From the NCBI GenBank assembly GCA_025350305.1, contig JANXYC010000278.1, positions 1 to 56,674 on the forward strand: a stretch of 56,674 bases of DNA, read 5' to 3'. Of the stretch, positions 1 to 56,674 are shown one piece after another. The DNA comes from Cyclobacteriaceae bacterium (GTDB lineage Bacteria > Bacteroidota > Bacteroidia > Cytophagales > Cyclobacteriaceae). The position numbers were made by a program, and so were the translations under genes. The notes below the pieces were generated by a model. That model had not been told where the DNA came from and searched no databases. It worked only from the letters and a program-made list of their open reading frames with translations. Numbering within the stretch: position 1 is the stretch's first letter; every line of letters starts with the position of its first letter.

Positions 1-76
1 TGAGGCCATAAAAGGCAAGGTTTTTAGAGATGCCCTAAATTCATTTGCGGTTGAGGTAGGGTTGAAAACGACTGCA

Positions 77-1180
77 TCACCGTCCCTTATACATCTTCCC
101 CGGCAACGAGATCACAAGATTTTTGAATTCCAAGGATAAAAGAAGCGAAGCAAGTAATCCTTGCCCCATTCCCGTTCTCACACTGAGCTCATCGATCATC
201 ACGGGAGTTTTTTTCTCCAACAACACGTTCAGCACGGCTTGCTCATCGGGCTCTAACGAAGATAAGTCAAGACGTAGTTGTGCCTCCGCTTTTTCACCAC
301 CCACATTCCAATTCATGATGTACTCCAGGTCCTTGACGGACATGAGTAAGTTTGCCTTATTGATCTTTATCAGTTTGTTGCAGCCCTCCGAGTAGGTATG
401 CCCGATATTTCCCGGAACGGCAAACACATCCCTGTTGTAGCTGTTCGCAATTTCAGCGGTAATCAGTGCCCCGCCTTTTGCAGCTGCCTCCACCACGATC
501 AGTGCATCGCACATGCCGGCGATGATCCGGTTGCGGGCGGGGAAATTATGAGCATCGGGCTGGGTACCAAAATGATTTTCCGTAAGAAGGCCACCATTGT
601 TGATCATTTTTTTTGCCGTGTCTTTGTGGGCTGCCGGATAGATGATATCCATTCCGCTGCCGAGTACACCTACAGTGGGCAATCCATGTTTTATGGCTTG
701 CTTGTGCGCATGTATATCAATGCCATACGCAAGACCACTTATGATTAACGGCTGATGGGGAACAAGGTCTTCCAGGAGTTTCTCCACCTGTTCTTTCCCA
801 TACGAGGTGGCCTGACGTGTGCCCACAATCGCCACGGTTTTTGATAGGTTCAGGTTTATGTTTCCTTTTACATACAACACCGACGGGGCATCATCTATAG
901 TTTTTAACCGCACCGGGTAAGCTTTGTCGGTGAAGAAAAGGATATGGGTGTCTTCACGCTCTGCTTTTCTGAATTCTTTCTCAGCATCGTGCAACGTTTT
1001 CCCATGATGGATGGCGTTGGCAGTAATCGCTCCAATACCAGGAATTTTAAGAAGCCTGCCCCTGGACTGTTTGAAGACCGCTTCAGCCGAACCACAGTAA
1101 CTCACCAATTGCTTAACTAAGAAGTCACCAACCCCCGGCACAAAATGCAGGGCCATGAAGGAAATGCGTTCCTGGTCCAT
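77..1180 (-). CDS. dprA: DNA-processing protein DprA
   Basis: DprA/Smf protein of 367 residues, the usual length. In naturally transformable bacteria it binds incoming single-stranded DNA in the cytoplasm and helps load RecA. Visible in order: an N-terminal helix-hairpin-helix region (about 1-60, with PGVGD and IPGIGA), a Rossmann-like DNA-binding core (about 80-290) with VAIVGTRQATSYG at 116-128, SGLAYGIDIHAH and FPARNRIIAG, and a C-terminal winged-helix-like segment (about 305-365). It lies 73 nt downstream of the MerR-like gene on the same strand and may share its transcript. dprA is found in many bacteria that are not known to be competent, so the gene alone does not prove competence. Identification is secure. 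Confidence 0.96.
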   Translation of the reverse strand: MDQERISFMALHFVPGVGDFLVKQLVSYCGSAEAVFKQSRGRLLKIPGIGAITANAIHHGKTLHDAEKEFRKAEREDTHILFFTDKAYPVRLKTIDDAPSVLYVKGNINLNLSKTVAIVGTRQATSYGKEQVEKLLEDLVPHQPLIISGLAYGIDIHAHKQAIKHGLPTVGVLGSGMDIIYPAAHKDTAKKMINNGGLLTENHFGTQPDAHNFPARNRIIAGMCDALIVVEAAAKGGALITAEIANSYNRDVFAVPGNIGHTYSEGCNKLIKINKANLLMSVKDLEYIMNWNVGGEKAEAQLRLDLSSLEPDEQAVLNVLLEKKTPVMIDELSVRTGMGQGLLASLLLSLEFKNLVISLPGKMYKGR

Positions 1181-1253
1181 TGTAAAATGAAGTAACGGGA
1201 ATCTGAGCTGGCGCGCAATCAGGAAAACAATAGGATTTTAAGGAAACCGGGAA

Positions 1254-1592
1254 TTATTGCATTTTATCCCGGACTTCCGTCAGAAATTTGCGGATTGTCT
1301 TCAGGGAATCGATCATTTCCATCTTGTCTTTGATGGCGATGGCATCCTGTTTCAGCATTTCTTTGGCGCCATTGAGTGTAAAGCCCTTTTCTTTTACAAG
1401 ATGGTAGATCAAACGAATCTGATCGATATCTTCCTTGGTGAATTGCCGGTTGCCTTTGCGATTTTTCTTGGGCTGAAGAATGTCAAATTCAGTTTCCCAG
1501 AAGCGGATGAGTGAGGGGGCTACATTAAACTGTTCGGCTACTTCACCGATCGAGTAATATAACTTTTCAATTTCTTTTTCTCTGTAGGCCAT
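1254..1592 (-). CDS. MerR family transcriptional regulator
   Basis: Small MerR-type DNA-binding protein, 112 residues. The N-terminus (about 10-80) reads as a MerR winged helix: YYSIGEVAEQFNVAPSLIRFW, then the wing around NRKGNRQFTKEDI, then a helical segment. The remaining 30-40 residues form a short helix and no effector-binding domain or cysteine metal site is visible. Short MerR proteins of this type are common in Bacteroidota and their targets are generally unknown. It is the first gene of a leftward pair with dprA and is divergent from alaS. The start is the ATG at 1592, giving a natural N-terminus just before the helix-turn-helix. Confidence 0.9.
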   Translation of the reverse strand: MAYREKEIEKLYYSIGEVAEQFNVAPSLIRFWETEFDILQPKKNRKGNRQFTKEDIDQIRLIYHLVKEKGFTLNGAKEMLKQDAIAIKDKMEMIDSLKTIRKFLTEVRDKMQ

Positions 1593-1972
1593 GCGGTCAA
1601 TTAGCCGGTAATAGTGCGATCACCTCGTGCAAAGTAGCAATTCTTTTAAACTCCATGCAATGAAGTGAAATTTATTTCATCTACAATATGTCAACATTAC
1701 TTTGTGGATTTCCCAAACTTTCTTATTAGGATAGTTATGATCACTTTCTGAAAATCTTCACAAGTTGCCTTGCCTACACGCGATAGCCTCCAACTTTGCG
1801 GGTATTACAGTTTTGTCCCGATAGCCATAGGGATTAAATTCAGATTCAACCAAAAAATTCAAGAGCAATCGAAGTAACATAGCGTATGAACTGGGCCTTT
1901 CGTCCCGAACTTCTTTGATTTCCCTTCATTTCTGTCTGCCGAAGCTTAAATTTGCCCTTTGATTGATGATTC
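1593..1972. other. 380-nt divergent intergenic region
   Basis: This stretch separates the leftward MerR/dprA pair from the rightward alaS. No plausible coding region or structured RNA was seen. It must carry promoters for both directions. The only good match to the Bacteroidota -7 element is next to alaS and is listed separately. The interval also holds a short imperfect inverted repeat around 1815-1832 (CCCGATAGCCATAGGGA). Confidence 0.5.
1947..1954 (+). promoter_or_regulatory. Candidate -7 element of the alaS promoter
   Basis: TAAATTTG matches the Bacteroidota -7 consensus TAnnTTTG exactly and sits 18 nt before the alaS start, implying a short leader. No good TTTG -33 element lies at 19-22 nt upstream; the nearest TTTG is 29 nt away. 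This is a motif match only. Confidence 0.35.
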
Positions 1973-4630
1973 ATGATGGATTCGGCAACGATACGACAGA
2001 AGTTCCTGGAATTTTTTGAAAGCAAAGGCCACCAGATTGTGTCTTCTGCTCCCCTGGTGCTTAAAAATGATCCGTCCCTGCTCTTCACCAATTCCGGTAT
2101 GGTGCAGTTCAAAGATATTTTCCTGGGAAACAGTGCATCCAGGTACAAGCGTATCGTGGACACCCAAAAATGCCTCCGTGTCAGCGGCAAACATAATGAT
2201 CTGGAAGATGTGGGATTGGATACCTATCACCATACCATGTTCGAGATGCTCGGCAACTGGTCGTTTGGGGATTACTTCAAGAAGGAAGCCATCGGTTGGG
2301 CTTGGGAATTATTGACCGAGGTTTATAAACTCCCGAAAGACCGGTTGTATGTGACGGTTTTTGGCGGTGATAGAAACGATAACCTTCCGGTAGACGCGGA
2401 GGCTGAGGAACTTTGGAAATTATATGTAAATGAAGACCGAATCCTTCATGGAAATAAGAAAGATAATTTTTGGGAGATGGGAGAGGCAGGGCCTTGTGGT
2501 CCCTGCTCAGAAATTCACATCGACCTCCGGCCTGAAGATGAGGTGAAGAAGAAACCGGGAAGAGAATTAGTCAATCACGACCATCCACAAGTAGTGGAAA
2601 TCTGGAACCTTGTATTTATCCAATTCAACCGGCTGGCCTCAGGAGTGTTAGAGCCGCTACCCGACAAACATGTTGACACCGGCCTGGGCTTCGAGCGGCT
2701 GTGCATGGCCATCCAGGGAAAGACCTCCAATTACGACACCGATGTATTCCGTCCGTTGATGGATTTTATTGCGCTTCACGCGAATGTTAAATATGGCGTC
2801 GATAACAAAGCGGATATCGCCATACGGGTTATAGCGGATCACATCCGTGCTGTAGCATTTGTAATTGCTGATGGGCAACTTCCATCGAATACCGGTGCAG
2901 GGTATGTTATTCGAAGAATATTAAGAAGAGCTGTCAGATACGGATTTTCCTTCTTAAATTTTAAGGAGCCTTTCTTTTATAGGATGGTTCCTCTATTGGC
3001 CATTCAATTTAAAGACGTTTTTCCTGAACTTTATCAACAGATGGATTATGTGGCAAGAGTTATTCTAGAGGAAGAACAGGGATTCCTAAGAACATTGGGA
3101 AAAGGGTTTGAAATATTTCAAGAAAGAATTGAGTTGGAGAAAGTCTTAAGAACTACTGATCCAAATGCAATTGTTTCACTTACAGGCGGGAATATTTTTC
3201 ACCTCTACGATAGTTTCGGATTTCCCAAAGACTTAAGTATTCTTATTGCTAAAGAGAAAGATCTTAAATTAAAAGAGGATTGGGAATCTGAGTTTGAATA
3301 TTGGATGGCAAAGCAGAAATCCCAGTCCAAAGCAGCTTCTGTTAAAGAAACAGGCGACTGGATTTTAGTGGGTGAAGGCAGCAAATCCGAATTCATAGGC
3401 TACGACCATCTCGCATCCACTTCCAGAATTATAAAATACCGCAAAGTCAAACAGAAAAATAAAGAGCTTTTTCAATTGGTGTTAGACAAAACTCCCTTCT
3501 ATGCCGAAAGTGGCGGCCAGGTAGGAGACACAGGTGTGATAGAATCAGCAAATGATAAAATCGCTGTTCTGGATACAAAAAAGGAAAATGATCTCATTAT
3601 TCACCTTACGGAATACCTTCCTTCCAATCTGGATGGTGAGTTTTATGTTTCCGTAGACGAAAGTCAACGAAGACGTACCATGAACAACCACTCGGCTACG
3701 CACTTGCTTCATGCGGCGCTGCGCCAGGTCCTCGGTAAACATGTGGAGCAGAAAGGTTCGTTGGTGAATGAAAAAATACTTCGCTTTGATTTCTCCCATT
3801 TCACGGCCATGACCGATGCTGAGATTGCTAAAGTGGAGATCATCGTGAATGAGAAAATCCGCGAAAACATTCCTCTGAACGAGCAGCGCAATGTGCCCAT
3901 TGAAAAGGCAAAAGCATTTGGGGCCATGGCGCTATTTGGCGAAAAGTACGGTGAGTTTGTGCGGGTGATCACCTTTGATCCTAAATTTTCAGTGGAACTC
4001 TGTGGAGGCACCCATATCAACGCCACCGGGAACATTGGCTTGTTTAAAATCATTTCGGAAAGTTCAGTGGCAGCCGGTGTGCGAAGAATTGAAGCCGTGA
4101 CCGCTGAAGGTGCACAAGATTACGTCAACGAATCGTTGGCATTGCTTGGCGTGATGAAGTCTTTATTGAAGAACCCAAAAGACACTGCCGCCTCCTTGCA
4201 AAGCCTCATCGAAGAAAAGCATAGCCTGGAGAAGAAACTGGAACTCTTCCAACAAGAGCGGTCCAACCAAATCAAGGATGAACTGGCGCGCAAAGCAATT
4301 AAATCCAATGGACATACCCTGATTCTTGAAAAAGTATCCTTGCCGAATGTGGATGCACTGAAAAACATTGCCTACGGACTGCGCAACCAGTTTGAAGATC
4401 TTCTGATGGTTCTTGCAGCCGACATTGACAGCAAGCCACAGGTGGCAGTCATGATCGGAGCGAAGCTGGAAGCCACCAAAAAATTCCATGCCGGCAACAT
4501 GGTGAAAGAGCTGGCAAAGGAAATCGACGGCGGCGGCGGCGGTCAACCATTTTTTGCAACAGCGGGAGGGAAGAACCTGAATGGTTTACAGGCCGTACTG
4601 GACAGAGCGAAGGAGCTGATTAAAAATTAA
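1973..4630 (+). CDS. alaS: Alanyl-tRNA synthetase
   Basis: Alanine-tRNA ligase, 885 residues, close to the usual 875. It charges tRNA-Ala in the cytoplasm and edits mis-charged Ser and Gly. The class II catalytic core is N-terminal (HHTMFEMLGNWSFGDYF, GPCGPCSEIH). The editing domain carries the zinc motif H573-x3-H577 (HSATH) and C677-GGT-H681. The C-terminal part has a coiled coil (about 725-765) and the C-Ala domain with a glycine-rich GGGGGQPFFATAGG tail. Translation can begin at either of two tandem ATGs (1973 or 1976). The stretch of about 2900-3480 is visibly more A+T-rich, with AGA arginine and TTA/ATA codons, than either flank; this is discussed as a finding. gatB follows after about 50 nt and is probably co-transcribed. 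Confidence 0.98.
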   Translation: MMDSATIRQKFLEFFESKGHQIVSSAPLVLKNDPSLLFTNSGMVQFKDIFLGNSASRYKRIVDTQKCLRVSGKHNDLEDVGLDTYHHTMFEMLGNWSFGDYFKKEAIGWAWELLTEVYKLPKDRLYVTVFGGDRNDNLPVDAEAEELWKLYVNEDRILHGNKKDNFWEMGEAGPCGPCSEIHIDLRPEDEVKKKPGRELVNHDHPQVVEIWNLVFIQFNRLASGVLEPLPDKHVDTGLGFERLCMAIQGKTSNYDTDVFRPLMDFIALHANVKYGVDNKADIAIRVIADHIRAVAFVIADGQLPSNTGAGYVIRRILRRAVRYGFSFLNFKEPFFYRMVPLLAIQFKDVFPELYQQMDYVARVILEEEQGFLRTLGKGFEIFQERIELEKVLRTTDPNAIVSLTGGNIFHLYDSFGFPKDLSILIAKEKDLKLKEDWESEFEYWMAKQKSQSKAASVKETGDWILVGEGSKSEFIGYDHLASTSRIIKYRKVKQKNKELFQLVLDKTPFYAESGGQVGDTGVIESANDKIAVLDTKKENDLIIHLTEYLPSNLDGEFYVSVDESQRRRTMNNHSATHLLHAALRQVLGKHVEQKGSLVNEKILRFDFSHFTAMTDAEIAKVEIIVNEKIRENIPLNEQRNVPIEKAKAFGAMALFGEKYGEFVRVITFDPKFSVELCGGTHINATGNIGLFKIISESSVAAGVRRIEAVTAEGAQDYVNESLALLGVMKSLLKNPKDTAASLQSLIEEKHSLEKKLELFQQERSNQIKDELARKAIKSNGHTLILEKVSLPNVDALKNIAYGLRNQFEDLLMVLAADIDSKPQVAVMIGAKLEATKKFHAGNMVKELAKEIDGGGGGQPFFATAGGKNLNGLQAVLDRAKELIKN

Positions 4631-4679
4631 GTTAACACCAGGCGACAGACAGATGGTGTCACTCGCCAACACCCACAAC

Positions 4680-6140
4680 ATGGACAAATCAGTGCGCGAC
4701 AAGTACACCGTTGTCATCGGTCTTGAGGTTCATGCGCAACTTCTCACCAAAAGCAAAATATTCAGCTCAGACGCTACTGAATATGGGAGTCCGCCGAACA
4801 CGAACATTAGCGTCATCTCACTCGCGCATCCGGGGACCCTTCCAAAGTTGAATAAACGTGTGGTTGAGTATGCGATCAAGATAGGACTCGCTTGCCATTC
4901 CGAGATCTCCAGGTTTCAAATCTTTGACCGCAAGAACTATTTCTACCCAGACCTTCCCAAAGGCTACCAGATCACGCAGGATCGCACACCCATTTGCAAA
5001 GGCGGTTACATCATCATCAATACAAAAGACGGTACAGAGAGAAATATTGGCCTCCACCGCATACACATGGAAGAAGATGCAGGTAAATCCATCCACCTGG
5101 CAGGTGAAACGGACACGCTGATAGATTTCAACAGAGCCGGAGTGCCCCTGATCGAAATTGTAACCAATCCCGATGTCAGGAGCTCTGATGAAGCGTACGC
5201 TTTGTTGACCGAGATCCGTCAGCTTGTCCGTTACCTCGATATTTGTGACGGCAATATGGAAGAAGGATCCCTTCGGTGCGACGCAAATATCTCTATGATG
5301 TTGAGGGGCGCTACCGAATTTGGTAAGAAAGTGGAGGTAAAAAACATGAACTCTATCCGCAATGTTCAGCGTGCCATCGATTATGAAATCGAGCGCCAGA
5401 TCATGCAGTTGGAAAGGGATGAATCCATTGTTTCCGAGACCCGCACGTTCAATGCAGCAGATGGCAATACATACAGCATGCGCGTCAAGGAAGAGTTGAA
5501 TGACTACCGCTATTTCCCGGACCCGGATTTGAGTCCGCTCGAGATTTCTGATAAATGGCTCATTGAAATAAAATCTTCCATGCCACTTTTGCCACGCGAG
5601 CTTCATCACAAGTTTGTGACGACCTATCATTTATCGGAATATGATGCGCAGGTTCTGACTGACTCAAAAGAAACAGCGCAGTATTTTGAAGAGGTTTGCC
5701 GTCACAGCACAAATTTCAAAGCGGCTTCCAATTGGATAATGGGTCCGGTGAAATCATACGTGAATGAGCATAAGGTTGAAATGAATCAGTTTCCTGTAAC
5801 CGCTGTTAGGTTGGCAGAGCTGATCGCTCTGATTGACGGAGGAAAAGTCAGTTTTGCGGTGGCTTCGCAGAAATTATTTCCAGTGCTGGCAACATTTCCC
5901 GGGCGGTCGCCCCTGGAAATTGCACAGGAGTTGAATTTGATTCAGGACAGCAGCATGGATTCTATCTTGCCCATTGTGGAAGAGGTGATTCGGGAATTTC
6001 CATTGAAAGTTGAGGCGTACAAAAATGGCAAGAAAGGGATTATCAGTATGTTTATGGGCGAAGTGATGAAACGAAGCAAGGGTAAAGCAGACCCGAAAAT
6101 GGCAACGCAGTTATTGGAAAATAAATTAAGCGAACAATGA
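4680..6140 (+). CDS. gatB: Asp-tRNA(Asn)/Glu-tRNA(Gln) amidotransferase subunit B
   Basis: Subunit B of the GatCAB amidotransferase, which converts mis-charged Glu-tRNA(Gln) and/or Asp-tRNA(Asn) to the amide form. The protein is 486 residues from the ATG at 4680. An in-frame ATG at 4653 would add nine residues (MVSLANTHN) that fit the family poorly, so 4680 is preferred. The N-terminal catalytic/kinase-like domain begins with GLEVHAQL and includes YFYPDLPKGYQITQ, HMEEDAGKS and DFNRAGVPLIEIV. The C-terminal tRNA-binding YqeY-like domain ends with GKADPKMATQLLENKL. gatA and gatC are not in the window. Its stop codon overlaps the start of the next gene (ATGA), suggesting translational coupling. 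Confidence 0.97.
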   Translation: MDKSVRDKYTVVIGLEVHAQLLTKSKIFSSDATEYGSPPNTNISVISLAHPGTLPKLNKRVVEYAIKIGLACHSEISRFQIFDRKNYFYPDLPKGYQITQDRTPICKGGYIIINTKDGTERNIGLHRIHMEEDAGKSIHLAGETDTLIDFNRAGVPLIEIVTNPDVRSSDEAYALLTEIRQLVRYLDICDGNMEEGSLRCDANISMMLRGATEFGKKVEVKNMNSIRNVQRAIDYEIERQIMQLERDESIVSETRTFNAADGNTYSMRVKEELNDYRYFPDPDLSPLEISDKWLIEIKSSMPLLPRELHHKFVTTYHLSEYDAQVLTDSKETAQYFEEVCRHSTNFKAASNWIMGPVKSYVNEHKVEMNQFPVTAVRLAELIALIDGGKVSFAVASQKLFPVLATFPGRSPLEIAQELNLIQDSSMDSILPIVEEVIREFPLKVEAYKNGKKGIISMFMGEVMKRSKGKADPKMATQLLENKLSEQ

Positions 6141-7282
6141 GATCTATGCGACTGGTACTGTTTCTTTTTTTAATAATCCTGGCAGGGTGTGCCAAAAAAG
6201 AAGTACAAAAAGGCAGGGAAATTACAATCAAGGGCCAGGTAGGTTTCCCACAACGGGGTGAAATTTTAATCACAGAACTCCGGCCTGGCACTCCAAAGAC
6301 TTTTGAAGACACCATAAGGCTCAAAAGCAATTATACCTATGAGAAAAAAATAAGAATTACGGAGCCCGGCTATTACCAGCTCAACTTTTACAACCACCAG
6401 TTTGTAAGCATTATTCTTGATACGAGTAATATCGAGGTCAACGTAGATGGCAATAGCCAGGCGGGCTTTTATGAAGTGAAAGGCTCACCCGACCAGATGT
6501 TGTTTGATGATGTGAAAAAGATCATGAGGGACGTATATAATTCACCCGCTTTAAAGAATATAGAGATGACATTAAACGATGCCATTGCCCAAAACAGAGA
6601 GTCAGAGATTCTGGCGGCCCAGCAAAAATATCAGGAATTTACGAATAGCGCCTCGGACGAGGTAGCCGAATTGCTTCGTAAGCAGCCACCCTCCCTTGGG
6701 TTGCTCAACCTTTTACAGAATTCGGGTGTACTTGATAAGGACCGTTATTTTTCTGTCTATACCGAGGTGGCTGATAAATTCAATAAGGAATGGCCGGATA
6801 ATTACTATTCAAAAGACTTTGTACAGTTTGTTGATCGGCTCCGGAAGACCGCCGTGGGGCAACCTGCACCGGAAATTTCCTTACCTGATCCCGATGGAAA
6901 AATCGTAAGCCTTTCTTCTTTTAAAGGAAAGTATGTGCTCGTTGACTTTTGGGCGAAATGGTGTGGGCCTTGCCGGCGAGAAAACCCAAATGTGGTGAAG
7001 GCCTATCATCAGTTTAAAAATAAAGGGTTCGACATCCTGGGCGTATCCCTTGATCGTACGAGAGAAGACTGGGTCCAGGCAATCCGGGAGGATGGATTAG
7101 TATGGAATCATGTCTCTGATTTGAAATATTTCGATTCCCAAGCCGCTAAAGATTATAACATCAGCGGAATTCCGTTTTCAATACTCATTGATCCTAAGGG
7201 GATCATTGTGGCTAAGAATTTACGTGGTAGTCAATTGCAAAAGAAGCTGGCGGAGGTTTTAAATGTGAAATCGAAGAAATAA
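6137..7282 (+). CDS. TlpA-like thiol-disulfide lipoprotein with DUF4369-like domain
   Basis: Predicted lipoprotein of 381 residues in a family widespread in Bacteroidota. The N-terminus has a signal peptide ending in a lipobox (ILAGC, Cys at about residue 18). Residues 25-130 resemble the beta-rich DUF4369 domain, 130-230 are helical, and about 240-375 form a thioredoxin/AhpC-TSA-like domain with the redox motif WCGPC at 275-279, a cis-proline segment GIPFS and the closing LIDPKGIIVAKNLRG. The likely role is thiol-disulfide exchange at the cell envelope; the natural substrate is unknown. It overlaps the gatB stop by 4 nt (ATGA). Convergent with the M56 gene. Confidence 0.9.
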   Translation: MRSMRLVLFLFLIILAGCAKKEVQKGREITIKGQVGFPQRGEILITELRPGTPKTFEDTIRLKSNYTYEKKIRITEPGYYQLNFYNHQFVSIILDTSNIEVNVDGNSQAGFYEVKGSPDQMLFDDVKKIMRDVYNSPALKNIEMTLNDAIAQNRESEILAAQQKYQEFTNSASDEVAELLRKQPPSLGLLNLLQNSGVLDKDRYFSVYTEVADKFNKEWPDNYYSKDFVQFVDRLRKTAVGQPAPEISLPDPDGKIVSLSSFKGKYVLVDFWAKWCGPCRRENPNVVKAYHQFKNKGFDILGVSLDRTREDWVQAIREDGLVWNHVSDLKYFDSQAAKDYNISGIPFSILIDPKGIIVAKNLRGSQLQKKLAEVLNVKSKK

Positions 7283-7321
7283 AAGCGGAGCCGTTGATAA
7301 TCCTGTTGTAATACAGGAGGA

Positions 7322-8845
7322 TCATTTGATGGTTTTCCTGAAATCTAGAGTGAAGTTGATTGGTAATGTAATTTTTTGTTTTACCACCTCCCTATTGTGG
7401 ATAGCGGGATCCCAGGTACCTCCAACCTGTAGCAGGACGCGAATTGCCTCTGCATCAAGATATTCGTCAATTCCATTAATAACCTGGATATTCGAAATCT
7501 TTCCATCTGTCTCTACTACAAATTCAAGTAGGACCCTGCCCTCCGTTCCAAGGATTCTCGATTCCTCAGGATACGTGAGGACATGGCTAATGTTCTCATA
7601 AAATTTTTTGATTCCAAAAACAGGCGACGCTGGTTCATCAACCTGCGTGTAGATATCCTTTTCATTTTTAGGCAGTGAAGCACGACGTATTTTTCGATCA
7701 GTCAATTCGACAATCATAAAGTCCCGGTGTATCATTGTTTCATTTGAATCTCCTTCAAATAAGGAGAATGAGTGAAATATGCCAACGTCTTTCCTTTTCC
7801 AGATTTGTTTTAAAGTCTCATTTCCCTCTGCCGTTCGTTCGATGACGACAAACGTGCTTGTAGGATAAATTTGTTGGAGTTCCACCAACCTGGCTCTTAC
7901 AACTTCGGGCATGCTTTCATTATTTGAAAAGGATGAGGGTAGAGGTTCATTTTGATTCTCCGGGATTTGGTCTTGGCAAGCAATGAAAACGAATAGTCCA
8001 ATGAAAAGTGGAACGATAGTAGCCAGCTTCCAGCGGCGCACTTTTGTTTTTACAGATTTCATCATGGAAATTCTTTTGAGGATCAAAGAATTATTAAAAT
8101 GATTGGCGAGTGAGAAATCAGCCGATTGTAAAGCAACTTTCGCCAATAGACTGCAATACATATCCACATCTTTGTCTTTCACCGCGCGCGCATCGGCTTC
8201 AAACTCATGAAGTTGGACAAGAGCCTTTTTGTAAATTCTGACAATAGGATTAAACCAGAATAGAATGCCAAGGAGATTAACTATGACGACATCCAGGGAA
8301 TGAAATTTTTGAGCATGGACTAATTCGTGAAATAATATTTCTTGTTTTTCTTGCTGACTTATTTTATTCGCCTGTCCAATGAAGATAAACTTGAAGAAGG
8401 AGAAGGTAGGCTTGTCTTCTTCCGATTCTGAAATCAGACAATTTTTCCAATGGTATATTTCAGATCGAATGAAAAGACGCAATATTGAGAGCAGTTGAAA
8501 AAAAAATAACGTGGCAAAAACCAGCCCGACGAAGAGATAAATCGATTCCAGGAGTACCCAAACTGATAAAATTGTTTCAGTGTCTCGCGATGGGCCACTT
8601 CCGTTCACGATAATTTCTGGAAGCCAATAAGCCGGCACAACTTGTCCGATGGATGGGATTAGTTCCTTGCTTACGGTAAAATTGAGGTGCAATAAAGGGA
8701 AGGTCAGGGAAAAGATAATAGACGAAAGGAGGTAACCTCTCTTGAATGCGAACTGATTTTCCTTTTCCAGGAATAGCCAATAAATAAGCATAAAAAAAAC
8801 AAGGCCCAGATTGGCTTCGATCAGGTAGTTGATAAAGGTATTCAT
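7322..8845 (-). CDS. M56 (BlaR1-like) membrane metallopeptidase with TonB-like C-terminus
   Basis: Membrane protein of 507 residues of the BlaR1/MecR1 peptidase family M56. Transmembrane helices lie at about 5-25, 38-57, 93-125 and 270-290. The cytoplasmic zinc protease motif H173-ELV-H177 (HELVH) is followed by a second conserved stretch HEFEADA at 213-219. After the last helix the extracytoplasmic part is not a beta-lactam-binding domain. It carries about 130 residues of unknown fold and then a TonB C-terminal-like domain (about 425-500, with EGRVLLEFVVETDGKISNI). This architecture is frequent in Bacteroidota; the signal is unknown. The start ATG overlaps the repressor stop (8842-8845, ATGA). 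The expected mechanism, by analogy with BlaR1, is cleavage of the adjacent BlaI-type repressor. Confidence 0.92.
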   Translation of the reverse strand: MNTFINYLIEANLGLVFFMLIYWLFLEKENQFAFKRGYLLSSIIFSLTFPLLHLNFTVSKELIPSIGQVVPAYWLPEIIVNGSGPSRDTETILSVWVLLESIYLFVGLVFATLFFFQLLSILRLFIRSEIYHWKNCLISESEEDKPTFSFFKFIFIGQANKISQQEKQEILFHELVHAQKFHSLDVVIVNLLGILFWFNPIVRIYKKALVQLHEFEADARAVKDKDVDMYCSLLAKVALQSADFSLANHFNNSLILKRISMMKSVKTKVRRWKLATIVPLFIGLFVFIACQDQIPENQNEPLPSSFSNNESMPEVVRARLVELQQIYPTSTFVVIERTAEGNETLKQIWKRKDVGIFHSFSLFEGDSNETMIHRDFMIVELTDRKIRRASLPKNEKDIYTQVDEPASPVFGIKKFYENISHVLTYPEESRILGTEGRVLLEFVVETDGKISNIQVINGIDEYLDAEAIRVLLQVGGTWDPAIHNREVVKQKITLPINFTLDFRKTIK

Positions 8846-9213
8846 GGCTTTTTCTTTTTTAGATTCTTAAGGTGTTTCATGAGGTTATCAATGTCGTTGA
8901 TATCCATTTTATTTTCAGAAGCGAAGAAAGAGACTAAATTTTGGAATGATCCACCGAAATATCCCTTCACCAAATTGTTGAGATAAAACCCGGTGTATTT
9001 TTCTTTCGCGATGAGCGGAAAGTATTCATGGGTTTTGCCATACGCCTTGTATCCCACAAATCCCTTCTTCTCCAAAATCCGGACGATGGTGGATACCGTA
9101 TTATAGGCAGGCTTTGGAGACGGAAGTTCGTCGACAATGTCTTTGACAAATCCCTTTTTCAAGCGCCAAAGAATTTGCATGATCTGACTTTCGGCACGGG
9201 TAAGTTCTTTCAT
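8842..9213 (-). CDS. BlaI/MecI/CopY family transcriptional repressor
   Basis: Repressor of 123 residues with the family's N-terminal winged helix (LTRAESQIMQILW, then PAYNTVSTIVRILEKKGFV) and a C-terminal dimerisation segment (about 75-123). In the well-studied systems the partner M56 protease cleaves the repressor and releases the operator. It is the first gene of a two-gene operon with that protease, overlapping by 4 nt. A 16-nt inverted repeat overlapping the promoter lies just upstream and is the probable autoregulatory operator. No beta-lactamase gene is adjacent, so a role in antibiotic resistance should not be assumed. Confidence 0.93.
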   Translation of the reverse strand: MKELTRAESQIMQILWRLKKGFVKDIVDELPSPKPAYNTVSTIVRILEKKGFVGYKAYGKTHEYFPLIAKEKYTGFYLNNLVKGYFGGSFQNLVSFFASENKMDINDIDNLMKHLKNLKKKKP

Positions 9214-9230
9214 AACTATTGATTACGTTG

Positions 9231-9261
9231 TAAAACTAAGAAGTTAGTTATAGAAATCAAA
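9231..9261 (-). promoter_or_regulatory. Promoter and inverted-repeat operator of the BlaI/M56 operon
   Basis: Read leftward, TTTG (9258-9261), a 19-nt spacer and TAGTTTTA (9231-9238) match the Bacteroidota promoter pattern TTTG-N19-TAnnTTTG with one mismatch. A perfect inverted repeat AACTAA-GAAG-TTAGTT (9234-9249) covers the -7 element and part of the spacer. A BlaI-type dimer bound there would block the polymerase, and the repressor start codon is only about 20 nt downstream. Promoter and operator assignments are inference from position and symmetry. Confidence 0.65.
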
Positions 9262-9296
9262 ATTAATAAAGCCAAAAAGTTTTAGCCTACTGATAA

Positions 9297-9974
9297 TCAA
9301 TTATTTGTAAAAGAGTAGGAAATAATATTCGCTCCCATTTGCAGCGCTTCCTGCCGCTTGGTTTCCGGATCATTGTGAATCCGCTGGTCTTCCCAGCCGT
9401 TGCCCAGGTCGCATTCAAACGAATAAAAAACAACCAGCCTTCCTTCATACAACAAACCAAAGCCCTGCGCAGGTTTACCGTCATGCTCGTGAATCTTAGG
9501 CAGTCCCTTCGGGAAATTAAATTTCTGATGGTAGATGGGATGTGTAAAAGGCAACTCCACTAATTCCAGTTCCGGAAAAACTTTCTTTAATTCAATGCGG
9601 ATGAATTTATCAAGACCATAATTGTCATCAATGTGAAGAAAACCCCCGGCGATGAGGTAGTTGCGCAGGTTCTGGGCTTCTTCCGTTGAGAAAACTACAT
9701 TACCATGCCCCGTCATATAAAGATAGGGGTAGGAAAATAGGTCCCGGCTGCCGACTTCAACGGCATCTTCCTCTGCAGAGAGGTTCATGGAAAACTGGTC
9801 GTTGCAAAATTTGATAAGATTGGGTAAGGCGGTCTTATTGGCGTACCAGTCGCCGCCGCCGCCGTATTTCAGCTTGGCAATTTTTATCTGGGCCTTGACT
9901 TGTTCCCGGGTTACCAAGAGCATCGATAGCATCATTAACCCCCTGAATAGGTTCAAAAGCAGCATTTTCTTCAC
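9297..9974 (-). CDS. DUF4159 domain-containing secreted protein
   Basis: Protein of 225 residues with an N-terminal signal peptide (about 1-29, ending near VKAQ) followed by a DUF4159-like domain. Recognisable family segments are KYGGGGDWYANKTALPNL, YLYMTGHG, LIAGGFLHIDDNYG and LPFTHPIYHQKFNFP near the C-terminal half. The domain resembles glutamine-amidotransferase-like folds in other contexts and is often linked to gene groups with AAA ATPases and VWA proteins in Bacteroidota. None of those partners is adjacent here. Exact function is unknown. Divergent from the lipoprotein gene at 10064. Confidence 0.85.
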   Translation of the reverse strand: MKKMLLLNLFRGLMMLSMLLVTREQVKAQIKIAKLKYGGGGDWYANKTALPNLIKFCNDQFSMNLSAEEDAVEVGSRDLFSYPYLYMTGHGNVVFSTEEAQNLRNYLIAGGFLHIDDNYGLDKFIRIELKKVFPELELVELPFTHPIYHQKFNFPKGLPKIHEHDGKPAQGFGLLYEGRLVVFYSFECDLGNGWEDQRIHNDPETKRQEALQMGANIISYSFTNN

Positions 9975-10063
9975 GATTTCCTGTATTTCTAATTTTCTTT
10001 TAAAATCCGTTAAACCTGAAACTCCATTGTCTATCTAAACAACAAAACAAACGAAAACTGATC

Positions 10064-10984
10064 ATGAAAACTATGAAAAACACATTTGGACTGAAAGGCC
10101 TGACGTATGTCGCAATGGCATTTGTCATGTTCTTCGCCTCCTGTAGTGACAACAACAAGATTGATTATTCAACCTCTGATGCCTCCAACGTAGAAGGAGA
10201 ATCAACCTCTGATTCTTTCTCGAGCGATGCCACGGATGTTTCTACGGATGCTCTGGCTGGCATTTCAACTACCCAGTTGGGTGGCCGTGAAGGCTCCGAA
10301 CCAGTTACTGGTTTTGGTGACAACGACAGGCTGAAGTGCGCAACCATTACGATTACCCGCACTGGTACTAGTCAGGATGCACCTTCTGGCGTGATTACAA
10401 TTGTTTACCCTGCGGATGGTTCATGCAAGGATGCCCGTGGCCATGTGCGGAAAGGAACTATTACCATTACCTACACAGGAAAAAGGTTTATGGTAGGCTC
10501 AAAAATCGTAACAACGTTTTCAGACTATTCTGTGGCCGGAGTTAAAATTGAAGGCACACATACACTGACCAACGTTACACCGGTTGGCAATACAGCGTAT
10601 CCTCGTTTTAATGTCACGATTGTCGGTGGTAAAGCAACTTTTTTAGATGGCAAGACCGTCACACGTGAACAAAACTTCACCCGTGAATGGCAGCGTGCCC
10701 CTAACCCTTCGCAAGACAAATGGGCGCTGCTGGCCGGCGGCACAGCTTCCGGAACCAACCGTAATGGTAAAGCTTATACAATGGAGGTTACACAAGACTT
10801 GATATACTCACGCGCCTGTCAGATCAGCAATAAGGTGTTTATTCCCGTGTCCGGTGAAAAGAAATTCACATCCGATGGCAAACAAGTTACCATCAATTAT
10901 GGTACTGGAAGCTGTGATAACATCGTAACGATTACCATCAATGGAAAATCGAAGGATGTTGAAATCAAAGGAGATGGAAATTAG
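10064..10984 (+). CDS. Secreted lipoprotein of unknown function with two Cys-pair half repeats
   Basis: I do not recognise this 306-residue protein. The N-terminus is a lipoprotein signal (MFFASC, Cys at about 28). Residues 30-75 are rich in Ser, Thr, Asp and Glu and look disordered. The remainder is beta-rich and rich in Thr/Ile/Gly. Two regions look related: CATITITRT...ITIVYPADGSC...TITITYTGK and ACQIS...VTINYGTGSC...VTITINGK. Each has one Cys followed 30-odd residues later by a GSC motif, so two disulfides are likely. It is a single-gene unit ending in a strong terminator. It is probably anchored at the cell surface; a structural or adhesive role is a guess. Confidence 0.75.
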   Translation: MKTMKNTFGLKGLTYVAMAFVMFFASCSDNNKIDYSTSDASNVEGESTSDSFSSDATDVSTDALAGISTTQLGGREGSEPVTGFGDNDRLKCATITITRTGTSQDAPSGVITIVYPADGSCKDARGHVRKGTITITYTGKRFMVGSKIVTTFSDYSVAGVKIEGTHTLTNVTPVGNTAYPRFNVTIVGGKATFLDGKTVTREQNFTREWQRAPNPSQDKWALLAGGTASGTNRNGKAYTMEVTQDLIYSRACQISNKVFIPVSGEKKFTSDGKQVTINYGTGSCDNIVTITINGKSKDVEIKGDGN

Positions 10985-11012
10985 TGAAGAGTAGGTTTTA
11001 GAGTAATATTTA

Positions 11013-11056
11013 AAGACCCGTCCCGTCCCGATAGATATCGGAACGGGACGGGTCTT
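11013..11056 (+). terminator. Hairpin terminator after the unknown lipoprotein gene
   Basis: The 14-nt arm AAGACCCGTCCCGT (11013-11026) pairs perfectly with 11043-11056, and an inner CCGAT/ATCGG extension lies at 11028-11041. The stem is followed by CTGTTTTCC. It starts 28 nt after the stop codon and lies between two same-strand genes, so it probably separates their transcripts. Confidence 0.75.
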
Positions 11057-11173
11057 CTGTTTTCCAGAGGTTATTCCCAAACAGGATAGCGAACCGTTTG
11101 ATTCGGATAAATGTTTCGGCTGGACCTGTGGAGTTTCTAACGTAAGTTTTTTTACTTGCATGAAAATCTTACC

Positions 11174-11968
11174 ATGCGCCAATACCTCGACTTGCTGAAA
11201 GACATCCAGGATAACGGAGTAACGAAAACAGATCGGACAGGAACCGGTACGTTGTCAGTATTTGGCCGGCAGTTACGTTTTGACCTTTCGGAAGGATTTC
11301 CTTTGGTCACAACCAAACGCCTTCATCTTCGCTCTATTATCTATGAGTTGCTCTGGTTTTTAAAAGGAGAGACCAACATCAGGTATTTAAAGGACAACGG
11401 AGTAAGCATTTGGGATGAGTGGGCTGATGAGAATGGAGATCTTGGCCCCGTTTACGGAAGTCAGTGGCGGAGTTGGCCCACTCCGGATGGAAGGCATATT
11501 GATCAGATTGCGCAGGTACTACACCAGATCAAGACTAAGCCGGACTCAAGACGACATATTGTTACTGCCTGGAACCCGGCGGAAGTTGATAACATGGCGT
11601 TGCCACCGTGCCATGCATTATTTCAATTTTATGTGGCCGATGGAAAATTGTCTTGTCAGTTGTACCAACGCTCTTGTGACACATTTTTAGGGTTGCCATT
11701 CAACATTGCCAGCTATGCACTGCTTACGCATTTGGTTGCCCAGCAGTGTGACCTTGTCCCTGGTGACTTTGTGTGGACGGGCGGCGATGTACATCTTTAT
11801 TCAAATCATCTGGATCAGGCGAGACTGCAATTGACACGAGCACCTTTTCCGCTCCCGCAACTTGTGATCAAGCGAAAGCCCGATTCACTGTTCGATTACA
11901 ATTTTGAAGACTTTGAAATTGCTAATTACCAGTATCATCCTTCTATTAAGGCTCCGATCGCTGTCTGA
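11174..11968 (+). CDS. thyA: Thymidylate synthase
   Basis: ThyA-type thymidylate synthase, 264 residues, the same length as the E. coli enzyme. It converts dUMP to dTMP using methylene-tetrahydrofolate in the cytoplasm. Visible motifs are [13 protein letters not shown] near the N-terminus, the catalytic cysteine C146 in [10 protein letters not shown], the dUMP-binding [20 protein letters not shown] and [10 protein letters not shown]. An in-frame ATG at 11156 would add six residues (MHENLT); the start at 11174 (MRQYLDLL) gives the canonical N-terminus. No dihydrofolate reductase gene follows, although the two are often paired. Confidence 0.97.
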
Positions 11969-12080
11969 AATTCCAGATCATTTTTAGAATAGTTATTCCA
12001 GTATCCTATTTTTGTGGCTGTTTTTAAGGAATTGTGTATTTTCCTTATCCTTTTGGGGTATTTTTTCGTATTCAAGCGGT

Positions 12081-12752
12081 ATGGCCGAAAAAAGTAGTGT
12101 TTTTGATATGATTGGTCCAATAATGATAGGTCCATCGAGCTCTCATACGGCGGGGGTCGTGCGAATCGGACTGGCAGCACATAAAATCCTGGGAGATGTG
12201 CCGGAAGATGCAGAAATCACCTTTTATAATTCGTTTGCAAGGACATACGAGGGTCATGGCAGCGACCGGGCCATTCTGGGCGGTCTGATGGGTTTCAAAA
12301 CCGACGATAAGCGGTTGAAAGAATCAATTGATATCGCTCCAAAGCAAGGCCTCACGTATCATTTTAAATCCGTTGGGAATGCTTCTACACTTCATCCAAA
12401 CTCCATCCGGGTTAAAATCCGAAAAGGTGAGAAAGTGGTGGAGGTCCTGGGGGAGAGCCTTGGTGGGGGGTTGATCAATATTGCCGAACTAAATGGGTTC
12501 AAAGCTGATTTCAGCGCTAATCTCCATACAGCAATTATCACAGCAGAAGATGTAAAGGGCAGCATCGCGTTTATCGCGAACGTACTCGCCCATGATGACT
12601 GCAATATTGCCACCATGTCCGTTTCGCGAAGGGGCAAGTTTGACCTGGCGTGCCTGGTGATAGAAATGGATTCAGGAATCAAGACTGTAACATTGGATTA
12701 CCTGAGGAGTCTTAACTGGGTGAAAGAAGTTATTTATATACCACAAATCTGA
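12081..12752 (+). CDS. sdaAB: L-serine dehydratase, iron-sulfur type, beta subunit
   Basis: Beta subunit of the two-chain iron-sulfur L-serine dehydratase, which deaminates serine to pyruvate. The protein is 223 residues from the ATG at 12081. An upstream in-frame ATG (12012) would add a hydrophobic stretch foreign to the family and is not preferred. The N-terminal domain begins with FDMIGPIMIGPSSSHTAG and contains GHGSDRAILGGLMGF. The C-terminal 75 residues form an ACT-like domain (IAFIANVLAHDDCNIATMSV) typical of this subunit. The alpha subunit with the cluster-binding cysteines is not in the window. It sits only 7 nt before the TolC gene, so the two may be co-transcribed without being functionally linked. 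Confidence 0.9.
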   Translation: MAEKSSVFDMIGPIMIGPSSSHTAGVVRIGLAAHKILGDVPEDAEITFYNSFARTYEGHGSDRAILGGLMGFKTDDKRLKESIDIAPKQGLTYHFKSVGNASTLHPNSIRVKIRKGEKVVEVLGESLGGGLINIAELNGFKADFSANLHTAIITAEDVKGSIAFIANVLAHDDCNIATMSVSRRGKFDLACLVIEMDSGIKTVTLDYLRSLNWVKEVIYIPQI

Positions 12753-12759
12753 AAGAGCT

Positions 12760-14199
12760 ATGAGAAAGATTTTACTGATGACTATGTCGGTCCTTATTGG
12801 AGTGACAACGAGTCACGGTCAGGATGTAGCGGGCAAAAAGACAATGAAAGAATGCGTAGACGTTGCGCTGGAAAACAATCTTCGAATTAAGCGCAGTGTC
12901 TATAATGTTGAATCGTTTCGTGTCAATTTATTGCAAGCCAAGGGAAACTTTTTGCCGACATTAAATTTGAACGGATCCTATGGACAGAACTACGGACGTT
13001 CATTAAACCCTGTTTCAAACCAATTTGTGAACAGGGATGCAAATACAATTAACACACAGGCTTCTTCCGGATTGACGGTGTTTAATGGACTAAGAATACA
13101 GAATACATTCAGCCAAAATAAACGGGACGTAGAGTCTGCTGATAAGGATTTACAGAAAGCAAAAAATGACGTGATCATAAACGTAGTAACGCTGTACACC
13201 AACGTAATTTTTAATCAAGAACTTTTTGAAAATGCAAAGTATCAATTGAATTCGAGTGAGCAGGTATTGGATCGTATTAAAAAACAAGTGGTTGCGGGCG
13301 CCGTAGCCAGGACCAATCAGCTCAATCAGGAAGCGCAGGTGGCCACGAATGAAATGAATGCGATCAATCAGGAGAATGCGCTTAACCTTTCTATTTTACA
13401 ACTTAAACAGGCGATGCAGATTCCTGCCGCTGAGCCTTTGCAAGTAGTAGTGCCAGAATTGCAGTTAGAGGATCTGATATTGGATCAAAATGCTGAGTCA
13501 GTCTACCAGATGGCGCTTGCCACTATGCCGGAAATAAGAAGTGCCTGGCTAAAATTGGAAAGTGCAGAGTACGCACTAAAGGCAAGCCGCGGCAACTATT
13601 ATCCAAGATTATCCTTGAATGCGTCGGTGACATCAAATTATTCAAGCCTCACTTCCAAGGACAAACAGGTCGGTGACGGAAATTTTACAGCAGGGCCCAT
13701 TCCAGTTGGTGTGACGGCGAGTGGTATAGATGTTTTCCCCTATCAGCAAGGCTTTGTTGTGATCCCCGAAAAATATAAAACAAATGACCAATTAAAGGAT
13801 AACGTTTTTAAGACTTTATCGCTTCAGCTGTCGATTCCCATTTTAAATGGATTTCAGACACGTACGAATGTCGAGCGATCAATTATCAACAAGGAGATAG
13901 CGGACATTACTATTAAAGAGACGCAAAATACATTGCGTCAAAGCATTGAGACGGCCTACAATGATGCTGTGTCGGCCTCCCGGTCGTACGCATCATCCGT
14001 GAAACAGGTGAACGCACAGCAAGAAGCATACAGGATGAACAAGCAACGCCTGGAAGTTGGCGCGTTGAATATAATTGAATACCAGGTTTCAGAAAATGAC
14101 TTGTTTCGGGCAAAATCTGACCTGACCCGCGCCAAGTACAATTTCATTTTTAAAAAGAAAATTCTCGACTTCTATCAGGGGAAAAATATCGAATACTAA
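12760..14199 (+). CDS. TolC family outer membrane efflux protein
   Basis: Outer membrane channel of the TolC family, 479 residues. A signal peptide spans about 1-20 (ends SHGQ). Two repeated halves of helical hairpins follow: MKECVDVALENNLRIKRSVYN opens the first and the second covers about 240-475. Segments such as NGLRIQNTFSQNKRDVESADKDL and LNIIEYQVSENDLFRAKSDL are typical of the family's long coiled helices. It is followed after 32 nt by the periplasmic adaptor gene, so together they would form two of the three parts of a tripartite efflux or secretion system. No inner-membrane pump follows. Substrate unknown. Confidence 0.93.
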   Translation: MRKILLMTMSVLIGVTTSHGQDVAGKKTMKECVDVALENNLRIKRSVYNVESFRVNLLQAKGNFLPTLNLNGSYGQNYGRSLNPVSNQFVNRDANTINTQASSGLTVFNGLRIQNTFSQNKRDVESADKDLQKAKNDVIINVVTLYTNVIFNQELFENAKYQLNSSEQVLDRIKKQVVAGAVARTNQLNQEAQVATNEMNAINQENALNLSILQLKQAMQIPAAEPLQVVVPELQLEDLILDQNAESVYQMALATMPEIRSAWLKLESAEYALKASRGNYYPRLSLNASVTSNYSSLTSKDKQVGDGNFTAGPIPVGVTASGIDVFPYQQGFVVIPEKYKTNDQLKDNVFKTLSLQLSIPILNGFQTRTNVERSIINKEIADITIKETQNTLRQSIETAYNDAVSASRSYASSVKQVNAQQEAYRMNKQRLEVGALNIIEYQVSENDLFRAKSDLTRAKYNFIFKKKILDFYQGKNIEY

Positions 14200-14231
14200 C
14201 AGCTACACCTAACTTTTAATTTCTTCAGCGA

Positions 14232-15623
14232 ATGGCAAAACAACTAAAAAAGAAGTCTAACCGACTTATGTACTACCTGATTGGTGGCCTCGTGGTCCTC
14301 ATCATTTTTCTTTTTATTGGCAAGTCAATGGGTTGGATTGGTAAGACAACAGAACTGGAGGTAGAATTCGCAAAAGCAAAACGCATCAGCATTGTAGAAA
14401 AAGTAAGTGCATCGGGCACGGTGCAGCCGGTGATTGAAGTTAAACTTGCCCCCGAAGTTTCGGGAGAGATTATTGAACTGAACGTGGAAGATGGTGATTC
14501 GGTCAAGCAGGGTCAACCCCTCGTTAAAATACGTCCTGACACCTGGTTAAGCCAATTGGAAAGAACGGAAGCATCGCTCAGTCAGCAAAAGGCCAACCTG
14601 GAAAGTTCCCGCGCGAACCTCAGCCGGTCAGTGGCCCAGTTTACCAGGGCGGAAGCAGATTACAAACGCCAGGAGAAACTTTGGAATGAAAGGGTCATCT
14701 CGGAGATGGATTGGCAATTATCGAAACAGAATTATGAAGTAGCAAAAAATGATCTTTCTGCAGCCAAGCAGGCAGTTGAAGCTGGAAGATTTGTTGTAAA
14801 CAGTACGGAGGCTTCCGTAAAAGAATCGCGCGAGAACGTCCGGAAGACGTTGGTGGTCGCGCCCATGCGAGGAATCGTTTCCAAGCTAAATGTTAAAAAA
14901 GGAGAACGTGTCGTGGGAACAGCAACCATGACGGGAACGGAAATGCTGCGAATCGCGGATCTCAATAAGATGGAAGTTCGTGTAAATGTGAATGAGAATG
15001 ATATTGTTCGCGTTCACCTCAACGATTCGGTGTCTATTGATGTAGACGCTTACCAGAATATCAGTAAGCAATTCAAAGGCCTGGTGACTAACATCGCCAA
15101 CACCGCCAGAGACAAGGCTTCGGCGGATGCGATCACGGAATTTGAAGTACGGATTTTGATCCTGCGTTCCTCGTATGAGGACTTGATCAAGCAGGGAAAT
15201 AAGTATCCTTTCCGCCCAGGTATGACCGCCAGTGTGGATGTGTTAACCAACCGGAAGGAAAATGTTCTATCCGTGCCATTGGCCGCAGTCACAACACGTA
15301 ACCCGGATGCAAAAGAAATCTCGAAAACACAGGATGGCGGTGGTCAGCCCGACAACAATAATCGTGCAGAAGACGCTAACAAGAAGACCCCTGAAAAGAA
15401 GAATGATAAAGTCGTGATTTTTGTAAACGAAAATGGCAAAGCCAAGATGATCGAAGTGAAAACGGGTATCAGCGACTATGATAACATTGAAATTATCTCT
15501 GGTGTCACCGAAGCACAGGAAGTAGTGACAGGACCATTCCTGGCTGTATCCAAGCGCCTTAAAGACGGCGATGCGATCAAGCAGATGAAGAAAAAGGAAG
15601 AGAAGAAGGAAGCTTCTAAATAA
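14232..15623 (+). CDS. Efflux system periplasmic adaptor subunit (HlyD/MacA-like)
   Basis: Membrane-fusion (adaptor) protein of 463 residues. One transmembrane anchor lies at about 13-35. A lipoyl/barrel-sandwich half follows (VEKVSASGTVQPVIEVKLAPEVSGEIIEL), then a helical hairpin (about 105-200), the second lipoyl half (VVAPMRGIVSKLNVKKGERVVG), a beta-barrel domain and a membrane-proximal domain. A charged insert at about 355-395 and a Lys/Glu-rich tail at 450-463 look disordered. The order TolC-adaptor is common for MacAB-type ABC exporters, but here a terminator follows and the permease is missing from the neighbourhood. Confidence 0.93.
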   Translation: MAKQLKKKSNRLMYYLIGGLVVLIIFLFIGKSMGWIGKTTELEVEFAKAKRISIVEKVSASGTVQPVIEVKLAPEVSGEIIELNVEDGDSVKQGQPLVKIRPDTWLSQLERTEASLSQQKANLESSRANLSRSVAQFTRAEADYKRQEKLWNERVISEMDWQLSKQNYEVAKNDLSAAKQAVEAGRFVVNSTEASVKESRENVRKTLVVAPMRGIVSKLNVKKGERVVGTATMTGTEMLRIADLNKMEVRVNVNENDIVRVHLNDSVSIDVDAYQNISKQFKGLVTNIANTARDKASADAITEFEVRILILRSSYEDLIKQGNKYPFRPGMTASVDVLTNRKENVLSVPLAAVTTRNPDAKEISKTQDGGGQPDNNNRAEDANKKTPEKKNDKVVIFVNENGKAKMIEVKTGISDYDNIEIISGVTEAQEVVTGPFLAVSKRLKDGDAIKQMKKKEEKKEASK

Positions 15624-15645
15624 AAAGTTGATTCACAACCAATGT

Positions 15646-15675
15646 CAAAGAGCCTGCCAGTGTGCAGGCTCTTTG
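15646..15675 (+). terminator. Rho-independent terminator of the efflux operon
   Basis: The 12-nt arm CAAAGAGCCTGC (15646-15657) pairs perfectly with 15664-15675 around a 6-nt loop. A short T run (TTTTG) follows. It lies 22 nt after the adaptor stop codon and before the pyrophosphatase gene. Confidence 0.85.
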
Positions 15676-15764
15676 TTTTGCGTCGTTCCCTCAGCAGGAG
15701 GAAGCCACTCCGATGGGGTTAGAGTGACCACGGGAGATAGGGGCTTCTTTATTACCTTTAGACC

Positions 15765-16313
15765 ATGATTAAGCACCCCTGGCACGAAGCACCCGTTGGA
15801 CGACATGTACCTGAGTTCGTAAACGGAATAATAGAAATCTCCACCGGTATGCGTGCCAAGTATGAGGTGGATAAAGAAACGGGCTTGCTCAAATTGGACC
15901 GCGTCCTTTATTCGTCTGTGTATTATCCCGCCAATTATGGATTTATTCCGCAAACGCTGGGTGAGGACATGGATCCACTGGATATCATGATCCTCTCGCT
16001 GGTCTCTATCCAGCCACTGTGCCTGGTGCCGGCACGCGTCATTGGCGTCATGCGGATGTTTGACCAGGGTTTGGCAGATGAGAAAATCCTCGCTGTAGCT
16101 GAACAGGACGCCAGCGTCAGTCACCTGAATGATGTGAGTGAACTTCCTCCGCACTTTACCCTTGAGTTGAAAGAATTCTTTGAAAGCTATAAGAAACTGG
16201 AGAATAAGGTTGTAACCGTACCGGATTTTCAGGGAAAAGACACGGCCATGAAGATCATTGAAAAGGCGATGGGGTACTATCAACTGAAGATCAGGAACAA
16301 CCAACCGGCTTGA
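15765..16313 (+). CDS. ppa: Inorganic pyrophosphatase (family I)
   Basis: Soluble family I inorganic pyrophosphatase, 182 residues, which hydrolyses pyrophosphate released by biosynthesis. Motifs seen are the N-terminal [17 protein letters not shown] (substrate-contacting Lys) and [19 protein letters not shown]. The metal-binding signature follows as [12 protein letters not shown], whose Asp residues bind magnesium, and then AVAEQD later in the chain. It starts with an ATG at 15765 after the efflux terminator. The heptosyltransferase-like gene follows with a gap of 5 nt, suggesting one transcript. Confidence 0.96.
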
Positions 16314-16318
16314 ATGGA

Positions 16319-17326
16319 ATGGAGTACCCACGCTCGATCCTCATAATACAAACGGCTTTTATCGGGGATGTCATTTTAGCTACCGCCCTGATTGAGACGC
16401 TTCATCATGCACTCCCGGAAACAAAACTTGATTTCCTTGTTCGAAAAGGAAATGAACAATTGCTCCTGGATCATCCTCACGTACGGAATGTGCTCGTTTT
16501 TGATAAACGTAATAAATACACCAATCTCGTACGCCTTATTCTGAAAATCCGGGAGTCACATTATGACTATGTGATTAATGTTCAGCGATTCGCCACCACG
16601 GGACTTATGACCGTGTTCTCCGGTGCAAAAGTCACCATCGGGTTTGACAAGAATCCTTTATCGTTTTTGTTCACTAAAAAGATTGCTCATCATTTGGAGG
16701 GACTGCACGAAGTCCAACGCAATCATCGACTGATTGAATCCATTGTTGGAAAGGACCGGTACAGACCCCGCTTGTATCCTTCGACTGAACAGTTTGAAAG
16801 GGTAAAGCCGTTCAAAAATCAATCCTTCATAACGGTTTCTCCTGCCTCTGTTTGGTTTACCAAGCAATATCCTGTGGAGAAATGGATTGAGTTTTTGTCG
16901 GTACTCCCTGACCGGTTTAAGGTGTTCCTGTTGGGTGCCTTCAATGACCAAGCTCTTTGTGAAACGATTGTGACCGGCACATCCAACAAGAATCTGGTGA
17001 ATCTTGCCGGCGAGTTGTCGCTGCTTGAATCTGCTGCGCTGATGAAGGACGCAGACATGAACTATGTCAATGATTCGGCGCCGATGCACCTCGCCTCCGC
17101 GATGAATGCTCCCGTAACAGCAATCTTTTGTTCTACGGTGCCCGCATTCGGCTTTGGCCCCCTCTCGGATAAATCATTTATCATTGAAACCATAGAGAAG
17201 CTCGATTGCCGTCCTTGTGGACTTCATGGACATCGGAGTTGTCCCGAAGGACACTTTAATTGTGCGCTGACTATTCAGAAGGAACAGTTACTGGCAACCA
17301 TCGTGAGGGTTGAGCCACCTTTGTAA
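16319..17326 (+). CDS. Glycosyltransferase family 9 (ADP-heptose:LPS heptosyltransferase-like)
   Basis: GT9-family protein of 335 residues. It has the N-terminal Rossmann start ILIIQTAFIGDVILATALIETL, a central linker (about 165-180), and the C-terminal nucleotide-binding half with YVNDSAPMHLASAMNAPVTAIF, where family members bind the ADP-sugar. Such enzymes add heptose or related sugars to lipopolysaccharide core at the cytoplasmic face. An in-frame TTG at 16310 would overlap the pyrophosphatase stop; the ATG at 16319 is preferred. Four cysteines in the C-terminal part (CRPCGLHGHRSCPEGHFNC) are a notable cluster often seen in this subgroup. The acceptor is unknown. Confidence 0.9.
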   Translation: MEYPRSILIIQTAFIGDVILATALIETLHHALPETKLDFLVRKGNEQLLLDHPHVRNVLVFDKRNKYTNLVRLILKIRESHYDYVINVQRFATTGLMTVFSGAKVTIGFDKNPLSFLFTKKIAHHLEGLHEVQRNHRLIESIVGKDRYRPRLYPSTEQFERVKPFKNQSFITVSPASVWFTKQYPVEKWIEFLSVLPDRFKVFLLGAFNDQALCETIVTGTSNKNLVNLAGELSLLESAALMKDADMNYVNDSAPMHLASAMNAPVTAIFCSTVPAFGFGPLSDKSFIIETIEKLDCRPCGLHGHRSCPEGHFNCALTIQKEQLLATIVRVEPPL

Positions 17327-17347
17327 AAGGTAATCGGTAAGTGGTAA

Positions 17348-18016
17348 TCAGAAATTCAACAAATGTTTATAGACCATGTGGATCGGCAGTCCCATTACCG
17401 TAAAATATGACCCTGTTATCTTTTCAATACAGGCAATACCCGACCCTGTTTTCGTGTTTATACTTTTTTCAATTAAGTCAATCTTATTAATTTCTTTAAG
17501 AAACTTAATTTCTTCCTGAGAGCAGGGATTTAGTCCGGCGGGTAAGCACTCCTGCGCACCGTACGCGCCGGCTTTGTCAAACGGTTTGTGGGTGTCAACA
17601 TAAAATTCAATCTCTTCCCGGCTCAATTTATTGAATGTAACGTTTGTAAGGTCATCAAAAACATCTTGCTTTTCGCGATCAAGGAGACACACGGCTGTTA
17701 TTACAGTGTGTGTCCTGCCTGACAAACGTGTAAGCATTCCAATGGCATGATGCCTGTCAACGGGTTTATTTAGAATTTCTCCATCGATGATGACGATCGT
17801 ATCGGCGGTCATAACAATCTCATCTTTAATCGTCGACTTAAAAGTTTCTGCTTTTTGCCCCGCAAGGAATTTTGGGACGGCCTCCACCTGCATGACATCA
17901 GGAAAACTTTCATCACTTTCCGGCTTTTCTACATGGAACTGAAACCCAACCTCCTTCATCAAAAATTGTCGCCGGGGGGAAGTCGAAGCAATAATCAGCG
18001 GTCGGTTAAATTTCAT
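17348..18016 (-). CDS. maf: Maf-like nucleoside triphosphate pyrophosphatase
   Basis: Maf/YhdE-type house-cleaning nucleotide pyrophosphatase, 222 residues. The substrate-binding N-terminal motif ASTSPRR, the catalytic aspartate in MTADTIVIIDGEILNKP, and LSGRTHTVITAVCL are all present. Enzymes of this family hydrolyse dTTP, UTP or modified pyrimidine nucleotides and are linked to septum control in some bacteria. A longer reading frame extends upstream to 18145 but overlaps the preceding gene; the ATG at 18016 (MKFNRPLIIASTS) gives the canonical start and leaves a 5-nt gap. Probably co-transcribed with the DUF1015 gene. Confidence 0.94.
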   Translation of the reverse strand: MKFNRPLIIASTSPRRQFLMKEVGFQFHVEKPESDESFPDVMQVEAVPKFLAGQKAETFKSTIKDEIVMTADTIVIIDGEILNKPVDRHHAIGMLTRLSGRTHTVITAVCLLDREKQDVFDDLTNVTFNKLSREEIEFYVDTHKPFDKAGAYGAQECLPAGLNPCSQEEIKFLKEINKIDLIEKSINTKTGSGIACIEKITGSYFTVMGLPIHMVYKHLLNF

Positions 18017-18021
18017 CGCAA

Positions 18022-19323
18022 CTAAAACGGTGAGTAAACGGGCGTTTGAAATTCGTCTTCTTTGATCGATGCGAAAAGAAATCCGCAAATAGCCTTCGGA
18101 TAGAAATAGGTGGATTTCTGTGGCATCGTATAGCCGCTGGCACAAACCCGTTTCACGTCTTCAATTGAAACCTCCTGTGTGATAATGGCCAATTGCGCTT
18201 CTGACCGCATTACTCGTGTAAGGCAATCAGAAAAGCTTCTATCAAAGTCGATGTTGTCGGATTGACGTTGGTCACGGCCGGGTATACCGAGTGCCTTTTC
18301 TATTATGAAATAGTGCATCACCGTAAGGTCGAGTTTTTTGATTTCGTCGGGAAAGGGCCAGTGAAAATCCAGGAAGGCTTCCGGCAATAGTCTTATTTTA
18401 TATGCGTTTTCTTTGAAAATCAGTCCGAATGTCCAGGGTTTCCCCAGGATAATATCATAGAGGGAGTCGGGTTCTTCGATCGGTTTGATTGTAAAATAGA
18501 GCGCCAATTTTCGCAATACCTTCTCTTCCGAAAAGTCCGGCAGATTTTGAAGAACCCGGTGTGTAGGCAATATCCTGAGATCGTCCGCTTCGGTGTTAGT
18601 CAAAAACATGAGATGAAAATGATAGCCTTCCGTTCCGGTATCATGATTATTTTCACGCTTCATCTTGTGTTTAAGAATCAAAGAGCTTTCATAGCGGTGA
18701 TGACCATCCGCCAGGATGATGGTCTTATTGTTCAGGTGGCTAACAATTTTTTTGATAATCGATGCATCCTGTATTACGGCCAACACATCCCGTGCACCTT
18801 GATAATCTTCTGTTTCATAAATTGGATTGACAATTGCGTCATCCATACAGGCCTCCAGCTCAAACGTTGGATCGGTATAAAGTCCGTGCGTAGGGCTCGC
18901 ATGCAGCAATGTTTTCTCCAACATCTCAACCCGGTTATTAACTGATTTCGGAATGGTATTTTCGTGCCGCAGAATGATTTTTTCATCCCAGTCGTACGCG
19001 CGGATGTTGCAGATTATTCCTTTCCGGCAGTATTCCTTTGAGTGTCCGGCCATTTTAAAGTATTGGTAATACACGTATATGCCGGGCAGATGATCTTGAA
19101 GAATTACCCCATCATTTTTCCATTGCAGCAAAGTTTCGGCGGCACGGGTAGCTGCATTTGGTCCCAAGGGTACTGACACATGAATACTGTTATGAGGATT
19201 TTTATAGAGCGTTCGTCGCTGCTTTTCCGACACAACGTCAAAAAGGGGAGAAGTCAACGCTTCCATGTTGCTTCCCAGTTCCCGGTTATAGCGCCAGGCG
19301 CGTAGCGGCTTTATTTCTGCCAT
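18022..19323 (-). CDS. DUF1015 family protein
   Basis: Cytoplasmic protein of 433 residues matching the DUF1015 (HPr-related/SerK-like) family. It opens with AEIKPLRAWRYN, equivalent to the family's PFRALRYN, and has SPTHGLYTD in the middle. Next comes the diagnostic ADGHHRYESSLILK, followed by FLTNTEADDLRILPTHRVL. Some DUF1015 proteins in archaea are ADP-dependent serine kinases; whether that holds here is unknown. It precedes maf with a 5-nt gap and starts at the ATG at 19323. Confidence 0.88.
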   Translation of the reverse strand: MAEIKPLRAWRYNRELGSNMEALTSPLFDVVSEKQRRTLYKNPHNSIHVSVPLGPNAATRAAETLLQWKNDGVILQDHLPGIYVYYQYFKMAGHSKEYCRKGIICNIRAYDWDEKIILRHENTIPKSVNNRVEMLEKTLLHASPTHGLYTDPTFELEACMDDAIVNPIYETEDYQGARDVLAVIQDASIIKKIVSHLNNKTIILADGHHRYESSLILKHKMKRENNHDTGTEGYHFHLMFLTNTEADDLRILPTHRVLQNLPDFSEEKVLRKLALYFTIKPIEEPDSLYDIILGKPWTFGLIFKENAYKIRLLPEAFLDFHWPFPDEIKKLDLTVMHYFIIEKALGIPGRDQRQSDNIDFDRSFSDCLTRVMRSEAQLAIITQEVSIEDVKRVCASGYTMPQKSTYFYPKAICGFLFASIKEDEFQTPVYSPF

Positions 19324-19360
19324 TTCTTACGGTTAAAAATTAAATGAATAGGCACGGCGG

Positions 19361-20860
19361 TTATGTCCGATTCGCCTTCCATCGGCTACTAGTTTCGGCC
19401 GGGCCCGAGTCATGATTACTGGTTCCATTGGTTGCCTCTTCAAAAACTTTCGCAGCCAGCGTGGAAGCGATTATCGCGATAGCTGAATCAATGACTGATT
19501 TATTTAACAACTCCGGCTTGAAGAACTGTTCTACGAACATTGTATCAAAGTTACCGGATCGGAAGGCCTCATGCTCCATGACAAACTTGCAAAAACCAAG
19601 GGTTGTTTCAACTCCCGTGATCTGAAACTCGTCGATTGCGCGAATCATTTTTTCTATCGCCGCTTCACGCGTATCAGCATGGCAGATCATCTTTGCGATC
19701 ATCGGGTCATAATAAAACGGGATCGACATACCTTCTTCAAATCCGTCATCTACCCGGATGCCGTGACCCTGGGGCCGCCGGTATGTTTTTAGTGTGCCAA
19801 TATCGGGTAGGAAATTATTGGCAGGATCTTCCGCATACACCCGCACTTCCACCGCATGCCCATGAATCTTTAATTCTTCTTGGCGGAAGGGAATTTTTTC
19901 ACCTTCGGCAATTTTTATTTGAAGTTTTACCAGATCGATCCCTGTGATTTGTTCCGTCACAGGATGCTCCACTTGAAGCCGGGTGTTCATCTCAAGAAAA
20001 TAGAAATTCTTATTTTCGTCCAGGATGAATTCGACTGTGCCGGCATTGTAATAGCCACAGGAGCGTGCCACGTTGATGGCAGCTTCACCCATTTTCGCCC
20101 GAAGCTCGGGTGTTAAAACAGAAGAAGGAGCCTCCTCTACAACCTTCTGATGCCTTCGCTGGATCGAACATTCCCGCTCAAAGAGATGAACTACATTGCC
20201 GTGCTGGTCACCAAAAATCTGGAACTCGATATGCCTGGGACGCGTCACATATTTTTCGATAAATACCGATCCATCACCAAAGGCTGACGTTGCCTCACTT
20301 ACGGCGCGCTGCATTTGTTCAGAGAACTCTTCTTCATTGTTCACAACGCGCATACCTTTTCCACCACCACCGGCACTGGCTTTGATAAGAATTGGATAAC
20401 CAATTTCTTTTGAAATTCTTTTTGCTTTTGAGATGTCGCTGACCGGCTCGGTGGTACCGGGAACCAACGGCACCTTGAATTTGGAGGCTGCATTTTTTGC
20501 GGCGAGTTTGCTCCCCATTATTTCAATTGCTTTCGGAGGAGGTCCTACAAAAATTAATCCTGCGTTGATCACTGCTTTCGCAAAGGCTTCATTTTCTGAC
20601 AGAAAACCGTACCCGGGATGAATGGCATCAGCATTTGTTTCTTTAGCGGCACCGATAATCCTTTCCATTCGCAGATACGATTCAGATGATGGTGGAGGGC
20701 CAATGCAAACGGCTTCATCTGCAAACCGAACATGCAAGGCTTGACGGTCGGCCTCGCTGTAGACTGCAACTGTTTTAATACCCAGTTCACGGGCGCTGCG
20801 CATCACACGCAACGCAATTTCGCCACGGTTGGCAATAAGTAGTTTCTTTATCGAGGCCAT
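19361..20860 (-). CDS. accC: Biotin carboxylase subunit of an acyl-CoA carboxylase
   Basis: Biotin carboxylase of 499 residues, which carboxylates biotin on a carrier protein using ATP and bicarbonate. The N-terminal domain is clear (KKLLIANRGEIALRVMRSAR). The ATP-grasp domain follows with the nucleotide-binding KASAGGGGKGMRVV, the catalytic EMNTRLQVEHPVTEQITGID and a C-terminal domain with DPMIAKMICHADTR. A tail of about 45 residues is low in conservation. The start at 20860 (MASIKKLL) is preferred to the ATG five codons upstream. No carrier or carboxyltransferase gene is adjacent, so it may serve acetyl-CoA or propionyl-CoA carboxylation. Divergent from serine palmitoyltransferase. Confidence 0.92.
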   Translation of the reverse strand: MASIKKLLIANRGEIALRVMRSARELGIKTVAVYSEADRQALHVRFADEAVCIGPPPSSESYLRMERIIGAAKETNADAIHPGYGFLSENEAFAKAVINAGLIFVGPPPKAIEIMGSKLAAKNAASKFKVPLVPGTTEPVSDISKAKRISKEIGYPILIKASAGGGGKGMRVVNNEEEFSEQMQRAVSEATSAFGDGSVFIEKYVTRPRHIEFQIFGDQHGNVVHLFERECSIQRRHQKVVEEAPSSVLTPELRAKMGEAAINVARSCGYYNAGTVEFILDENKNFYFLEMNTRLQVEHPVTEQITGIDLVKLQIKIAEGEKIPFRQEELKIHGHAVEVRVYAEDPANNFLPDIGTLKTYRRPQGHGIRVDDGFEEGMSIPFYYDPMIAKMICHADTREAAIEKMIRAIDEFQITGVETTLGFCKFVMEHEAFRSGNFDTMFVEQFFKPELLNKSVIDSAIAIIASTLAAKVFEEATNGTSNHDSGPAETSSRWKANRT

Positions 20861-20936
20861 AGCTGAAGAGTCCATTGCAATGCTATGAATAAATTCTCGC
20901 TTGGTAAGCGAATGGAGTTTGGGGCATCTGTTAATA

Positions 20937-20971
20937 TTTTGGAAATACTTTAAATTTTTTCTTTAATTTCG
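20937..20971 (+). promoter_or_regulatory. Candidate promoter of the serine palmitoyltransferase gene
   Basis: TTTTG (20937-20941), a 22-nt spacer and TAATTTCG (20964-20971) match the Bacteroidota promoter pattern with one mismatch in the -7 box. The start codon is 31 nt downstream of the -7 box. The ligA promoter candidate has the same spacer and a nearly identical -7 box. Confidence 0.45.
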
Positions 20972-21002
20972 CGGTAATTTTTAACCTGAAAACCTGGAAA
21001 TA

Positions 21003-22259
21003 ATGGTCGATTTGTTCGAAAAACTGAAGATGGAAGCAGGTCCACTGGCCAAGTATTCACACTTGCCGGACGACTATTTCTTCTTTCCAAAACTGGAGGG
21101 TGAGGTGGGTCCCCGCATGAACTTCATGGGCCGTGAGGTCCTCAATTGGAGCCTGAACAACTATCTCGGCCTGGCCAATCATCCGGAGGTCCGCAAGGCG
21201 GATACCGAGGCAACTGAACGATACGGGCTGGCGAATCCGATGGGTGCCCGTATGATGTCTGGCAACTCTGTGATGCATCTTGAATTTGAAAAGCAACTCG
21301 CCGACTTTGTAAAAAAGGAAGATGCCATGCTTCTTAATTATGGTTACCAGGGAGTGGTTTCGATAATCGATGCATTGGTAGATCGCAAGGATATAATTGT
21401 TTACGACGCAGAATCACACGCCTGTATCATTGACGGCGTACGTCTCCATATAGGTAAGCGTTTCGTCTTCCCCCATAACAATATGGAAAACTTCGAGAAG
21501 CAACTTCAACGTGCGACCAGGCTGGCAGAAGAAACGGGTGGTGGAATTCTTGTCATCACGGAAGGTGTGTTTGGCATGTCGGGTGACATGGGCAACCTGA
21601 AGGAGATCGTGGCATTCAAAAAGAAATATAATTTTCGTCTGTTAGTGGATGATGCCCACGGCTTTGGTACCATGGGTAAAACCGGTGCAGGAGCAGGGGA
21701 GGAACAAGGTGTGCAAGATCAAATAGATCTTTACTTCTCCACATTCGCCAAGTCGATGGCCAGTATCGGAGCTTTCGTTGCAGGACATAAACATATTCTC
21801 AAGTATTTACGGTATAGCACACGATCACAGATTTTTGCCAAAAGTTTGCCGCTACCCCTGGTCGTGGGTGGCATGAAAAGGCTCGAACTTTTGAGAACCA
21901 AGCCGGAGTTAAAGGAGAATCTTTGGAAGATTGTGCATGCACTTCAGGGCGGTTTGAGGGATCGAGGTTTCTACATTGGGCCTACCACGTCCCCTGTGAC
22001 CCCGGTGCTTTTTAAAGGGGGGGTAGGTGAGGCCGCCAACATGGCAATGGACCTGCGGGAGAACTTCCATATTTTCTGCTCTGTAATCATCTATCCCGTT
22101 GTGCCAAAGGATGTTATCATCTTCAGAATTATCCCTACCGCGGCCCATACTATGGAGGATGTTGAGGAGACTTTGACAGCCTTTTCGGAGCTAAAACACA
22201 AGCTTGATGAAGGGTTTTACCGCAAGGAAGAACTGGTATCTGTAACGAAGAGAATGTAA
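21003..22259 (+). CDS. spt: Serine palmitoyltransferase (alpha-oxoamine synthase family)
   Basis: PLP-dependent alpha-oxoamine synthase of 418 residues. The family includes serine palmitoyltransferase, 8-amino-7-oxononanoate synthase and 2-amino-3-oxobutyrate CoA ligase. The long N-terminus, FMGREVLNWSLNNYLGLANHP, the PLP pocket DDAHG (216-220), and the PLP lysine K250 in STFAKSMASIGAF resemble the Bacteroidota form that condenses serine with an acyl-CoA to begin sphingolipid synthesis. No biotin genes are nearby, which favours this role over BioF. A biochemical test would be needed to exclude the other activities. A run of seven G (22017-22023) lies in frame. Confidence 0.85.
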   Translation: MVDLFEKLKMEAGPLAKYSHLPDDYFFFPKLEGEVGPRMNFMGREVLNWSLNNYLGLANHPEVRKADTEATERYGLANPMGARMMSGNSVMHLEFEKQLADFVKKEDAMLLNYGYQGVVSIIDALVDRKDIIVYDAESHACIIDGVRLHIGKRFVFPHNNMENFEKQLQRATRLAEETGGGILVITEGVFGMSGDMGNLKEIVAFKKKYNFRLLVDDAHGFGTMGKTGAGAGEEQGVQDQIDLYFSTFAKSMASIGAFVAGHKHILKYLRYSTRSQIFAKSLPLPLVVGGMKRLELLRTKPELKENLWKIVHALQGGLRDRGFYIGPTTSPVTPVLFKGGVGEAANMAMDLRENFHIFCSVIIYPVVPKDVIIFRIIPTAAHTMEDVEETLTAFSELKHKLDEGFYRKEELVSVTKRM

Positions 22260-22346
22260 AAAATATCGTTTTAGGCTAGTTTTTAAGCCTTTTTACATAA
22301 CTTAGTGCCCACTAAATCCTTTGTTTCAACCAAACACTAAATAGCA

Positions 22347-22529
22347 ATGAAAAAATTTGAAGAATTAAAAACCCTGATTGCCTCTATCGAACTGGACGCT
22401 GACAAATTCTATAATAAGGGCAACAGCGCTGCAGGTACTCGTGTACGCAAAGGAATGCAAGACCTCAAAAACCTCGCGCAATCCATCCGTGCGGAAGTTC
22501 AGGAGCTCAAAAATAAAGAAACTAAGTAA
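22347..22529 (+). CDS. Small histone H1/Hc1-like protein
   Basis: Protein of 60 residues, rich in Lys and Glu, predicted to be a helical hairpin. The sequence (MKKFEELKTLIASIELDADK, then FYNKGNSAAGTRVRKGMQDL) matches the short histone H1-like Hc1 family found in Bacteroidota. The GNSAAGTRVRKG motif, between two helices, is its most typical segment. Such proteins are thought to bind DNA non-specifically and are highly expressed. It stands alone, with a strong terminator 22 nt after its stop codon. Confidence 0.87.
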   Translation: MKKFEELKTLIASIELDADKFYNKGNSAAGTRVRKGMQDLKNLAQSIRAEVQELKNKETK

Positions 22530-22550
22530 TCAGCTTAAAAGCGATGGAAG

Positions 22551-22580
22551 AAGGGACTGCTTAATGGTAGTCCCTTTTTT
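22551..22580 (+). terminator. Terminator of the histone-like gene
   Basis: AAGGGACT (22551-22558) pairs with AGTCCCTT (22569-22576), extended by one C-G and one G-T pair, and is followed by a run of T. It is a compact rho-independent terminator and also marks the left edge of the restriction-modification block. Confidence 0.8.
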
Positions 22581-22662
22581 ATTTCTTTAATTCTCGATTG
22601 AATTTCGCAGATTATCTGGTTTTCAGAGTGTCAAATCGAAGTCACACACATTGAGCATTTAG

Positions 22663-22670
22663 TACATTTG
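22663..22670 (+). promoter_or_regulatory. Candidate -7 element for the methyltransferase gene
   Basis: TACATTTG matches TAnnTTTG exactly and lies 16 nt before the methyltransferase ATG. No good -33 TTTG is seen at the usual distance. Motif match only. Confidence 0.35.
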
Positions 22671-22686
22671 GCTGAGAATTGAGATC

Positions 22687-23886
22687 ATGAACATAAGTCA
22701 AGAGAAGTTAGACGTTAAAAATAAAACCCGGGCAAATCTATTTAACTGGAGGGGTCAATTTACCCCAGAATTTGTTGAATATATTTTGGAGAACTTCTCA
22801 TGTAAAGGGAACTTAATTCTCGATCCTTTTTCTGGAAGCGGCACGGTTCTATCGGAATCAGCAAGCAAGGGTTTGGAGTGCTATGGCTACGAAATTAATC
22901 CAGCTGCTTATTTGATGTCTAAATTCTTTAGCTTTTCAAACCTGAAACCTGAGCGCCGAATAAAGTTTCTTCAAAGAGTTGAATTGGCCCTAAGTACTGA
23001 GCTTAAAATCCTAAATGGACAACCGGTTTACCAGGAAAATTCGGACTATAGATCAGCTTATAAAAACCTTCTAAACTTTGGTAAGAAATTAATTAAGTAC
23101 ACTGATAACGAAGATGAAAAAATATTCTTGTTAAACTTACTCTTTCTTTCAGAAAGGGATAAAGAACTGAAATTAAAGGACTCTGTCTTAAAGTCGTTTA
23201 GCTACTTAAAAAAATCATTGCTTGGTCTACCGTGTGCCGAAAAAATCATAGACGCAAAACTTCAAGATGCCCGCACAGTTAGTAAGAATTTTGTCAGAGC
23301 AATAGATTTGATAATCACGAGTCCACCTTACATTAATGTCTTTAATTACCATCAGAATTATAGAGGCATCATCGAAATTTTTGGATATGATTCGCTGAAA
23401 GTGGCCGAATCTGAGTTTGGCTCCAATCGCAAGAATAGAGGAAATAGATTTAGGACAGTTATTCAGTATTGTTTGGATATGGAACAATCTCTAAATAGTT
23501 TTTGGCATGCACTTAAGGTAGGAGGCAAGATGGTCATTGTTGTTGGACGTAAATCGAATGTTCGCAAAACCCCATTTTATAATGGAAGTATTGTCCAAGA
23601 AATATTGTCCAAAATGCAAGGATTTAAGCCGATTGAGAACTTAGAACGATCATTTACAAATAAATTTGGAGAAGTGATTAAAGAGGACATTCTAGTTGTC
23701 TCTAAAGCCGATTATAAAGTTGATTTTGAGATTGGGAAAAGCGTGGCAGAAAAACATTTGGAACAGGCCTTGGTAACGAGTAATGACGATTCAATTATTT
23801 TAGATCTCCGAGATGCAATTGAAAACATAAATGCGATAGAGCCATCTCCTTTATTTAGTCCAAAAAGTATATTTAATGGCAAATAA
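22687..23886 (+). CDS. Restriction-modification system DNA methyltransferase (TSPPY type)
   Basis: DNA methyltransferase of 399 residues. Motif I (SAM-binding) is DPFSGSGTV, preceded by the motif X-like NWRGQFTPEFVEYIL and followed by an acidic GYEINPAA. Motif IV is TSPPY, which points to cytosine-N4 (or possibly adenine-N6) methylation. Motif I comes before motif IV with about 160 residues between them, a region that should hold target recognition. The gene overlaps the next one by 11 nt, so the two are translationally linked. The block is more A+T-rich than its neighbours, suggesting horizontal acquisition. Target sequence cannot be read from the protein. Confidence 0.9.
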   Translation: MNISQEKLDVKNKTRANLFNWRGQFTPEFVEYILENFSCKGNLILDPFSGSGTVLSESASKGLECYGYEINPAAYLMSKFFSFSNLKPERRIKFLQRVELALSTELKILNGQPVYQENSDYRSAYKNLLNFGKKLIKYTDNEDEKIFLLNLLFLSERDKELKLKDSVLKSFSYLKKSLLGLPCAEKIIDAKLQDARTVSKNFVRAIDLIITSPPYINVFNYHQNYRGIIEIFGYDSLKVAESEFGSNRKNRGNRFRTVIQYCLDMEQSLNSFWHALKVGGKMVIVVGRKSNVRKTPFYNGSIVQEILSKMQGFKPIENLERSFTNKFGEVIKEDILVVSKADYKVDFEIGKSVAEKHLEQALVTSNDDSIILDLRDAIENINAIEPSPLFSPKSIFNGK

Positions 23887-24769
23887 TACTCCTCACAAGG
23901 AAAAGCTTTTGGCGGCAATCGAAAATCCAAAGGCCAGACAGGATCTTGATATTCTTCGAGAGGCATTTGCCGGATATGAAGCATGGATCAAGAAATTGGA
24001 ACAACTCAAAACTACTGGTATCGATAGGATTAATGAGATGACAAATCTTCTCAATCAATATAAAGATTTTTTAGAGGTCGATTTAATAGCAAGCAAAGGT
24101 TCAGATTTTTTGAAAAGACAAAAGGGACAATTAAAACTTGATAACAGTATACTCGAAGAGTTTCTAATCTATCTCGTGTCCCCTGCAGTATTAGGTAATC
24201 TCCCTAATTTCGAATTAGAAAAAGGACCACAAACAGCCTTCATGTCGTTTGCTTTTAGACCTTCTCACATAAGAAATCTGAATGAAGGCCCCGAGGTAGT
24301 TTTAAAGGTTAAGGACCAAGATTTTACTATTGGTAAAACTTTCTATTACAAATTCTCTCCAGATGACTCATTTCCAGAGCAAAAGACCACGATAGGTAAG
24401 CTTTTTTTGGCAGTTCTTGCCGCTGAGTGTAAAGTGAATTATGATAAGACAATGTTTCAAGAGTGCGCCGGAACGGCAGCCAGACTTAAACACGGATGTC
24501 CAATTTCAAAATACTACGCATTAATTGAATATCTGGATATGCAACCAGAGGATACAAGGTTAACTGAAATAGATAACGTTTTCTTGCTCAGAAAAGCAAA
24601 AAGGCTTCCATTCGAAAAGAGGAGTGTCTTAAATGAGATAAAAGCTCAGCGGAGCGATTTCCCCATCCAAGCAGATGTAATTTCAAATTTCGTAAAGGAA
24701 ATTCAGAATTTTCTTGATGCAACTTGGTACAATGCGGAGGAGGCACTAAGAAGGGGATCTTTTGTATAA
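23876..24769 (+). CDS. Probable type II restriction endonuclease (Bpu10I-like)
   Basis: Protein of 297 residues immediately downstream of, and overlapping, the methyltransferase. The N-terminal third is helical. A likely PD-(D/E)xK half-motif is E184-C-K186 (AAECKVNYDKTMFQECAG), preceded by acidic residues in the region 150-175. The stretch YDKTMFQECAGTAARLKHG and KYYALIEYLDM resembles the Bpu10I family of endonucleases as I remember it. Bpu10I itself cuts an asymmetric site as a heterodimer, but only one endonuclease gene is seen here. It converges on dapA with only 9 nt between stop codons. Family assignment is moderate; the role as restriction partner is strongly supported by context. Confidence 0.7.
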   Translation: MANNTPHKEKLLAAIENPKARQDLDILREAFAGYEAWIKKLEQLKTTGIDRINEMTNLLNQYKDFLEVDLIASKGSDFLKRQKGQLKLDNSILEEFLIYLVSPAVLGNLPNFELEKGPQTAFMSFAFRPSHIRNLNEGPEVVLKVKDQDFTIGKTFYYKFSPDDSFPEQKTTIGKLFLAVLAAECKVNYDKTMFQECAGTAARLKHGCPISKYYALIEYLDMQPEDTRLTEIDNVFLLRKAKRLPFEKRSVLNEIKAQRSDFPIQADVISNFVKEIQNFLDATWYNAEEALRRGSFV

Positions 24770-24778
24770 AATTATCAA

Positions 24779-25645
24779 TTACTTTATCATGGTCGCCTTT
24801 ATTTTTTCCTTTAGTTTGATCGATGCAATTACTAACGGTAAACGAACGTGCGGGCTGCAAACTCCCATTTCATACAGAAGCTGTTTGACGCCCACTGGAT
24901 TCCCTTCCTCATACATGGGTCCATTGAGATCCACTAGTTGGTACAACTCCTTTTGCGCCTTGGCGTAGTTTCCTGAAAAGGCAAACTCCTTCATCTTCTT
25001 AAAAATTACGGGATAGGCGTTTGCCAACACACTGATCACACCCACACCGCCAATAGCATACATCGGTAATGTGAGGAGATCATCGCCGGAAATAAGCATA
25101 AAGCTATCCGGCTTCTCTTTGGCAATATTAATGCATTGTTCAAGATTGCCGGAAGCCTCTTTTACCCCAATGATATTCTTGTTTTGGGCCAGTCGCAGGA
25201 TCGTGTCGGCCGTCAGGTTAGAGGCTGTGCGGCCTGGCACATTATAAAGAATGACCGGGAGTGGACTGGCATCCGACACCATTGAAAAATGTCTGAAGAT
25301 TCCCTCTTGAGAGGGTTTGTTATAGTACGGACTTACCGAAAGAAGTGCATCAACGTTGCGGAGGTCTGTTTGGTGAATCTCTTCGATAACAGAAGCAGTG
25401 TTGTTACCACCAATTCCATACAGGATGGGCAACTTCTTTGGATTGTTCCCCGCTATAAACGAGAGTACTTTTTTCTTCTCTTCTTTCGTACACGTTACAG
25501 ATTCGCCGGTAGTGCCCATCACAACCCAATAATCGACTCCCTTTGCCGTATGCACCAGGACTTTCTTCAACGATGCAAAGTCGATGTTGCCTGATTCATC
25601 GAAAGGTGTTACTAACGCTACCCCGGTACCATACAACTTTTTCAT
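24779..25645 (-). CDS. dapA: 4-hydroxy-tetrahydrodipicolinate synthase
   Basis: DapA of 288 residues, the first committed enzyme of lysine and diaminopimelate synthesis, condensing pyruvate with aspartate semialdehyde. The TIM barrel shows GTTGES (44-49), the tyrosine in LYNVPGRTASN (Y134), the Schiff-base lysine K162 in GVKEASGN, and ISGDD. All key residues are present and the length is standard. It converges on the restriction endonuclease gene and is preceded 3 nt upstream by the DUF6913 gene on the same strand. Confidence 0.96.
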   Translation of the reverse strand: MKKLYGTGVALVTPFDESGNIDFASLKKVLVHTAKGVDYWVVMGTTGESVTCTKEEKKKVLSFIAGNNPKKLPILYGIGGNNTASVIEEIHQTDLRNVDALLSVSPYYNKPSQEGIFRHFSMVSDASPLPVILYNVPGRTASNLTADTILRLAQNKNIIGVKEASGNLEQCINIAKEKPDSFMLISGDDLLTLPMYAIGGVGVISVLANAYPVIFKKMKEFAFSGNYAKAQKELYQLVDLNGPMYEEGNPVGVKQLLYEMGVCSPHVRLPLVIASIKLKEKIKATMIK

Positions 25646-25648
25646 ACG

Positions 25649-26155
25649 TTATTTTAATTGCCTGGTGTACTTGTACATGTTTTCAATAAGCCCTTTGGTT
25701 GTTCCGTTGTTTTCAATCATTAGTTCAAAATAGGGCTCATGCTGTTCCTTGTATTTCCCCACCCGGCAATGGGCCCTACTCTCTGCCAGCAAATATAAAA
25801 TTAATGGGTTATGGTCGTTATCAACATAGAACAGGTAGTCGAATGTGGTGAGGGCGAAACCTGTAACTTTTGAATTGTCAATCTTTCCCCAGAAGTTCAA
25901 ATCGTCGATGGTAAAAAAATTGAAAAGGAACTCATAGTTGTCTTTCTTTTTGGGAAGAAACTCGATCACTTCCACGAATTTACCATCCTGTTCAAGATGT
26001 TTGACCAACTCTTTAATATCATCGTGCTTTTGCCGGTCCTCCACGCTGAAAATGATCCCAATAGAATGTGCCTTTTTGTAAGGTGTGCTGGCGCGTAGGC
26101 TTTTGTTCCTGCGCAAAGCCGCTTGCGTGCGCCATTTGAGAAAAGTTTGCTTCAT
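25649..26155 (-). CDS. DUF6913-like hypothetical protein
   Basis: Protein of 168 residues, probably cytoplasmic: a basic N-terminus (MKQTFLKWRTQAALRRNKSL) followed by an alpha/beta domain with IGIIFSVEDRQKHDDIKELV and FNFFTIDDLNFWGKI. This matches the pattern I know as DUF6913, a family confined mainly to Bacteroidota and usually placed between dapA and ligA, as here. Function is unknown. The gaps of 3 nt to dapA and 36 nt from ligA suggest one operon. Confidence 0.7.
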   Translation of the reverse strand: MKQTFLKWRTQAALRRNKSLRASTPYKKAHSIGIIFSVEDRQKHDDIKELVKHLEQDGKFVEVIEFLPKKKDNYEFLFNFFTIDDLNFWGKIDNSKVTGFALTTFDYLFYVDNDHNPLILYLLAESRAHCRVGKYKEQHEPYFELMIENNGTTKGLIENMYKYTRQLK

Positions 26156-26191
26156 GAACGGCTAAATTATTGGAAATTTATTCATCAAGCA

Positions 26192-28253
<2,062 letters not shown>

Positions 28254-28292
28254 GCGCCCGCTGCGTTTAAATGCATTTTAATTGTTGAGATT

Positions 28293-28988
28293 TCAAGCCT
28301 GATTCAATAAATTCAGCGCCATCACTGCTGTAAGGCCTGCTGTCTCTGTTCGAAGCCGATTGGGGCCCAGGCTCACTTTCTTAAAACCTGCGGCACTTGC
28401 TGCCACCAATTCCTCTTCCGTAAAATCTCCTTCAGGACCAATCAATACCACGTATTCCGACCGAGGAGAAGCAAGGTGCTGCAGGAGATTGGGATTCTTG
28501 TCATCCACATGAGCAATAAATTTTTGAGTTTCCGGCCGTTTCTCCATGAATTTTTGCAGGGATATCATTTGAATGATTTCGGGTAGCCAGGCCTGCTGCG
28601 ATTGCTTCATGGCACTGACGACAATTTTTTCTAACCGTTCCATGTTGATCGACTTTCGTTCGGAAGTCTTACACAGAAGGAAGGATATTTTTTCTATTCC
28701 GATCTCCACGGATTTCTCAACCATCCACTCTATCCGGTCGGCATTTTTAGTAGGAGCGATGGCGAGGTGAATGGAAAAATTTCTTTTTGGAATAAAGGTC
28801 GAAGTAAGAATTTCAAACTCGCATTTGTGTGGATCGGGTGAGGTGATTCGGGTGTGGTACAAATTTCCTTTTCCGTCCACCAGCTCGATTTCGTCTCTAA
28901 ATCCCAGCCGCAATACTTTTACGGCATGCTTAGACTCCTCCGCTAAAAGATAACCCGATGAAACGTCAGATTGATAGAAAGTATGCAA
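28293..28988 (-). CDS. rsmE: 16S rRNA m3U1498 methyltransferase RsmE
   Basis: RsmE of 231 residues, a SPOUT-class methyltransferase that modifies U1498 of 16S rRNA. An N-terminal PUA-like domain (HTFYQSDVSSGYLLAEESKH) precedes the SPOUT domain with IGPEGDFTEEE and the trefoil-knot end LGPNRLRTETAGLTAVMAL. The reading frame is open as far as 29141, but that part overlaps the acyl-CoA-binding protein gene. A TTG at 28988 puts the first residue exactly where RsmE proteins begin (M-HTFYQ) and leaves a 13-nt gap after the upstream stop, so TTG is the chosen start. Confidence 0.9.
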   Translation of the reverse strand: MHTFYQSDVSSGYLLAEESKHAVKVLRLGFRDEIELVDGKGNLYHTRITSPDPHKCEFEILTSTFIPKRNFSIHLAIAPTKNADRIEWMVEKSVEIGIEKISFLLCKTSERKSINMERLEKIVVSAMKQSQQAWLPEIIQMISLQKFMEKRPETQKFIAHVDDKNPNLLQHLASPRSEYVVLIGPEGDFTEEELVAASAAGFKKVSLGPNRLRTETAGLTAVMALNLLNQA

Positions 28989-29001
28989 CGGGGCTGAATT
29001 G

Positions 29002-29265
29002 CTATTTGTACTCCTTCTCCAGTCTGGCGACGAGATCAACATATTCCTGCATGGCTTGTTCCCGCGCCTTTCCTTTTTTGGAGGTCCAGGCATCGAATTT
29101 TGCAATAGCCTTGAAGTCAAACCCTCCGGGCCTTTCACCACTTATATCACCTTCGGTGGCTTGTTTGAAAAGAGCATAGATATCAGGCAACTCTTCATTC
29201 GAAGGCCGTTTGGTAAACTCTTTTGAGCGCGATGCCGCAGATTGAAAATCTTCTTGAAGGGCCAT
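29002..29265 (-). CDS. Acyl-CoA-binding protein
   Basis: Protein of 87 residues of the acyl-CoA-binding (ACBP) family, a four-helix bundle that carries long-chain acyl-CoA esters. Typical segments are LPDIYALFKQATEGDI, the ligand-contacting KFDAWTSKKG, and MQEYVDLVARLEKEYK. The ATG at 29265 (MALQEDF) is preferred over one eight codons upstream. ACBPs are common in eukaryotes and patchy in bacteria, where many Bacteroidota have them. It lies between citrate synthase and rsmE in a leftward gene run, consistent with a link to acyl-CoA metabolism. Confidence 0.92.
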   Translation of the reverse strand: MALQEDFQSAASRSKEFTKRPSNEELPDIYALFKQATEGDISGERPGGFDFKAIAKFDAWTSKKGKAREQAMQEYVDLVARLEKEYK

Positions 29266-29308
29266 GTTAACCCCGCTCTGCCCAGGCAAAGCGGGATGGG
29301 TTAGTTTA

Positions 29309-30595
29309 TTACCGTTTGGACATTTCTACGTAAGGGCGAAGTTTCTGTCCGACATAAATCTGCCGGGGGCGACCGATCGGCTCTTTATTTTCGCGCATTT
29401 CCTTCCACTGTGCAATCCACCCGGGAAGACGTCCAATCGCAAACATCACGGTGAACATATCGACGGGGATACCCAGCGCCCTATAGATGATACCAGAATA
29501 GAAATCTACGTTCGGGTACAATTTGCGTTCTATGAAATACGGATCGCGCAAAGCAACTTCTTCCAGTTTAATTGCGATCTCCAGAACAGGATCGTTGACG
29601 CCTAATTTCTTCAGCACATCATCGGCTGCTTTCTTGATAATCTTGGCGCGTGGATCAAAATTTTTGTACACGCGATGGCCGAAGCCCATCAGGCGGAAGC
29701 CGCTGTTTTTGTCTTTAGCTTTGTTAATCCATTTCTCCGTATCGCCGCCGTCTTTTTTTATCTGCTCCAGCATGAGTATTACTTCCTGGTTGGCACCTCC
29801 ATGAAGGGGCCCCCACAGTGCATTGATACCGGCAGAGATAGAGGAATAAATACTGGCTTTGGATGAGCCAACAATCCGAACGGTAGACGTAGAACAATTT
29901 TGTTCATGGTCGGCATGCAGAATGAGCAGCTTATCGAGGGCATCTGCCACCACTGGATCTACCTCAAATTGTTCAGCGGGCAGTGCGTACAACATTTTAA
30001 GAAAGCGTGAGCAATAATCAAGGGAGTTGTCCGGATAATTAACGGGATGTCCTACGGCATTTTTGTAAGCCCAGGCTGCAAACGTCGGCATCTTGGCCAG
30101 GGAGCGTACAATACTAAGATAAACACCTTCTCCCGACCGGTTGGGATCCAGTGCTTCAGGATAAAAAGCTGTTTGAGCGCAGAAAAGGGAAGCCAGTACG
30201 CCCATTGGATGAGAAGTTGAAGGAAACCCATCCAGGATTTTCTTAATGTCTTCGTGTACCAGCGTGTGAGTCTTAATATCATTGGTGAACGTACTCAATT
30301 GGTCTTTCTTGGGTAAGTCACCAAAGATCAGCAGATAGGCCACTTCAAGGAAACTTGATTTTGCCGCCAGGTCTTCAATTGAATATCCCCGATAGCGCAG
30401 AATGCCCTTATCACCGTCGAGGAAAGTGATGGCACTTTTGGTTGCACCGGTGTTCTTGTACCCAAGGTCCAGGGTAATGGCCCCTGTCTTTTCCAATAAC
30501 TCGCCGATATCAATACCTACTTCGTTTTCGGTACCCTCCACAATGGGTAATTCATATGTTTTACCGTCTAAGATCAATTGTGCTGTCTTTGCCAT
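29309..30595 (-). CDS. gltA: Citrate synthase
   Basis: Type II citrate synthase of 428 residues, condensing acetyl-CoA and oxaloacetate at the entry to the TCA cycle. The N-terminal beta segment (LILDGKTYELPIVEGTENE) is typical of the Gram-negative hexameric type. The catalytic set is present: HADHEQNCSTSTVRIVGSS, ALWGPLHGGANQEV, GFGHRVYKNFDPRA and the closing PNVDFYSGIIYRALGIP. Length and motifs are standard. It is followed by the acyl-CoA-binding protein gene after 43 nt. Confidence 0.97.
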   Translation of the reverse strand: MAKTAQLILDGKTYELPIVEGTENEVGIDIGELLEKTGAITLDLGYKNTGATKSAITFLDGDKGILRYRGYSIEDLAAKSSFLEVAYLLIFGDLPKKDQLSTFTNDIKTHTLVHEDIKKILDGFPSTSHPMGVLASLFCAQTAFYPEALDPNRSGEGVYLSIVRSLAKMPTFAAWAYKNAVGHPVNYPDNSLDYCSRFLKMLYALPAEQFEVDPVVADALDKLLILHADHEQNCSTSTVRIVGSSKASIYSSISAGINALWGPLHGGANQEVILMLEQIKKDGGDTEKWINKAKDKNSGFRLMGFGHRVYKNFDPRAKIIKKAADDVLKKLGVNDPVLEIAIKLEEVALRDPYFIERKLYPNVDFYSGIIYRALGIPVDMFTVMFAIGRLPGWIAQWKEMRENKEPIGRPRQIYVGQKLRPYVEMSKR

Positions 30596-30656
30596 GATAT
30601 GCTATTTTGCTCTAAAGTAAATCGGTGATTTTGTAGTTGGAAGTGCTTTTAAGAAT

Positions 30657-31472
30657 TTAATTGTTTCCTAAGATAAGGGGCATACCATCTTTGCCTGATC
30701 CGATAATAACCACTTTGGAGTTCGGGGATTTCGAGAGTTCGAGGGTAGCTTCTATACCCCTCATTTTCAGTAGTTTATCAGTTAAACTGTTATTGATAAT
30801 ATTATTGGCCCTGGATTCGCCTTCTGCCGCAATTCGCTTGCGTTCGGCCTCACTTTTCTCTTTATCCAGGCGGAACTGGTAAGCCAATGCCTCCTGTTCT
30901 TGCTGAAGTTTATTTTCGATGGCGCCCTTGATTTGCTCTGGCAGAACAATGGACCGGATCAGTACCGCTGTTGCGGTAACATTATTTAAACTCAATATTT
31001 TCTCCGTTTCTCTTTGGATGGCGGCCTCCACTTCGGCCCGCTTGGTGGAATAAATTTCCTCAGCCGTAAAGCGGCCCATCACTTGCCGCACCGTAGAGCG
31101 TACCTCCGGTATCACCAGGACTTCCACATAGGATTTTGTGAATTTTTGATGGACATATCCAATTTTTTCAGGTATTGGAAAGTAACGGACGGTGATGTCC
31201 ACATGTATGGAAAGACCGTTCTTATCGAGGATGTCCATGTTTTCATCCGAAGACATTTCGTTGACCTGATAAACATACACCGTATTCCAGGGGGCCTTCA
31301 TATGAGTGCCCTGGTCGATTACATTGTCTTTGTTCAGACCTGTCGTGAAGGGGTAAAAAATGATAGCCCGTTCATTGGACTGGATAGTGTAAAACAAACT
31401 GGAGGAAATGGACATCAATACAATGATGCCGATTACTCCGATGATAATGAGGGGTAGTCTGCGGTTGTTCAT
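30657..31472 (-). CDS. SPFH domain (prohibitin-like) membrane protein
   Basis: Protein of 271 residues with one N-terminal transmembrane helix (about 8-29) and an SPFH/Band 7 domain (FYTIQSNERAIIFYPF, then TVRYFPIPEKIGYVHQ and EVRSTVRQVMGRFTAEEIYS). A long charged helix follows (about 190-245) that would form a coiled coil, ending with VVIIGSGKDGMPLILG. This is the prohibitin layout; such proteins form large membrane-bound rings and may shield or regulate membrane proteases. No NfeD-type partner or FtsH gene is adjacent. Confidence 0.9.
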   Translation of the reverse strand: MNNRRLPLIIIGVIGIIVLMSISSSLFYTIQSNERAIIFYPFTTGLNKDNVIDQGTHMKAPWNTVYVYQVNEMSSDENMDILDKNGLSIHVDITVRYFPIPEKIGYVHQKFTKSYVEVLVIPEVRSTVRQVMGRFTAEEIYSTKRAEVEAAIQRETEKILSLNNVTATAVLIRSIVLPEQIKGAIENKLQQEQEALAYQFRLDKEKSEAERKRIAAEGESRANNIINNSLTDKLLKMRGIEATLELSKSPNSKVVIIGSGKDGMPLILGNN

Positions 31473-31539
31473 AATAGATTAGGTTGAATTGCTCGTTTAG
31501 TGGTTTAAGATTTTTAAAGTTAGTGAATCGGTTGCTAGG

Positions 31540-31726
31540 ATTTTAGGTTTTGGCTTTTGGGGTCTTGGGTGTTGGGTTTTAGGTCTTGGGTCTCAGGTGT
31601 TGGGTGTTGGCTTTCTTAGCTTGCATGGGCTAGTGGCTTACTCTTTGGGCCCAGCCTTGATTTGAAAGCAATATCTAATAATGGTGAGAGGCTCACTGCC
31701 TACTGCCCTCTTGCCTACTGCCTACT
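31540..31726. repeat. G-rich and short tandem-like intergenic repeats
   Basis: The 283-nt gap between two leftward genes is mostly repetitive. From 31545 to 31611 imperfect units of the form GGTCTTGGGTGTTGGG recur. Five runs of G (31559-31562, 31567-31569, 31574-31576, 31588-31590, 31602-31604) could form a G-quadruplex. From 31695 to 31725 the unit TGCCTACTGCC occurs twice as an 11-nt direct repeat. Similar low-complexity tracts are scattered in many Bacteroidota genomes. No gene is seen in it. Confidence 0.7.
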
Positions 31727-31755
31727 TTTTTGGTTCGCTCGGGTTCGTCATGGGC

Positions 31756-32523
31756 TTACTCCTTATCTAAATTTTCCTCCTTGCGAGGGAGACCCAACAG
31801 TCTTCCGATGATCAGCATACCGTAGATATTTCCCCAGACGGCTTCGATGGTGCTGATGTTGCGGATGAGACGCGTAGGTTCCAGTCCGGAGTCCACACCA
31901 CCGAGGATGCAAAAGCTGTAGGTGACACATTCTGAATAGTTTGGCAGACCCAGTTCGATGTTCGCTCCCAGTGCGCCGGGCTTGATAATCGTAATCAAAT
32001 CAAAGAGACTCCCAAAAGAAATTCCGACCATGAGGAAAATACATGCTGCGCCCCAGAGTTTATCACCCGTCATGAAGCCACCCGAGAATATGTCGCGGAT
32101 GGCAAACGCAATAACGGTAACTTCAATTGGGAAAAGGAGACTGTGAATAGTGAGGAGATATGCCTGACGGTTTGCAACATGAATGATTTGATAATAAGGA
32201 AACTCCACCAACGTTCCCGTGATGACAATACCCATCAGTACAAAGAGGATGGTCGCAATCAGTGTTTTATTCTGCGTAAAATTCCGAAGCAAGTCCCACA
32301 GCAGAAAGGCATAGGTGGCGCCGAAGAACGAGAAGATGGTGATGATGAATTTGGAGACATCGCTTTTGGAATCTGTTAACAGCGGTTCCGAAAGGGTAAG
32401 CCCGAACACGACAATGATGATCTGAATCAACACCACATTGCGGTAATCTTTTGTCTTTTCGAGCTGTAGTTCGCGCCGGGTAAGGACACGCTGAAGAGAA
32501 AATAATTTAGAAAGGTTTAACAT
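31756..32523 (-). CDS. Multi-pass membrane protein with potassium-channel-like pore region
   Basis: Membrane protein of 255 residues with about five to six hydrophobic helices (about 29-46, 56-75, 88-108, 122-143, 155-178, 228-245). The segment NYSECVTYSFCILGGVDSGLEP before the last helix resembles the pore loop of two-helix potassium-channel (Ion_trans_2-like) proteins, but there is no TVGYG selectivity filter, so potassium selectivity should not be assumed. An alternative is an uncharacterised membrane protein that only resembles a channel. It is divergent from the DoxX gene. Confidence 0.6.
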   Translation of the reverse strand: MLNLSKLFSLQRVLTRRELQLEKTKDYRNVVLIQIIIVVFGLTLSEPLLTDSKSDVSKFIITIFSFFGATYAFLLWDLLRNFTQNKTLIATILFVLMGIVITGTLVEFPYYQIIHVANRQAYLLTIHSLLFPIEVTVIAFAIRDIFSGGFMTGDKLWGAACIFLMVGISFGSLFDLITIIKPGALGANIELGLPNYSECVTYSFCILGGVDSGLEPTRLIRNISTIEAVWGNIYGMLIIGRLLGLPRKEENLDKE

Positions 32524-32540
32524 TGAATTTTCGACCTGAG

Positions 32541-32548
32541 CAAATATA
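32541..32548 (-). promoter_or_regulatory. Candidate -7 element for the channel-like gene
   Basis: Read leftward, TATATTTG matches TAnnTTTG exactly and lies 17 nt before the ATG. A TTTTG lies upstream but with a 24-nt spacer, longer than usual. Confidence 0.35.
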
Positions 32549-32630
32549 GAGTAAATGGAGAAAATGCTATGTCAAAATAGAAATATGAGGATTGTGTATA
32601 TTCGGGTGGTGAGGGTAATCAAAGGAACAC

Positions 32631-33065
32631 ATGGATCTGAATAGAACTATTGCAGTATTAGCGACCCGATTAATTTTGGGGTTTATTTTTTTAATGCAAG
32701 GCTTTGGCAAAGTCTTTACATGGGGCGTGGAGAAGGTCTATACTATGGAGTTCTTCCACGAGAAATACAAGGACTTGCTTCCAGATTATATAACATACGC
32801 AACAGCTTATTATACGTCCTATGTCGAACTAATTGGAGGACTGTTGCTTGTTCTAGGTCTTAAAAGGGATTATGCTCTTTATGCATTAGCATCTGTGCTG
32901 GTTATCGTTACGTTCGGACATGGTTTAGCTGATCCGATTTGGGATTTGTCACATGTAATTTACCGTGCAATATTGTTAATTTCCTTACTCATTTTCCCAA
33001 AAGAATGGGACAGATTTTCAATTGATAATTATATTCATAAATACACTACTGCCAACAAAAAATGA
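32631..33065 (+). CDS. DoxX family membrane protein
   Basis: Small integral membrane protein of 144 residues with four predicted helices (about 8-25, 58-80, 85-103, 106-122) and the DoxX-type start LATRLILGFIFLMQGFGKVF. Members occur in thiosulfate oxidation and redox or detoxification settings, but most Bacteroidota homologues have no assigned reaction. It precedes the phytanoyl-CoA dioxygenase gene by 32 nt on the same strand, probably in one transcript. Confidence 0.85.
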   Translation: MDLNRTIAVLATRLILGFIFLMQGFGKVFTWGVEKVYTMEFFHEKYKDLLPDYITYATAYYTSYVELIGGLLLVLGLKRDYALYALASVLVIVTFGHGLADPIWDLSHVIYRAILLISLLIFPKEWDRFSIDNYIHKYTTANKK

Positions 33066-33097
33066 GTTTCACGCAAATTGAATTCTACTAATTTGAT

Positions 33098-33958
33098 ATG
33101 AACCAAAATCAATTATCAAAACAACAGGTGCAGGATTTCCATAGAGATGGATACGTCATTGTTCCGAACTTTTGCAGCCAGGAAGAGACAGACAGGTTAT
33201 ACCAGGTCGCATTAAAAGATGATGCGATGAGCAAAAATGCCCTTGATCTGAATGATCAGTCCGGCAAAAAGACCCGGCTATCATTATGGTTTACTCCTGG
33301 AAAAGATGTTTTCGGGTATCTTTCGCGAAGTGAAAAAACGGTTAACGCTGTAGGCCAATTGTTGGACAGTGATTCCCCTGTTTGTCACTTCCACTCAAAA
33401 TTGATGCAGAAGGAACCAAAGGTGGGCGGTGCCTGGGAATGGCACCAGGATTACGGCTACTGGTACAAGAATCAATTTATGTTTCCCGATCAGTTAATGA
33501 GTGTGATGATCTCCCTTACTTCAGCCAATAAAGCCAATGGATGTCTTCAGGTAATCAAAGGATCACATAAGTTAGGGCGTGTGAACCATGGTTTTGCAGG
33601 AGAACAAGTTGGAGCGGATATGGTAATGGTTGATAATGCGTTGAAGACCATGGAGCTTGTTTACTGTGAAATGGCATCCGGAGATGCGTTATTCTTTCAC
33701 AGTAACGTATTACATCGGTCAGAAGCAAACCTTTCAGATCATGCCCGGTGGTCTATTATTTCATGTTATAGTTCTCAATCAAATCTGGCTTATAACGAGA
33801 CCTCTACCGCCTGGAAGACCCCCGTGGAGGTTGTTCCCGATGAAGCTATTCTTCAATGGAAAGCTGATTCATTATCCAAAGCCGACTTCCTGAAAAAAGA
33901 GAATGATCCTGCACTAAAAGAAACCGGGTGGGAAAGTAAAGCAAAAATAAAAGAGTAA
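33098..33958 (+). CDS. Phytanoyl-CoA dioxygenase family protein
   Basis: Non-heme iron, 2-oxoglutarate-dependent oxygenase of the PhyH family, 286 residues. The iron ligands are H116-x-D118 (EWHQDYG) and a distal histidine, most likely H206 (NVLHRSEAN), with R217 available to bind 2-oxoglutarate. The N-terminus VQDFHRDGYVIVPNF is typical. The family hydroxylates diverse substrates including acyl-CoA and ectoine, and the substrate here is unknown. Its stop codon is part of a 30-bp palindrome. Confidence 0.92.
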   Translation: MNQNQLSKQQVQDFHRDGYVIVPNFCSQEETDRLYQVALKDDAMSKNALDLNDQSGKKTRLSLWFTPGKDVFGYLSRSEKTVNAVGQLLDSDSPVCHFHSKLMQKEPKVGGAWEWHQDYGYWYKNQFMFPDQLMSVMISLTSANKANGCLQVIKGSHKLGRVNHGFAGEQVGADMVMVDNALKTMELVYCEMASGDALFFHSNVLHRSEANLSDHARWSIISCYSSQSNLAYNETSTAWKTPVEVVPDEAILQWKADSLSKADFLKKENDPALKETGWESKAKIKE

Positions 33959-33986
33959 TTGCCACGGGTTTAAACCCGTGGCAATT
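33957..33986. terminator. Perfect 30-bp palindrome at the end of the PhyH gene
   Basis: Bases 33957-33986 form a perfect palindrome centred on GGGTTTAAACCC (between 33971 and 33972), each arm reading GCCACGGGTTT within AATT ends. It includes the last two bases of the PhyH stop codon. Because it is symmetric and lies between convergent genes it could terminate both transcripts. It may also be a dispersed repeat; a genome search would tell. Confidence 0.65.
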
Positions 33987-34009
33987 TGAAATCTTAATTT
34001 AATCGTGGA

Positions 34010-34354
34010 TCAGCCTTTTGTCCAGCCTTCATTGAAGTTATTTTTGGTCTCATCGACCTTGTTTTCAACGGAAGCTTTAACGTCAGCTGCTTTTTCAATA
34101 ACAGCATCTTTTAAGTGTTCCGCCTTCTGAACTACCGATTGCTTGAAGCTTGCAGCTTTTTGAGCAATAGCGTCTTTAACAGAAGTTGCCTTTTTCACAA
34201 CTGCCTTCTTCACGGATTTTGCTTTTGCCCCCAGCTTTCTCGCAACGGACTTCTTAGCAGCTTTTTTTACAATTTTCTTTGCAACTTTTTTAGCCATTTT
34301 TACAGCCCTCTTAGCTGTTTTCTTAGCGGCTTTTTTTACTTTTTTCTTAGCCAT
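34010..34354 (-). CDS. Lys/Ala-rich histone H1-like protein
   Basis: Protein of 114 residues composed largely of Lys, Ala and Val. Residues 1-60 are an alternating basic tract (KKVKKAAKKTAKRAVKMAKK and similar). Residues 60-114 are helical with a repeated unit of about 11 residues (KDAIAQKAASF, KQSVVQKAEHL, KDAVIEKAADV, KASVENKVDET), like apolipoprotein or LEA-type amphipathic repeats. The composition matches histone H1/AlgP-like DNA-binding proteins of bacteria. Compositional bias means homology calls are weak, though the frame is clearly coding, with a normal start and stop. Confidence 0.75.
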   Translation of the reverse strand: MAKKKVKKAAKKTAKRAVKMAKKVAKKIVKKAAKKSVARKLGAKAKSVKKAVVKKATSVKDAIAQKAASFKQSVVQKAEHLKDAVIEKAADVKASVENKVDETKNNFNEGWTKG

Positions 34355-34555
34355 AGCACAATGAGTTTAAGTAGTTATTGGTTGTCCGGGTCAACAGGTT
34401 TCTGTTAATCGACATAAAGTTACGTAAGAGTTTATTTTCTAAAATTATTTATTGACATTTTATTTACTGCAGGTCAAATTCATTTTTAACGGACCTTTCT
34501 ACTTTAAAAATTGAACTGATTGCAGTGTATATTTCAAAATCTTACAGCGTGAGAT

Positions 34556-35755
34556 ATGAATAGGAAGTACGGTGTTTTGGTTTTTCTGTCTGTCCTGTCG
34601 GTCATAACGTTTCTTGACCGCAATGCCATTTCTCTGGCCGGCCAGCGCATCACCGAAGAATTGGGCCTGACGGAAGGGCAATTTGGATGGATTCTTAGCG
34701 CCTTCACCATTTCCTACAGCTTATTCGAGATTCCAACCGGCTTGCTGGGGGACCGGTTTGGGGCCAAAAAAATCTTAGTTCGCGTAGTCTTGTGGTGGTC
34801 ATTGTTTACTGTCCTCACTGGCTTTGCTGGCGGTTTTGCTTCCTTGTTTCTCATCCGGTTCTTGTTTGGTGCGGGCGAGGCAGGAGCCTATCCCAACACT
34901 GCTATCGCCATACGACAATGGTTCCCGGTGATTGAACGGGGTCGGGCACAGGCGGTCATATGGATGGCAAGCAGGATCGGTGGTGCACTGGCCCCCTTTC
35001 TGGTTATTCCGCTTCAGATGCAATTTGGGTGGAGGATTTCCTTTTACCTGTTGGGGGCGGTGGGCGCAGTGTGGGCGATCATCTGGTGGTTTGGATATCG
35101 GGAGCATCAGGGATCTTCACATTTAACAATCGGCCAGCAAGACGAGGGGAGTAAGTCATCCTGGAGCAAATGGATTAAAAGCAGAAACTTCTGGCTATTG
35201 ATGTTAATGTATTATTGCTATGCGTCGGGAGTATTCTTCTTTATCTCCTGGCTGCCAAAGTATTTACAGAATGGCCTCGGGATTGCTGAGGATCAACTGG
35301 CTTACGCTGCCTCCCTTCCGTTTTTACTGGCTGCTTTCGGCTGCCTGATGGGTGGTTCATTGAGCGACTATCTGGTCACGAAACTTGGACTGAATTGGGG
35401 AAGGAGGATAGTACCAATGGTAGGGCTTGGTCTTTCGGGCTCTTCAATGATCGTGGCGGCCTATACCACCAATAACTCGGTAGCGATCATTTTCTTAGCA
35501 CTGGGTCTCGCCCTTATGGATGTAACTGCACCGGTCTCCTGGGCAGTGGCAACAGACTTAAGCGGCAAAGATAGTGGTGCCGTGACCGGGGCGATGAATA
35601 CGGCCGGGTTGCTCGGTGGCACGATCACCTCGATTGGGATTGGCTATCTTGTTGCTATGTTTCATAGCTATACAGTGCCCGTAGTTATTTTGGGTATCTT
35701 ATTAATGGTGGGCGCTTTACTGTGGCTATTGATTAAGGCGGATAAGCAGCTTTAG
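34556..35755 (+). CDS. MFS transporter (anion:cation symporter family)
   Basis: Major facilitator transporter of 399 residues with 12 predicted helices. The N-terminal half is close to the hexuronate/phthalate ACS group: FLDRNAISLAGQRITEELGL and FGWILSAFTISYSLFEIPTG. The MFS loop motif follows as GDRFGAKKIL, then GAGEAGAYPN and WFPVIERGRAQ. This group moves organic anions such as sugar acids. No catabolic gene is adjacent to identify the substrate. Convergent with the beta-propeller gene. A TATATTTC sequence at 34528-34535 could be its -7 element. Confidence 0.9.
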   Translation: MNRKYGVLVFLSVLSVITFLDRNAISLAGQRITEELGLTEGQFGWILSAFTISYSLFEIPTGLLGDRFGAKKILVRVVLWWSLFTVLTGFAGGFASLFLIRFLFGAGEAGAYPNTAIAIRQWFPVIERGRAQAVIWMASRIGGALAPFLVIPLQMQFGWRISFYLLGAVGAVWAIIWWFGYREHQGSSHLTIGQQDEGSKSSWSKWIKSRNFWLLMLMYYCYASGVFFFISWLPKYLQNGLGIAEDQLAYAASLPFLLAAFGCLMGGSLSDYLVTKLGLNWGRRIVPMVGLGLSGSSMIVAAYTTNNSVAIIFLALGLALMDVTAPVSWAVATDLSGKDSGAVTGAMNTAGLLGGTITSIGIGYLVAMFHSYTVPVVILGILLMVGALLWLLIKADKQL

Positions 35756-35818
35756 TGCTGATCTTGTAGGAAACAGATTGATAGAAAAGTGACTGTACTA
35801 ATTAACATCAACACCTTT

Positions 35819-37702
35819 TTATTCCTGAAGAATCTTAAACCGGTACGTCCTGTTGACCGATTTCACCTCCAGTAGATAGAATCCCTTTGCAGCATCTGCA
35901 AGTGGCAGAAGAATCTCACTCTGATGATCGATGTTTTCAACATTTTTCAAAAGCCTGCCGGATAGATCATACAAATTAATTTCAATTATATCATCTTTTC
36001 CTTTTCGGACGGTAACATGCTCTGGAGCTGGGTTGGGATAAACCTGCGGATCACCATCGCCTTTGGCTTTGTCAACCTCGGTGATGAGTTTGTTGATCAG
36101 GCCATAGACAACAAGTCTATTTGAAAAAGTGGCCATGTATAGCTTGCCATTAGCAATCGTAGGGTTAACGAATTTGGCATAATTACCCGGTGGATCGCTT
36201 GCGTCCATATATGAATTCCATAGCTCTCTGGTAACATTATTGGCATCAAATGCCCGGATGATGCCCGGCCGGACATTGTGGATTGCGTCGCCGGAAGCAT
36301 GAGAAGCCCAAAGGATCGCGGTACTATCGATTGATCCATTGGAGGAAACAGAAAGTAACGCCCCGTTATTTCCTACTGGTCCCAAGGCACTGCTTGTAGC
36401 GAGGTTCGGGATATCAAATGTGTTGGTGATCCTGTTGAATGGCAGAGCAGTCAATGAAGCATTTTCGGACCAGGTGTACAAAAATTCTTTGGCAAAACCC
36501 TTATAATAACTAAGGGATGACCGCAAGAATTTATTTCTTCCAAGGTCAATGGTTTGCTTTACGTTATTCGCGCCTGCATTGAATCCGCCCAGGTTATTCC
36601 GATCCATCAAAAACAGGTATCCATCCTTGGAGCCCGAAACAACCCAATTCGAATTTGGTATTAACAACATAGCGGTAACCCCAAAATCGAGATCGTTACT
36701 TTCCAAGTGTGCGTAGTTGGAAGGTGTGAAGAAACTAGCCACCGACAAACTGTTTCCAGAAAGCGTGAGTTTAAGAGCGCTCTCACCCCGGTTGATGGGA
36801 TTGCTTTCATTGCCAGTAGTACCCACCGAGCCATTTCCGGTCGCCAGGTAGATATTTCCAAATTCGTCAGCCGAAGGCCCGGCGCCGCTCATCCATATAC
36901 CAGCTTCGCGACCCGCTGGCGTGGTATTATAAACCACTGTTTGTTGCAACGTGTTTGTGTTATAACCGAGTAACCAGCCATGATAAGGATCCCAGTCGCA
37001 ATGAGAAGCGAAACCGATGTACACGGTTCCATTTAACAAAAGCAATCCCGGACGCTGATTTTGTTTTTGTGAATGGAAACTGATTACACCGGATACCGAA
37101 CCATCTCCATTTCCATTTGCCTGCGCCGAAATAAGTATTGGGCTGCCTGCCTTTTCACTGCCAGTGCGAATATCAATGGCATGAAGAAACTGTTGAAAAG
37201 TTGTACCGGTAACATTCCTGGCAACTACAAAAAGGGTTTGTGATACGGTATCGATAACAGGGGTTCCGACAATGCCCATGTTTCCGCTGAAGTCAGTGTA
37301 AGACCCTCCACAAGCACCGGTCATGTCTGTGTTCCTCACAGCCCGGGCGCCGGCCGGCGACAGGTTCTTTTGCCAATAGGGTGCGGACACGCTTGTGAGA
37401 TCTGCATCAAATGCATAAAGGGTATTATTGACAGTAGCCACATACACCACATTATGTGATGAATTATTAATCGTGACATTTGATACTACGAGTGGCTGTG
37501 CATAAACCTGGTCGTCTACCGGCCGGGTAAAGATTATTCCAAAAGTATTCTTACTGACGTTTTTGGTGGTGAGGATTGTCTCATGTTTATTCCAACCCGT
37601 TCTTCCAAGATTGTTGTGTTGTGTATGAACATTAACTTGGCCAACAACCGAGTCAATCAGAAAAAAGGTGAAAGTGAAGAAGCTCAGGATTTTCATGACC
37701 AA
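35819..37702 (-). CDS. PQQ-like beta-propeller protein with T9SS type A sorting domain
   Basis: Secreted protein of 627 residues. A signal peptide (about 1-22, ending VVGQ) is followed by beta-propeller repeats resembling PQQ-type outer membrane assembly or dehydrogenase domains (VVYVATVNNTLYAFDADL, PSADEFGNIYLATGNGSVG, SGSKDGYLFLMDRNNL). The last 70-80 residues are a type A sorting domain (YPNPAPEHVTV, NLYDLSGRLLKNV, FYLLEV). This C-terminal signal directs export through the type IX system and attachment to the cell surface or release. The enzymatic activity is unknown and PQQ binding is not demonstrated by the sequence. Confidence 0.88.
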   Translation of the reverse strand: MVMKILSFFTFTFFLIDSVVGQVNVHTQHNNLGRTGWNKHETILTTKNVSKNTFGIIFTRPVDDQVYAQPLVVSNVTINNSSHNVVYVATVNNTLYAFDADLTSVSAPYWQKNLSPAGARAVRNTDMTGACGGSYTDFSGNMGIVGTPVIDTVSQTLFVVARNVTGTTFQQFLHAIDIRTGSEKAGSPILISAQANGNGDGSVSGVISFHSQKQNQRPGLLLLNGTVYIGFASHCDWDPYHGWLLGYNTNTLQQTVVYNTTPAGREAGIWMSGAGPSADEFGNIYLATGNGSVGTTGNESNPINRGESALKLTLSGNSLSVASFFTPSNYAHLESNDLDFGVTAMLLIPNSNWVVSGSKDGYLFLMDRNNLGGFNAGANNVKQTIDLGRNKFLRSSLSYYKGFAKEFLYTWSENASLTALPFNRITNTFDIPNLATSSALGPVGNNGALLSVSSNGSIDSTAILWASHASGDAIHNVRPGIIRAFDANNVTRELWNSYMDASDPPGNYAKFVNPTIANGKLYMATFSNRLVVYGLINKLITEVDKAKGDGDPQVYPNPAPEHVTVRKGKDDIIEINLYDLSGRLLKNVENIDHQSEILLPLADAAKGFYLLEVKSVNRTYRFKILQE

Positions 37703-37817
37703 AAGTACATAATTATGAATCGCTCTCAGCGTTTCATAATTTAGAAAGAGTCATCAAAATATTGGGTGTCTGGTTTCAAATGTAAGGGTCAGTATTTTTT
37801 ATAAGCTGACCAAGATT

Positions 37818-38420
37818 TTAATCCGAAGTAAAAGACGCATCATCAAAGTAAACGGTGCCTGTTGTATTGGGTAACATGAAAAGAAAAACCGTAAAACTGG
37901 TGATATCACTCCTTGCCTTCAGTGTTACCGTATAGTCTTTCCAGTCGAACGTGCCATTGATGGCAACGGATGTCTGAGTACTTTCAAGTTGTGCTTGCAC
38001 GGTGCCACTATATGCACCGATGGCAATCGCAGCCCCGTTCCCTGTTAGGTTTGCAGCTTTAATTTTGATCTTGAGAATCATATTCCTTCCGGGAGAAATG
38101 TGGACTACCTGAACCAATACGTTTTGCCCCCAATAGGCGAAGTCAGTGGGGTTTTGTGTAGTGGCGCTGATTTTGAGCGAATGTGTTGGAGAGAATGCTT
38201 GTTCCAGGGACCAATCAAATTGAAAAACATTGCCTGATTTAAGGACGGATTTCTCAAACCAATTTGAAGGTTGGCTTGATCCGGTTTCGATAGTGGGGTT
38301 ACTCAGGAATTCAACTGACGTACTAATCGGCTGAGGGTCGCTCTTTTTGCAACTCGAATTGAGAGAAATTGCGGCCAGTAGAAATGAAAGGAGAACCAGT
38401 TTGCGGGGTTTCATGGTCAT
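37818..38420 (-). CDS. Lipoprotein with carbohydrate-binding-like beta-sandwich
   Basis: Predicted lipoprotein of 200 residues from the ATG at 38420 (another ATG two codons later is possible). The frame is open to 38510 but the extra 30 residues precede a clear signal peptide, so the shorter form is chosen. After the lipobox (LNSSC) the protein is beta-rich. The pattern FLSNPTIETGSSQPSNWF at the start and YFDDASFTSD at the end resembles CBM4/9-like jelly-roll domains. The ligand is unknown. It is leftward, upstream of the polysaccharide locus, and may be part of it. Confidence 0.7.
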   Translation of the reverse strand: MTMKPRKLVLLSFLLAAISLNSSCKKSDPQPISTSVEFLSNPTIETGSSQPSNWFEKSVLKSGNVFQFDWSLEQAFSPTHSLKISATTQNPTDFAYWGQNVLVQVVHISPGRNMILKIKIKAANLTGNGAAIAIGAYSGTVQAQLESTQTSVAINGTFDWKDYTVTLKARSDITSFTVFLFMLPNTTGTVYFDDASFTSD

Positions 38421-38510
38421 ATTCACGATGAAAAAAAATATTTTAACTGAAACGGAACTTCCCAAAGGTAGAGAGGAAGCGTCTAAATAAGTCACACGAT
38501 ACTCAAACAT

Positions 38511-38694
38511 AATTTTTTATCTAAACGACACTAGCAGGCGTAAAGCCTTCCAAATCGTTGAGGCCATGGACTATTTCAAACTCGTTACCTGGGAAGCCAT
38601 TAGTGCCGCATTGGGTTCAATAACTCTTTTGTCTGGGGGATCATGGCAACTGGTTAATTGTTCATTAATTTTATAAAAAAGACCGTGTGAGGCT
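38511..38694 (+). other. 184-nt region with a short open frame, possible gene remnant
   Basis: A frame open from 38491 to a stop at 38676 contains an ATG at 38566 that would encode 36 residues (MDYFKLVTWEAISAALGSIT and on). I do not recognise it and found no ribosome-binding site. It may be a remnant or chance. The region should also contain the promoter of the first GH144 gene. Confidence 0.25.
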
Positions 38695-40065
38695 ATGAGA
38701 ATAAATCAAATTCTACTCCTACTCTTTATTTTGGTGAGCCCGGTTGGATGCCGGAATGAAAAAGTCCAAACGACCCAAAATGATGTCTTTCTCGATTCTT
38801 TGTCGAAGGACACGTTTCACTACTTCTGGGATTTGGCGAATCCTGAAAACGGATTGATCCCGGACCGGTGGCCCACTCCCGGTTTTTCGAGTATTGCATC
38901 CACAGGATTTGGATTGACATCCTATCTGATAGGAGTGGAGCGTGGGTACATCACGCGGGAGCAAGCGGCATTGCGGGTTCTGACAACACTGCGTTTTTTT
39001 TACCAGGCTCCAAAAGGGGACAGTGTAGCGGGCGTAACGGGCAATCATGGGTTCTTCTATCACTTTATCGATATGAACACAGGTTTGCGATTTCGGCAAG
39101 TAGAACTTTCTACCATTGATACAGGATTGCTTATCGCGGGAATACTTTCCTGCCAGACCTACTTTGATGAAGAAAATGAAACGGAAAATGAAATCCGGAC
39201 GTTGGCCGACAATCTTTACAAGGGCGTGGAATGGGATTGGGCGATGAACGGAAAAGAAACAATGAGTATGGGGTGGCATCCGGAAAGGGGATTTCTAAAT
39301 GCCTCCTGGCAAGGGTATAACGAAGGAATGATCCTCTATATAATGGGTTTGGCATCACCCACGCACCCGATTAATTCGGGGACCTGGACGGGATGGACAA
39401 AAACATACCAATGGGCAACCTACTATGATCAGAAACATGTGAATTTCGGTCCGCTCTTTGGGCATCAATATTCGCACATGTTCATTGACTACCGCGGGAT
39501 AAAAGATGCCTTCATGAATCAAAAGGGAATAGACTATTTTGAAAATTCAAGAAGGGCTACGTATGCCAACCGTCAATATTGTATTTCAAATCCTGGTGGG
39601 TGGATCGACTATGGAGCGAACATGTGGGGTCTTACAGCCTGTGATGGACCCGGCAACGAGTTTAATTCCAATCCGAATATATCGTATATGGGTTATAGCG
39701 CGCGCGGGGCGGCCCAATGGTACACCCAAGACGACGGCACCATTGCCCCCACAGCAGCGGGCGGATCCATCCCCTTTGCTCCGGAAATCTGCATTGCAGC
39801 CCTGAAGGAAATGAATAGGAAATTGGGTGACAAGCTGTATGGAAAGTATGGCTTTAAAGATGCTTTCAATTCGTCGATAATAAACAAAGACGGTACCAGG
39901 GGTTGGATCGACAATGACTACATTGGGATTGACCAGGGCCCCATTGTTATCCAGATTGAAAATTATAGAAACGGATTTGTCTGGGGGCTTATGAAAAAAA
40001 ATCCATATATAATTGACGGTTTAAAAAAGGCTGGATTCAAAGGTGGATGGATTGAAAAATATTGA
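38695..40065 (+). CDS. GH144-like glycoside hydrolase (glycoamylase-fold) lipoprotein
   Basis: Lipoprotein glycosidase of 456 residues with a signal peptide and lipobox (VSPVGC, Cys at about 19). The rest is one (alpha/alpha)6-barrel domain of the glycoamylase type (Pfam PF10091), now classed largely as GH144. Conserved segments are FHYFWDLANPENGL, STGFGLTSYLIGVERGYI, VELSTIDTGLLIAG, WGLTACDGPG and the closing IGIDQGPIVIQIENYRNGF. GH144 includes endo-beta-1,2-glucanases, founded on a Chitinophaga enzyme, so hydrolysis of beta-1,2-glucan is the best guess. It is the first gene of the locus and is followed 4 nt later by the receptor gene. Confidence 0.88.
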   Translation: MRINQILLLLFILVSPVGCRNEKVQTTQNDVFLDSLSKDTFHYFWDLANPENGLIPDRWPTPGFSSIASTGFGLTSYLIGVERGYITREQAALRVLTTLRFFYQAPKGDSVAGVTGNHGFFYHFIDMNTGLRFRQVELSTIDTGLLIAGILSCQTYFDEENETENEIRTLADNLYKGVEWDWAMNGKETMSMGWHPERGFLNASWQGYNEGMILYIMGLASPTHPINSGTWTGWTKTYQWATYYDQKHVNFGPLFGHQYSHMFIDYRGIKDAFMNQKGIDYFENSRRATYANRQYCISNPGGWIDYGANMWGLTACDGPGNEFNSNPNISYMGYSARGAAQWYTQDDGTIAPTAAGGSIPFAPEICIAALKEMNRKLGDKLYGKYGFKDAFNSSIINKDGTRGWIDNDYIGIDQGPIVIQIENYRNGFVWGLMKKNPYIIDGLKKAGFKGGWIEKY

Positions 40066-40069
40066 TGTG

Positions 40070-41980
40070 ATGAGCCGAACGTTGCTTGTCCTGCTGTTTT
40101 CATGCACGGCTGCTCCAGCGTTCAATCAGGTACTGACAATCGATGAGAATACGGACGAGAAAATCCTGTACCTGCACGAATTGGAATATCTGGTTGACTC
40201 GACGAATACGCTTGCCTTCCCCGAGATTTCAGGCTCATTATTCAGAGAAAAATTTGAGCGAAATGATTCGTATCAAAACAAGAACTTTCTTGTTAATGTT
40301 TCTTATTGGATAAGGATTCCTATTCATCACATTCCGGAAGCAAAAAAGGTCTGGCTCCTTGAATTTTACGACCAGACAATCGACTACATCGATGCATTTG
40401 TTCCGACGGAGGAAGGGGCCTATTCCCATCTGAAAATGGGGGATCATTATCCCTTTACGCAACGTACCTTTCTTCATAAGAATTTCGAAGTCCAACTGGA
40501 CATGCGCAAGGACACCACGGTGTCGTACTACTTCAGAGTAAGATCGCATGAATTTGCCGATATCCGAATAGCCTTCCGGTCGGAGAACAGGTTTATCTAC
40601 TATGCGCTAAATGAGTATTTCCTTTACGGAACATTTTACGGAATGATCTTCATCATTGCCTTGTACAACTTTCTGGTGTATCTGGCGATTCGTGAGATTA
40701 AGAATATCTATTACATTTTATACATCCTCAGTGTTGGTTTTTATGCATTGAGTCTTGACGGCATCGGCTTTCAATACCTCTGGCCCCATCATCCTGAATG
40801 GAATGACTATGCCATCGGGATATCGCTCTATTCGGTTATACTGTGGGCGTTGATTTTTACCAGGAGGTTTCTCAGCACCCGGGCAAAATCCCCGCATTTG
40901 GACAGAATGTTGAAGCTGATGATTGCTGCCCGTTCTGCTGTTTTTGTTTTCGAATTAATCTTTTATCCCGAATTTTTCACCTATCGAGTGATCGAAATCA
41001 TTCCACTCTCGCTTATTTTTTATACAGGCATAAAGGTCTGGATGAGGGGCTACCGGCCAGCTAGATTTTTTGTTATTGCTTATGGATTATTGCTTGCTGG
41101 TTTTTTGTTAAGGAGCCTTGTCTATTTTAATATTTTGTCTATTACAACTATTTCACACTATAGTCTTCATTTCAGTTTTGTAATTGAGATGCTCTTTCTG
41201 ACGTTCGCACTTGGTGACCGGATCAGAATTTTAAAGAACAACCGTGATCGGGCGTTGAAAAGAATAATTTATCAGAATGAGATTAATCTACAATTGAAAG
41301 ATAAGGTCAACCGTGAACTGGAAGAGAAAGTGGGGGAGCGCACTGTTGAGTTGAACGCCATGAATAGCGAACTGGCGGAGAGTAATCAAAAACTGATGGT
41401 GCAATCCGGTGAGATCAATCAGATAAATTCGCTTTTGGACCTTGACAACTGGAAGCTGAAGAATAAAGTAAAGGAAGTTCTCGAAGAGCGATTACACGAG
41501 ACGGCCATGAGGTATGATGAATTTAAAACGCTGTATGCGGATACACTCGCCTGCCACCGCTTCCTGGAGACATTGAAATGGGCGAATGGTTTTCATTGCA
41601 AGCGATGCGGTAACGAAAAATATTTCGCGGGGGCCCAGAAATTTGGAAGGCGCTGTACCCGTTGTGGATACAATGAGTCTATCACCTCCTATACGATATT
41701 TCACGGAATCAAATTTTCCATCGAGAAAGCATTTTATATTGCCTATGTGGCAGTCATTGGGAAAAAGGAAATTACCCTGGAGTGGCTCGCTTCAAAAGTT
41801 GACCTGAGGATAAACACCGTTTGGAGTTTCCGGCGAAAGGCCATCGAACGCATAAAAGAGCTCGAGGAAAATGGCAGAAGACCTACGGCTAATCGCTGGG
41901 AGGAGGTTGTACTATTTAGGGAGAATGAGACCAGGCCAGGACTTAAAAAGCCCAAGACGATGGGCCGGGACAAGGCTTGA
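40070..41980 (+). CDS. 7TMR-DISM receptor fused to an IS1595-transposase-like zinc ribbon
   Basis: Membrane receptor of 636 residues with an unusual domain order. A signal peptide (about 1-20) precedes an extracytoplasmic beta domain like 7TMR-DISMED2 (about 25-170), seven transmembrane helices (about 180-390) and a cytoplasmic coiled coil (about 395-490). The end is a four-cysteine zinc ribbon (C510, C513, C529, C532) followed by SYTIFHGIKFSIEKAFYIAY and a helical segment LEWLASKVDLRINTVWSF. That tail closely matches the N-terminal DNA-binding part of IS1595-family transposases but has no DDE nuclease. The start at 40070 follows the GH144 stop by 4 nt; an upstream in-frame ATG at 40043 overlaps that gene. 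It is the only regulator-like gene in the locus, placed directly before susC. Function is inferred. Confidence 0.85.
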   Translation: MSRTLLVLLFSCTAAPAFNQVLTIDENTDEKILYLHELEYLVDSTNTLAFPEISGSLFREKFERNDSYQNKNFLVNVSYWIRIPIHHIPEAKKVWLLEFYDQTIDYIDAFVPTEEGAYSHLKMGDHYPFTQRTFLHKNFEVQLDMRKDTTVSYYFRVRSHEFADIRIAFRSENRFIYYALNEYFLYGTFYGMIFIIALYNFLVYLAIREIKNIYYILYILSVGFYALSLDGIGFQYLWPHHPEWNDYAIGISLYSVILWALIFTRRFLSTRAKSPHLDRMLKLMIAARSAVFVFELIFYPEFFTYRVIEIIPLSLIFYTGIKVWMRGYRPARFFVIAYGLLLAGFLLRSLVYFNILSITTISHYSLHFSFVIEMLFLTFALGDRIRILKNNRDRALKRIIYQNEINLQLKDKVNRELEEKVGERTVELNAMNSELAESNQKLMVQSGEINQINSLLDLDNWKLKNKVKEVLEERLHETAMRYDEFKTLYADTLACHRFLETLKWANGFHCKRCGNEKYFAGAQKFGRRCTRCGYNESITSYTIFHGIKFSIEKAFYIAYVAVIGKKEITLEWLASKVDLRINTVWSFRRKAIERIKELEENGRRPTANRWEEVVLFRENETRPGLKKPKTMGRDKA

Positions 41981-42298
41981 TTGACTCCCTATTAAGATCG
42001 CGATTAATACTTTGTTTTTAATCAGCAAAGTTAAGCAAATGATTTCTTCAAAAATGCTGCACAACCGTTTGAATCAATGTTTTTAAAGCGCTAAAATAAC
42101 TTGTTTACAACCGGTATATTGCCCCCGTATTTCGTCGATTTAATCAAAAATATTCTCGTTTAAACTTGACTTAACTGTAAATTCAGGTAGGCATATAAGC
42201 ACTGGCCAGTATAGTGTCTAAATTTTTTCTTTCAGTATGAGTAAAGAATTGTTAATCAATGTCTTACCCAAGGGTGCAACTCAATTTAGAACAGGCTT
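41981..42298 (+). promoter_or_regulatory. 318-nt leader and probable regulatory region of susC
   Basis: No gene of normal size lies here. It contains a weak inverted repeat ACTTTG/CAAAGT (about 42009-42031), which may end the receptor transcript, and A+T-rich sequence expected of the susC promoter. TAAATTTT (42219-42226) is a one-mismatch -7 candidate without a clear -33. A short open frame of 26 codons begins at 42237 (MSKELLINVLPKGATQFRTG and on) and overlaps the susC start by 19 nt in another frame. It may be a leader peptide or chance. Confidence 0.4.
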
Positions 42299-45200
42299 AT
42301 GTATAAGACTTTACTGACCACTTGTTTTTTCCTTTTATTAACTGCTTTCGTGATGGCCCAAACCCGTACGATCAAAGGCAAAGTTACCTCAGCCGAAGAC
42401 AATCAGTCTCTTCCCGGTGTTAATGTGCTTGTCACGGGCACTACCAAAGGAACCGTCACAGATGTGGAAGGGGCTTATTCACTTGATTTGCAGACAGGCG
42501 AAACCGCCATTAGCTTTTCTTTCATTGGTTACAAAACACAAACTATTGAAGTAAGTGCCCGCACTACCATTGATGTTGTTCTTCAGGTTGATGCCGAAAT
42601 ACTGGATGAGGTGGTGGTTGTGGGGTATGGGGTTCAAAAAAAGAGCGACCTCACCGGTGCGATATCATCTGTTAAGGAATCGGATATTACCAGGATACCT
42701 TCTTTCAACGCGGCGCAATCGCTGCAAGGGAAAGTGGCGGGAGTTCAAGTATTTAATTCATCCGGACAACCTGGTGCTTTGCCGATTATACGGGTACGTG
42801 GTGTTGGAACATTCAATAATTCGTCACCAATCTATGTCGTTGACGGTGTGATATTGGATGATATCTCCTTTTTAAATGCCGCGGATATTCAGTCCATGGA
42901 AGTTTTGAAAGATGCATCGTCTACTGCCATTTTTGGATCGCGTGGTGCGAATGGCGTCATCATTGTGACTACGAAACTTGGAAAAGCAGGACAAGAGAAG
43001 ACGGTAGTCTCTGTGAGTAGTGAATACAGTGTTCAGCAAGTAGGGAAAACGATTGATCTGCTGAATGGTAAAGATTTTGGAGCAATCACCAATGAAATAC
43101 TGCCCAATACGTATAACAATCTGAGTGCATTGCCTAACACCGATTGGCAAAAGCTGATATTTCGAAATGCGCCTATCCAAAATTATCAGATATCCATCAG
43201 TGGCGCCTCACCCAAGTCCCAATTCTATTTTGGTGTGGGCTATTTCAATCAGCAAGGGATCATTCCTAAATCAAGTTATGAAAGGATTACCTTAAAGTTC
43301 AATAACACCTATACACTTTCCAAGAGTGTAAAACTTGGTAACAACATCACGCTAGCCCCTTTTCAACAACAAGTTGCTCCTGATGTGGTGTATTCCGCGT
43401 ATCGAGCCCAGCCATTGAGAGTTCCTTATTATAATGACGGCACATTTGGTGCAGTTCCAAATGTTGGTAACCCGTTGGCTCAGCTTGCTTATTCCAATAA
43501 CTTTAATAAAGGGCTACGGTTAGTAGGAAATGTTTTTGCCGACGTCACCTTCCTAAAAGATTTTCTTTTTCATTCCAGTTTTGGTGCGGACTTACAGTTT
43601 AACAAGAGCAACGACTTTACGCCGGCGTATACAGTTTTCAATCCTGATGGCACACCCAATCAGCAGCAAAACCTGCTGAGTTCCCTGGGGAAAGGATCTT
43701 CAAATTCGTCAACTTGGATTTGGGAAAACACCGTCACGTTTAATAAACAGATCGGAGACCACCGTATTAATATTCTCGGTGGATACACCATGCAGGAAAC
43801 TTCAAATGAATTTTTAAATATTCGTGGAAGTAATATCATACGCGATCTGCCAGAGTTGAGATATTTGAACAATCCGCTTTATTTTTATGACCCAACAAGT
43901 AATCCAGTTGTTAATAACTTGGCCAGTATCAATAATGGCGTCGATGCGAATCTGTACTATTCCTTGATCTCCTATTTGTTCCGCGTCAATTATACGTTAA
44001 AGGATAAGTACCTGTTTACGGCCTCCTTCAGAAGAGACGGTTCAACCAAATTTTCCAAGGCTAACCGTTTTGGAAACTTTCCCTCGGTTGCGGTTGGGTG
44101 GAATACCATGAATGAAAAATTTATGCAAGACGTCAAGTTCCTTACCAACCTTAAAGTGAGGGCAAGCTGGGGAGCCATTGGAAACGAGAAAATTAATTAT
44201 CTGAAACAGTATTCTCTCGTTACCGCAAACGGTGCAACGAGCCCGGTATTCGGGAAGGGTAACAACCTGAATTCGGGCGCCACCTTTGATGTGAGTGGCA
44301 ACCCAAACCTGATATGGGAAACAACCTATCAAACTGATATTGGCCTGGAGGTTGGTTTTTTAAACAATCGGCTAACGGGTGAATTTGATTATTTCAACAA
44401 GCAGACAAAAGACATTCTCGTGCCGTTGCGCACCCAGGGTTATTTTGGAAATGGGAACGGCGCACTGATTACGGTTAACGCAGGTACTGTACTGAACAGA
44501 GGCTTCGAGTTTAATGTTGCATGGCAGGATGAGGTCAAAGGCGTAAAATATAGAATTGCATTTTTAGGAAATACCCTGCACAATGAAGTGCTCGCTGTCG
44601 GCGGCACAAAAGGAATTGACTCAACGCTGGTAGGAGGTTTTCTGGGCAGTGGTCAGCCTGCGACGCTCAGCAGGGTAGGCCTTCCTATCGGCTCGTTTTA
44701 TGGATTTAAGACCAACGGTGTTTTCCAAAATGATGCGGAGCTTAAAGCATATCCACATGATTCAAATGCCGGTGTAGGTGATCTTCGGATTGTTGATGTT
44801 AACAAAGATGGAAAGATCACGGATGCCGACCGAACGTACATTGGCTCTCCGATTCCAACTTTTATTTATGGATTTAATTTTCAAGTTGGATGGAAGGGCA
44901 TTGAACTTACCACCGATTTCCAGGGCCAGTACGGAAACCAAATCTTAAATGGTAAAGAAATCGTCCGACCCGACCCGTACAATTTTGAAAAACATGTAAT
45001 CAACCGGTGGACAGGAGAGGGAACTTCTGCCACCGAGCCGCGCGCTTCTTTTGGTGGATATAACTATTCAATTTCTGACCGCTTTATCCAAAGCGGGGCG
45101 TATATTAGACTCCGGAGTTTAACATTGGCGTACTCGTTGCCAACTGCATGGCTTCAGAAAGTGACACTAAAGAATGTGAAGATTTACGTCCGAGGCACCA

Positions 45201-45334
45201 ATTTATTTACAAAATCAAGTTTTACGGGGTATTCACCGGATTTTGGAAGCGGTGACGTATTGTCAAACAATATCGACAACGGTACCTACCCCGTGGCTAA
45301 AGTATATTCTGTTGGACTCAATGTCACTTTTTAA
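42299..45334 (+). CDS. susC: SusC/RagA family TonB-dependent outer membrane transporter
   Basis: SusC-type glycan importer of 1011 residues. The signal peptide ends near FVMAQ. A carboxypeptidase-regulatory-like domain (about 22-105, RTIKGKVTSAEDNQSLPGVN) precedes the plug domain (VVGYGVQKKSDLTGAISSV, then VRGVGTFNNSSPIYVVDGV) and a 22-strand barrel ending with VAKVYSVGLNVTF, whose terminal aromatic is the barrel-assembly signal. It forms a complex with the SusD protein encoded 9 nt downstream and imports oligosaccharides across the outer membrane. There is no N-terminal extension for a FecR-type sigma regulator, which fits the unusual receptor upstream. Confidence 0.97.
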   Translation: MYKTLLTTCFFLLLTAFVMAQTRTIKGKVTSAEDNQSLPGVNVLVTGTTKGTVTDVEGAYSLDLQTGETAISFSFIGYKTQTIEVSARTTIDVVLQVDAEILDEVVVVGYGVQKKSDLTGAISSVKESDITRIPSFNAAQSLQGKVAGVQVFNSSGQPGALPIIRVRGVGTFNNSSPIYVVDGVILDDISFLNAADIQSMEVLKDASSTAIFGSRGANGVIIVTTKLGKAGQEKTVVSVSSEYSVQQVGKTIDLLNGKDFGAITNEILPNTYNNLSALPNTDWQKLIFRNAPIQNYQISISGASPKSQFYFGVGYFNQQGIIPKSSYERITLKFNNTYTLSKSVKLGNNITLAPFQQQVAPDVVYSAYRAQPLRVPYYNDGTFGAVPNVGNPLAQLAYSNNFNKGLRLVGNVFADVTFLKDFLFHSSFGADLQFNKSNDFTPAYTVFNPDGTPNQQQNLLSSLGKGSSNSSTWIWENTVTFNKQIGDHRINILGGYTMQETSNEFLNIRGSNIIRDLPELRYLNNPLYFYDPTSNPVVNNLASINNGVDANLYYSLISYLFRVNYTLKDKYLFTASFRRDGSTKFSKANRFGNFPSVAVGWNTMNEKFMQDVKFLTNLKVRASWGAIGNEKINYLKQYSLVTANGATSPVFGKGNNLNSGATFDVSGNPNLIWETTYQTDIGLEVGFLNNRLTGEFDYFNKQTKDILVPLRTQGYFGNGNGALITVNAGTVLNRGFEFNVAWQDEVKGVKYRIAFLGNTLHNEVLAVGGTKGIDSTLVGGFLGSGQPATLSRVGLPIGSFYGFKTNGVFQNDAELKAYPHDSNAGVGDLRIVDVNKDGKITDADRTYIGSPIPTFIYGFNFQVGWKGIELTTDFQGQYGNQILNGKEIVRPDPYNFEKHVINRWTGEGTSATEPRASFGGYNYSISDRFIQSGAYIRLRSLTLAYSLPTAWLQKVTLKNVKIYVRGTNLFTKSSFTGYSPDFGSGDVLSNNIDNGTYPVAKVYSVGLNVTF

Positions 45335-45343
45335 TTTTTCCAT

Positions 45344-46846
45344 ATGAGAAATTTTAGAAAAAATACATTCAAGAACACAAGTCGGTTCGTTCTGCTAGCT
45401 TTATTTATTTCCGTTGGGTGCCAGGACTTTCTTGATAAGAAACCACAGGGACAATTATTGCAAGCATCGTTTCCGGTTTCTGCAAGTGACGCGCTCCTCG
45501 TCGACAACGCAGCATATGCCTCCCTCCGGAATTGGTACTTTCATTCAGGTGGGTATCCTATTTTGGATATCATGTCCGATGATGCCCGCAAGGGGAGTAG
45601 CCCGGCGGATCAACTAAACACAATTGGTCCTTACGACAATTTCACCATCAACACCAAGCAAGACGGGCTGGACCGCTGGTGGAGTGCAGCCTACCAAAGT
45701 ATCAGGAGTGCCAATGTGGTGATCAAGTATGTTCCCACAATTACCATGAGTGACTCGATGAAGAATCAGTATTTGGCAGAGGCGAAGTTCTTGAGAGGCC
45801 TTGTTTATTTTGATTTGGTGAGGGCCTGGGGTGGCATACCGCTGGTAACGACTCCAGATCCGCCTCTGGGATTGGGTAATGCTACAGCCGATGAAATTTA
45901 TGCCCAGATAATTGAGGATCTGAATTTTGCGGTTGCGCACCTCCCTAAGCAAAGTGCTTATTCTCCCAGCAATCTGGGCCGTGCTACTCAAGGGGCAGCC
46001 AATGCGTACCTCGCCAAAGCCTACCTTTTCAGGAAAGATTATGTCAATGCCGAGAAGTATGCGCTGGAGGTAATTAATTCCGGACAATATTCCCTGGAAC
46101 CAAATTTTAATAATGCGAATGGACTGGCTGGCAACTTTGGAGTAGAATCCATTTTTGAAATTGGGGCTCTTCCAAATGATGGTAATGAAAATGGCGGTGA
46201 CCAGTACGCGAACACGCAAGGGATAAGAGGTTCACCAAATCGTGGCTGGGGCTTCAACCGTCCCTCCATCAACCTAATAGATTCTTTCGAACCAAATGAT
46301 CCCCGCAAAGATGCGACTGTAATATTTCTCGGAGAAGTACTCGATGGCGTTCCAACAGTGGGCGATGCAACATGTCCGGATACAACCAAAGTGAACGGTG
46401 TCATCATCGAGATAGAATGTTACAACCAAAAGATCTGGGTGCCCGGAAATAGTATAAGTTCCGAATGGGGACATCACCGTCGTCTGATGCGGTACGCCGA
46501 TGTTTTGTTGATGGAGGCAGAGGCATCAAATCAAAATGAAAAGACTGCGCAGGCCTTGATTTATCTGAATAAGATCCGGCTACGTGCACGCGGGGGAAAC
46601 TTGGCAATACTCCCGGACATTACGGAAACCAATCAAGGGTTACTACGGGACATAATTTTGAATGAACGAAGACACGAATTGGCAATGGAAGGTCACCGGT
46701 TTTGGGATTTAGTGCGAACCGGTAAGGCCGCGGAAGTATTAAGTCCGTTGGGTTATACGAGCAGGTATGACCTGCTACCGATACCTCAGACCCAGCTTGA
46801 TCTTTCACAAGGGCGCTTAAAGCAAAATACAGGATGGAATAATTAG
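45344..46846 (+). CDS. susD: RagB/SusD family surface lipoprotein
   Basis: SusD-like glycan-binding lipoprotein of 500 residues. The signal peptide ends in a lipobox (SVGC) followed by QDFLDKKPQGQ, typical of the family. Segments NQYLAEAKFLRGLVYFDLVR, WGGIPLVTT and AYLAKAYLFRKDYVNAEKYA (TPR-like helices) and the C-terminal NERRHELAMEGHRFWDLVRTG are diagnostic. It covers the extracellular face of the SusC pore and binds the substrate. Exact ligand is unknown; the neighbouring GH144 and GH3 genes suggest a beta-glucan. Confidence 0.97.
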   Translation: MRNFRKNTFKNTSRFVLLALFISVGCQDFLDKKPQGQLLQASFPVSASDALLVDNAAYASLRNWYFHSGGYPILDIMSDDARKGSSPADQLNTIGPYDNFTINTKQDGLDRWWSAAYQSIRSANVVIKYVPTITMSDSMKNQYLAEAKFLRGLVYFDLVRAWGGIPLVTTPDPPLGLGNATADEIYAQIIEDLNFAVAHLPKQSAYSPSNLGRATQGAANAYLAKAYLFRKDYVNAEKYALEVINSGQYSLEPNFNNANGLAGNFGVESIFEIGALPNDGNENGGDQYANTQGIRGSPNRGWGFNRPSINLIDSFEPNDPRKDATVIFLGEVLDGVPTVGDATCPDTTKVNGVIIEIECYNQKIWVPGNSISSEWGHHRRLMRYADVLLMEAEASNQNEKTAQALIYLNKIRLRARGGNLAILPDITETNQGLLRDIILNERRHELAMEGHRFWDLVRTGKAAEVLSPLGYTSRYDLLPIPQTQLDLSQGRLKQNTGWNN

Positions 46847-46911
46847 AATAATTAATTAAGTAGATAGAACAACAGTAACTTTTTAAACCAAATAAACTCA
46901 ATCAATCAATT

Positions 46912-48183
46912 ATGAAAAAAGTAAAATTAATTCTGACAATGGTTCTGGCGGCCGGGATGGTCGCTGTGTTCCTGGAGAGTTGTAAGAAAGACGCTGCGGC
47001 CCCAAGCCCGTTGAAGCTGGTAAGTCTGAAGACTGGGGATGGTACAGCATTGGATGGCGCTACAGCAGCCACGGGTATCGCTACAAATGCAACAGTTGTC
47101 GCAATATTTGATAAGGAAATTGATCCAACAACGGCCACGATAACCAATATTGCGCTCGTAGTAGGAGGTGCTGCAGTACCCAGTACGGTTACAACGAGCG
47201 GTGTTACTGTAACAATTGCACCATCAGCTGTTTTAGCAACCGGTACCAATTACACTGTTTCTGTTGCTCCCACACTGAAGGCAAAGGATGGCGGTCCCGC
47301 GACCTCAACTGAATTTACGTTCAAAACATTCGGACGCGCGAATGTTGTTCCTCCGCAATCTGCCAGTCAACTTTCTTATTTTCCTTTCACAGGAAACATG
47401 AATGATGAAGTTGGAACCCACACACCGGTAACGGCAGATGTTAAGAATTTGGCATTTGTTGCTGACAGGTTTGGGTTTGCAGGCTTAGCCGGTGACTTCA
47501 ATGGTACAACAACGCTCGTTGAAATTCCAAATGGTGAGCAGTACCTGGCCAACAATGACTTTACCCTGAGCTTCTGGATCAAAGCCAATTCAACCAAGAA
47601 TGGCCAATTTGTATTGGGACTTGGTGCATGGAAAGGATTTCAATTTGAAATTGCAGGCGATTGGGCATGGGTTAAGTTAGCCAGCCAGTATAACGAAGGT
47701 GGCACGGCTGCCGATTCAGAGGATAACTTCTTTCCTGGAACTGGTGAAACAAAGGATAATACAGGATGGCAAGGTTGGACCTTCAACAAAGATGTACTAC
47801 CTCATGGTGGAGGTATAGGGACTACGTACTTCAAAGACAAGTGGTGTCATGTGATATGCACGTATCAGGCATCTACTAAACTTGCTACCATGTACCTGAA
47901 TGGAGAAAAAGTGAAACAACACGATTTCAACTTATGGCCAACTGGCGATGCGAAAAGAAACATTACCGGTGTGAAATTTGCAGGTAATTTAACAGGCGGC
48001 GGAAATAAACTGGCCCTTGGTTTTATCCAGGGAAGCTTAAACCGGATTATTAATGATACCTGGGCAGATCCTGCAGATCCTTTGAACAATCATTTCAAAG
48101 GTGTTATGGATGATGTACGCATTTTCAAAGTGGCGCTAACTGCTTCGGAGGTCACAACACTTTATACAGCAGAAAAACCTTAG
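46912..48183 (+). CDS. LamG-domain lipoprotein, probable surface glycan-binding protein
   Basis: Lipoprotein of 423 residues (lipobox LESC). An SbsA/Big_5-like Ig domain spans about 35-145 (ATNATVVAIFDKEIDPTTAT). A LamG/concanavalin-like domain follows (about 150-420), with LSYFPFTGNMNDEVG, NDFTLSFWIKAN, KWCHVICTYQ and MDDVRIFKVALTASEV. It sits directly after susD, the usual place of surface glycan-binding proteins in such loci, and probably helps capture the polysaccharide. No catalytic motif was seen. A strong terminator follows. Confidence 0.88.
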   Translation: MKKVKLILTMVLAAGMVAVFLESCKKDAAAPSPLKLVSLKTGDGTALDGATAATGIATNATVVAIFDKEIDPTTATITNIALVVGGAAVPSTVTTSGVTVTIAPSAVLATGTNYTVSVAPTLKAKDGGPATSTEFTFKTFGRANVVPPQSASQLSYFPFTGNMNDEVGTHTPVTADVKNLAFVADRFGFAGLAGDFNGTTTLVEIPNGEQYLANNDFTLSFWIKANSTKNGQFVLGLGAWKGFQFEIAGDWAWVKLASQYNEGGTAADSEDNFFPGTGETKDNTGWQGWTFNKDVLPHGGGIGTTYFKDKWCHVICTYQASTKLATMYLNGEKVKQHDFNLWPTGDAKRNITGVKFAGNLTGGGNKLALGFIQGSLNRIINDTWADPADPLNNHFKGVMDDVRIFKVALTASEVTTLYTAEKP

Positions 48184-48222
48184 TAAGAGATTGGGTTTAT
48201 ATTGTTTAGTTTGAGTTTTTTC

Positions 48223-48252
48223 AGGGGTTTCCGGTATACGCCGGGAACCCTT
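48223..48252 (+). terminator. Terminator between the LamG gene and the second GH144 gene
   Basis: A 12-bp stem with two G-T pairs joins 48223-48234 to 48241-48252 around a 6-nt loop (TATACG), followed by TTGATTATTTTTTT. Because it lies inside a same-strand gene run, it may limit read-through from susC/susD/LamG into the hydrolase genes. Confidence 0.75.
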
Positions 48253-48291
48253 TGATTATTTTTTTGTCAATTTCGAGTACCTGTTTACCCA

Positions 48292-50268
48292 ATGAAGCCG
48301 TTTATTTATTCCCTGCTCTTTGCTTTATTGATCGGACTTATAAGCTGTAATAAGTCCGATTCACAAAAAACGACTTCTCAAAAACTTCAAATAACCGGCG
48401 GTCAGATTGGATCTTTCAACCTCAACACCACGGATTTTACAAAAAATACGGGCGTTACAACTGATCAGCCAATCGTCATTAGTTTTTCATTCATTCTGGA
48501 TATAACTACGGTCACCGCTTCTTCTTTTACAGTATCACAAGGAGGCAGCCTGGTCGATCTTGATTTTGCATTTATCGATAATAACAAAACCATTTCGGCG
48601 CGACCGAAACAAAATCTTCTGAACAGTCAAAAATATACCCTGACGCTCACCAATGCAATTAAAGGGTCTTCAGGGGAACAATTTCCTGGAACTTTGATTG
48701 AATTCACCACTGCAACTCCGCCACTTCAAATTATTTCATTGAAAATTGGAAATCAATCTGTTCCACCTTCCGGCAACATCACCGATGTTCCATTGACGAA
48801 CCTGTTAGTTGAAATAAATTTTTCTTCCCCTGTAAATGCAGCATCCATAACGAGCCAAAACGTACAAATTATAGGTCCTAATAACCCGACCATTTCATTT
48901 TCCCTTCAGGATTCAGACAAGAAATTATTGATAACTGTCGGACAACCACTTCAGCATTTTACCCGACACCGCGTATATCTTTCAGATCAGGTGCGTGGCA
49001 AAAACGGCGAGCCATTTGTAGTCTATGTTCGGGAATTTTTTACAGCGATTGACCCAACGCCAAAATACCCCGTAGTTTCCGACAATACTTTGCTCACGCT
49101 TGTTCAACAGCAAACGTTTAAATATTTCTGGGATTTTGGTCATCCTGCATCTGGTCTGGCGCGCGAACGTGACACGTCTGGTGATTTGATAACTACAGGC
49201 GGTTCAGGTTTCGGCCTGATGGCAATCATCGTAGGAATGGAGCGTGGTTTCATAACCCGCCCGGATGGCGTACTCCGCCTGAAGAAAATCGTAACGTTTC
49301 TTGAAACGGCTAACCGCTTTCATGGAGCCTGGCCTCACTGGATGAACGGGAATTCGGGTAGTGTAATTCCTTTTGGCACCAAAGACGACGGCGGTGACCT
49401 GGTTGAAACCTCCTTCCTGGTTCAAGGCCTTCTTACCTTCCGCCAATATTTACTGCCGGCCGATACGGTTGGTAATAATCTCATCAGACGGATCACAAAA
49501 CTGTACGAAACAGTAGAGTGGGATTGGTATCGCAAAAATGGGAACAATGTTCTTTACTGGCATTGGTCGCCCACGTATCAATGGGATCTGAACTTTGCAT
49601 TATCTGGCTACTTTGAAGAGCAGATCACGTATTTTTTAGCTGCCGCCTCGCCAACACATTCAATACCGAAAAGTGTATATACGAATGGCTTTGCAAAGAA
49701 TGGAACAATTGTGAAGAACAACACCTTCTACGGATATACATTACCGCTGGAAAGCCCGTCTCCGCTGTTCTGGGTGCATTATTCCTACCTCGGGCTCAAT
49801 CCTCATTTCTCAGATGACTATGCCAACTATTGGACTCAAAATGTAAACGCCAGTTTGATCAACCATGCTTATTGTGTGGCAAACCCCAGGAACTGGGTAG
49901 GTTATAGCGATGAGTGTTGGGGACTTACTGCGAGCGATAATCAAACCGGATACTCAGCTCATTCACCCGGCAATGACCTCGGTGTGATCGCGCCAACTGC
50001 TGCACTATCTTCCTTTCCTTATACTCCTGTAGAATCAATGAAAGCACTAAAGTTTTTTTATTACACAATCGGGGATAAGACCTGGGGAACATATGGTTTC
50101 TATGATGCCTTTAACACAACAGCAGGGTGGTATGCCAATTCCTACCTGGCCATCGACCAGGGGCCGATCATTGTGATGATTGAAAATTACAGGACGGGTT
50201 TGCTATGGAATCTTTTTATGTCGTCGCCGGAGGTACAGCCAGCCATGACCAAGCTCAATTTCAATTGA
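48292..50268 (+). CDS. GH144-like hydrolase with two N-terminal Ig-like domains
   Basis: Lipoprotein of 658 residues (lipobox LISC). Two Big_5/SbsA-like Ig domains (about 30-145 and 150-250) precede a glycoamylase-type (alpha/alpha)6 domain (about 265-655) related to the first GH144 gene of the locus. Shared signatures are FKYFWDFGHPASGL, GSGFGLMAIIVGMERGFI, LVETSFLVQGLL and LAIDQGPIIVMIENYRTG. The Ig domains probably space the catalytic domain from the membrane or bind glycan. Substrate is inferred as beta-1,2-glucan from the family. Confidence 0.88.
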   Translation: MKPFIYSLLFALLIGLISCNKSDSQKTTSQKLQITGGQIGSFNLNTTDFTKNTGVTTDQPIVISFSFILDITTVTASSFTVSQGGSLVDLDFAFIDNNKTISARPKQNLLNSQKYTLTLTNAIKGSSGEQFPGTLIEFTTATPPLQIISLKIGNQSVPPSGNITDVPLTNLLVEINFSSPVNAASITSQNVQIIGPNNPTISFSLQDSDKKLLITVGQPLQHFTRHRVYLSDQVRGKNGEPFVVYVREFFTAIDPTPKYPVVSDNTLLTLVQQQTFKYFWDFGHPASGLARERDTSGDLITTGGSGFGLMAIIVGMERGFITRPDGVLRLKKIVTFLETANRFHGAWPHWMNGNSGSVIPFGTKDDGGDLVETSFLVQGLLTFRQYLLPADTVGNNLIRRITKLYETVEWDWYRKNGNNVLYWHWSPTYQWDLNFALSGYFEEQITYFLAAASPTHSIPKSVYTNGFAKNGTIVKNNTFYGYTLPLESPSPLFWVHYSYLGLNPHFSDDYANYWTQNVNASLINHAYCVANPRNWVGYSDECWGLTASDNQTGYSAHSPGNDLGVIAPTAALSSFPYTPVESMKALKFFYYTIGDKTWGTYGFYDAFNTTAGWYANSYLAIDQGPIIVMIENYRTGLLWNLFMSSPEVQPAMTKLNFN

Positions 50269-50293
50269 AAACAAACTAAATCCCCGAGGTGTT

Positions 50294-52525
50294 ATGCAAA
50301 AATTCCTTACGCTCATTTGCCTGGTGGCGCTGTTGACCGCATGCAGTAAAGAAAATCAAACCAATCGTGTTGATTCAAGAATTGACTCCCTCATCAACGT
50401 GATGACCCTGGAAGAAAAGGTAGGCCAACTTTCGCTATACACCAGTGATTGGGATGTTACCGGCCCCACCATGCGACAAGGTTATAAAGAGGATATAAAA
50501 AAAGGACGGGTTGGCGCCATTTTTAATGCGTTCACGGCTAAGTACACACGCGAACTTCAGGAGATGGCGGTGAAAGAAACCCGTCTGCACATTCCCTTGA
50601 TTTTTGGTTACGACGTGATACATGGCCACCGAACCATTTTCCCAATTCCACTCGGTGCTGCTGCCAGCTGGGACATGGAAGCCATTGAAAAGTCGGATCG
50701 AATAGCCGCCGAAGAGGCTTCTGCTGAAGGATTGCATTGGGCCTTTTCTCCAATGTTGGATATTGCGAGGGACCCTCGTTGGGGTAGAATAGCCGAAGGT
50801 GCAGGGGAGGATACCTATCTCGGTTCTCGAATTGCGGAGGCACGCGTCCGGGGATTGCAAGGAAAGGGCGTCGGTGAATTGAACTCGGTCATGGCGTGTG
50901 TCAAACATTTTGCGGCGTATGGTGCCGCGCAGGCCGGCCGTGATTATCACACAGTGGACATGTCGGACAGAATGTTTCGTGAAGTTTACCTTCCTCCCTA
51001 TGCAGCAGCAATAAAAGCTGGCGCCGCCACGGTGATGTCTTCTTTCAATGAATTTGATGGTGTACCAGCTTCCGGCAGTAAATATTTAATGACCGATTTG
51101 CTTCGTGGGGAATTGAAGTTCAATGGATTTGTCGTCAGCGACTACACTTCCATTATGGAAATGATTCCACACGGTGTAGTAGCAGATACTGCTTCTGCTG
51201 CAGCGCTCGCCCTGGAGGCAGGTGTGGACATGGACATGCAGGCGGGCTTTTACGAGGAAGCGCTTGGTAAACTGGTAAAAAAGGGTACGATCAATGAACA
51301 ATTAATTAATACCTCTGTAAGAAGAATTCTTAAAAAGAAATTTGAACTGGGTTTGTTTGATGATCCGTATCGCTACAGCGATGTCGAACGTGAGAAAAAT
51401 ACGGTGATGAAGCTTGAGTTTCTGGAAGCTGCACGCGACGTGGCGAGGAAGTCCATTGTCCTCCTAAAAAATGGCCAGTTGCCGAGACAGGAAAAACTGT
51501 TGTTACCCTTATCGAAAGAGGTAAAACAGCTTGCCGTAATCGGACCCCTGGCCGATGCCAGGAAAGAAATGATAGGATCGTGGTCCGCTGCCGGCGATTG
51601 GAAAAAATCCGTTACGTTACTGGAGGGTATTAAGGCAGCCGTTTCCCCGAAGACCAATGTACTCTTTGCCAGGGGCTGCAACATCAGTGATGATTCAACC
51701 ACCTATTTCGCTGAAGCTGTGCGAGTCGCTGATAAGGCGGATGTAGTGGTGCTGGCACTTGGTGAGGGAGCCTGGATGACAGGCGAAGCAGCCAGCCGCG
51801 CGTCACTCGCATTACCTGGAGTGCAACAAAAGCTGGTCGAGGAAATAGCTAAAACCGGCAAACCCATTGTTGTCGTATTGATGAATGGCCGCCCACTCAC
51901 TATCAACTGGATTGCGGGGCACATTCCTGCAATTCTGGAAACTTGGTTCCTCGGCACCCAGGCAGGCAATGCAATCGCGGATGTATTGTTTGGTGATTTC
52001 AATCCTTCCGGGAAACTGCCGGTTACATTCCCCCGTTCGGTGGGCCAGATACCGATTTTTTATAATATGAAAAATACGGGACGTCCTATGGATCGCAACA
52101 ATAAGTACACATCAAAATATCTGGACGAGGAAAATGAACCACTTTACCCATTTGGTTTCGGACTTAGCTATACCACCTTTGAATACGGCGCAATCAAACT
52201 ACTGAAAGAGCATATTACCACACAAGATGAACTTACGGTATTATGCAAGGTAACGAATACAGGTACCAGGGCAGGTGAGGAAGTGGTGCAACTATATGTA
52301 AGAGACCTTATTGGATCGGTGACCAGGCCGGTGAAAGAGCTTAAGAAGTTTCAAAAAATCACGCTGCAACCGGGAGAGTCCAGGGAGGTGTCATTTACGT
52401 TATCTATACAAGACCTGGCGTTTTACCGATCGAATATGAGCTTCGGTACTGAGCCAGGAGACTTTCACGTTTTTATAGGCGGTAATTCGCGCGACACGAA
52501 GGCCGCTAAATTTGTGTTGGATTAA
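50294..52525 (+). CDS. bglX: GH3 family beta-glucosidase (BglX-like) lipoprotein
   Basis: GH3 glycosidase of 743 residues with a lipobox near the N-terminus (LLTAC). The (beta/alpha)8 domain shows IPLIFGYDVIHGHRTIFPIP, LDIARDPRWGRIAEGAGEDTY and KHFAAYGA. The nucleophile is D283 in FVVSDYTS. The alpha/beta sandwich (about 390-600) and C-terminal fibronectin III-like domain (TGTRAGEEVVQLYVRDL) follow. It releases glucose from the non-reducing end of beta-glucan oligosaccharides, and is expected in the periplasm or at the outer membrane. The lactonase-like gene follows with only 3 nt between. Confidence 0.95.
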   Translation: MQKFLTLICLVALLTACSKENQTNRVDSRIDSLINVMTLEEKVGQLSLYTSDWDVTGPTMRQGYKEDIKKGRVGAIFNAFTAKYTRELQEMAVKETRLHIPLIFGYDVIHGHRTIFPIPLGAAASWDMEAIEKSDRIAAEEASAEGLHWAFSPMLDIARDPRWGRIAEGAGEDTYLGSRIAEARVRGLQGKGVGELNSVMACVKHFAAYGAAQAGRDYHTVDMSDRMFREVYLPPYAAAIKAGAATVMSSFNEFDGVPASGSKYLMTDLLRGELKFNGFVVSDYTSIMEMIPHGVVADTASAAALALEAGVDMDMQAGFYEEALGKLVKKGTINEQLINTSVRRILKKKFELGLFDDPYRYSDVEREKNTVMKLEFLEAARDVARKSIVLLKNGQLPRQEKLLLPLSKEVKQLAVIGPLADARKEMIGSWSAAGDWKKSVTLLEGIKAAVSPKTNVLFARGCNISDDSTTYFAEAVRVADKADVVVLALGEGAWMTGEAASRASLALPGVQQKLVEEIAKTGKPIVVVLMNGRPLTINWIAGHIPAILETWFLGTQAGNAIADVLFGDFNPSGKLPVTFPRSVGQIPIFYNMKNTGRPMDRNNKYTSKYLDEENEPLYPFGFGLSYTTFEYGAIKLLKEHITTQDELTVLCKVTNTGTRAGEEVVQLYVRDLIGSVTRPVKELKKFQKITLQPGESREVSFTLSIQDLAFYRSNMSFGTEPGDFHVFIGGNSRDTKAAKFVLD

Positions 52526-52528
52526 CCT

Positions 52529-53476
52529 ATGGAAGCAGTTTCTCAAATCAATCGAGAAAGCAACGCAGCATCGTTTGAAAGAAAACTGCATTCTTTTAAG
52601 GGACTTGGTATATACACCCGGGTTGTGAATGGCATTAAGATTCATGCGATCATCTCTGGCTGGTTCAAGATTAAAAACACACATTACAATTCAGACCTTG
52701 GACCTTACTTTGTTCTTTTCGACCCAACGTGGACGGAATGGTTGCCCATATTCTGTTGGGTCATTGAGCATCCTGAAGGAACCATTGTAATTGATACCGG
52801 CGAAACTACATTGGCTAATAGTCCCCTGTATTTGAGTCATACCGGATTCAATGGTTGGTTTAATAAGCAAATTACCCGGTTCAATGTTATCGAGCGGAGC
52901 GAAGTAGGAACTCAATTGAATTCGCTGGGTATTCAGGCAGAAAATGTGCGTTGGGTAGTCTTGACGCACCTGCACATTGATCATACAGGGGGCCTGAAGT
53001 ACTTTCCTAAGTCGGAAATAATTGTGTCTCATCAAGAGTTCGTCAAACCGTATTACGCTGTGGAGCAAACTCACCCCGCGTGGTTTCGGCCGCACCTGGT
53101 GGATTATTTTGATGATGCCGGCAGCACATTCGAGGATGGTTTTGTTTTGACCAAGGCAAATGACGTTATCATCGTTCCCACACCGGGACATACGTTCGGT
53201 CACCAATCTGTAATTTTCATGACGCCGGATATCAATCTTTTCTTTGGGGGCGATGCGTGTTTTAGCTTTGATCAACTGCCATCAAGTACGGTTCGTGGAA
53301 TTAATGCCGACAGTAATGCTTCCAGAAAGACACTGATGAAAATTCATGAATTTTGTAAGCAAAGTCCCACTATATATTTGCCGGGCCACGATCAAAAATC
53401 AGTCAACCGGTTTTTTGGAACTCCGCTCGATTTTAATGAGATCAAGCCAGGGTTTGCCTCTGGTGAAGGTGAGTGA
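52529..53476 (+). CDS. Metallo-beta-lactamase-fold protein, AHL-lactonase-like
   Basis: Cytoplasmic-looking protein of 315 residues without a signal peptide. The MBL metal site is complete: HLHIDH at 147-152, PGHTFGHQ, the bridging aspartate in FFGGDACFSF and LPGHD. The segments VRWVVLTHLHIDHTGGLKY and WVIEHPEGTIVIDTGE resemble the AiiA/AttM lactonases that open homoserine lactone rings, but MBL proteins of this type also hydrolyse other lactones and esters. It starts 3 nt after the GH3 stop, so it is almost certainly in the same transcript. Its role in a glycan locus is not obvious; a sugar lactone substrate is an alternative. Confidence 0.82.
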   Translation: MEAVSQINRESNAASFERKLHSFKGLGIYTRVVNGIKIHAIISGWFKIKNTHYNSDLGPYFVLFDPTWTEWLPIFCWVIEHPEGTIVIDTGETTLANSPLYLSHTGFNGWFNKQITRFNVIERSEVGTQLNSLGIQAENVRWVVLTHLHIDHTGGLKYFPKSEIIVSHQEFVKPYYAVEQTHPAWFRPHLVDYFDDAGSTFEDGFVLTKANDVIIVPTPGHTFGHQSVIFMTPDINLFFGGDACFSFDQLPSSTVRGINADSNASRKTLMKIHEFCKQSPTIYLPGHDQKSVNRFFGTPLDFNEIKPGFASGEGE

Positions 53477-53527
53477 GTGTACTACAAAAATGCGGGCACG
53501 TAAAGACTGCAAAGATACTGATAGCTA

Positions 53528-54529
53528 GTGTCATCTTTGAATAAATATCACTCACGCCTTCTGTTGATTTTTTTTCTTGTTACAGCAAATTGGCAAGCTG
53601 TAACGATGGCTCAATCGCGCCGCCCGTTTTACAGTCGTGAGGTAAGCCTGGTTTCGGAAAATGATTATTTAGCAATTGAAGATTATTACTACACTGCAGG
53701 GCAAGACATACTTTATCGGAGGCTTGTTCAACCGAATTCCAGGTTGCATAGATTCCTGAAGCCTCGAGGGGCCTCCGATTCTTCAAAAATTATTGTTGAG
53801 TATCATTACGGCGTCAAGATATATACACCGTACGATATAGATCAAACCAATGGTACAAAGCTTGACCGACCGTATGCAGGTTGGAATTTTGGGAATATTA
53901 CCATTTCAAATTTTCCATCGATACGGAAGAGTAATCAATACCAATTGGAGATGGGTTTGGTTGGCCCCGTTTCCGGCATGGAAAACCTCCAGCGTTGGAT
54001 ACACGAGCTTACCCACTATACGTTGCCCAAAGGGTGGAAATACCAGATCCCAAACGAGCTGGTTGTAAATGTTTACTATGCACGCTTGCAGAATTGGAGA
54101 CTTACCAACGACCTTGATATAGTCAGTGAATCCGCTGCTCAGGCAGGCACGGGTAGCAACAAGGTCTCGCAAGAGCTAACGATGCGAGTAATACAATTCA
54201 ATGACATTGGAAATTCAGTGTTCACTAACAGCCGCCTGAGTTGGGATAGCCGGTCGCAGGGCAGGGGCAGACAATTTGAATTCTTCTTCTTTTTCGGTGC
54301 GGGTGTTCAGTATGTTGTTTCCAACATTTTTATCGAGGGTAGTTTGGTTTCCACAAGTAAGAGCCTGTTTACAGCACAGCATGAACCATGGGTACTTACC
54401 AGGAAGTATGGATTGATGTTTTCTAAACACGATATTTCCTGGAGTATAACATTCCATCATTTGTCGAAGGAAATGAAAGTTGGTGAATCGCACGATTATG
54501 CGAGCCTCGCGTTGTCGGCACGTTTTTAG
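53528..54529 (+). CDS. LpxR-like lipid A deacylase family outer membrane protein
   Basis: Outer membrane beta-barrel protein of 333 residues with a signal peptide (cleaved near VTMAQ). It resembles the LpxR family (formerly DUF2219), which removes the 3'-acyloxyacyl group from lipid A at the outer leaflet. The LpxR site pattern is recognisable: SEND close to the mature N-terminus, YYTAGQDILYRR, and NLQRWIHELTHYTLPKGW with the downstream QIPNEL, matching the known N, D, H and E positions. The start codon is GTG at 53528, since no ATG precedes the signal peptide. It follows the lactonase-like gene by 51 nt. Activity is inferred. Confidence 0.8.
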   Translation: MSSLNKYHSRLLLIFFLVTANWQAVTMAQSRRPFYSREVSLVSENDYLAIEDYYYTAGQDILYRRLVQPNSRLHRFLKPRGASDSSKIIVEYHYGVKIYTPYDIDQTNGTKLDRPYAGWNFGNITISNFPSIRKSNQYQLEMGLVGPVSGMENLQRWIHELTHYTLPKGWKYQIPNELVVNVYYARLQNWRLTNDLDIVSESAAQAGTGSNKVSQELTMRVIQFNDIGNSVFTNSRLSWDSRSQGRGRQFEFFFFFGAGVQYVVSNIFIEGSLVSTSKSLFTAQHEPWVLTRKYGLMFSKHDISWSITFHHLSKEMKVGESHDYASLALSARF

Positions 54530-54733
54530 TCCTACTTTGTCATATTTAGATTTTTTGGGTCACAACGAGCACGAAGATGACACAACGAGCACAACGAAAC
54601 AGAGCCAATGATCCGTTGGACCTCGATTTCGTAGTGGTTCGTTGTGTTCTTCGTGACCATACTTCTGATTCGCTCTTCGGGCTGCAACCGTATGCTTTTC
54701 AATAGATTGCCTGACTTGACAAAGTAGGGCTAG
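54526..54733. repeat. Inverted-repeat-bounded intergenic element, MITE- or REP-like
   Basis: The ends TAGTCCTACTTTGTCA (54527-54542) and its reverse complement at 54717-54732 differ by one base, forming 16-bp terminal inverted repeats. Inside, about 170 nt hold recurring units of the form ACAACGAGCACGAAG/ACAACGAGCACAACG and, inverted, TTCGTTGTGTTCTTCGTGACC, so much of the sequence can fold back. Each terminal repeat begins with the stop codon (TAG) of the adjacent convergent genes, lpxR and cbpM. Similar cytoplasmic-junk-like repeats with TTCGTTGTG units occur in many Bacteroidota. Confidence 0.65.
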
Positions 54734-55026
54734 TTGTTTTCGTATAACCGTAATCGATTTTTTAACGCTGTCAATTCTTCATGAAGATTATCTACACGCC
54801 TGAGTAAATGAGAAATTGCATCAATGCCTTCCATATTTATATCAAGTTCATAGTGCAAGCGAATTAATTTTTCGAGGTCTTTAATCTGTGTCTTGTAGAG
54901 GTAGTTCGTTTCTTCAACTTTGATAATCTCAATTAACCCAAATTCTGTCAAGGAGGTTATAAAAGAAACCTCAATATTATATTGTGTGCATAACAGTTCT
55001 ACCGGGAGTAAATCGTCATTTTTCAT
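54730..55026 (-). CDS. cbpM: Chaperone modulator CbpM
   Basis: Protein of 98 residues of the CbpM/MerR-like family. In E. coli CbpM binds the J domain of CbpA and restrains it. The segment [27 protein letters not shown] reads as a helix-turn-helix-like start, followed by a coiled coil (about 75-98). Its start overlaps the end of cbpA by 11 nt, so the two are translated together in a leftward pair. Its stop codon lies in the terminal repeat of the adjacent intergenic element. Confidence 0.88.
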
Positions 55027-55909
55027 TTTCGCTGATTTTTGATAATTCTCCGAATAATTGTTTTTCTTTCTCAGACAGGTTGGTAGGGAGTTTTAGTTGA
55101 TAGGTTACATGCAGATCACCAAACTCACCTTCTTTCTTATAAGCCGGAAAACCTTTTCCTTTAAGCTTTACTTTCGTTCCATTTTGTGTTCCAGGTTTCA
55201 CGGCTAGCTTGACTTGTCCGTCAAACGTATCGATCGTAATGTCACCACCCAGTACGGCCGTGTAAAGGTTTAAGTCAACATCTGTATAAAGATTGTTTCC
55301 TTCGCGCCGGAACTTGGTCTGATTGGTGATGGAGAAACTAATGTACAAATCCCCGTGGGGTCCACCGTTGGCCCCGGGACTACCATGTCCGGGTATTTTA
55401 ATAGTCTGCCCGTTCTCAACTCCTGCTGGAATAGTAAGGCGGATATTTTTTCCGTTTACAGTTAACGTTTGCTTATGGGTTACATACACATCTTTCAAGT
55501 CGAGTTGTAATTCTGCATTGAAATCCTGCCCCCTGTATTTTACTTGTCCACCGGCTCTCTGGCCGCGGCCTTCGCCGCCAAACATGGATTCAAAAAAATC
55601 TGAAAAATCATGTTCCGAGTACGATTCACCCCTTCTTGATCCTGAGGTTCGTTGCTGTTGTCCCGCCTTTTCAAATTCATCAGCATGTTTCCAATCCTTG
55701 CCATGCATATCGTACTTTTTTCTTTTCTCCGGGTCACTCAGGACCTGATTGGCTTCGTTTATTTGTTGAAATTTCAACTTGGCGGCACCGTCATTTGGGT
55801 TCAGGTCCGGGTGATGTTTTCTGGCCAATTTGCGATAGGCTTTTTTGATACTATCTTCCGTCGCATTTCTATCCAGCTCCAGTATCTTATAGTAGTCGAT
55901 AAATTCCAT
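55016..55909 (-). CDS. cbpA: Curved DNA-binding protein CbpA (DnaJ/Hsp40 family)
   Basis: Co-chaperone of 297 residues. The N-terminal J domain (about 5-70) has the HPD motif at 33-35 (KHHPDLNP). A flexible G/Q/S/R-rich linker (about 80-125) precedes the C-terminal substrate-binding domains ([43 protein letters not shown]). The absence of the cysteine-rich zinc finger distinguishes it from DnaJ. It stimulates DnaK and in E. coli binds curved DNA. The partner cbpM overlaps its 3' end. Confidence 0.94.
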
Positions 55910-56579
55910 TATTATTTCTTGATGGGAGAGGTGTATACAGAATAGTCTAATTTAAACAATTTCATTCTTTTGATGCAAATAATGGATCCAACCTGAGCAT
56001 TTTCCGCCAATACTTACTACGCTCATCATTTAGGCGACATAACTCTCGATGTAAACTCTTGTTAATCAACAACTAACATCGTCATAGTGTTGCGCAAGCT
56101 ACGTAGTACTCAGTAAGCACTGTATAAAAAGGCTTATTTGTAAGATTGAACAAGCAATTAATAAGGTGAAGGTGAAGCGCGTAGTACAGGATGTTGGATG
56201 GAGTGGCTATGGCGCGGCGCTTAGAGCGCGTGCCGGTGCGCTCTAATAAGTGTGGAAAATTTCCAGGTTTTTCTCAATGGCGCAAGAATTTCACCCACAA
56301 ATCATCCTGTTTTCCTTTTCAAACAATTTTGGATTAACCCCTCCATGTACACTTTTAATCCATGTCTGAAAAGTACAAATTTCGGGATCCTGATGGTATG
56401 TATTTTGCCACCTCAACCATTGTCGGATGGGTGGATGTATTTACACGTCCTGAGTTGAAACACATCTAAAAATGCGCGTCTGGTTCTTGCGCGATGGGAT
56501 TGGCGGGTTGAGAGACTTGGACCCACCATGCTATAAGTCTTTAGACTTACCCTTCAGATAATCAATCAGGAAAACTGTC
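55910..56579. other. 670-nt intergenic region without a convincing gene
   Basis: Nothing coding was recognised. A perfect 9-bp inverted repeat, TTAGAGCGC at 56221-56229 and GCGCTCTAA at 56238-56246 with an 8-nt loop, could be a hairpin of an RNA or a protein site. TAAGTCT/AGACTTA at 56534-56549 is an inverted repeat placed 31 nt downstream of the stop codon of the leftward partial gene and may terminate it. The cbpA promoter should lie near 55920-56000. Confidence 0.4.
56534..56549 (-). terminator. Possible terminator of the partial gene at the right edge
   Basis: A 7-bp inverted repeat, TAAGTCT (56534-56540) and AGACTTA (56543-56549), lies 31 nt past the stop codon at 56580 of the leftward partial gene. 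There is no T run, so it is only a weak candidate. Confidence 0.3.
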
Positions 56580-56674
56580 TTATTTCCGGTCGGTTTGTCT
56601 TTTCAAGAAATTCACTTCAACGGAGATCATAAAAGCCATCAAGGACAACCCCCAGGAGAGCAGGGAAGGAATTG
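56580..56674 (-). CDS. C-terminal end of a membrane protein gene (partial)
   Basis: The reading frame leftward from the window edge encodes 30 residues ending at a TAA (56580-56582): a hydrophobic stretch LLSWGLSLMAFMISVEVNFL followed by the basic tail KRQTDRK. This looks like a last transmembrane helix with a cytoplasmic tail. The rest of the gene lies beyond the window, so the family cannot be named. The frame was found by translating the edge, and chance cannot be excluded for so short a piece. Confidence 0.4.
   Translation of the reverse strand, partial: IPSLLSWGLSLMAFMISVEVNFLKRQTDRK

Follow-up and report, generated by a model that had tools for sequence, protein, structure and literature searches.

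Receptors of the 7TMR-DISM type usually end in a kinase, cyclase, or GGDEF output, and SusR is one type of PUL regulator. For Bacteroidota, accounts of PUL control usually center on HTCS and ECF/anti-sigma systems (PMC10766802). The main text of a survey of transmembrane transcription regulators counts 50,302 of them, with Bacteroidota among the enriched groups (PMC10269533); that main text contains neither "zinc" nor "transposase," the more than one hundred DNA-binding domains being placed in the supplementary tables. Our literature search, in which coverage of subscription journals was sparse, returned no paper on a fusion between a receptor and an IS1595-type domain, and the titles and opening abstract lines of publications on 7TMR-DISM proteins, the IS1595 zinc ribbon, and PF07695 gave no pointer to one (including PMC5342196, PMC1592074, and PMC8092284).

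Here, we describe such a fusion, encoded at positions 40070 to 41980 on the plus strand of a 56,674-nucleotide stretch of Cyclobacteriaceae DNA, hereafter the window. Like the 7TMR-DISM receptors of the RetS, SagS, and RgsP type, the protein carries the sensor and the seven-helix domain, both above their Pfam cut-offs, but its output is a DNA-binding domain. It also appears to resemble the membrane one-component regulators of the ToxR/CadC type in uniting sensor, membrane, and DNA-binding parts in one kinase-less chain, from which it differs by its seven-helix receptor and its IS1595-type domain. Its tail is homologous to the zinc ribbon and HTH of IS1595 transposases (PF12760 plus PF12762), but the DNA-binding part stands at the C terminus of a receptor and the catalytic domain is missing. 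Finally, as with the HTCS, SusR, and ECF/anti-sigma regulators of PULs, the gene lies beside susCD and glycosidase genes and is proposed to respond to a glycan, yet the protein shows no histidine kinase, receiver, or AraC-type HTH domain (Pfam, E up to 1) and no sigma or anti-sigma domain (Pfam). It would represent a conserved candidate PUL regulator of a different make, with a candidate operator, that is also present in cultured strains.

The regulator gene was delimited from its open reading frame, Pfam, alignment, and AlphaFold. It encodes 636 residues from an ATG at 40070, where a signal-peptide-like stretch begins; a GTG alternative gives 40043 to 41980. The signal peptide was called by eye and from the first helix of the AlphaFold model. 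It is followed by a periplasmic 7TMR-DISMED2 sensor domain (PF07696; residues 37–167, positions 40178–40570; E 5e-27, 95 bits against a cut-off of 22) and by the seven-transmembrane domain 7TMR-DISM_7TM (PF07695; residues 182–384, positions 40613–41221; E 1.5e-47, 162.6 bits against a cut-off of 29). The last membrane helix continues in the AlphaFold model as a long cytoplasmic helix (residues 359–471, positions 41144–41482), presumably a coiled-coil linker, and leads into the IS1595-type zinc ribbon and HTH. The whole model comprises a beta domain, seven membrane helices, and the single helix 359–471; its mean pLDDT was 83.0 and its pTM 0.60, with low confidence at residues 459–478. A Foldseek search with this model returned human WLS, a membrane protein with a beta domain, as the top match (E 4.3e-5) and the periplasmic domain of RetS (3jyb), which the sensor domain resembles, as the second (E 2.1e-4). 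A match of the sensor domain to CBM61 fell below significance (E 0.017), and phmmer with the full regulator against solved structures gave a single chance coiled-coil match (E 3.9). The genome of origin, a 4.2-Mb, 92%-complete assembly, holds one full-length copy. An original prediction, made from the sequence alone, had proposed this single-protein architecture, and the Pfam domains and AlphaFold models bear it out.

All genes discussed next lie on the plus strand. A PF10091 glycosidase gene (38695–40065, Pfam) ends 4 bases ahead of the regulator ATG. Downstream stand susC (42299–45334, Pfam and NCBIfam), the presumed target; susD (45344–46846, Pfam); a gene for a protein with Big_5 and laminin-G-like domains (46912–48183, Pfam); a second PF10091 glycosidase gene (48292–50268), whose closest solved structure is the endo-beta-1,2-glucanase 5gzh (E 5.9e-149); and a GH3 beta-glucosidase gene (50294–52525), whose second-best solved match is 5xxl (E 8.7e-238), an enzyme we take to act on beta-1,2-gluco-oligosaccharides. 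From these enzymes, we read the locus as one for beta-1,2-glucan, which is probably the substrate of the susC operon. The founding member of GH144 is the Chitinophaga pinensis enzyme (PMC12102758).

To follow this neighborhood across relatives, we used 80 long fusions, 79 of them from the best 80 of 469 loci confirmed with the tail profile and the eightieth that of the window itself. The immediate next gene on the same strand was susC in 69 of the 80, which upholds the predicted conservation beside SusC/D. Within the next seven same-strand genes, a span often cut by short contigs and by the 8-kb flank, we counted susC-like genes in 73/80 loci, susD in 64/80, PF10091-type glycosidases in 61/80, a LamG-like gene in 25/80, and GH3 in 8/80. 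The prediction had also seen no HTCS, SusR, or ECF/anti-sigma gene, and this holds for the 43 open reading frames of the window scanned with Pfam, 4 of which matched no family at the thresholds applied. Elsewhere in the window, a BlaR1-type peptidase with a TonB-like end is encoded with a BlaI-type repressor at 7322–9213, about 31 kb from the regulator, and a DNA methylase gene adjoins a Bpu10I-type restriction endonuclease gene at 22687–24769.

The gap between the regulator and susC contains a conserved and often doubled DNA box, newly described here. We gathered 114 such gaps, 94 of them distinct. Among the 84 whose regulators are at least 45% identical, TTTT-N7-AAAA was the commonest spaced word (56/84), while no dyad exceeded 26 in any of five shuffles. 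A box motif was fitted on 80 of the 84, and the fit on the 59 closest gaps gave the core AATCnATGTTTTTnnnnnGnnAAA. When both strands of the window were ranked by the box model, the best match was box 2 at 42066–42099 (CGTTTGAATCAATGTTTTTAAAGCGCTAAAATAA; plus strand, 32.9 bits) and the second was box 1 at 42001–42034, a weaker copy (13.7 bits) in the same direction 65 bp upstream. In self-comparisons, 37 of the 59 near-relative gaps had a direct second copy 65 or 66 bp away; the commonest offsets were 65 (22 gaps) and 66 (17 gaps), with 64 as runner-up (6 gaps). When box 2 was used to align 52 gaps, the mean box score peaked a second time at −66 (−8.1 bits) and −65 (−11.3 bits), against −23.2 bits at −67; below box 2 came an A-rich tract (+81 to +89) and a TTG (+101). 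In the window, the A-rich tract and a conserved TTG...TAAATT block occupy 42147–42186 on the plus strand, and from the sequence we presume this to be the susC promoter region.

We propose that the protein, tethered in the membrane, regulates transcription of the downstream susC-susD-GH144-GH3 operon as a one-component system, and we put the probability of this at about 0.8. Sequence comparison supplies the grounds, namely the conserved fusion, the homology of the tail, the linkage to susC, the doubled box, the specificity of that box, and its co-variation with regulator lineage. The periplasmic 7TMR-DISMED2 domain would meet a sugar freed from the glucan on which the operon acts, and the operon's enzymes suggest a beta-1,2-gluco-oligosaccharide as the ligand. 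A change would then be relayed inward through the seven-helix domain and the long helix to paired zinc-ribbon/HTH tails, which would bind the two direct boxes 65–66 bp apart and help the polymerase start at a susC promoter some 70 bp downstream of box 2. We infer DNA binding, dimerization, the ligand, the promoter, and activation over repression. The predicted action on susC now has in its favor a regulator-linked doubled box in 41981–42298, while its binding, ligand, and sign stand as proposals.

Activation is the likely sign. The same protein might instead repress susC until its ligand is bound, and boxes close to a promoter suit either sign. Box 2, however, is separated from the TTG block below it by about 70 bp, and box 1 comes another 65 bp upstream. 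Such upstream positions are commoner for activators, and we therefore count them against repression, which we hold to be unlikely.

A different explanation, which we find improbable, is that the box is an RNA or DNA element of the susC leader or promoter, unconnected with the neighboring regulator gene. The box usually lies in the gap that both genes share, and linkage alone cannot separate an element of susC from an operator. In one locus (L110), small genes part the regulator from susC and the box stands by susC, which such an element would explain and which fits an operator equally. We found no Rfam family matching the regulator–susC gap, which speaks against this explanation and led us to reject a known Rfam RNA.

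Several controls bear on the box itself. The motif fit on the 59 closest gaps reached an EM score of 1194, compared with 169–199 for six shuffled sets. In a two-fold held-out test, 28/29 and 25/30 gaps exceeded 99% of the null, and 28 and 21 exceeded its highest value. A 27-base box pattern allowing up to three mismatches had a single match in the genome of origin, at 42070–42096, and its reversed control had none. By our own count, a looser pattern gave 35 matches in 196 genomes, against 13 for the reversed control. Fourteen of the 35 fell in the 30 regulator-bearing genomes checked, which head the list of 116 genomes with a tail match, and all 14 adjoin the regulator tail match (13 within 206 bases, one at 1,679 bases). 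The other 16 of these 30 genomes had no match to this pattern, and the remaining 21 matches, in genomes outside the 30, were taken for background.

We also scanned the 80 long-fusion loci (79 from the best 80 of 469, plus the window) on both strands, 2.35 Mb with the strands added. Of the 60 matches of at least 20 bits, 59 lay between the regulator and susC; the exception, in L100, follows a pair of small genes similar to those of L110 at a contig end. A box of at least 20 bits occurred within 1.8 kb after the regulator in 53 of the 80 loci. The position of the box in the gaps is partly given by construction, since the model was trained on these gaps, a concern that the whole-genome and held-out tests answer only in part.

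The comparison of lineages also weighs against an element that belongs to susC. Relatives with 43–58% regulator identity carry a B box, TG-N-TATT-N-AAGCG-N2-ATA, which is related to the A box of the A-type relatives (regulator identity of 59% or more). Scored by leave-one-out models, 57/59 A-type gaps had the A box and 25/29 B-type gaps the B box, leaving two and four exceptions, respectively, to the rule that the box follows the clade. When the gaps were divided by SusC identity, the A-type fitted in 35/37 cases below 50% and in 22/22 at 50% or above; the B-type fitted in 21/23 below 50% and in only 4/6 at 50% or above. Box type had a rank correlation of 0.62 with regulator identity and 0.24 with SusC identity, values that include species kinship, and the A box was retained where SusC identity falls to 33–38%. 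As judged from these sequences, box type tracks the lineage of the regulator more than that of SusC, although shared species kinship could produce such a match between box and clade without any contact between protein and DNA.

Other groups of fusions have other flanks. Six paralogues that lie beside another susCD operon (group C: L074, L075, L077, L083, L084, and L087) all have two CGTATCA boxes, 78–81 bp apart. Because spacings of 65–66 and 78–81 bp differ by a non-whole number of helical turns, one fixed looped geometry is not favored. In the most distant group of 11 loci (L076, L078, L079, L081, L082, L085, L086, L088, and L090–L092; 27–30% identity), a motif search found no convincing common box on either flank; as susC is also never directly next on the same strand in these loci, their targets may be elsewhere. 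A search with a simple box template found nothing in the f2, f4, and f5 fusions.

The regulatory reading further requires that the tail be more than an inert or protein-binding leftover of a receptor that signals in another way. Zinc ribbons can in general bind protein or RNA as well as DNA, which would suit such a leftover. The zinc ribbon (Zn_ribbon_IS1595, PF12760; residues 494–534, positions 41549–41671 on the plus strand; Pfam and alignment) scored above its cut-off (E 9.7e-07; 29.1 bits against 25.4). Its cysteines C510, C513, C529, and C532, whose positions counted from the ATG had been predicted exactly, do not vary across the window protein and 47 relatives, and neither do K503, R528, T539, T569, and W585. 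AlphaFold and the profile comparison place three HTH-type helices, homologous to the N-terminal part of IS1595 transposases, at residues 551–600 (positions 41720–41869, plus strand). Zinc ribbon and HTH are thus kept together, most of the 48 aligned members have no other output domain, and a matching DNA box exists, all of which makes a leftover very improbable.

We compared a profile of 68 tails, including that of the window, with one of eight Bacteroidota IS1595 transposases; Pfam was run on five of the eight and found PF12760 and PF12762 in each. The two profiles aligned over 119 columns spanning the zinc ribbon and the HTH together (probability 99.5, E 1.8e-22), so that the resemblance to IS1595-type domains noted in the original prediction is significant by this measure and by the Pfam score. 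The NCBIfam IS1595 transposase model matched the HTH part weakly (E 0.021, far under its cut-off). The DDE catalytic domain PF12762 had no match in the regulator (Pfam, E up to 1) and was not one of the 10 families that Pfam reported for the 48 aligned members (E up to 0.01). Modeled as a separate piece of 183 residues, the tail formed a zinc-ribbon hairpin and three HTH-type helices, with a mean pLDDT of 82.9 and block averages of 87–96 over piece residues 31–150. Among solved structures, Foldseek found nothing for the tail at E 0.001 (best E 0.79), the nonsignificant top ranks including HTH regulators and NudC zinc ribbons; the tail profile gave weak matches alone, to ribosomal S27e and MarR-type proteins (best E 0.02).

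The fusion is widely conserved. Both 7TMR domains were present in 48/48 aligned members and the zinc ribbon in 47/48 (Pfam, E 0.01). A tail match was found in 116 of 196 genomes of the window's family group, a count that takes in transposases. Sixty loci from these 116 genomes, chosen beforehand for open frames of about 600 or more residues, encoded the fusion in 60/60 cases (600–681 residues). A less biased set came from the tail profile alone and comprised 80 named loci, the best 80 of 469 confirmed; 79 encoded a fusion of 552–703 residues, in agreement with the predicted presence of the fusion in homologues; the remaining one (L152) begins at a contig end. Because the same one-frame fusion recurs in separate records, at 79 of these 80 loci, and nothing was found in favor of an assembly or frameshift artifact that had merged a 7TMR gene with an insertion sequence, we reject that explanation as having a negligible chance of being right.

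Of 395 genomes drawn evenly from across the phylum, 56 had tail matches, and 11 rows were open frames of at least 600 residues, from four family groups. For each of the five fusions fetched from the three further family groups, a same-strand susC stood no more than three genes away; all five had both 7TMR domains, and the zinc ribbon was above its cut-off in three and weaker in two. Five distant fusions within the window's family group likewise had both 7TMR domains, their zinc ribbon being above the cut-off in one, weaker in two, and unreported in two (Pfam); the tail profile recovered all five, including the last two. Cultured, named strains with the fusion belong to Chryseolinea, Ohtaekwangia, Dawidia, Roseivirga, and others; Chryseolinea serpens DSM 24574 and Ohtaekwangia koreensis DSM 25262 are two that carry the same locus.

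We built a tree on 121 columns of IS1595-type DNA-binding domains, 72 of them fused and 39 not. A single branch set the fusions apart, with a support of 82 that was not starred; some branches of this tree are long. The neighbors of the fusions include transposases of the window's family group (L224–L226) with intact VEVDETYVGG and TD(G/C)W motifs. A single fusion event in Bacteroidota, from an IS1595 transposase lineage, is most likely on this tree, which favors it short of proof. If the protein acts as proposed, it would be a bacterial example of a transposase DNA-binding domain converted into a membrane-bound regulator, with relatives and paralogues numerous enough to trace the joint change of regulator and operator. 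Taken one step further, these proteins would be an additional class of PUL control in several Bacteroidota families, all going back to one event in which a 7TM receptor acquired the DNA-binding domain of an IS1595 transposase. A pair of receptors, like a transposase joining two ends, would hold direct boxes about six helical turns apart (seven and a half in the paralogue group) and loop promoter DNA at the membrane, each lineage having evolved its own box. We advance this combined picture tentatively, and in all its parts together we consider it doubtful.

One of the tree neighbors lies in a compact insertion sequence (L225:1353–2317) with the terminal repeat TTGAATAAGGCGTTTGTTAAAT. The ends of this element, TTGAATAAGGCGTTTGTTAAAT and its partner, share with the regulator boxes a loose TTG...GCG likeness with a spacing of 6 versus 8; we give this likeness no weight as evidence. 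A genome of another family group (G353) encodes 11 diverged IS1595-type proteins of about 305–335 residues, 10 of which were fetched (L203–L212). Their DNA-binding part is closely related, and in the five examined the catalytic DDE motifs are seemingly replaced (for instance by CEMGVN and TTSGW), so these may have become proteins of the host and no longer be active transposases. Stand-alone IS1595-type DNA-binding proteins were also seen, one of 137 residues in which Pfam reports the zinc ribbon alone (L213:1194–1607) and one of 185 residues (L214:7888–8445) whose gene follows susC-like and susD-like genes at a distance of a few genes.
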